DNA of 27,605 bases from a virus. The notes beneath the pieces are model-generated. The model was not told the origin of the DNA. It saw only the letters and a program-made list of their open reading frames with translations, and did not search any database. Every line of letters starts with the position of its first letter. The stretch's first letter is position 1. The stretch is from IMG/VR virus record IMGVR_UViG_3300014325_000036, positions 1 through 27,605 of that record; one strand, written 5' to 3'. Positions 1 through 27,605 of this stretch are shown piece after piece. The position numbers and the translations under genes are program-made.

Positions 1-1
1 C

Positions 2-214
2 CTGGATTCGCATCACCCCGATATGAGTAAAGACGGCATCCAAGTCAACGTCGACTGCGCGTTCTACTACGTCGCGAAATTCAATGGCGACGTGGACCCC
101 AAACCTGCGGGCATCAGTGACTACGAATCACTCGTCCGCGACCTGCTCAACCCTCATTGTGTGGAACTCGTTGTCGGCGGCGCAGACCGCCCGACCCAAG
201 TCTGGAGAAAGTAA
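2..214 (+). CDS. 3' end of an unidentified phage gene (partial)
   Basis: The reading frame is open from the left edge to the TAA at 212-214, giving 70 visible residues. An ATG at 23 exists, but the frame stays open upstream of it, so the gene probably begins outside the window. The visible part is soluble, has no membrane segment and ends in TQVWRK. I do not recognise a family. Its stop overlaps the ATG of the next gene (TAATG), so the two are probably translationally coupled in the same late operon. A role in the virion is only a guess from its neighbours. Confidence 0.6.
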   Translation: MDSHHPDMSKDGIQVNVDCAFYYVAKFNGDVDPKPAGISDYESLVRDLLNPHCVELVVGGADRPTQVWRK

Positions 215-594
215 TGGGCCTCACGACCGCCGCCGCCACCGAAATCGCCAAATGTGCTATCAACGACACGCCGACCTACATCAACGCGTCCAACGCGTAT
301 CTAGGTGTCGGTGACTCGACGACCGCCTTCTCGGCCGCACAAACCGACTTGCAGGCCAGCACGAATAAGGTGCGTATCGGCATGGATGCGGCCTATCCGT
401 CGCGTTCGGGCGCCGCGGTGACCTTCCGTAGCACCTTCAGCACCAGTCAGGCCAATTTCGCCTGGCAGGAGTGGGGCACCTTCAATGCCGCCGCCAGCGG
501 GGTGATGTGGCAGAGAAAAGTGGAGTCTTTGGGCACAAAAACTAACACGCAAGCTTGGCAGTTGACTGTAACATTGACCTTTGCCGCTGCATAA
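214..594 (+). CDS. Small virion-type structural protein
   Basis: This 126-residue protein starts at the ATG that overlaps the previous stop, although the frame is open further upstream to 157. It is rich in Ala, Thr and Ser and has no membrane segment. Mid-protein motifs such as GVGDSTTAF, FRSTF and FAWQEWGTFN, followed by a beta-rich C-terminus (QAWQLTVTLTF), resemble a family of small phage structural proteins often found near tail genes. I cannot assign a precise position in the particle. An HNH gene lies directly downstream and separates it from the next structural-type gene at 1342, which suggests the HNH gene was inserted into an existing operon. Confidence 0.75.
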   Translation: MGLTTAAATEIAKCAINDTPTYINASNAYLGVGDSTTAFSAAQTDLQASTNKVRIGMDAAYPSRSGAAVTFRSTFSTSQANFAWQEWGTFNAAASGVMWQRKVESLGTKTNTQAWQLTVTLTFAAA

Positions 595-595
595 A

Positions 596-624
596 TAGGC
601 ATTTCCTTAGATTGATGTTATGAT
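596..624 (+). promoter_or_regulatory. Candidate sigma70-type promoter for the HNH gene
   Basis: The hexamer TATGAT at 619-624 matches the -10 consensus at five of six positions. It is preceded by an extended -10 TG at 616-617. TAGGCA at 596-601 matches the -35 consensus at four of six positions, with a 17-base spacer. Predicted transcription would begin near 630-632, inside or at the end of the left arm of the hairpin described next. This is one of the few gaps in this otherwise packed operon. It was judged by eye only. Confidence 0.45.
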
Positions 625-646
625 CTTGCTCCCTAAGCGGAGCAAG
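625..646 (+). promoter_or_regulatory. RNA hairpin covering the HNH ribosome binding site
   Basis: CTTGCTCC at 625-632 and GGAGCAAG at 639-646 form a perfect 8-base-pair stem with a 6-base loop. The right arm contains the GGAG Shine-Dalgarno sequence of the HNH gene, six bases before its ATG at 649. In an RNA reading through from upstream the site would be paired. An RNA starting near 631 at the promoter above would lack most of the left arm and leave it free. No U-run follows the stem, so it is not a typical terminator. Confidence 0.65.
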
Positions 647-648
647 TT

Positions 649-1341
649 ATGCCGAGAAAACAGAAGACGGTCGATCGCAAGATTCTGGATAACAGCACGC
701 CTGATCCGAAGACCGGCTGCTGGGTGTGGAATCACAAGAAGATGTTGAGTCGCTACGGGCGACCTCGAATTTGCCAGGACGGCAAATGGATGATCGCGGC
801 CCGCGCCGCATACGAGCACTGGATAGGCCCCATCCCGAAAGACATGGTGGCCTGCCACAAATGTGACAACGGTCTATGTGTGAACCCGAATCACCTATTT
901 GTGGGGACGCAGCAGGAGAACGTTCGCGACTGCATTCAGAAGGGACGGTTCAAATGGAGTGGCTTCACGGGCACCCATTGCCCACGCGGCCACGAACTTA
1001 CGCCCGAGAATCTGATTGATTACACCGAACCCAACGGTCGCACAAAACATCGCCGCTGCCGGGCCTGCTTCAATGCCGCTCAGCGGGCACGCACTGCGCG
1101 ATTGAGTACGAAGAAACCGCCTATGCAGCCTCCCGTCGAGATCGCAGCGAAGATGGTCGGCGGTGAATGTAAGCGTGGCCATGAGTTCACCGATGCCAAT
1201 ACTCAATGGCGTTTCGAGAAAGGCTATTGGAAACGAGCGTGTAAAGCATGTCGGGCGGAGACGGCCTATCGCGCATATCGCGCCAAGAACGGATTGGAGA
1301 GCGACGGTGATCCCAAGAAGCGCTATCGGTATGGGACTTGA
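649..1341 (+). CDS. HNH endonuclease with two zinc-knuckle modules
   Basis: This 230-residue protein is a probable free-standing homing-type HNH nuclease that cuts DNA using a beta-beta-alpha-metal fold. The core lies at about residues 66-95, with H70, a C72/C77 pair and NPNHL at 79-83. The upstream block GCWVWNHKK...YGRPRI is typical of phage HNH proteins. Two C-terminal modules follow: C111/H115 with C137/C140, and C174/H178 with C198/C201. They are similar to each other (CPRGHELT and CKRGHEFT) and probably bind zinc and help recognise DNA. The gene sits between small structural genes, has its own candidate promoter and RBS hairpin, and ends directly before the ATG at 1342. This is consistent with a mobile element inserted in the late operon. 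The target site is unknown. Confidence 0.92.
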   Translation: MPRKQKTVDRKILDNSTPDPKTGCWVWNHKKMLSRYGRPRICQDGKWMIAARAAYEHWIGPIPKDMVACHKCDNGLCVNPNHLFVGTQQENVRDCIQKGRFKWSGFTGTHCPRGHELTPENLIDYTEPNGRTKHRRCRACFNAAQRARTARLSTKKPPMQPPVEIAAKMVGGECKRGHEFTDANTQWRFEKGYWKRACKACRAETAYRAYRAKNGLESDGDPKKRYRYGT

Positions 1342-1665
1342 ATGCTGACCATCCTGGAGCAGTCCCGTCAGAAGTTCGCCGTGAGCTTCAAAGACGAGCG
1401 CTATGAATCGTTCATGCCGGTGACGATTCGCTATCGCCTGGATGACGTGACTGTCCCCGAGCAAGTGACTCCAGTGCTCGATTGGCAAACCACCACGCCT
1501 GATAGCTCCATCGAGATCACGATCCCGGCAGGGGCGAACGCCATCCTGAATGACCGCAATCCCTACGAGACCCGGATCCTGACCATCCAGAGCGATTACG
1601 GCACAGACAACCAGCTCTCCCAGGAATTGAGCTATCGCATTCGCAACATGCAGGGCGTCCAATGA
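1342..1665 (+). CDS. Small virion-type protein, function unknown
   Basis: This 107-residue protein starts at the ATG directly after the HNH stop and overlaps the next gene through ATGA at 1662-1665. It has no membrane segment or cysteine motif. The predicted strands (PVTIRYRLDDVTVP and SSIEITIPAGANAIL) suggest a small beta-sandwich or Ig-like protein, as is common among phage tail or decoration proteins. The last part (LSQELSYRIRNMQGVQ) also looks beta-rich. I do not recognise a named family. Its position just before the terminase genes is compatible with a virion or completion role. Confidence 0.7.
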   Translation: MLTILEQSRQKFAVSFKDERYESFMPVTIRYRLDDVTVPEQVTPVLDWQTTTPDSSIEITIPAGANAILNDRNPYETRILTIQSDYGTDNQLSQELSYRIRNMQGVQ

Positions 1666-1835
1666 ATAAGCTTGCAGACGAGTTGCGAAATTCGGCTGTG
1701 GAGATGCGCCGCGTATTGGAGTGGTTACAAGGAAAGCAGGTGCTCACTGAGCCAGATCATTCTCGGATCAGCGATGTTGTTGAAACGGCTAAGGTTGTGA
1801 TTGACCGATTCGACACCTTTGAATCCGAGATTTGA
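1662..1835 (+). CDS. 57-residue coiled protein, unknown
   Basis: ATG at 1662 overlaps the previous stop (ATGA), and the frame ends with TGA at 1833-1835. The product begins MNKLADELRNSAVEMRRVLEWL and appears fully alpha-helical, with heptad-like spacing of L, V and I and no cysteine or membrane segment. It lies 25 bases before the small terminase start. The ATGA coupling and coding-like composition support a real gene. Function is unknown; a small helical partner of the packaging proteins is possible but unsupported. Confidence 0.6.
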   Translation: MNKLADELRNSAVEMRRVLEWLQGKQVLTEPDHSRISDVVETAKVVIDRFDTFESEI

Positions 1836-1861
1836 TTCAAACGTATTCAAATTTAATCAAA
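1831..1861 (+). promoter_or_regulatory. A+T-rich inverted repeat at the TerS start
   Basis: TTTGATT at 1831-1837 and AATCAAA at 1855-1861 are inverted copies around a 17-base loop. The second arm touches the likely TerS start codon at 1861. The block also contains two ATTCAAA repeats (1835-1841 and 1845-1851) and is strikingly A+T-rich against its surroundings. It could affect TerS translation or bind a protein. The evidence is only the pattern. Confidence 0.25.
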
Positions 1862-2220
1862 TGGGCACTCGCGGCGGTAAACGAAAGGGCGCAGGACGTC
1901 CCAAGAGCGCCGACACGCCGATCGGGAAGCTTCGCCAAGAGCTGACTATGCGGGCACTCAAGGAAGGCACCACGCCCCTTGAGGTGATGCTGGAAGCGAT
2001 GCGGGAAGCCTACGAGCAAGGGGGTGCAGCAGCAGCCATGCCCTATGCCAAGGAGGCAGCGCCTTATTTGCACCCCAAGCTCTCTTCAGTCGACGCAAAG
2101 GTAGACGGTGTCATCGGTCAATACGCAGCGCAGCCCATTCCTGTCGAGCAGCGCGACAGTGATTCCGTGGCGAGCCCAGCCGGGACCCCAGCTAACGGCC
2201 ATTCGCCGGGACACGGTTGA
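1861..2220 (+). CDS. terS: Terminase small subunit (TerS)
   Basis: This 119-residue protein probably recognises phage DNA and loads the large terminase during headful packaging. The N-terminus MGTRGGKRKGAGRPKSADTP contains the basic GGKRKGAGRPK motif typical of one small-terminase group. A helical region (LRQELTMRALKEGTTPLEVMLEAMREAYEQ) follows, then a flexible C-terminus rich in Pro, Ala and Ser. I chose ATG 1861 because the motif usually sits at the very N-terminus. A TTG at 1801 in the same frame would add 20 residues and overlap the preceding gene. No strong Shine-Dalgarno sequence precedes 1861. The last 113 bases overlap TerL in another frame. P22 gp3 is somewhat longer (162 residues). 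Confidence 0.8.
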   Translation: MGTRGGKRKGAGRPKSADTPIGKLRQELTMRALKEGTTPLEVMLEAMREAYEQGGAAAAMPYAKEAAPYLHPKLSSVDAKVDGVIGQYAAQPIPVEQRDSDSVASPAGTPANGHSPGHG

Positions 2221-3577
2221 TGAACTGCTTTATGGCGGTGCGGTATTCGGCGGCAAGAGTGACTTTCTACTGGGGGATTTCGCGCAGGATATTCCGCGGC
2301 CTTACGGTCAGCATTGGCACGGCATCCTCTTTCGCAAGAACTACCCCCAGCTCGAGGACCTGATCAGCCGCAGCAAGGAGATCTACCCAAACTGGTTTCC
2401 GGGGGTCAGTTGGAGCAATCAGACCAAGACCTGGACCTGGCCTAACTGTGCGACCCTGAAGATGCGCTTCATGGAGTCGGACGACGACTGGATGGAGTAT
2501 TGGGGCCACGCCTATACGTGGATCGGCTGGGATGAGATTGCGTTGTGGGCGAGCATGACGCCGTATCTGCGCATGAAAGCCCGGCTTCGTAGTGCCTCGG
2601 CGAACATTCCGAACAAGCGTATTCGAGCCAGTGCGAACCCAGGCGGGCCTGGCCACCACAACGTGCGCGCCTATTGGAAGATCGACGAGTACCCATTGGG
2701 TGGGCATGTATTCGTGCCGAATGACGGATCGGGCATGAAGCGCTTGTTCATCAAAGCGCGCTTGCAGGACAACAAAATCGGGATTGCAAATGATCCCGGC
2801 TATGAGAATCGCCTGGAGGGTGCGGGATCACCGAACTTCGTGCGAGCCATCAAGGAAGGCGATTGGTCGGTGATCGAAGGGGCATTCTTCCCCGAATTCA
2901 ATCCCGACAAACACGTCATTGAGCCGCTGAGTCTGCCGGCAAAGTGGACACGGTTTCGCGCAATGGACTGGGGGTCAGCCGAACCCTTCAGTGTGGGCTG
3001 GTATGCCGTTTCGGATGGTGAATTGCCCCAGTTCCCACGCGGGGCACTCATCAAGTATCGCGAGTGGTACGGCATGAAGGATGGCCAGCCGAACGTGGGT
3101 TTAAAGCTGGACGCAGAACAACTAGGGGAGGGCATACGCAGCCGCGAGCAGGGCGATCAAATCGCCTATGGCGTGCTAGACCCTTCGGCCTTTGCAGTCA
3201 ATGGTGGCCCCAGTATCGCTTCACGCATGGCGCCAGTGATCTGGCGGCCTGCGGACAATAAACGGGTGCCGGAACGCGGCGCCATGGGCGGCTGGGATCA
3301 GCTGCGCGCTCGACTACGGGGTCAGGATGGCAAGCCGATGCTGTACTTCTTCAAGACCTGCATCCATACCATTCGAACTATCCCCATGCTGCAGCACGAT
3401 TCAAAACGTCCCGAGGATGTGGATACGCATATGGAAGACCACGCCGGGGATGAGACGCGTTATGCGTGTATGTCCCGACCGTGGGTGGCCAAGGGCGCTT
3501 CGAAAGAGCACCAGCCGAAAGACTCCTACTCCCGACTCTTTGAGGAACCCGAGACCCGAGCATGGCGAACCGCGTGA
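2108..3577 (+). CDS. terL: Terminase large subunit (TerL), ATPase-nuclease
   Basis: This 489-residue protein is the packaging motor and headful nuclease, close in length to P22 gp2 (499). The ATPase half shows an adenine-binding-like WRAQPGPQL at 21-29, Walker A GGAVFGGKS at 43-51, Walker B YTWIGWDEI at 136-144 (D142, E143) and a coupling motif SANPGG at 175-180. The RNase H-like nuclease half has candidate metal ligands D287 (AMDWGS), D358 (GVLDPS) and D448 (HAGDETRY). The start is GTG 2108, with AAGGT six bases upstream. The gene therefore overlaps TerS by 113 bases, and its end overlaps the exonuclease gene by 16 bases. It acts at the portal vertex together with TerS. Confidence 0.95.
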   Translation: MSSVNTQRSPFLSSSATVIPWRAQPGPQLTAIRRDTVDELLYGGAVFGGKSDFLLGDFAQDIPRPYGQHWHGILFRKNYPQLEDLISRSKEIYPNWFPGVSWSNQTKTWTWPNCATLKMRFMESDDDWMEYWGHAYTWIGWDEIALWASMTPYLRMKARLRSASANIPNKRIRASANPGGPGHHNVRAYWKIDEYPLGGHVFVPNDGSGMKRLFIKARLQDNKIGIANDPGYENRLEGAGSPNFVRAIKEGDWSVIEGAFFPEFNPDKHVIEPLSLPAKWTRFRAMDWGSAEPFSVGWYAVSDGELPQFPRGALIKYREWYGMKDGQPNVGLKLDAEQLGEGIRSREQGDQIAYGVLDPSAFAVNGGPSIASRMAPVIWRPADNKRVPERGAMGGWDQLRARLRGQDGKPMLYFFKTCIHTIRTIPMLQHDSKRPEDVDTHMEDHAGDETRYACMSRPWVAKGASKEHQPKDSYSRLFEEPETRAWRTA

Positions 3578-4014
3578 GATATGCAATCGATGCGGAGTTC
3601 ATTGATACGCCCACCTGCTCAGCGCTCATCAGTTTTGCGATCGTGCGAGAGGATGGAGCACACCGGTATTTCGAGTTCGACTATCCGGCGCACGAGATCA
3701 CGCCGTGGCTGCTTGAGAATGTACTGCCGCAGCTAGGTACATCACGGACCACCTTCTCACTGGCTGCTCACAGCATTCAAGGGTTCATCGGGAGCGATAG
3801 CCCTGAATTCTGGTGCTACTACGGCGCCTATGACTGGTACTGGTTCTGCCGTCTCTGGGGCGGCTTCATGAATATGCCCAAGGGCTGGCCGATCCTGTTC
3901 AAGGAGTTTGCCGAGATCAAGACGGGAATACTCAATGTTGCGGGGGAAGAGCATCACGCCCTGAACGATGCGCGCTCACTCATGGCAGCGATGATCGAAC
4001 ATGGCCGCGCGTAA
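3562..4014 (+). CDS. DEDDh 3'-5' exonuclease (RNase T/DnaQ-like)
   Basis: This 150-residue protein has the motifs of a compact DEDDh exonuclease, which uses two metal ions to remove 3' nucleotides. Exo I is IDAEF (D10, E12), Exo II is YYGAYDWYWF (D91) and Exo III is HHALNDARS (H131 or H132, D136). The length and the W/Y-rich Exo II region resemble phage and mycobacterial (Rv2179c-like) 3'-5' exoribonucleases more than polymerase proofreading subunits. No polymerase domain is present. The start overlaps TerL by 16 bases and the end overlaps the portal gene by 14, so it is expressed with the packaging machinery. Substrate (RNA or DNA) cannot be decided from sequence. Confidence 0.88.
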   Translation: MANRVRYAIDAEFIDTPTCSALISFAIVREDGAHRYFEFDYPAHEITPWLLENVLPQLGTSRTTFSLAAHSIQGFIGSDSPEFWCYYGAYDWYWFCRLWGGFMNMPKGWPILFKEFAEIKTGILNVAGEEHHALNDARSLMAAMIEHGRA

Positions 4015-6259
4015 GAAAGCCAAAAAGCTCGACGCCAGCAATCCGGATGTCGGCGCTTCGGGTGCCGGCGATGGCGACCCGATCGAAGGCGATCAGCAGC
4101 TCGCGCGCTTCGTCCACCAGTTCAATCTCTCGGCCGACACCACGCGGGATGCGCGCAAGCAGGCGCAGATCCACCGCGACTACTACGACGGCAAGCAGTG
4201 GTCGGACGATGAGGTCGAGATTCTGTGCAGACGCGGTCAGCCGGCCATTACCGACAACCGCATCAAGGACAAGATCGAGTATCTGCTAGGCCTGGAGCGA
4301 CAGACACGCACCGATCCGAAGGCGTTTCCCCGTACGCCCCAGGATGATCCCGGCGCGGATGCAGCGACAGATGCGCTGCGCTACGTTGCAGACTGCAGCA
4401 ACTTCTCACAGATCAAGTCAGCCGTCTTCGAGAATATGACGGTCGAGGGCTTCGGCGGTGCCGAGGTCATCGTGGATAACAATCAGACCTACGGCAAGAG
4501 CGGGAACAAGAAGGTCCACATCCGCTACATCCGCTGGGACCGGCTGTATTACGACGGCCACTCGCTGCTGCGTGATTTCAGTGATTCGCGCTATCAGGGC
4601 ATTGTCAAATGGATGGATCTGGACGAGGCGAAAGTCACCTATCCCAAGATCGGTAGCGCATTCGATCTCTTCACGAGCCAGAGCTTTACCCAGCCGACTG
4701 ACACGTACGATGATCGACCCCGCTGGTTTGACCGCGGCCGCAAGCGCGTGCAGATCCTCGAGCACTACTACAAGGAGGGCGATGGCTGGTACCGTGTGGT
4801 GTTCTCCCGAGTAGGAATCATCGAAGGCCCGCAGAAAAGCGTCTACATTGATGCGGAGACTGGTAAGCCCGAGTGCCCGCTGATCCTGCAATCCCTCTAC
4901 GTGGACCGCAACGGCAATCGCTATGGAGTGGTGAAACGCTACAAGGACCTGCAGGACGAGATCAACAAGCGCCGCTCCAAATCCCTCCATCTGCTCAGCG
5001 TCAACCAGGCGACCGCGGAGAAGGGCGCAGTCGATGATGTCGAGGCCGCCCGCAAGGAACTGGCACGTCCGGATGGCTTTCTCGAATACACCCCCGGGAT
5101 GAAGCTGGAGATCCGAGAGAACGCGGATCTCGCGGAAGGCCAGTTCAAGCTGTTGCAGGAAGCGATTGTGGCGCTCTCCGGCACGGGACCGAATGAGGCC
5201 CTGCTCGGTACAACAGGCGATCTGTCAGGTCGCGCCAAGCAGGTGGACCAGCAGGGCGGGGCGATTCAACTCGGGATCCTGACCGACTCCCTACGCTACT
5301 GGCAGAAACGCGTGATGACCGCGAGCTGGTCGCGCATCAAGCAGTTCTGGACCGGTGAGATGTGGGTACGGATCACGGACGATGAGAATTCGCGCTTCCT
5401 GGCACTGAATTCGACCTATCCGCCGAACCATCCGCACGTGCAGAAGGGCATGGCCCAGCCCGGTGCGCCGATGAACAACGTGGCCGAGATGGATGTCGAT
5501 ATCATCATCGATGAGTCGCCCGATGTGGTGACGGTCCAACAGGAGCAGTTCCAGCAACTCGTGGACCTCGCCAAGGGCGGCGTACCGATTCCGCCACAGG
5601 CCATCATTCAGGCGTCCAACCTGCGCAACAAGCAACAGGTACTGGATGCGATGAGCGGCAAGCTGCCGGACGGGACGGAGATCCCACCCCAGGTGCAACA
5701 GATGCTCCAGCAGAAGGAGCAGCAGATCCAGCAGATCACCCAGGCCCAGCAGCAGAAAGCCCAGGAGCAGATGCAGCAGGAGCAGCAATTGCAGCAACAG
5801 GTCGCCGAGGCCAAACTGCAGATGGTGCAGGTGAAGGCAGCGCAGGATCAGTTGAACGCCAAGCAGGCGGCTTTCGAGGCGCAGTTCGGCGCGCGTCAGC
5901 AGGAGCTGGAAGCGCAAATGGAAATGCTCAACGCCAAAGAGATCGAGCTCAAGGCGTTGCAGTTACTTGCCGCTCAGAAGCTCGAGGCCACGCAGAACGC
6001 GGCCAACGCGATCGTGGATGGGGCTTCGAAGGAAGCGACCATTACCGCTCTCACCTCCAAGCTGGAGACGCAGCAATCCACGCATGCCAAACAGGTCGCG
6101 GACCTCGGATTACAACATGCTCAGCAACTGCACGCCGAGCGTCAGAAGACGCAGGCCGCGAATGAGCCTGACGCGCAGCCCAAACCTGCCAAGCCGCGCA
6201 AGATCGCGGTCGAGCGCGATAGTACCGGTCGAATCACAGGCGCGACGGTGAACGGATGA
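4001..6259 (+). CDS. P22-type portal protein
   Basis: This 752-residue protein is the dodecameric portal through which DNA enters and leaves the head (P22 gp1 has 725 residues). Family-like features are an N-terminal helical part (RDARKQAQIHRDYYDGKQWSDDEV), RGQPAITDNRIKDKIEYLLGLERQ, and GPNEALLGTTGDLSGRAKQVDQQGG in the central wing and stem region. The last ~200 residues are very rich in Gln, Ala and Glu, from about residue 565 on, and should form the long coiled-coil barrel seen in P22. It starts 14 bases inside the exonuclease gene and ends in an ATGA overlap with the next gene. Confidence 0.95.
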   Translation: MAARKKAKKLDASNPDVGASGAGDGDPIEGDQQLARFVHQFNLSADTTRDARKQAQIHRDYYDGKQWSDDEVEILCRRGQPAITDNRIKDKIEYLLGLERQTRTDPKAFPRTPQDDPGADAATDALRYVADCSNFSQIKSAVFENMTVEGFGGAEVIVDNNQTYGKSGNKKVHIRYIRWDRLYYDGHSLLRDFSDSRYQGIVKWMDLDEAKVTYPKIGSAFDLFTSQSFTQPTDTYDDRPRWFDRGRKRVQILEHYYKEGDGWYRVVFSRVGIIEGPQKSVYIDAETGKPECPLILQSLYVDRNGNRYGVVKRYKDLQDEINKRRSKSLHLLSVNQATAEKGAVDDVEAARKELARPDGFLEYTPGMKLEIRENADLAEGQFKLLQEAIVALSGTGPNEALLGTTGDLSGRAKQVDQQGGAIQLGILTDSLRYWQKRVMTASWSRIKQFWTGEMWVRITDDENSRFLALNSTYPPNHPHVQKGMAQPGAPMNNVAEMDVDIIIDESPDVVTVQQEQFQQLVDLAKGGVPIPPQAIIQASNLRNKQQVLDAMSGKLPDGTEIPPQVQQMLQQKEQQIQQITQAQQQKAQEQMQQEQQLQQQVAEAKLQMVQVKAAQDQLNAKQAAFEAQFGARQQELEAQMEMLNAKEIELKALQLLAAQKLEATQNAANAIVDGASKEATITALTSKLETQQSTHAKQVADLGLQHAQQLHAERQKTQAANEPDAQPKPAKPRKIAVERDSTGRITGATVNG

Positions 6260-6465
6260 TCAACGTGGACTTCGGTGACGGTCAGATTGTGCCCTTCGAC
6301 GAACACAAGCTCGAAGGCCCGTATCGCTCCGTGACGGAAAACCCTCACGAGCGGACCGAGGTCGTGGAATACCGGCTCCTGGGCAAGGTGGTGCATCGCT
6401 CGGTGCATGTGACGTTGAAACAAGGCATCGGCATTGAAGGCGTTTTAGGTCGGATCGGAGGATAG
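6256..6465 (+). CDS. Small conserved-type phage protein, unknown
   Basis: This 69-residue protein is coupled to the portal gene by ATGA at 6256-6259 and ends in TAG at 6463-6465. It is soluble, with alternating strands (VEYRLLGKVVHRSVHVTL) and no cysteine or membrane segment. I know no family for it. GGAGGA, the ribosome site for the next gene, lies in its last codons. Tight coupling to the portal suggests a structural or assembly role, but nothing in the sequence proves it. Confidence 0.65.
   Translation: MINVDFGDGQIVPFDEHKLEGPYRSVTENPHERTEVVEYRLLGKVVHRSVHVTLKQGIGIEGVLGRIGG
6457..6462 (+). promoter_or_regulatory. Strong RBS that decides an ATC start
   Basis: GGAGGA lies seven bases before ATC at 6470-6472. 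No ATG, GTG, TTG or CTG occurs at a usable distance in that frame; the first are CTG 6512 and ATG 6515, both about 50 bases away and without a Shine-Dalgarno sequence. A near-perfect ribosome site with ideal spacing therefore points at ATC as the start codon of the next gene. Confidence 0.55.
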
Positions 6466-6469
6466 TCCC

Positions 6470-6940
6470 ATCGCTAACACACAGGCCCTCTGTGGCTCAT
6501 TCAAATCCGAGCTGATGCTCGGCGCGCACCAGTTGGGAAGCGTGACGATTGTCTCGCGTACCAGTCTGACCGCGCCCACTACGGATACCATCAAGGCCGC
6601 GCTCTATCTCGCCTCCGGTTCTCTCGGAGCCGGTACGACGGCCTATAGCGCGACGAGTGAGGTCTCGGGCACGGGGTATAGCGCAGGCGGCATCACCGTC
6701 ACGAACGCCACTGCGCCTTCCACGAGCGGCACGACGGGCATCTGGACGCCATCGGCTTCACTGCTCTATAGCACCGTCACCCTGACTACTGCATTCGACA
6801 CGGTGCTGATCTACAACAGCACGCAGTCCAACCGGGCGATCGGAGTCTATACCTTCGGCTCCCAGACGGTCACGGCCGGCAATTTCACCTTGACCATGCC
6901 CGTGAACGATGCGACCCACGCTCTAATACAACTTGCATGA
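6470..6940 (+). CDS. Virion-type structural protein with probable ATC start
   Basis: With the ATC start the product has 156 residues and begins (M)ANTQALCGSFKSELMLG. This N-terminus, a TQALC-SFK-EL pattern, resembles a phage structural family that normally starts M-A-x-TQAxC-SFK. Starting at ATG 6515 would remove this part and leave 141 residues without an RBS. The rest is rich in Thr, Ser, Ala and Gly with many beta strands (IKAALYLASGSLGAGTTAY, FDTVLIYNSTQSNRAIGVYTFGSQTVTAGNFTLTMP), as in tail or fibre-associated proteins. It probably acts in the virion. Function within the particle is unknown. Confidence 0.75.
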   Translation: MANTQALCGSFKSELMLGAHQLGSVTIVSRTSLTAPTTDTIKAALYLASGSLGAGTTAYSATSEVSGTGYSAGGITVTNATAPSTSGTTGIWTPSASLLYSTVTLTTAFDTVLIYNSTQSNRAIGVYTFGSQTVTAGNFTLTMPVNDATHALIQLA

Positions 6941-6949
6941 GGACACGCA

Positions 6950-7552
6950 ATGGCTAGTCAGAGCTGGGCACAGGAACTCGTCAATATCACCGCAGCTGGG
7001 ACGCTGTACAACACCTACACGACCGCCAAGTCGGTTCTCACCAGTTCAACCGCCACCGCCGCCTCTACGGGCCTCATCACGCTGCCGCCGAATTTCTTCC
7101 AGTTGGGCGGACGCCTCGAGATCGATATCGATGCCGGCATCAGCAACCGTGTCACAGGTCCCGATACATTTACCGTTCAGATCATGGTAGGCGCGGTCAT
7201 TGCCTTCACCACCGGGGCGATCAACCTCACGACCACGGCTCACACGACTATCCCGGCGCATGGCCGAATCATGCTCACCTGTCGGTCAGTGGGCAATGGA
7301 ACGCTTGCCACACTCATGGGGCAGTCCTACTGGAATGGCCAGATGATTGCGCAGGTCGCCTCAGCTGCGGACAACGCGGCGGGCACCGGTAATGCGATGG
7401 CGCCCAATACCGCGCCGGCGGTCGGAACGGGCTTTGATTCCACGGTCGCCAATACGCTCGACCTCTTCGTCGCGCAGTCCGTCAGCAACGCCGGAAACGG
7501 ATTCCAACTGCAGCAATACAGCGTCAAGAGCTGGGGGAACAGTGCCGCATGA
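6950..7552 (+). CDS. Virion-type structural protein
   Basis: This 200-residue, beta-rich protein starts at ATG 6950 with GAGGA six bases upstream. It contains long runs of Ala, Thr, Ser and Gly and strand-like blocks such as LGGRLEIDIDAGISNR, TFTVQIMVGAVIAFTTGAINLTT and HGRIMLTCRSVGNG. There is no signal peptide or enzymatic motif. The composition and jelly-roll-like strand pattern suggest a head-decoration, tail or fibre-base protein. It overlaps a 24-codon gene through ATGA at 7549-7552. The exact location in the particle cannot be stated. Confidence 0.75.
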   Translation: MASQSWAQELVNITAAGTLYNTYTTAKSVLTSSTATAASTGLITLPPNFFQLGGRLEIDIDAGISNRVTGPDTFTVQIMVGAVIAFTTGAINLTTTAHTTIPAHGRIMLTCRSVGNGTLATLMGQSYWNGQMIAQVASAADNAAGTGNAMAPNTAPAVGTGFDSTVANTLDLFVAQSVSNAGNGFQLQQYSVKSWGNSAA

Positions 7553-7623
7553 GCCATGAGCAACATCACTTCGCGGAAGCTCTAAAGAAAGCTTTCGAAG
7601 CCTTACGGAAGCTCGGGAAATGA
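7549..7623 (+). CDS. 24-residue helical micropeptide bridging two genes
   Basis: ATG 7549 overlaps the stop of the previous gene (ATGA), and its TGA at 7621-7623 overlaps the next ATG at 7620. The peptide begins MSHEQHHFAEALKKAFEALR and ends KLGK. It would form an amphipathic basic helix. The exact start-stop overlap on both sides suggests it is translated, if only to pass ribosomes to the next gene. No function is known. Confidence 0.45.
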   Translation: MSHEQHHFAEALKKAFEALRKLGK

Positions 7624-7997
7624 CGACCGTAAGCGTGCTCCCAACCGCGACCTATCCGGCGGGAATTCACAACTTCGGCCCGATTGCGGTCCCCACTGCG
7701 ATTGTCTCGATCGAGATCGATATCGCGCGTTGTACCACGGCCGATCTGACCATCTGGCCCAACGCGGGTGACACTATCGCGATGGATATGGAGCTGAGTA
7801 TGGATGGCGGGGTGACCTATTCATCCCTCGCCAGCAGTTTAGATGGCGGTGGGATCGAGGTGCGCACCAAGACGGGACTGGAGGTCCCCGCAACGATCGT
7901 GCAGACCGGTCTGACGGCTGGCACGAACCGTATGCTCAAGGGCTCTATCACGCTGTCGGCGGCCATCAAGACGAGCGCAACTGTCACGGTAACCTGA
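7620..7997 (+). CDS. Small beta-rich virion-type protein
   Basis: This 125-residue protein is coupled to the micropeptide gene by ATGA and ends one base before the next gene. It is almost wholly beta strand with Thr and Ile/Val alternation (IVSIEIDIARCTTADLTIWPN, MDMELSMDGGVTYSSLAS). The motif MELSMDGGVTY recalls Ig-like or carbohydrate-binding folds in phage tails, where a SxDGGxT turn is frequent. It probably belongs to the virion. No enzymatic motif is visible. Confidence 0.7.
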   Translation: MTTVSVLPTATYPAGIHNFGPIAVPTAIVSIEIDIARCTTADLTIWPNAGDTIAMDMELSMDGGVTYSSLASSLDGGGIEVRTKTGLEVPATIVQTGLTAGTNRMLKGSITLSAAIKTSATVTVT

Positions 7998-7998
7998 A

Positions 7999-9648
7999 AT
8001 GGCGATTGTCCGGGACGCGTCGAGTCCTACTACCTCGACCTCGGGCAACCTCACCAGTAACGGGACCAATAGCAGCGGGACATCAGCGTCCTTCACACCT
8101 CCAAGCGGCTCGTGGATCACGATCACCGCTTTCGTGGATTCGACCGGGGGTGCGCTCACCTGGAGCCCGACCACGACACTCGCCGGGGTGTCGTTCACGT
8201 CGATCGCGAACCAGGTCAATGCGAGCGGCGGTGGGGCGGTCGCCTATCGCGGGTTCGTAGCGAACTCGTCCACCGGTACGATCAGCCTCAGTGTCAACAA
8301 TGGGGGGATCAACGGACAGATCGATGGCGCCTTCTGGATAGATGTCTGGACCGGCGCGGCACAGAGCCAAACCGGAGCGGCATCGAATTCCGGCACGTCG
8401 ACCTCCGCGAATTTCAACGGGACGGTCACCACCACACTGACCGGCTCGCAAGTCGTCGGAATCGGCTGCGACGATGATGGCAGTAACACGCCCTCCAGCA
8501 CGGACACGTTCAACGAGGCGAACGCTGGATCACATGCGGACGGATTACGCGCCTACAAGGCGAGTAATTCGGGTGCACCGGGCACCGTTAACGTTAATTT
8601 CCAGGCCACCACGAGTCCGGTCTGGTCTTGGATTGTCTTCGAGATTCTGCCAGCGACCGCGTGGGCCTCGATCGCGAGTACCCCGCACCCGGGTAGAAGC
8701 CCGGGAATCGGTGGGGCACGGTTCTATCAGTCGCCGAAAGCGCTGAATGCGGCGGTCAGCAGCAACGTCACGGTAGCCCTGATCGGGCAGTCGGCGACGT
8801 TCACCGCCGGCACCCTGACGCCGAATACTGATACCGCGCTCGCGGGTCAGAGCAGTACCGGGACGGCCGGAACGCTGCTTCCCAGCCTCGCGAAGGCGCT
8901 ATCAGGTCAGACCGGCACCTTCACCGGTGGCACGGTGACGCCGGCCAGCGCGGTGGCACTGGCCGGCCAGACGGGCACGCTCAGCCCCGGCACGCTGACT
9001 CCCTCGCTGGCGACAGCACTGAGCGGTCAGTCCGCGACGGGCAGCACGGGTGTTCTGACGCCCAACATAGCCCTCGCGCTCAACGGACAGACAGCCACTT
9101 TCACGGCTGGACTGCTGGCGCCGAGTACGAATGCGGCGCTTAGCGGCCAATCGGGAACCTTCACCGCCGGGCTGCTGACACCGAGCACGGATACTGCCTT
9201 GAGCGGTATCAGCGCGCTTTCCAGCGCCGGCACTGTGACACCTTCCGCCGGTGGCGATGTCGTCATTGCCTTGACGGGCGTGACGGCGACTTTCACGGCG
9301 GGCGTGCTGACCCCGAGCGGGGCAGATATCACCGCTCTGCCAGGTCCGCTCGACTGGCCACCTGATCGCATCGCCGATACCGCATTCCGGCGCAAGAAGA
9401 AGCGTCGCCAGCGTGAGATCGAGCAGCCCGCGCAACCGGTCGACCCGATCCGGGTTGGGGCAATCGGTGCGATTCCGATTCCACCAGCCAAGACCTATGA
9501 CTTCCGCTCGCTCGCAGAGCTCTCCGGAAAGTCGGTTGAGGCCTTTCGCGCCGAGATCGATCAGGAGATTGCGCGGCTATTGGCCGAGCAGCAGGAGCGC
9601 GACGACGAGGAAGCGATCACGTTGATTCTGGCCGCTCTGGAGGACTGA
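7999..9648 (+). CDS. Repeat-containing fibre-like structural protein
   Basis: This is a 549-residue protein in three parts. Residues 1-220 are Ser/Thr/Gly-rich and beta-strand-like (SWITITAFVDSTGGALTW, GAFWIDVWTG, VWSWIVFEILPATA), resembling a lectin- or jelly-roll-type phage domain. Residues about 260-444 hold nine repeats of a ~20-residue unit close to ALSGQTGTFTAGTLTPSTDT. The C-terminus has a basic patch (RRKKKRRQR) and an acidic helical tail (EIARLLAEQQERDDEEAI). There is no signal peptide. Similar GQxATFxAGxLTP repeats occur in phage virion proteins, so a fibre or surface decoration is likely. Repeat number may vary between relatives. Confidence 0.75.
   Translation: MAIVRDASSPTTSTSGNLTSNGTNSSGTSASFTPPSGSWITITAFVDSTGGALTWSPTTTLAGVSFTSIANQVNASGGGAVAYRGFVANSSTGTISLSVNNGGINGQIDGAFWIDVWTGAAQSQTGAASNSGTSTSANFNGTVTTTLTGSQVVGIGCDDDGSNTPSSTDTFNEANAGSHADGLRAYKASNSGAPGTVNVNFQATTSPVWSWIVFEILPATAWASIASTPHPGRSPGIGGARFYQSPKALNAAVSSNVTVALIGQSATFTAGTLTPNTDTALAGQSSTGTAGTLLPSLAKALSGQTGTFTGGTVTPASAVALAGQTGTLSPGTLTPSLATALSGQSATGSTGVLTPNIALALNGQTATFTAGLLAPSTNAALSGQSGTFTAGLLTPSTDTALSGISALSSAGTVTPSAGGDVVIALTGVTATFTAGVLTPSGADITALPGPLDWPPDRIADTAFRRKKKRRQREIEQPAQPVDPIRVGAIGAIPIPPAKTYDFRSLAELSGKSVEAFRAEIDQEIARLLAEQQERDDEEAITLILAALED
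8776..9330 (+). repeat. Nine in-frame ~60-bp coding repeats
   Basis: The nine units encode AL-x-GQ-x-x-TFTAG-x-LTPS-type sequence. Seven are exactly 20 codons, the eighth has 24 and the ninth 21. The eighth (GISALSSAG) and ninth (GVTATFTAG) lose the GQ pair. Nucleotide identity between units is imperfect, so they are diverged rather than recently copied. Such arrays may still expand or contract by recombination. Confidence 0.85.
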
Positions 9649-9649
9649 A

Positions 9650-9790
9650 ATGAAACCGCCGATTCCCACTCCGAAGCCGGCCAAGTCGCCCGGCACGGGC
9701 AAGACTGAAACGCCCAAACCCGCCAAGGGCTATTCGATGCCGATGGTGGACCACCTGCGCGGCCGAACGCCGGGTAACACGAAGTGCTGA
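9650..9790 (+). CDS. 46-residue Pro/Lys-rich peptide
   Basis: ATG 9650 has GGAGG six bases upstream and follows the previous stop by one base. The frame ends at TGA 9788-9790. The product begins MKPPIPTPKPAKSPGTGK, is disordered and basic, and ends HLRGRTPGNTKC. The Pro-x-Pro-Lys repeats recall small basic linker or DNA-contacting peptides, but no family is recognised. The good RBS and operon position support expression. It is the last gene before a 117-base gap leading to the scaffold gene. Confidence 0.6.
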   Translation: MKPPIPTPKPAKSPGTGKTETPKPAKGYSMPMVDHLRGRTPGNTKC

Positions 9791-9834
9791 GTTGATTTCC
9801 TGAGCGCCGCCGGCTCCTGACGGGCGATTCGGTT

Positions 9835-9856
9835 TGCAGTGACCGTCATCACTGCA
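9835..9856 (+). promoter_or_regulatory. Perfect stem-loop in the gap before scaffold
   Basis: TGCAGTGA at 9835-9842 and TCACTGCA at 9849-9856 form an 8-base-pair stem around CCGTCA. It lies in the 117-base noncoding gap between 9791 and 9907, one of the largest gaps in the late operon. No U-run follows, so it is not a classic terminator. It could be an operator, an RNA-processing site or a translational element adjusting scaffold and coat levels. I see no convincing -35/-10 pair in the gap. Confidence 0.4.
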
Positions 9857-9907
9857 CGTGCCAGCAACGTCAAGGCTGATTCGTAAATCTCACGAGACGA
9901 GGATTGT

Positions 9908-10693
9908 ATGGCTGCTATTGAAGAGCTGGTCGGTGACCGTGCGCGCGATGAAAAAGGGCGATTTGTAACGGCGACGCCTGCCGAGCCTGAAACGGCTGAA
10001 GCCGCACCCACTGCACCTGTTCAGCAGAAAGCGGAAAACCCGGAGCCGGTCATTCCGGTCACCGAGCCGCCCAAGATTGAAGCTCAACCCGTTGCGCCTG
10101 TCGCCGCCCCCGCCGCGCCAGTTCAACTGGTCGAGTCTCCCGAAACAGCCGCCTACAAGAAAGCGATGCGGGAAGAGCGCGAGAAGCGCCAGGCCCTGGA
10201 GGCGAAGCTGCGCGAGCTTCAAACACCCAAACAGCCGGTCGACCCCTGGTCCGACCTGCCGGGTGCATTGAAGAGCACCCAGGAGCAGATCCGCGAAGAG
10301 CTGTTCATCGAGCGGTGCAATCTGACCGAGGAAATCGTCCGTCAGAAGCACACCGACTTTGACGCGGTTCGTGAGGTCTTCGTCGAGGCGGCCAATGCCA
10401 ATCCGGCGCTCTGGGCGCAGATCCGCCAGGAGCGCAATCCTGCTGAGTTTGTCTATCGCGAAGGTCTGCGTATCCGCGAGCTGAAGGATGTGAATGGCGA
10501 TTTCAGCGCCTATCGCACCAAGCTCGAGAAGGACATCGAGACCCGACTGCGCGCGGAGTTTGAAGCGAAATACAGCAAGGTCACACCGGCCGTGCCCACT
10601 TCGCTGAACTCCGATGCCTCACCCCCTCCGGTAGAGGTCTACCAAGGCCCCAAACCGCTCAACCAGATTTTACGAAACGCTTCTAGGAGCTAG
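9908..10693 (+). CDS. Scaffold protein
   Basis: This 261-residue protein lies directly before the coat gene, as scaffold genes do (P22 gp8 has 303 residues). The N-terminal third (about 20-90) is disordered and rich in Pro, Ala, Glu and Val. A highly charged helical region follows (AYKKAMREEREKRQALEAKLREL, about 82-105), then more helices (QEQIREELFIERCNLTEEIV, YRTKLEKDIETRLRAEFEAKY). The C-terminal helix-like end (KPLNQILRNASRS) may bind coat protein. It should assemble inside the procapsid and leave before packaging. The start is supported by GAGGA just upstream. Identification rests on position, charge and shape, not on a catalytic motif. Confidence 0.8.
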   Translation: MAAIEELVGDRARDEKGRFVTATPAEPETAEAAPTAPVQQKAENPEPVIPVTEPPKIEAQPVAPVAAPAAPVQLVESPETAAYKKAMREEREKRQALEAKLRELQTPKQPVDPWSDLPGALKSTQEQIREELFIERCNLTEEIVRQKHTDFDAVREVFVEAANANPALWAQIRQERNPAEFVYREGLRIRELKDVNGDFSAYRTKLEKDIETRLRAEFEAKYSKVTPAVPTSLNSDASPPPVEVYQGPKPLNQILRNASRS

Positions 10694-10695
10694 AA

Positions 10696-11835
10696 ATGGC
10701 TGATACGACTGTCCCCAGTGCATTGCGGGTCAAGCAATGGGATGACAACTTTTTCGTGGAGTATATCCGCGGAAACCGACTCGCGCGCTACATGGGCACG
10801 GACGAGAACGCCATCGTCCAGGTCAAGGAGAACTTGACCAAAAAGAAGGGCGACACCATTTATTTCGAGTTGATCAACAAGCTTCACGGAGGAGGTAAAA
10901 AGAACAACCAAACGCTACAAGGCTTCGAGGAAGACCTGAGCCAGCGCTCCTGGCCGCTCACGGTCAACCTCTACCGTCACGGCGTCGTGGTGGCGGAGTA
11001 TGAAGAGCAGGTCACTGCAGTCGATTTGCGCAATGCTGGAAAGGCAGCATTGATGAACTGGTCGATGGAACACACCCGCGATAAGTTTCTCGCGGCATTG
11101 GGCTCAAAGGATGCAGTTTTGGCTGGAGCCGGGCAGAGTACAGGTCCGGATACTTATTCCGGCAACTCTTCAGCTTTCCAGACCGCCAACGCCACGGCTC
11201 TCGGCACTTGGGTCACAAACAACAAGGACCGTGTATTGTTCGGCGCGGCGAATAGTAACTGGAGCGCAACCTTCGCCACCGCATTGGGAAATGTTGACTC
11301 CACCAACGACAAACTGACCGCTTCGGCCGTCTCAGTCATGAAGCGGCTGGCCAAATCCTCAACTCCAAAAATTCGTCCGATCAAGGTCAATGGGGATGAG
11401 GAATGGTACGTCATGTTCGCCGGCTCGGAGCCGTTCCGCGATCTGAAGCTCGATACCAACATCGTACAGTCCCGCCAGTACGCTTTGGAGCGTGGCACGG
11501 ACAATCCGCTCTTTACCGATGGCGACATCATTTGGGACGGCGTGATCGTGCGGGAGATTCCAGAACTGAACCAGAATAAATGGCTGGCTCTCGGTGCTTC
11601 CTCAATCGACGTTGGGGAAGTTTATCTGTGTGGCGCGCAAGCGCTCGGCTATGCACTCGCTCAGCGCTGGAACACACGCACGCAAGAAATGGACTATGAA
11701 GCCAAAAATGGTATTGCGGTCCAGCAGATCTATGACGTCGGCAAGATCCGCTTCGGAACAGCGGCTGACGATACTACGACCCCGAAGGATAACGGAATTG
11801 TCACTGGGTACTTTTCAGCGGTTGGCGACGCCTGA
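10696..11835 (+). CDS. Major capsid protein, N4-gp56-like
   Basis: This 379-residue coat protein has HK97-like fold features of the N4 gp56 / DUF4043 family: GTDENAIVQVKENLTKKKGDTIYFELINKLHGGG near residues 35-70, then TLQGFEEDLSQRSWPLTVNLYRHGVVV and the YEEQVTAVDLRNAGKAALMNW helix. The C-terminal part has ALGASSIDVGEVYLCGAQALGYALAQRW, as in the P-domain of that family. RBS AGGAG precedes the ATG. It follows the scaffold with a two-base gap. P22 itself uses a coat protein of another family (gp5, 430 residues), so this operon is a mosaic. Confidence 0.92.
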   Translation: MADTTVPSALRVKQWDDNFFVEYIRGNRLARYMGTDENAIVQVKENLTKKKGDTIYFELINKLHGGGKKNNQTLQGFEEDLSQRSWPLTVNLYRHGVVVAEYEEQVTAVDLRNAGKAALMNWSMEHTRDKFLAALGSKDAVLAGAGQSTGPDTYSGNSSAFQTANATALGTWVTNNKDRVLFGAANSNWSATFATALGNVDSTNDKLTASAVSVMKRLAKSSTPKIRPIKVNGDEEWYVMFAGSEPFRDLKLDTNIVQSRQYALERGTDNPLFTDGDIIWDGVIVREIPELNQNKWLALGASSIDVGEVYLCGAQALGYALAQRWNTRTQEMDYEAKNGIAVQQIYDVGKIRFGTAADDTTTPKDNGIVTGYFSAVGDA

Positions 11836-11859
11836 TCCACCACCATCTAGGAGATTGAT

Positions 11860-12285
11860 ATGACTGCATCGACTGTAGCGGTGGCGGCATCGGCTGCGCA
11901 CCAATGCCCGAAGCCCTACGAGACCGGCCTTCAGGCCCCCATTTTCACGGCCAGCATTGCCACGACCTCCCTTGATGATGTGGGTGATATCGTGGAGTTG
12001 GGCTACATCCCCGAGAACATGACCGTGATCGGGTTTGTAGTCAGTACCGCCTCGTTGGCGGCATCGGCTCTGGTCTACAAGATCCAATTCGTGGCCGGCG
12101 GCACGACCACGGATATCGTGACGTCCATCACGACGGGATCCGGCGCGGGTTCGGCGTTCTGGGGAATCTCTCCTGCGCCGATTGTCACAACCGCGCGGAC
12201 CAAAGTTCAGATCAATGTCACGACCGTGGCGACGACGCCGGCGGCCGGAGTGTTCAATCTGATTCCGATCATGGCCAACGGATGA
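11860..12285 (+). CDS. Probable capsid decoration protein
   Basis: This 141-residue protein follows the coat gene with an AGGAG ribosome site and is mainly beta strand. It shows DDVGDIVELGYIPENMTVIGFVVSTASLAASALVYKIQFVAGGTT and ends in VFNLIPIMANG. Proteins of this size and place in N4-gp56-type capsid operons are usually outer head decoration or head-completion proteins. There is no membrane segment; the hydrophobic stretches alternate as strands do. It ends in an ATGA overlap with the next gene. A minor structural role other than decoration is possible. Confidence 0.7.
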   Translation: MTASTVAVAASAAHQCPKPYETGLQAPIFTASIATTSLDDVGDIVELGYIPENMTVIGFVVSTASLAASALVYKIQFVAGGTTTDIVTSITTGSGAGSAFWGISPAPIVTTARTKVQINVTTVATTPAAGVFNLIPIMANG

Positions 12286-12593
12286 TCGTTGAGTTGATCG
12301 GGGACGAGGCGTGGTCGGGTTTTTTCCCCGATTACGGCTCGATTGCCGCTACACAAGGCTGGTGCAAGGACGTCCCAGCCTCTGTCGCCAAAGGACTGTT
12401 GAATTCCGGGAGGTTCCGTGTCCGTGTCATTTGCACTGATGAAGGAACGGGTGGCGCGCAAGCTGGGAGTCCTGGCGGTGGGCAACAGTCTGTCAGCGGA
12501 GGACGGGGATCTGATCGCGGAACGCTGTCTCTCGCTGCAAAAGCAACTGGAAGCGCTCGAGATCGTGACACTCGACTTCGAGGCCGGCATTGA
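12282..12593 (+). CDS. Small head-tail region protein with overlapping 3' half
   Basis: ATG 12282 overlaps the previous stop (ATGA). The first ~46 residues (MIVELIGDEAWSGFFPDYGS, then WCKDVPASVAKGLLNSGRFR) look like a genuine folded protein. The remaining ~57 residues are Gly/Ser/Arg-rich, lie entirely inside the next gene in another frame and look like an unselected shadow. The predicted total is 103 residues. Either the tail is tolerated, or a stop or frameshift is absent because of the sequence or isolate. No family is recognised. The gene probably belongs to the head-tail connector region. Confidence 0.55.
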   Translation: MIVELIGDEAWSGFFPDYGSIAATQGWCKDVPASVAKGLLNSGRFRVRVICTDEGTGGAQAGSPGGGQQSVSGGRGSDRGTLSLAAKATGSARDRDTRLRGRH

Positions 12594-12792
12594 TGAGCTG
12601 TACGACGACATCATCAGCGCCATGGTCGCAGCTTTGCTCGTAGATGATTTCATACTGCCGGAGCCCAAGCGCACCAAGATTGCTCAGGAGGGCATCCTGG
12701 GGCTTCCCGCCGCCAGCCCCGCTGAACGACGGTTGCGCAAGGTTCTAGCTCCCATGCGCGTCAGCAAGCCGGTGAGAGCCGAGTATTTCTGA
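12418..12792 (+). CDS. Tail adaptor (P22 gp4-like position)
   Basis: This 124-residue helical protein starts at GTG 12418, or GTG 12424 two codons later, behind GGGAGG at 12408-12413. Helices such as FALMKERVARKLGVLA, LIAERCLSLQKQLEALEI and ELYDDIISAMVAALLVDDF resemble gp4/gp6-type ring adaptors that extend the portal. Its place before a gp10-like gene matches P22 gp4 (166 residues). I see no lysozyme-like motif, although P22 gp4 has muralytic activity. The stop shares a base with the next ATG (TGATG). Confidence 0.75.
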   Translation: MSVSFALMKERVARKLGVLAVGNSLSAEDGDLIAERCLSLQKQLEALEIVTLDFEAGIDELYDDIISAMVAALLVDDFILPEPKRTKIAQEGILGLPAASPAERRLRKVLAPMRVSKPVRAEYF

Positions 12793-14162
12793 TGCCGCAG
12801 ATTCCCTTTGGCGCGCAGAGTTATCAGCACATCTCGCGTCCCCTATCGGCTCAGCGCATGGTGAATGCTTACCTTGAGTCCGCACCGCCGGCTGCGAAAA
12901 CTCCTGCCGCCGTCGTCTGTTGTTTCGGCATCAAGGACTATCTGACAGTGGGCACGGGCCCGATGCGCGGCGGTCTGCGCGTCAATCAGATGGTCTATGT
13001 CGTTTCGGGGGCCAAACTCTATCGAATCTATTCGGGTGGTGGTGTTACAGAGTTGGGGTCTGTCCCTGGCTTCGGTCCCGTCTTCATGGACAGCGATGGG
13101 AGCCAGGTCCTGATTACGGTCAATGGGCCGTCCTATCTCTATGATGGCGCGACCGTTACGCCGATGGCGGATCCTGACTTCCCAGGTGCCGAATGGACGA
13201 CGTTTCTGGATGGTTATGCGATCATCGGCCCCGGTGATGGACGGGTCTACGTCAATCACACCCCGTTTGATTTCTCGGCCTGGGACGCATTGGATTTCGC
13301 CTCAGCGGAAGCCTCTCCCGATGATGTGGTGGTGGGAATCACTGATCACCGCGAAGTATTCCTGTTTGGCCGCGACAGCACGGAAGTCTGGTATGACTCA
13401 GGAGATGCCGCATTCCCCCTGACCCGCACGGCCTCGGGCTACATGGAGATTGGCTGCACGTCCAAGTATGGACCGGCGAAGATCGACAACTCCATTTTCT
13501 TTCCTGCCAATGATGGCACGATCCGGCGCATCAACGGCTATACGCCGGTGCGCGTCTCAACAACTGCCATTGAACAGGCGATTACGAAGTTTGCCTCGCA
13601 GGAATGCATGGGGATGGCCTGGATCGAGAACGGCCACTCCATGTATGGACTCACCTACGCGGAAGGAACGTTCGTTTACGACATCTCCACGCAGTTGTGG
13701 CACGAGCGCCAGAGCTATCTCCAGAAGAACTGGCGCTCAGCCTTTGTGATCCGCGGCGACAATGTCACCTTGGTGGGAGATCGGCTGTCAAACCGCTTGG
13801 GCATTCTGTCTCCAGACAGTTTTACTGAGTGGGATCAGCCGCTGATCTCGAGTGTGACCGCTCCGGCAATTGCCCAAGGGAATAATCCGATCTGGCACAG
13901 CTCGCTGGAACTCGTGTTCGACAATGGCGTAGGGCTTACGACGGGGCAGGGCTCCAGTCCCGAGGTCATGCTGAATTGGAGCGATGACGGCGGCCGGACC
14001 TTCGGGGTAGAGTTGCGGCGCCCACTCGGAAAGGCCGGTGATTTCCAGCGTGTTGCCCGTTGGAACCGACTTGGAGCCTCGCTGGACCGCGTTTACCGAT
14101 ATTCCATCTCTGATCCGGTACGGCGCACCCTAATCCAGGCGTTGTGGAACGATGCCACTTAG
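12792..14162 (+). CDS. Packaged-DNA stabilisation / tail hub protein, P22 gp10-like
   Basis: This 456-residue protein is close to P22 gp10 (472 residues), which forms a ring under gp4 and closes the head after packaging. The N-terminus QIPFGAQSYQHISRPLSAQRMVNAYLESAPP is typical. A propeller-like series of strands follows (VYVVSGAKLYRIYSGGGVTELGSV, QVLITVNGPSYLYDG, FLDGYAIIGPGDGRVYVN, REVFLFGRDSTEVWYDSGDAAFPL, SIFFPANDGTIRRINGYTPVRVST), as in the gp10 beta-propeller family. The C-terminus LNWSDDGGRTFG... RWNRLGASLDRVYRYSISDPV is also family-like. The start shares one base with the adaptor stop. The end overlaps the next gene by 11 bases. Confidence 0.93.
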   Translation: MPQIPFGAQSYQHISRPLSAQRMVNAYLESAPPAAKTPAAVVCCFGIKDYLTVGTGPMRGGLRVNQMVYVVSGAKLYRIYSGGGVTELGSVPGFGPVFMDSDGSQVLITVNGPSYLYDGATVTPMADPDFPGAEWTTFLDGYAIIGPGDGRVYVNHTPFDFSAWDALDFASAEASPDDVVVGITDHREVFLFGRDSTEVWYDSGDAAFPLTRTASGYMEIGCTSKYGPAKIDNSIFFPANDGTIRRINGYTPVRVSTTAIEQAITKFASQECMGMAWIENGHSMYGLTYAEGTFVYDISTQLWHERQSYLQKNWRSAFVIRGDNVTLVGDRLSNRLGILSPDSFTEWDQPLISSVTAPAIAQGNNPIWHSSLELVFDNGVGLTTGQGSSPEVMLNWSDDGGRTFGVELRRPLGKAGDFQRVARWNRLGASLDRVYRYSISDPVRRTLIQALWNDAT

Positions 14163-14877
14163 AGCTCCACAGGTCTTTCCCAATGATCAGCGCAGTTGGG
14201 ATCAATGGACCAGGAACGTTCAGGTCAAGCCCGATGACAATTCGGTCACCACGATCACAATTGCGCCCAAAGCAGTTACTGATGAGAAATTTAGGGACAG
14301 CGCGCCCACGAGTGTCATTGGACGAAACGTCGATTCTCCTGGAGAGCCTGCGGATATTGTAGCGGGTGCCGACGATCGTTTTCTGGTGCGCCGCAGTGGG
14401 GCATTGGCCTTTGGGACCATAGGCGATAGTGATATTCCAGGTTCCATTGCTCGGGATACGGAAGTTACTGCCGGGGACGCGGCCGTCACGACGGCGTTTC
14501 AGACTGCCGATAGCGTAGTCGCGGCCAATGCCGCCAGCGCCCTCGCGGCGCATGTGGCAGCCGCAGATCCACATCCCGTCTATCTGACGCAGACCGAAGG
14601 GGACGCGCGATATGCCCAACTTTCGACGGTCCTGCAGGGCTCCGCGACCTATGACCCGCCTTCGCTGGCCGATGGCGCTGGAATAACCACGACAGTGACC
14701 TGTACTGGAGCAGCCCTGGGCGGTTTTGCCCGCGCCTCATTCTCGCTCGACCTCCAAGGAATTACCCTGACAGCCGATGTCTCGGCGACAAACACGGTCG
14801 CGGTGCGATTTCAAAATGAGTCAGGTGGAACACTCGATTTGGCTTCCGGAACCTTGAAGGTACGCGTCGACCCATGA
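14152..14877 (+). CDS. Tail needle or fibre at the P22 gp26 position
   Basis: This 241-residue protein occupies the place of P22 gp26, the trimeric tail needle (233 residues). The N-terminal part (PLRAPQVFPNDQRSWDQWTRNVQV) could be the attachment tip. A helical Ala-rich middle (AFQTADSVVAANAASALAAHVAA) and then PHPVYLTQTEGDARYAQ follow; the latter is a tail-fibre repeat-like motif. The C-terminus is beta-rich. These features fit an elongated trimer plugging the tail. Sequence similarity to gp26 itself is not evident by eye, so a short fibre is an alternative. It overlaps gp10-like by 11 bases and the following gene by ATGA. Confidence 0.65.
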   Translation: MPLRAPQVFPNDQRSWDQWTRNVQVKPDDNSVTTITIAPKAVTDEKFRDSAPTSVIGRNVDSPGEPADIVAGADDRFLVRRSGALAFGTIGDSDIPGSIARDTEVTAGDAAVTTAFQTADSVVAANAASALAAHVAAADPHPVYLTQTEGDARYAQLSTVLQGSATYDPPSLADGAGITTTVTCTGAALGGFARASFSLDLQGITLTADVSATNTVAVRFQNESGGTLDLASGTLKVRVDP

Positions 14878-15140
14878 CCGAATTCGAAATGGCGATCATC
14901 GCCGAACTGAAGAAACTCAACGCGAACATGGAGAAGCTGCTGTGCTTTCAGAAGCTCGCAGCCCAACACTATGCTGACAAGTATCGTGCCGCAATGGGAT
15001 CAGCTCCCTCAGCATCTCACCTGGAACGAGAAACTGGCGTATCTCACGCATCAGTTCCTGACTATGGAGCAAACGGGATGTCCACTGAAGCATCGCTTCG
15101 AGAAGGGCCTCTACATCCGAGAAATCGAGATTCCGGCTGA
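14874..15140 (+). CDS. Small coiled-coil protein overlapping the cupin-SET gene
   Basis: ATG 14874 overlaps the previous stop (ATGA). The first ~45 residues (MTEFEMAIIAELKKLNANME, then LLCFQKLAAQHYADKYRAAM) form a convincing amphipathic helix or coiled coil. From about residue 33 the gene lies inside the next gene's frame, and the C-terminal half looks disordered and less constrained. The predicted length is 88 residues. The coupling supports translation, but the real functional part may be only the N-terminal helix. It has no known family; it lies where P22 has gp14. Confidence 0.5.
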   Translation: MTEFEMAIIAELKKLNANMEKLLCFQKLAAQHYADKYRAAMGSAPSASHLERETGVSHASVPDYGANGMSTEASLREGPLHPRNRDSG

Positions 15141-15792
15141 GACGGTCATCATTGGCCGCATTCATCGGCATGGACATGTCTGTCAGCTTCTGAAAGGCGA
15201 TCTCGTGCTGATCCACCGGGGAGGGACACGGGAAGGCTTTCGCGCTCCCTCGCAGATCATGACAGAACCCGGCTATCAGATGGTGGTCTACGCCGTCACC
15301 GACGTGGTCGCGCAGACGGTGCATCCGAATCCCACGGAAGAGCGCGATATCGCGAAGCTGGAGGCCGATATTTTCGAGTCCCAAGAGGATTTGCTGCGGC
15401 TTGGCGAGCAGGTCAAAGAGCGCGTCCTATATGGGCGAATGTTAGTAGATCATGGCATCGATGAGGCCGCACTCCGTCCTCTCATTGAGGATGAATCAGA
15501 CCAGATTCCATTCCCTGGTGAATATCCTGTTCGGGTCGGACCTTCTTCGATTCAAGGACTCGGCCTCTTGGCCACAAAATCCATTGCCGCAGGAAGCCGG
15601 ATCGCACCTGTCCGTATCGGGGGCAAAAGGACTCCTGCGGGACGCTATGCCAATCATGGATCTGCCCCCAATGCGCAAATGAAACGAGCGGAAGGCGGCA
15701 CCATTGAACTGGTTTCTCTCAAGGAAATCCCCGCAGGCGCTGAAATTCTGGTGGATTATCGACACGCTTTCCAAGTGGGAAGACAATCATGA
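14971..15792 (+). CDS. Cupin-SET domain fusion protein (putative lysine methyltransferase)
   Basis: This 273-residue protein combines two domains. Residues about 40-135 form a cupin-like barrel: HRFEKGLYIREIEIPAETVIIG, an H-x-H-x-H cluster at H65/H67/H69, LLKGDLVLI, APSQIMTEPGYQMVVYAVTDV and H118, followed by TEERDIAKLEADIF. This matches a cupin-like protein seen in phage virion operons. Residues about 185-265 resemble a compact SET domain, which transfers methyl from S-adenosylmethionine to lysine: SSIQGLGLLATKSIAAGSRIAP, RYANHGSAPNA at 225-235 (the RxxNHSCxPN motif) and GAEILVDYR at 256-264. The domain is short and the usual Cys of motif III is replaced by Ala. The start at 14971 has no strong RBS; ATG 15064 is a weaker alternative. 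The target could be a virion protein. Confidence 0.85.
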   Translation: MLTSIVPQWDQLPQHLTWNEKLAYLTHQFLTMEQTGCPLKHRFEKGLYIREIEIPAETVIIGRIHRHGHVCQLLKGDLVLIHRGGTREGFRAPSQIMTEPGYQMVVYAVTDVVAQTVHPNPTEERDIAKLEADIFESQEDLLRLGEQVKERVLYGRMLVDHGIDEAALRPLIEDESDQIPFPGEYPVRVGPSSIQGLGLLATKSIAAGSRIAPVRIGGKRTPAGRYANHGSAPNAQMKRAEGGTIELVSLKEIPAGAEILVDYRHAFQVGRQS

Positions 15793-16499
15793 GTAGCGTC
15801 GCTGTAGCCGTTGGAGCCGCGGCGGTTATCGGGGCCGGGGCTGCTGTCTACTCAGCTAATAAGCAAGCGGGCGCAGTCAGGTCAGCCGCGAATTCCTCGA
15901 TTGCCGAGCAGAACGCTGAATACAACCAGACGCGTGCCGATCAGGCCCCCTGGCGCACCACGGGTGCCAGCGCATTGGATCAGATCGCCAAGCTCTATGG
16001 CCTGGATACGGTCGATGCCAACGGAAACACAATCAAGGGGAGTGGCAAAGCCGACTTCTCCGGATTTACTACTGCCCCAGACTACACTTTTGCTCAACAG
16101 CAGGGGCAGGATGCGATCAATCGCTCTGCAGCTGCGCGCGGAGGATTGCTCTCCGGGGCTGCCGTCAAAGCGGGGGAGACATATGCCTCGGGTCTTGCCT
16201 CGCAGAACTTCCAGAACTATGTGGGTAACCTGGAAGGCGTTGCGGGTTCAGGGCAAGCAGCAACGAATGCCACGCAGGCGGCCGGTACCAACATGGCAAA
16301 TCAGAACAGTGCCGCCATCATGGGTGCGGGTAATGCGCGCGCCTCCGCTTATGGAAGCATCGGCTCGACGATCGGCAACACGGCGAATGGTCTGGCGAGC
16401 AATTATCTGCTCTACAAATATCTCAACCCGGGGACGGCTACGGCGATCGCGCCCAACACCAGCGGCTTTGGTCCGGCAAGTGGCGGAGTATACGGCTGA
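15789..16499 (+). CDS. DNA transfer/ejection protein, P22 gp7-like position
   Basis: This 236-residue protein (P22 gp7: 229) begins with a hydrophobic, small-residue helix (VAVAVGAAAVIGAGAAVYSANKQ) that may insert in membranes. An Ala/Gln/Asn-rich helical body follows. The block YTFAQQQGQDAINRSAAARGGLLSGAAVKAGETYASGLASQNFQNY is typical of phage DNA-transfer proteins (the p32-like group). It ends in a Gly-rich tail. Such proteins are packed in the capsid and ejected first to build a channel across the cell envelope. It overlaps the SET gene by ATGA and the next gene by TGATG. Confidence 0.85.
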   Translation: MSSVAVAVGAAAVIGAGAAVYSANKQAGAVRSAANSSIAEQNAEYNQTRADQAPWRTTGASALDQIAKLYGLDTVDANGNTIKGSGKADFSGFTTAPDYTFAQQQGQDAINRSAAARGGLLSGAAVKAGETYASGLASQNFQNYVGNLEGVAGSGQAATNATQAAGTNMANQNSAAIMGAGNARASAYGSIGSTIGNTANGLASNYLLYKYLNPGTATAIAPNTSGFGPASGGVYG

Positions 16500-17932
16500 T
16501 GGCATACGAACCCATCAATCTCGGCGACATCTATGCTCAGGCGCAGAGCATCAAGGCCATGCAGCAGAAAGGGCAGCTCGGAGCCCTGCAGCTACAGGAA
16601 GCGCAGAAAGCGCAGGGCGACCAAGCAGGTATCGATCAGGCATTGCAGGCCAATCCCAACGCCTCGCTATCCGATCTCATCAAGGCCGGTGGCGGCATGG
16701 CAGGCGTGCAGGCCTCCACTCAGATCGGCGCTGCGCGTACGGCCGATCTGACCAACCATTACCGGCAAACGTACATTGCCGCTACACAGGTGGCGAATTC
16801 GGACAATCCGTTGGCCACGATACAACAGGTCGCGCCCGATTTTCCGAAGCAATTTGATTCCGTTCACGGTCCGGGGGCATGGGAGAAGTTCTCCCAAGAT
16901 CCCAATATGGTGAAGCAGCAGGCTGCCCAAGTCGCCCAGGATGCTCTGTCTGGACTGGTCGACCCTGACAAGCAGTTCCAAGCTCACCAGACAATGATCG
17001 AGAATCATTACAAGCAGGAAGGGCCCGGCGGCGAACTCGCACGCAACCAGAACACGATCGCGGCCGAGAATGCTCGGCAGCAGGCAACGCAGGCGGCCGA
17101 AGATCGCCGGGCCGCAGCGGCTCGTGGTGTCACCATGCGCGGTCAGGACCTCGAAGCCCAGGCGCGTGGCATTCCGGCCGGCTATGAGCGCGACCCCAAC
17201 AACCCAGGCGCATTACGACCGATTGTCGGTGGTCCGCACGACCCGAACGCAACCTCTGCCGGCATGGACTCTCGCAGCTCGGTGATGTTCAACCGCGTCG
17301 CGGCATCTGCCAATGAGGCAGTCACGGCACTGCGGAACATTGCCGAGCTCCCCGCCGGCACGAGCACCGGCTGGTTCGGGAGTTCACAACCGGGACATAG
17401 CCTCATGGACTCCGTGAAGGGCGTGCTGACCCAGAAAGTCACGAGCCAGGAAGCCCAGGACTACAAGACCATGATTGCGGGCGTCTCGCGCTCGCTCTCC
17501 ACGATCGAAACCGCGGGCCTGGCGCCCAATGGCTCGATCACGCATTCGATGGATAGCATCACGCTCAACGAGGGTGATTCGCAGCTCACGAAATTACGCA
17601 AACTCGCCGAGACACGGCAGATCATCGAGAAGGGCATCGAGCCAAATCTCTCGAATCCGAAATTGGCGCCAGCCCAACGCGACCTGATTACCCGGATCAT
17701 TTCCGACGTGCAGACCGCGATTCCCTTCACGCAGCACGACATCACGCAGTTGCAGCAGTCGAAGAATCCGAACGCGACGTTGCTCGACTTCGCGCGCAAG
17801 ACAGGACTGCCCACGACCGCAGGCGCCACTTCCCAGGCTCCTGTCAAAATTCAATCGGATGCGGACTACGCGAAACTGCCCTCCGGAGCGCAGTACACGG
17901 CCCCTGACGGGACGCTGCGGACGAAGCGATGA
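16499..17932 (+). CDS. Internal virion/ejection protein, P22 gp20-like position
   Basis: This 477-residue protein (P22 gp20: 471) is mostly helical, with high Gln and Ala content. The N-terminus AYEPINLGDIYAQAQSIKAMQQK and a middle coiled region (ELARNQNTIAAENARQQATQAAEDRRAAAARG) support an elongated internal virion protein. The C-terminal half contains regular helices (DLITRIISDVQTAIPFTQHDI). No enzyme motif is visible. It probably travels with its neighbours into the host during DNA entry. It is joined to the next gene by ATGA at 17929-17932. Function is assigned by size and place, since these proteins diverge strongly. Confidence 0.8.
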   Translation: MAYEPINLGDIYAQAQSIKAMQQKGQLGALQLQEAQKAQGDQAGIDQALQANPNASLSDLIKAGGGMAGVQASTQIGAARTADLTNHYRQTYIAATQVANSDNPLATIQQVAPDFPKQFDSVHGPGAWEKFSQDPNMVKQQAAQVAQDALSGLVDPDKQFQAHQTMIENHYKQEGPGGELARNQNTIAAENARQQATQAAEDRRAAAARGVTMRGQDLEAQARGIPAGYERDPNNPGALRPIVGGPHDPNATSAGMDSRSSVMFNRVAASANEAVTALRNIAELPAGTSTGWFGSSQPGHSLMDSVKGVLTQKVTSQEAQDYKTMIAGVSRSLSTIETAGLAPNGSITHSMDSITLNEGDSQLTKLRKLAETRQIIEKGIEPNLSNPKLAPAQRDLITRIISDVQTAIPFTQHDITQLQQSKNPNATLLDFARKTGLPTTAGATSQAPVKIQSDADYAKLPSGAQYTAPDGTLRTKR

Positions 17933-20202
17933 GTTGGCAGGATGATCCAATAATCCCTTCTGCAGCGTCTGCATGGCAATCTGATCCAATCGTCAATGAT
18001 TCGACGCCGTCGACTCAGACGGAAAGCCCTTCAGTCTTGCACGAGTTAGGACGCACGGCAGCTATGCAGACAGGTGAGTTCGTTAAAGGAGCGGCGTCGC
18101 TTCTGGCATTGCCTACGGATACTATCGTGCGATTGATAAATTTGGGAGCTGGGCGTCGGGTAATGACACCCGCTGCAGAAACGATCGCTGCGGGCATTGA
18201 TTCCATTACCCCGCAGCCGCGTAATGCTACGGAGCGCGTTACGAATGCGATTGTCCGCAATTTAGGTGGTGCCACAACTGGAATCGGCGTCGGTAATGCG
18301 ATTACGGGTGTAGTCGGTTCTGCTTTAGCGGCCAATCCGGGCCAACAATTGGCCGCGAGTGTCACCGGCGCCGGAGCACAACAAATCGCAGCCGAGAAGG
18401 GCGCGGGACCAATAGGGCAGACTGTTGCGGGGGTGGCCGGCGCGTTGGCGCCGAGCGTTGGATCGGCAGCGTTGAGTGGGATAGCTCGCGGGGCTGTTCG
18501 CGGTGGCGAAGCCGGACGTCAGGCGATGGCGGATAATATTCAGGCATTCCAGGCAGCAGGCACCACATCCACAGTCGGACAGGCGACTCAAGGTCGAATC
18601 GCACAGGCTACGGAGGCACTCTTATCCAAGACCCCAGGCGCGGCCGGTCGGATGGTGAGCACGGCTCAGCAGCAAGCGGACCAGATCGGCGCGAAGATCG
18701 GGCAGATCGCCGATAACCTCGCACCCCAGGCCAGTGGCGAACAGGCTGGTCGTGCGGTGACCAAGGGCATATCTGGGGAAGGTGGTTTCATCGACCAGTT
18801 CAAGGCCAAACAGCAGCAGCTATATGACCACCTTGATCAGCACATTTCTCAAACCGCGCCGGTCGACGTGTCTAACGCGCAAGCCGCTCTCGCCAAACTG
18901 AATGCTTCGATTCCGGGTGCGCCGAATATCTCGAAATTCTTCAAGAACGCCAAGATCAGTGGCATCAATGATGCGCTTCAGGCGGACCTGAATACTCCGC
19001 CGCCGGCCGCAGATGACCTAGCTAAAACTCTCTCAAAGCTGGATGCGTTACGGAACTCCCGGAACCTCGCCTCCCAAGAGGCCGGAAAATTCGCCGCTCA
19101 GGCGAATGACGAGATTGGACGGGCTAACGATTTCGTTCCAGTACCGGGCCAGCCCAGGATCCCAGGCCGCTATTCGCCTTTCCCCGCGCGCGCGGCAGAT
19201 GCGGCTGCCGCTGCGCAGGATGCTACTCAGATCGCTCAGTCAAAGATTCCGCAGATCAATTCGACCAAAGCGCAGATCGATCAACTCCAGCAGATCGTCG
19301 ATGAATCCAATGGGAAACTGCCTTATCAAGCGGTGAAGCAACTTCGGACGCTCGTTGGTGATCAACTCTCTGACTGGACCATGACGAGCGATGTACCCCG
19401 TAGTAAGTGGAAAGCACTTTACGGGGCCTTGAGTTCGGACCTAGAAGGCGCGGCGCAGGCTGCCGGGCCGGATGCGACAGCAGCATGGCAACGCGCCAAC
19501 AACTACACCCGAGCCGGCATGCAACGTCTGGACATGCTGAGTTCTGTTATCGACAAGAATGGAGGGCCTGAGGCGGTCTACAAAGCCGTCACCTCAGGCA
19601 CACGAGAGGGCGCCACAACTCTGCGAGCCGTCATGCAAAGTCTGCCCGAGGAAGCGCAAAAGACTCTCTCAGCGACCGTCCTGCGGCGTCTGGGAAGCGC
19701 CAAGGCCGGCGTGCAGGATGATACGGGTGGAGTTTTCAGCACCGAGACATTCCTGACTAACTGGAACACGATGTCTCCGCAGGCCAAAGCGGCGTTGTTC
19801 GATCGATATGGACCTGCGTTTCGGCAGAACATGGATCAGATCGCGAAGGTCGCTTCCAACCTGCGCGACGGTTCTAGCGTGTTCAAGAATCCGTCAGGTA
19901 CAGGGCAGGCCATGGCGCAGATCGGCGCTTTTGGAGCCTTTACCGGCGCGTTATTCAGCCACAATCTTCCGGTCGCGGGCGGTATCGCCGGTTCCGTGGC
20001 GACGTCTAACCTCATAGCACGTCTGATGACCAACCCTAATGCGGTGAAATGGCTCGCTACAACAACGAAAGCGCCTTTGAGCGCTGCTCCGGCTCTACTG
20101 AATCGCGCGGCGCAGTCCAATGATCCCGACTTAAAAGAGTTCGCCCTACAGGTACGAGCAGAGCAGGGCAATCAACCCGATCAGCAGGGCAACGGGAAAT
20201 AA
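17929..20202 (+). CDS. Large ejection protein, P22 gp16-like position
   Basis: This 757-residue protein closes the ejection trio (P22 gp16 has 609 residues). It begins MSWQDDPIIPSAASAWQSDP, a tryptophan-Asp-pro repeat common at the start of phage internal virion proteins. Several small-residue hydrophobic stretches (ITGVVGSALAANPGQQLAASVTG, VAGVAGALAPSVGSAALSGIARG and, near the C-terminus, IGAFGAFTGALFSHNLPVAGGIAGSVA) could pass into membranes. Long helices lie between. No lytic transglycosylase motif is seen. Its last 57 bases overlap a candidate antisense gene. After it the late operon has a 163-base gap before the tailspike. Confidence 0.82.
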   Translation: MSWQDDPIIPSAASAWQSDPIVNDSTPSTQTESPSVLHELGRTAAMQTGEFVKGAASLLALPTDTIVRLINLGAGRRVMTPAAETIAAGIDSITPQPRNATERVTNAIVRNLGGATTGIGVGNAITGVVGSALAANPGQQLAASVTGAGAQQIAAEKGAGPIGQTVAGVAGALAPSVGSAALSGIARGAVRGGEAGRQAMADNIQAFQAAGTTSTVGQATQGRIAQATEALLSKTPGAAGRMVSTAQQQADQIGAKIGQIADNLAPQASGEQAGRAVTKGISGEGGFIDQFKAKQQQLYDHLDQHISQTAPVDVSNAQAALAKLNASIPGAPNISKFFKNAKISGINDALQADLNTPPPAADDLAKTLSKLDALRNSRNLASQEAGKFAAQANDEIGRANDFVPVPGQPRIPGRYSPFPARAADAAAAAQDATQIAQSKIPQINSTKAQIDQLQQIVDESNGKLPYQAVKQLRTLVGDQLSDWTMTSDVPRSKWKALYGALSSDLEGAAQAAGPDATAAWQRANNYTRAGMQRLDMLSSVIDKNGGPEAVYKAVTSGTREGATTLRAVMQSLPEEAQKTLSATVLRRLGSAKAGVQDDTGGVFSTETFLTNWNTMSPQAKAALFDRYGPAFRQNMDQIAKVASNLRDGSSVFKNPSGTGQAMAQIGAFGAFTGALFSHNLPVAGGIAGSVATSNLIARLMTNPNAVKWLATTTKAPLSAAPALLNRAAQSNDPDLKEFALQVRAEQGNQPDQQGNGK

Positions 20203-20316
20203 TATCGCACCGATAAAGGCGAGGCTATAGCCGAGGTCCTGCCAAAACGAAAACGTCGGCGGCGGCTCGCGCAGGAACGGCGCGTATTGACCAGGCTTCT
20301 TTATGAATTTCTTCAC
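20146..20316 (-). CDS. Candidate 56-residue antisense membrane protein
   Basis: On the minus strand GTG at 20316-20314 opens a frame ending in TAG at 20148-20146. The product begins MKKFIKKPGQYAPFLREPPP and continues with FSFWQDLGYS and a single ~25-residue hydrophobic segment (LAFIGAILFPVALLIGLIALL). A basic, Pro-rich N-terminus and one clear membrane helix are typical of real small phage membrane proteins. It fills most of the gap between the ejection and tailspike genes and overlaps the former by 57 bases antisense. The RBS is weak (AGG). It is the only minus-strand candidate inside the late operon, so it may instead be chance. Confidence 0.4.
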   Translation of the reverse strand: MKKFIKKPGQYAPFLREPPPTFSFWQDLGYSLAFIGAILFPVALLIGLIALLCSYL

Positions 20317-20365
20317 GTCGCCTGCCGGTTAAAGGCTACGGACTCTATTTTCCATAAGGTGAACG

Positions 20366-22303
20366 ATGGCAATTTTGTTTTCGCCGCCGCGATTCAAGGC
20401 AACGGATAAGAGCAATGCTCCCATCTCCGGAGCGTTCCTGCAATTCTTCCAGTACCAGACCTCGACGTTACAGCCGATCTACACCGACAGCACGCTGCAA
20501 ATTCCGCTGCTCAATCCGCTCAAGGCCGATGCGAACGGCCTGTTCCCGGAGATTTGGCTCGATGATTCACTTCCCCCGTATAAGGTCATTTTCGCATCTC
20601 CCGACACGAACGATCCCACCCTTCCCGGTACCGTCATCTGGTCCATACAACAATACAATTCGACATTCTCCGTTGACGTATTGATTCCGCTACTCAATCC
20701 CCGCACTGCCGCCGAGATCTCCGCCGGGGTGATACCCACGAACTACGCCTATGCACCGGGTATCGTGGACCGCTACGGCACGAATACGACACCCGGCACG
20801 ACAGACATGTCGACTGCCGTGAGGCAGGCTCTGGATTCAGTACCGTTTACCGGCGGGATAATCCAATTCCTGCCGAATGCGACCTATATGATCGGGTCTG
20901 TTGTGTATATCCCGCAGCGTCGAAATGCCACCACAGGTGTCGGCGGAATCATCATCGAGGGCAATAATTGCATCCTCACCGGTACGGGACTCGGCTCAGG
21001 TAGCACAGGAAACGGGAATTTCAGCTCCGGGGCTGCGATGTTCGAGACCGGTACGGGTGTTTACAGCACGGTAGCCAAAGGGGGGGCCACCAATTTTGGC
21101 CTGGGGAATGAGCTGGCCACCACTCTCCACGACCATGATGTCATCCGCAATGTCAACTTCATCAACTTCGGCCTGGCCTTGCACCTATTCAACTTCGTGT
21201 TGGGCTGTAAGCTGGAGAATCTCTATTTTTCCACCGGCTACACTGCGGTCTCAGATGCCCGTTGTTTCTACTCAGTATGGGACAATGTATGCACCTCGTT
21301 TCAACAGTCCGGAGCGGGCAGCGCGACCTATGCAAGTTTCGCACTCGCCGATAACATCAATGACCGGACCTTTCTCGGCTGTCGGGCCATCGGCGCGATT
21401 CCCAGCGGAGGCGCCTCGATTGGCTGGCAGGTATCGAATGGAGTCCAAGGGTGCGCCTGGATCGGCTGCTCAGCGGAGCAATGCGGCACAGGATTTCTGA
21501 ATCTCGGCTCTATTCTGGGCGCCACCTGGGCAGGTGGCTACTTCGAGACCAACAGCGTTGCTGCCATGAACCTGGGTGGGGTGGGCGCCGGCAACGTCGT
21601 CATGAATATAGATGCCAATGATTTTATTAGCACCGCCGGAAATCAGCCCATCTCCATCACGGCAAATTCATGGGTAGGCGGTCGGCTGGGGCGGTCTAAT
21701 AATTTCAGTGGATTCGACGCCAGTAATAATACCGTGGTCCTGACAGCTGCATCGAATGCCGTCACAGTAGAGATTCCGGTGCAGGGATTTACGGAATCGC
21801 AAAGTACGGCAACTGCAATCAGAATTCCCGCCGGCTATCAATTGGGCGGTGGAGTGCAGATCGACGGGCGCCGGGTAGTTTACGTATCTTCGGTGGGTGG
21901 TCAGTCAGAATTGATTTCCGAACGGATCACCAACACAGGCACCCCTGATTTCGCCTACAGCGGGGGCCCGGTGCAGGAGGCGTTTGAGACGGGATACTGG
22001 CTGCCTTTCTGTACGCAGACCAATACTTCAGGAAACTCGGCGCTTCTGACTCAGATCACCTGGTCTACTGAGAGAATGGTAGTGGTCTTTGATCTCTTCG
22101 GGACCATTACGGCGGGCGGCTCAGGCACTGTGCAGCTCTCTGGGATCATTTTCGCAGGAGGGGCGTGGGTGATACGGGGCGACACCAACGCCACCTATAC
22201 TGTTGGCGGTATCAACAATAGCGGAAAACTCCAGGTCGGTATCAGCGGCTCCGGCATGTCTGGCAAAACGATTTCCTGGCAGGGACAGATCCGCCACGTA
22301 TGA
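20366..22303 (+). CDS. Tailspike with P22-like head-binding domain
   Basis: This 645-residue protein (P22 gp9: 667) is the trimeric receptor-binding spike. Residues 1-110 match the head-binding domain pattern: FSPPRFKATDKSNAPISGAFLQFFQYQTSTLQPIYTD, NPLKADANGLFPEIWLDDSLPPYKVIF. From about 130, VDRYGTNTTPGTTDMSTAVRQALDSVPFTGGIIQFLPNATYMIG is a pectate-lyase-like beta-helix entry, followed by strand repeats (IIIEGNNCILTGTG, VIRNVNFINFGLALHLFNFVLGCKLENLYF). The C-terminus is a separate beta-rich trimerisation or binding part. Asp and Glu residues in the helix could cleave surface polysaccharide, but a catalytic set cannot be picked by eye. AAGGTGA precedes the ATG. Host range is expected to depend on it. 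Confidence 0.92.
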   Translation: MAILFSPPRFKATDKSNAPISGAFLQFFQYQTSTLQPIYTDSTLQIPLLNPLKADANGLFPEIWLDDSLPPYKVIFASPDTNDPTLPGTVIWSIQQYNSTFSVDVLIPLLNPRTAAEISAGVIPTNYAYAPGIVDRYGTNTTPGTTDMSTAVRQALDSVPFTGGIIQFLPNATYMIGSVVYIPQRRNATTGVGGIIIEGNNCILTGTGLGSGSTGNGNFSSGAAMFETGTGVYSTVAKGGATNFGLGNELATTLHDHDVIRNVNFINFGLALHLFNFVLGCKLENLYFSTGYTAVSDARCFYSVWDNVCTSFQQSGAGSATYASFALADNINDRTFLGCRAIGAIPSGGASIGWQVSNGVQGCAWIGCSAEQCGTGFLNLGSILGATWAGGYFETNSVAAMNLGGVGAGNVVMNIDANDFISTAGNQPISITANSWVGGRLGRSNNFSGFDASNNTVVLTAASNAVTVEIPVQGFTESQSTATAIRIPAGYQLGGGVQIDGRRVVYVSSVGGQSELISERITNTGTPDFAYSGGPVQEAFETGYWLPFCTQTNTSGNSALLTQITWSTERMVVVFDLFGTITAGGSGTVQLSGIIFAGGAWVIRGDTNATYTVGGINNSGKLQVGISGSGMSGKTISWQGQIRHV

Positions 22304-22336
22304 CGCGCGACATGGGCGTTATAAAATGAGAGAGAA

Positions 22337-22594
22337 ATGCCGGAATGGTTGATTCCAGTTCTAACCTTCATCACAGGCGGCTTAGGAGGCTATATCGGGG
22401 CGAGTCGCAAAGTCATTGTGATGGAAGTCCACATCAAGGACCTGATGAGATGGAGGGATAGCGCCAATTCTAAATTGACCGCCTACAACGAGGACATTCT
22501 CATTCATGATATCGAATTACAGACTGTCATGACTAAACTTGCGATTCCGCGCGCCAAGCGCCAACGGTTTAGGAAAGGGGATATAACCTCGTGA
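22337..22594 (+). CDS. Small membrane protein with N-terminal helix
   Basis: This 85-residue protein starts behind AGAGAGAA. Residues about 4-23 (WLIPVLTFITGGLGGYIGAS) are a hydrophobic glycine-rich membrane segment, and the rest is charged and helical (HIKDLMRWRDSANSKLTAYNEDI). It ends in a basic tail (RAKRQRFRKGD). The layout resembles small phage membrane proteins at the start of lysis cassettes, but no holin family is clear. The gene overlaps the next through GTGA at 22591-22594. Alternatives are a lysis regulator or superinfection protein. Confidence 0.7.
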   Translation: MPEWLIPVLTFITGGLGGYIGASRKVIVMEVHIKDLMRWRDSANSKLTAYNEDILIHDIELQTVMTKLAIPRAKRQRFRKGDITS

Positions 22595-23091
22595 CCGATG
22601 AGCACGATCTGCCCACGGAAAATCCTGCGCCGACCCAGGAATCGGCGCAGATGAAGCAGGCGCGATTGTGGCTCCATCTGGATGGTGTGGCACACAAGAT
22701 CGAGGCGGCAGCCAAGGAGTTGCGGGCAGAATCCGGAAACGCTGGAGAGCCGGTGAAATCAGTCGCGGCGCAGATTCATGCGGCCGAGCATGCGAATGTC
22801 AATAATGTGCGTATTGATCTGGGCGGAACGACCTTGCTCGTGGTCGTACTATTGGTCGCAATCATCGGCGCCTGCGGAGTCGTGATGGGCGTAGATATCG
22901 CCGAGCGCTCCAGCTACACCCGCCAGTTCGATCTCTTGGAGCGCCAATACCGCATGGTAGAATTGAAGCTCGATGACTGGACTGTGGTGGCCCATCGCGC
23001 AGGACTGGTTTTACCGGGAGATTATACGCGTGGGCCGCAAGGAAATCTTGACGCTGAATCGTTCGATAAACCCAAACCGAAAGGAAAGTAA
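22591..23091 (+). CDS. Membrane-anchored lysis-region protein
   Basis: This 166-residue protein starts at GTG 22591, overlapping the previous stop. The N-terminal ~75 residues are soluble and helical (MKQARLWLHLDGVAHKIEAAAKELRAES). A strong central membrane segment follows at about 79-101 (TTLLVVVLLVAIIGACGVVMG). The C-terminal ~65 residues are charged with coiled-coil character (RQFDLLERQYRMVELKLDDWTVVAH) and end in KPKPKGK. With one membrane helix in the middle it could be an antiholin-like or envelope protein. I do not recognise the family. The next gene follows by one base. Confidence 0.7.
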   Translation: MTDEHDLPTENPAPTQESAQMKQARLWLHLDGVAHKIEAAAKELRAESGNAGEPVKSVAAQIHAAEHANVNNVRIDLGGTTLLVVVLLVAIIGACGVVMGVDIAERSSYTRQFDLLERQYRMVELKLDDWTVVAHRAGLVLPGDYTRGPQGNLDAESFDKPKPKGK

Positions 23092-23092
23092 T

Positions 23093-23287
23093 ATGGGAGC
23101 CGGCGGAATAATCCAGAAGCATGCTGCTGTTTTGTTAGTGGCGGTGACCGACCCGAGCATGTATGACTCACTCTCACCGAGTACCAAATCGATTGTCGAT
23201 ACGATTGATGCGAAAGAACCCCTCTCGCGCACGGAGCAGGATGTAAAGGCGCTGTTGAAGGCGTTGCAGGAAGCCTGTGGCTGTTAG
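23093..23287 (+). CDS. 64-residue helical protein, unknown
   Basis: ATG 23093 has AAGGA about nine bases upstream. The frame is open further upstream but that part lies in the preceding gene, so the short start is preferred. The product begins MGAGGIIQKHAAVLLVAVTD and continues SMYDSLSPSTKSIVDTIDAK, then a helical end with EACGC. A short moderately hydrophobic stretch at 9-18 is too brief for a sure membrane segment. The next gene starts directly after its stop. No function is known. Confidence 0.6.
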   Translation: MGAGGIIQKHAAVLLVAVTDPSMYDSLSPSTKSIVDTIDAKEPLSRTEQDVKALLKALQEACGC

Positions 23288-23587
23288 ATGACTGATGAGG
23301 TCACCTTACGCGAATACATGGAGTCGCGCTTCGCCTCGCTGCAACGTGCAGTGGACAAGGCTGAAGATGCCAACGACAAGCGCTTTTCGGCTATCAATGA
23401 GATGCGCGCCATGGTGACCGATGCGGCAAGCCGTTTCATGCCACGGATTGAATATGAGACGGCTCACCGCGCTCTGGTGGAGAAAGTCGAGGCCCTCCAG
23501 AAGTTTTTATGGATGGGCCTCGGCGCCATGCTCGCAGTGCAACTCTTCATCGGGATCGTGTTTGTGATGATCAAGAGGGCGCCATGA
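23288..23587 (+). CDS. XhlA-like holin or holin-associated protein
   Basis: This 99-residue protein has an N-terminal helical coiled-coil part (REYMESRFASLQRAVDKAEDANDKRF ... YETAHRALVEKVEALQKF) and one C-terminal membrane segment at about 74-95 (MGLGAMLAVQLFIGIVFVMI), ending in KRAP. Coiled coil followed by one membrane helix is the plan of the XhlA-type haemolysin/holin-associated family. It lies directly before the endolysin gene and overlaps it through ATGA. A function in timing membrane damage is likely. Whether it is the main holin or an accessory is unclear, since a two-helix protein lies two genes on. Confidence 0.7.
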   Translation: MTDEVTLREYMESRFASLQRAVDKAEDANDKRFSAINEMRAMVTDAASRFMPRIEYETAHRALVEKVEALQKFLWMGLGAMLAVQLFIGIVFVMIKRAP

Positions 23588-24045
23588 GTAACCTCGATGC
23601 CTTTTTGACCATGATCGCTATATCGGAAGGCACAGAATATATCGGAGACCATGGTTACAACGCGCTTGTGGGCAGCACGCCGCAGAATCCGCATCTCTTC
23701 CCGTCGTATGCCGATCACCCGCGTTTGAAGATCCAACTGCGGCCCGATCTCATCTCCAGCGCCGCCGGCCGCTATCAGATCCTCGAACGCTACTTCGATG
23801 CGTACAAAGCCCAGTTGAGGCTACCGGATTTCAGCCCGCGCTCGCAGGACTTGATTGCCGTGCAGATGATCCGCGAGCAGCACGCTTACGCCGACATGAT
23901 GGCAGGGCGGTTCGATGAGGCTGTTGCGAAGTGTTCTAACATCTGGGCCTCATTCCCCGCGCCCGGCAATCGCTATGGGCAGCATCAGAATGCGCTGGTG
24001 GATCTGCGCGCGGCGTTTGTGGGAGCCGGCGGCTTGGTTGCATGA
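23584..24045 (+). CDS. Endolysin, lambda R-type transglycosylase
   Basis: This 153-residue protein resembles lambda R (158 residues), which cuts the glycan strand of peptidoglycan by transglycosylation. The N-terminus LDAFLTMIAISEGTEYIGDHGYNALVG contains the expected catalytic glutamate, E15, in ISEGT. Residues 58-65 (SSAAGRYQ) match the SxAAGxYQ substrate-cleft block, and PDFSPRSQDLIAVQMIRE follows as in the family. The C-terminus has CSNIWASFPAPGNRYGQ. There is no signal peptide, so release depends on a holin. I chose ATG 23584, overlapping the previous stop; a longer upstream frame lacks support. Confidence 0.95.
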   Translation: MSNLDAFLTMIAISEGTEYIGDHGYNALVGSTPQNPHLFPSYADHPRLKIQLRPDLISSAAGRYQILERYFDAYKAQLRLPDFSPRSQDLIAVQMIREQHAYADMMAGRFDEAVAKCSNIWASFPAPGNRYGQHQNALVDLRAAFVGAGGLVA

Positions 24046-24293
24046 GTCTATATCTCCTGACTCACCGTGCTACGGCTTACTTCCAAGCCTCTCTGTCGAT
24101 TCTTTTCATCCTTGGGTACTTCTTCGTGCTCACCTTGTTCTTATTCGGCGTCGTGAAGGTTCCCGGGGAATATCACGATATGATGATTACGCTACTGGGC
24201 ATTCTGAGTGGCTCAGTCGGCAGCCTCATGAATTTCTGGTTTGCCCGACAGCGAGTATCCGATCCGAATCATAACGGTGGGGCTGCACCATGA
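24042..24293 (+). CDS. Two-helix holin candidate
   Basis: This 83-residue protein has two predicted membrane segments, about 15-37 (FQASLSILFILGYFFVLTLFLFG) and 47-67 (MMITLLGILSGSVGSLMNFWFA), and a short polar C-terminus (RQRVSDPNHNGGAAP). The size and the SGSVGSLMNFWFA end match a group of class II-type phage holins or holin-like proteins. It lies between endolysin and spanin genes, the normal holin neighbourhood, and overlaps both through ATGA. It is the best pore-forming candidate here. Confidence 0.8.
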   Translation: MSLYLLTHRATAYFQASLSILFILGYFFVLTLFLFGVVKVPGEYHDMMITLLGILSGSVGSLMNFWFARQRVSDPNHNGGAAP

Positions 24294-24787
24294 GCGCGCT
24301 ATTCCTGAAACTATCTCCTTACCTGGCCGCAGCCGTGCTGATCTTCGGTGGCGGCTGGTATGCCGGCGGATTGCAGCCTAAGGCCGCCCTGGCGCGCCTA
24401 CAGGCGGCGAATTGGCAGACCAAGGCAGAGGAAGAGGAAATCGTCGTAAAGGCCGTCCAAGGCCAGTTGGAGAAGGCTCAAACCGTGGCCGCGAACAATG
24501 CTCAGACCGTAGAGAAACTCAATGCTGAAAACGCTCAAATCGCTGCTGACCGCAATGGCACTCTCACTCGTGTGCGCCGGCTCGAGCAGTTGCTCGTCCT
24601 CGCCGCCCGTCCGACCCCCAGCGGTAATGCAGTGCCCCAAGCCGGTAGTGGACAGGGCACTCCTGGTACCGGCGACCCTTCCGGCATTGCACCAATTGAA
24701 GGACTCCTTGTCGCTGCGGCCGGCGAATGCGAGCAAACCGCCAACCAATTGAACGCGTTGATCGCTGAGGTGGTGCCGCAATTATGA
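24290..24787 (+). CDS. Rz: i-spanin (Rz-like inner membrane spanin)
   Basis: This 165-residue protein has an N-terminal membrane anchor at about 9-27 (SPYLAAAVLIFGGGWYAGG) followed by a long periplasmic coiled coil (WQTKAEEEEIVVKAVQGQLEKAQTVAANNAQTVEKLNAENAQIAADRN). A Pro/Gly-rich linker and a short helix with Cys (AAAGECEQTANQLNALI) end it. This is the plan of Rz proteins, which join with an outer-membrane lipoprotein to fuse the two membranes in the last step of lysis. A proline-rich lipoprotein gene is nested inside it in the +1 frame, as in lambda Rz/Rz1. It overlaps both neighbours by ATGA. Confidence 0.9.
   Translation: MSALFLKLSPYLAAAVLIFGGGWYAGGLQPKAALARLQAANWQTKAEEEEIVVKAVQGQLEKAQTVAANNAQTVEKLNAENAQIAADRNGTLTRVRRLEQLLVLAARPTPSGNAVPQAGSGQGTPGTGDPSGIAPIEGLLVAAAGECEQTANQLNALIAEVVPQL
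24522..24752 (+). CDS. Rz1: o-spanin (Rz1-like lipoprotein), nested in Rz
   Basis: This 76-residue frame lies wholly inside the i-spanin gene, in the +1 frame. The N-terminus MLKTLKSLLTAMALSLVCAG is a signal peptide with basic residues and a hydrophobic core. Cysteines at 18 and 24 (SSSC) are possible lipidation sites, although neither has a classic LAGC lipobox. SSPPVRPPAVMQCPKPV follows, the proline-rich part expected of Rz1. The mature protein should sit in the outer membrane and bind the i-spanin coiled coil. The nested arrangement, signal peptide and Pro-rich region together make this convincing. Confidence 0.82.
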   Translation: MLKTLKSLLTAMALSLVCAGSSSCSSSPPVRPPAVMQCPKPVVDRALLVPATLPALHQLKDSLSLRPANASKPPTN

Positions 24788-25074
24788 GAATCGACGTTTA
24801 TCTCCACGACGACTCCAATTCCCCCCACGAGCTTCTGAAGCTCATATTGCAAAAGGTGAATTCCATGAGTGCATCCCTCGATGATCTAACGGCCAAAGTC
24901 GCTGCCACCAAGACCGTGGCCGAGTCCGCAATCGTGCTACTGCAAGGCTTGAAAGCGCAACTCGATGCAGCCGGCACGGATCCCGTCGCGCTGAAAGCGC
25001 TCTCGGACTCACTTGCTGACACCGATCAGAAACTGGCCGATGCCGTCACGGCGAATACGCCTGCCGCTCCCTAA
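24784..25074 (+). CDS. Small coiled-coil protein after the spanins
   Basis: This 96-residue protein overlaps the i-spanin stop by ATGA. It is helical and rich in Leu, Ala and Asp (LLKLILQKVNSMSASLDDLTAKVAATKTVAESAIVLLQGLKAQLDAAG), with clear heptads and a disordered end (TANTPAAP). It resembles small phage coiled-coil proteins of unknown function often found after lysis genes. There is no signal peptide or membrane segment. An internal ATG at 24865, behind AAAAGGTGAA, could produce a shorter form. A GC-rich hairpin follows its stop. Confidence 0.7.
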   Translation: MRIDVYLHDDSNSPHELLKLILQKVNSMSASLDDLTAKVAATKTVAESAIVLLQGLKAQLDAAGTDPVALKALSDSLADTDQKLADAVTANTPAAP

Positions 25075-25079
25075 CAGAG

Positions 25080-25099
25080 CAGGGGCCTTCGCGCCCCTG
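25080..25099 (+). terminator. GC-rich hairpin, possible terminator
   Basis: CAGGGGC at 25080-25086 and GCCCCTG at 25093-25099 form a 7-base-pair stem around CTTCGC, with a possible extra G-U pair. Only a weak pyrimidine run (TTCCC) follows, so termination is likely partial. It sits five bases after a stop and 17 bases before the next ATG. It could end most late transcription or reduce expression of the small membrane gene downstream. Confidence 0.45.
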
Positions 25100-25116
25100 T
25101 TCCCTGGAGAGAGAAA

Positions 25117-25263
25117 ATGTTCACCATTGTCGTTATTCTTGCAGGTGCTGCCCTCATTATGGGCATTCTGGCTTTAGCGGGGAAGGGTGGTCCCGCAATG
25201 CAACCTGTGGCTATCGTTCTTCTGTCGATCGCAATGCTAATCCAGAGAATCCCCATCGGTTGA
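25117..25263 (+). CDS. 48-residue two-helix membrane protein
   Basis: ATG 25117 follows GGAGAGAG. The frame ends at TGA 25261-25263. The product begins MFTIVVILAGAALIMGILAL, then a polar turn (AGKGGP), a second hydrophobic stretch (VAIVLLSIAMLI) and QRIPIG. It looks like a helical hairpin with both ends on one side of the membrane. It is the last forward gene before the convergent minus-strand cluster and lies after the hairpin. A holin-like or lysis-accessory role is possible; nothing identifies it further. Confidence 0.6.
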   Translation: MFTIVVILAGAALIMGILALAGKGGPAMQPVAIVLLSIAMLIQRIPIG

Positions 25264-25264
25264 G

Positions 25265-25351
25265 TTAGCTGCGCTTCGCCATCCACGATTCCCATTCTTC
25301 ACGCTTCCACTCTCGACACGGACATCTTACTGGGCGAATATCGATCTGCAT
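25265..25351 (-). CDS. Candidate 28-residue Trp/Cys-rich peptide
   Basis: On the minus strand ATG 25351-25349 opens a frame to TAA at 25267-25265. The product begins MQIDIRPVRCPCREWKREEW and ends MAKRS. A CPC pair, three Trp and many basic and acidic residues in 28 positions look like a selected small phage peptide rather than chance. It overlaps the end of the 70-residue gene at 25299-25511 in another frame, and its stop lies one base from the stop of the last forward gene. It has no clear RBS and no known family. Confidence 0.35.
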   Translation of the reverse strand: MQIDIRPVRCPCREWKREEWESWMAKRS

Positions 25352-25511
25352 TCAATTCGCTGGCGATCGACTCCAGAAAGAGAGTCTGTTCTTCTGTTAG
25401 CTCACGATTGATCCAAGCCCCAGAGCCGCCATCGATGCATTGATCTGGGTCATGGTCAGCTTCACACTGAATGCCAATATTGACCGATATGCATTTCTCG
25501 GGTTCGCTCAT
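25299..25511 (-). CDS. Small Cys-containing phage protein, unknown
   Basis: This 70-residue product starts at ATG 25511 with AGGTGA just upstream. It begins MSEPEKCISVNIGIQCEADH and has an acidic middle (DHDPDQCIDGGSG), with cysteines at 7, 16 and 25, then a helix (LTEEQTLFLESIASELNADR). It might bind a metal. It is part of the leftward small-gene cluster. I know no family. Its 3' end overlaps a candidate 28-residue peptide gene. Confidence 0.6.
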   Translation of the reverse strand: MSEPEKCISVNIGIQCEADHDPDQCIDGGSGAWINRELTEEQTLFLESIASELNADRYSPSKMSVSRVEA

Positions 25512-25529
25512 TCGTCACCTGCTGGTTGA

Positions 25530-25718
25530 TCAGGAAATCCTATGGAGTGAGGCCGGACGCAGTTTCCGGCACGTCGGGACGGCCCCGATATCCCCTTTAC
25601 CATGAGTCTCCACCCCGGGATGCATGGATGCGTTACTTCCATACCACTCACTCTGTAGGATCTCCTGATAGTTGGACTCAAGCTCGTTTCTTCGCTCGTT
25701 TGAGGCGCTGATACTCAC
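25530..25718 (-). CDS. Possible 62-residue protein
   Basis: GTG 25718-25716 opens a frame on the minus strand that overlaps the end of the HNH gene by 41 bases and stops at TGA 25532-25530. The product begins MSISASNERRNELESNYQEI and includes EWYGSNASMHPGVETHGKGD. The first half looks like a helical protein and the second half is less convincing. There is no clear RBS at the GTG. ATG 25625, 31 codons inside, is another possible start. It fills what would otherwise be a 166-base gap between two leftward genes. Reality is uncertain. Confidence 0.35.
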   Translation of the reverse strand: MSISASNERRNELESNYQEILQSEWYGSNASMHPGVETHGKGDIGAVPTCRKLRPASLHRIS

Positions 25719-26190
25719 GTCGCCACGCGACGTAACTCGGGTTCTTGTTCTTCAACCGATCGCACTCTCGGCAACGCCGCTTGTTCGGCGTGGCTGGACT
25801 GCGGTAGGTGTTCTCGGGCGTGAACTCATGGCCGCTCTTGCAATGCGTCTGATGCTGCCGCGACCAGATCATCTTCCTAGCCGCGTCCTGCATATTGGCC
25901 TTGGCTGTGTCCGCCCACAAGTGCTCCGGATTGCAGCAGTGCTTCACATCGCACGTATGGCAGACATCCAGGCCTTCTGGGATTGGACCCTTCCAGAGGA
26001 CGTAGGCCAACCGGTGTACGCGGGTATTCACGCCGCGGTACGACATATCCCCGTAGGAATTCGGCGGTTTATGCACGAAGCCTTGATAGAGCCAGCAACC
26101 AGTGAATGGTTCAATACGACACTTGGCCTTGAGCCGCGCCCTATATTCGTCGTCCGTCACCGATTCGGACCAACGCCCTCTACCTCTCAC
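25678..26190 (-). CDS. Second HNH endonuclease with one zinc knuckle
   Basis: This 170-residue protein is related in plan to the HNH protein at 649-1341. It has GCWLYQGFVH...YGDMSYRG near 31-53, an HNH core VCHTCDVKHCCNPEHLW at 76-92 (H78, N87, H90; C80, C85, C86), then one zinc module with C117/H121 and C140/C143 (CKSGHEFTPENT, CREC). A basic C-terminal helix (RREYQRLKRAKKRA) follows. It starts at GTG 26190-26188 behind GGAGG and overlaps the preceding minus gene by 11 bases. It is probably a homing-type or DNA-processing nuclease. It is shorter than the first copy, having only one knuckle. Confidence 0.9.
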   Translation of the reverse strand: MRGRGRWSESVTDDEYRARLKAKCRIEPFTGCWLYQGFVHKPPNSYGDMSYRGVNTRVHRLAYVLWKGPIPEGLDVCHTCDVKHCCNPEHLWADTAKANMQDAARKMIWSRQHQTHCKSGHEFTPENTYRSPATPNKRRCRECDRLKNKNPSYVAWRREYQRLKRAKKRA

Positions 26191-26515
26191 GATCGCCCTC
26201 CGATTGAGTTGATGTCTGTGGTAGATGTGAGCATGCGCCGCCGTGGTAGGGCATGCCGCAATGATCGCAATGAGTCATGGTCCGGGAGGTCGGTGGCGGT
26301 TCCGGTCTCGCAATGAACATCGAACACTGCTCGTTTCCGAGTTGATCCTTGCTGCGCGGTATCAGAACGTGCAGAAAGCTCTGTGGCTTGTTGCACTCAT
26401 CGTAGTTGTGCATCATATGCAGGAGCCAAATGGAACAGCTATCGTCATGGACGCATCGTGCGCAGTATTGCGCGTGGTAGGACTCGCCTTCGGTACCATT
26501 GCTGAAGTAGCCCAC
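26180..26515 (-). CDS. Cys/His-rich phage protein of a widespread unknown type
   Basis: This is a 111-residue protein. I place the start at GTG 26515-26513, which overlaps the upstream stop (TAGTG) and has AGGAGG just before it; a longer frame from ATG 26563 lacks this. It begins (M)GYFSNGTEGESYHAQYCARC, followed by VHDDSCSIWLLHMMHNYDEC and GNEQCSMFIA, a pattern I associate with a small phage protein family of unknown function with conserved cysteines. A C-terminal module CDHCGMPYHGGACSHLP could bind zinc. It probably serves in early or accessory functions. It overlaps the second HNH gene by 11 bases. Confidence 0.75.
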   Translation of the reverse strand: MGYFSNGTEGESYHAQYCARCVHDDSCSIWLLHMMHNYDECNKPQSFLHVLIPRSKDQLGNEQCSMFIARPEPPPTSRTMTHCDHCGMPYHGGACSHLPQTSTQSEGDRER

Positions 26516-26703
26516 TAACCCTCCTGCTGGCCGGTCGTGGGGTCCGGACGTCGAATGATGCATGGAATCTGAGCTTCAACTATGGTCCCGCACGTGAGGC
26601 ACTTCCACACTTGCGAAATATGTTGGAAGACATATCCATTGCTTTCGTGCCACATAGTGACTTGACCCATGCAAGTAGGGCAGTAGGGCGCTAGATTGGT
26701 CAT
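26515..26703 (-). CDS. Small zinc-ribbon protein
   Basis: This 62-residue protein has two cysteine pairs, YCPTC (C8, C11) and KCLTC (C35, C38), spaced as in a zinc ribbon. Between them lies WHESNGYVFQHISQVW, which fits a beta-hairpin. The C-terminus (IPCIIRRPDPTTGQQEG) is flexible. Such small ribbons in phage early clusters may bind nucleic acid or partner proteins. The stop overlaps the next start (TAGTG), showing coupling. Function is not known. Confidence 0.7.
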   Translation of the reverse strand: MTNLAPYCPTCMGQVTMWHESNGYVFQHISQVWKCLTCGTIVEAQIPCIIRRPDPTTGQQEG

Positions 26704-26719
26704 TGAGGCGAATCCACGG

Positions 26720-27025
26720 TTAGAGCGGGTCTTTTTTGACCAGTATCGGCGACGGCATGGGAGATAACCGAGACCATTCCAGGTTGCGTTCCCATTGGTC
26801 TTCCAGCATTCGCAAGGCGTGGTAGGCCAGAAAGACGTAAGTGTCTTCTCCGCTCCAGCCTTGATAGCGCGCCGTATTCAAGGCATTGCGGATGAGGGCG
26901 CTATCCCTCTGTCCTCGCTCAATCGCCGCCCGCATACCGTTTAAGGTATTCTGCTCTTTGACTTCTGCGGCTGTCTCGGGCTTCTTCAAACCCATTGGAA
27001 TGTGAAGGTCCCAGATATCACTCAT
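26720..27025 (-). CDS. 101-residue helical phage protein, unknown
   Basis: I chose ATG 27025, with AGGAGAG upstream, over an in-frame ATG 45 bases earlier that lies within the preceding gene. The product begins MSDIWDLHIPMGLKKPETAA and is helical (EQNTLNGMRAAIERGQRDSALIRNALNTARYQGWSGEDTYVFLAYHALRMLEDQWERNLEW). It has no cysteine or membrane segment. The start overlaps the upstream gene by 8 bases. A 16-base gap separates it from the zinc-ribbon gene. No family is recognised. Confidence 0.7.
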   Translation of the reverse strand: MSDIWDLHIPMGLKKPETAAEVKEQNTLNGMRAAIERGQRDSALIRNALNTARYQGWSGEDTYVFLAYHALRMLEDQWERNLEWSRLSPMPSPILVKKDPL

Positions 27026-27293
27026 GCTTCTCTCCTGCGCTGACAGCATCTCTACGCGCCTTGGCAGCAAGATAGAATGCTTCGAGGTCAGCGAACGAAA
27101 TTAGCCAGCCGCCCTCCGCCTGTCCTCTGCCTCTCGGCTCCTCGCAATTCCAATGCGCAAGCGCGACGCCATCCTCGATCCCGGCGCAACGGTGAATCCC
27201 AGGCTCTACAGCAAGCCAACGGAATGTGTGACCGGCCGTCTCAATGAGGTAGTCCTCATGCTTAGGCGCTTTGTGGTAAGTCAGTTCGCTCAT
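27018..27293 (-). CDS. 91-residue phage protein, unknown
   Basis: This protein starts at ATG 27293, overlapping the upstream stop (ATGA). It begins MSELTYHKAPKHEDYLIETA, continues with HTFRWLAVEPGIHRCAGIEDGVALAHWNCEE and has a helical end (FADLEAFYLAAKARRDAVSAGEKHE). His, Cys and Trp residues in the middle could form a small alpha-beta domain. It is part of the tightly coupled leftward cluster. No named family is recognised. Confidence 0.7.
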   Translation of the reverse strand: MSELTYHKAPKHEDYLIETAGHTFRWLAVEPGIHRCAGIEDGVALAHWNCEEPRGRGQAEGGWLISFADLEAFYLAAKARRDAVSAGEKHE

Positions 27294-27469
27294 TGACTTG
27301 CGTCTCCATTGTCACCGCCTCGAAGGTTGGTGAGGCACAGCTTGATCTCATCCATCTTCAAAACCGTGTCCGGGTTCGATGAGTTGTGCAGTCCGAAGGA
27401 TATGCACTTGCCATATGCCCAGCCCAACAGGGACTGCAGGTATTCGATGGCTTCGTCGTGCTCACTCAT
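27290..27469 (-). CDS. 59-residue phage protein, unknown
   Basis: ATG 27469-27467 opens a frame ending at TGA 27292-27290. The product begins MSEHDEAIEYLQSLLGWAYG, continues KCISFGLHNSSNPDTVLKMD and ends GGDNGDASQ. It is mainly helical and acidic at both ends. The stop overlaps the next start (ATGA) and the start overlaps an 11-codon frame upstream. The coupling at both ends supports real translation. Confidence 0.65.
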   Translation of the reverse strand: MSEHDEAIEYLQSLLGWAYGKCISFGLHNSSNPDTVLKMDEIKLCLTNLRGGDNGDASQ

Positions 27470-27501
27470 GCTCGACTCGCTGTCGCACTAAGTTGTTGCA
27501 T
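27466..27501 (-). other. 11-codon coupling frame
   Basis: ATG 27501-27499 shares a base with the TAA of the upstream gene (TAATG), and its TGA at 27468-27466 overlaps the next ATG (ATGA). It could encode MQQLSATASRA. At this length it may act only to pass ribosomes between genes, or be chance. Confidence 0.25.
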
Positions 27502-27605
27502 TATGCGATCAGCGCCGTCTGTGGATGCTCACCGCGGATCTGGGCCAAGACGTCCTCGAGCATGTGGTCGAAGCGGCAAATCCCGCTGCCATCGATCGAA
27601 TCGGC
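27501..27605 (-). CDS. 3' end of an unidentified minus-strand gene (partial)
   Basis: The frame is open from the right edge to TAA at 27503-27501, giving 34 visible residues beginning ADSIDGSGICRFDHMLEDVL and ending HPQTALIA. It is soluble and helical. Nothing more can be said without the rest of the gene. It is the most upstream member of the leftward cluster seen here. Confidence 0.6.
   Translation of the reverse strand, partial: ADSIDGSGICRFDHMLEDVLAQIRGEHPQTALIA

Follow-up and report, generated by a model that had tools for sequence, protein, structure and literature searches.

A cupin-SET fusion in a phage virion operon predicts a lysine methyltransferase at the P22 gp14 position

SET enzymes, compact viral SET domains and standalone phage SET proteins in databases (phrog_28741) are already known. 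The vSET protein of PBCV-1 (A612L; 1n3j, 3kma) is a standalone polypeptide of 119 amino acids without pre- or post-SET zinc clusters. The phage SET domain described here shares this compact organization, but has fewer residues and is joined to a phage cupin. Its top match in both fold and sequence is the SET domain of KMT2/MLL, from which it differs by the absence of the SET-I insert and of the post-SET and by belonging to a phage protein. Cyanophage P-SSM7 codes for a compact SET of 99 amino acids (phrog_28741; positions 2980-3279 of locus L108) whose motif RTPLGGFxNHSxxPN bears the shared RTPxG..NHS signature and whose PF00856 score is 42 bits. This protein, however, stands alone without a cupin amid metabolic genes (nrdAB, talC) of a T4-like phage. 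The proteins of phrog_12032, phrog_24280 and PHA00672 have the same cupin domain, likewise located ahead of an ejection gene, but end after the cupin and carry no SET. The protein studied here belongs to phrog_34170, a family that is unnamed and has no assigned function. Phage-encoded protein lysine methylation is almost unexplored, and open-access PMC text yielded no description of a SET or cupin protein from phage virions and none of the cupin-SET fusion and its operon place. The widespread phage cupin-SET architecture within the virion operon is new.

The window is a stretch of viral DNA of 27,605 nucleotides. Its cupin-SET gene is an intact open reading frame of the plus strand that starts at an ATG at position 14971, stops at 15792 and codes for 273 amino acids. 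All the neighbors listed here lie on the same strand. Upstream are the head closure gene Hc3 (P22 gp10-like; 12792-14162; phrog_578, 9e-100), a gene coding for 241 amino acids at the position of P22 gene 26 (14152-14877; weak matches to tail or unknown PHROGs) and a small gene (14874-15140). The cupin-SET stop overlaps the start of the next gene as ATGA at 15789-15792. That gene encodes a gp7-like DNA ejection protein (15789-16499; phrog_598, 2.7e-36) and is followed by the ejection protein genes at the gp20 position (16499-17932; assigned by position only, with no PHROG match) and at the gp16 position (17929-20202; assigned by position, with a match to phrog_36512 of unknown function). The order Hc3, 241-amino acid protein, small gene, cupin-SET and gp7-like compares with 10-26-14-7-20-16 in P22. 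The original prediction had assigned the protein to the P22 gp14 place, which holds for its position between genes 26 and 7 but not for sequence similarity. The hhalign probability is 0.2%, and no homology to gp14 was detected. The arrangement is common in relatives: a gp7-like gene comes next in 206 of 234 SET-bearing loci and in 24 of 30 SET-free loci, and Hc3 lies upstream in 66 of the 78 SET loci with room for it.

The small gene codes for 88 amino acids and shares ~170 bases with the start of the cupin-SET gene, read in a different frame. In ten relatives the first ~35 residues (AELKKLNANMEKLLCFQKLAAQHYADKYR) are conserved and the frame stays open across the overlap; it is possibly a true overlapping gene.

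The cupin-SET protein is composed of a cupin or RmlC-like jelly roll (residues 34-129; 15070-15357), a helical linker (residues 139-173; 15385-15489) delimited by DSSP on the structural model and by alignments, which show it to be present in SET proteins whether fused or split, and a compact SET domain (residues 181-268; 15511-15774). Phrog_34170 matches the whole protein (1.6e-45), residues 28-268 aligning with positions 26-280 of 296. The SET assignment relies on Pfam, on a profile comparison with the PDB and on the fold model. PF00856 scores 32.5 bits (1.2e-07) against a Pfam gathering cut-off of 22.4 and is matched by all 36 full-length SET-bearing relatives in the alignment (E <= 0.01). 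In the PDB, a profile of the SET module finds MLL/KMT2 (8e-10), vSET (1n3j, 2e-06), EZH2, SETD8 and further SET enzymes. The AlphaFold2 model, built from a MAFFT alignment of 41 sequences from the window and IMG/VR, has a pLDDT of 93.1, and Foldseek with this model retrieves many cupins and also SET chains. In VIA-align comparisons residues 181-264 superpose on the MLL1 SET (7u5v_A) with a Z of 12.2 and 1.5 A over 79 residues, and residues 184-263 on vSET with a Z of 10.8 and 2.1 A over 80 residues. Both segments expected to form the SET knot fall within the aligned range 181-264. The core spans ~84 residues versus ~123 aligned in MLL1 and has no SET-I insert, such that the linker, the cupin, a partner or the substrate itself would have to supply the rest of the substrate groove. 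The fusion of the two domains within the virion operon, as originally predicted, is thus borne out by Pfam, PHROG, the fold model and gene order, both domains matching their respective folds in the model.

The residues expected for cofactor binding and catalysis are strictly kept. A first scan used a motif inside the SET domain, which makes the conservation seen there partly a product of the search, and two independent DNA baits were then used, the first located in the cupin and the second at the carboxyl terminus of SET. The cupin-bait set was made non-redundant at 90% and its SET carriers were picked by an HMM that does not demand the residues in question. There, S192 and the GxG of the cofactor loop (G196, G198; 15556-15564) are found in 64/64 relatives. 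The cofactor-binding N228 and H229 of RTPAGRYxNHxxxPNA (residues 220-235; 15628-15675) occur in 62/62, and E258 and Y263 of EILVDY (15742-15759), the latter at the position of the catalytic tyrosine, in 60/60. The dN/dS ratio has a median of 0.079 in SET and of 0.063 in the cupin, revealing strong purifying selection on both. Chance resemblance or an artefact, refuted by this ratio together with the Pfam score, the IMG/VR relatives, the fold matches and the PDB profile, has a negligible probability, and nothing was found in its favor.

The same data bear on whether the SET fold has been retained for structure or for SAM binding, with no transfer of methyl groups. Its very small size without SET-I, its association to a structural-type domain and the fact that it can be missing would suit such a role. 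Reuse as a scaffold is, however, expected to let the tyrosine drift, while the cofactor and catalytic positions, tyrosine included, are invariant in the bait-independent samples. This invariance and the strong purifying selection make structural reuse, which the original prediction had envisaged, improbable. The prediction had also doubted activity for the missing motif III cysteine. The NHSC cysteine serves the post-SET zinc site and is absent from SET7/9 and vSET, which lack that site, so its loss says little about activity; the standalone P-SSM7 SET does not have it either. From its sequence the SET domain is thus quite probably an active SAM-dependent catalyst, and its intact motifs and the selection acting on it support the prediction of a likely lysine methyltransferase.

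The amino-terminal part of the protein matches phrog_12032, annotated as 'short tail fiber protein' (4e-26), and phrog_24280, 'tail fiber adhesin'. In keeping with a double-stranded beta-helix barrel, residues 35-121 of the model superpose on the cupin HP0902 (5j4g) with a Z of 12.1 and 2.3 A over 86 residues, and many further cupins match with a Z of 11. Across 156 cupin relatives R50, G76 and G101 are invariant and the only kept histidines are H41 (97%) and H69 (92%). The cluster H65/H67/H69/H118, pointed out earlier, is lineage-specific and not a conserved metal site: H65 is present in 52% of these cupins and is otherwise Q, H67 in 20% and H118, mostly replaced by Y, in 19%. A metal-binding cupin enzyme was considered and rejected, the conserved site of three His and one Glu not being found in the 156 relatives. 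Because the His cluster is lineage-specific, the cupin is unlikely to be a metal enzyme and more likely to be an adapter or to have a structural role; most likely it is an adapter for assembly or for the tail, with no catalysis of its own.

The PHROG names, along with the patchy presence of SET, could also point to a tip of the tail for host recognition, in which the amino-terminal domain is an adhesin and SET a variable receptor-binding head exchanged like the tips of tail fibers. The part that should vary is nevertheless conserved at its active site instead of diversified. No experiment was found behind the adhesin name, which in VvAW1 corresponds to a hypothetical phage protein (PHA00672), and the window has a separate spike-like gene at 20366-22303. 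A receptor-binding head is thus a very improbable reading of the SET domain.

The SET domain is an optional addition to the cupin. In relative L013 the neighboring genes are mostly 84-95% identical to those of the window (scaffold 90%, Hc3 91%, cupin 95%, gp7-like 95%), but a block of ~400 bp coding for SET is absent and the protein stops after the cupin. Since close relatives such as L013 and L014 have no SET, the modification it might carry out is dispensable, and these near-identical natural phage pairs with and without SET make its role directly testable. A cupin without SET at the same place also implies that the cupin serves a function of its own at that location, to which SET was added. 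Vibrio phage VPMS1 is one cupin-only relative. With the cupin bait SET is found on 77 of 94 closed ORFs, a share (82%) that does not give the family-wide frequency as the bait favors FGPG-type cupins. In a tree of 149 cupins, a quick tree from a short alignment that does not distinguish gain from loss, SET presence switches 14 times, at least six of them forced by well-supported branches.

Seen from the SET side the association is tight, 151 of 155 ORFs with a SET of the cupin-SET kind having it on a cupin. Among the four exceptions two run off the contig (L267 and L272), and L156, which looks frame-broken, has the cupin in an overlapping ORF. In the fourth, L229, SET and cupin are coded by separate neighboring genes, in this order. 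The opposite order, cupin then SET, is found in the Paraburkholderia prophage-like locus L106, where each of the two separate neighbors matches its half of phrog_34170. As the split genes adjoin in L106 and L229, the tie between the domains is not mere accidental read-through, and adjacency in both orders is strong evidence for a functional link between SET and cupin. The two L106 genes (6239-8624) lie directly after a DnaB-like helicase gene with an integrase nearby, and no virion gene was recognized in the ORF list of this locus. In L104 a SET gene follows replication genes, with no cupin nearby.

A profile scan of IMG/VR identified 238 stretches that encode relatives of the cupin-SET protein. 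Full-length relatives were found by tblastn in Rhodoferax phage P26218 (gp30, YP_009222580.1), Pseudoalteromonas phage PH1, phage zth2-2 and Manatee Spring phages, one being annotated 'pbcV-1 histone H3-lys 27 methyltransferase structure', and BFVD contains a relative of 263 amino acids named 'SET domain containing protein'. Automatic annotation has therefore already picked up the SET identity. The relatives have neither an assigned function nor proteomics in the papers on phages P26218 and VvAW1 and on Shewanella phage X14. The plasmid search gave no SET-module relative, and 84,980 species genomes have only six SET-module loci, of which several resemble phages or prophages. The family is widespread in phages, with hundreds of contigs and cultured Rhodoferax and Pseudoalteromonas phages, and couples an apparently intact predicted methyltransferase to the tail and ejection operon.

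These data suggest that the many short-tailed phages with this gene place a chemical mark on a protein while particles assemble or during infection. The reading for which the case is about evenly balanced is that of a bifunctional protein, a SAM-dependent lysine methyltransferase brought by the cupin to the tail and ejection apparatus and acting on a virion target. The cupin would take the gp14 place beside the ejection genes as an adapter and carry SET, a putative SAM-dependent protein lysine methyltransferase, as a plug-in. It would deliver this domain to the site where the tail and the ejection complex assemble, and lysines of an ejection or tail protein would be methylated in the infected cell before phage release. 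Overall, the proposal that the substrate is a virion protein falls slightly short of an even case. Several observations weigh against this explanation: the SET genes of L104 and L106 follow replication genes, close relatives do without SET, and the small SET core is devoid of SET-I, the element that gives the substrate groove its shape. In addition, when the lysines of the gp7-like ejection protein were scanned, none that is widely conserved proved to be enriched with SET; the best-conserved one occurs in roughly one third of the phages with SET, and the significant columns are mostly clade effects or depleted with SET.

The intact active site also suits an active lysine methyltransferase directed at a host protein, either cytoplasmic in late infection or, after ejection of the enzyme with the DNA, cytoplasmic or in the envelope. 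Optional presence and repeated switching are in line with a host-dependent benefit, and the viral SET known best, that of PBCV-1, has a host protein as its substrate. The constant location amid late virion genes and the constant association with the cupin are, however, more simply explained by a virion target, and a host target is considered rather unlikely. Returning to the virion target, a more general proposal, advanced tentatively, is that short-tailed phages may have a built-in lysine methylation coupled to assembly of the DNA ejection machine through an optional domain on the cupin at the gp14 position.

The window has other genes of interest, and an Rfam search of its sequence returned nothing. 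A protein of 549 amino acids (7999-9648, plus strand) contains about ten repeats of ~20 residues of the type ALSGQTGTFTGGTLTPS and has no Pfam match. An HNH endonuclease (649-1341, plus strand; HNH_3, phrog_826), possibly a homing endonuclease, is encoded amid structural genes, and a second HNH-like ORF (CHTCDVKHCCNPEHL) is found on the opposite strand at 25678-26190. Between the terminase and portal genes lies a gene (3562-4014, plus strand) that resembles those of RNase H or Rv2179c-like 3'-5' exonucleases.
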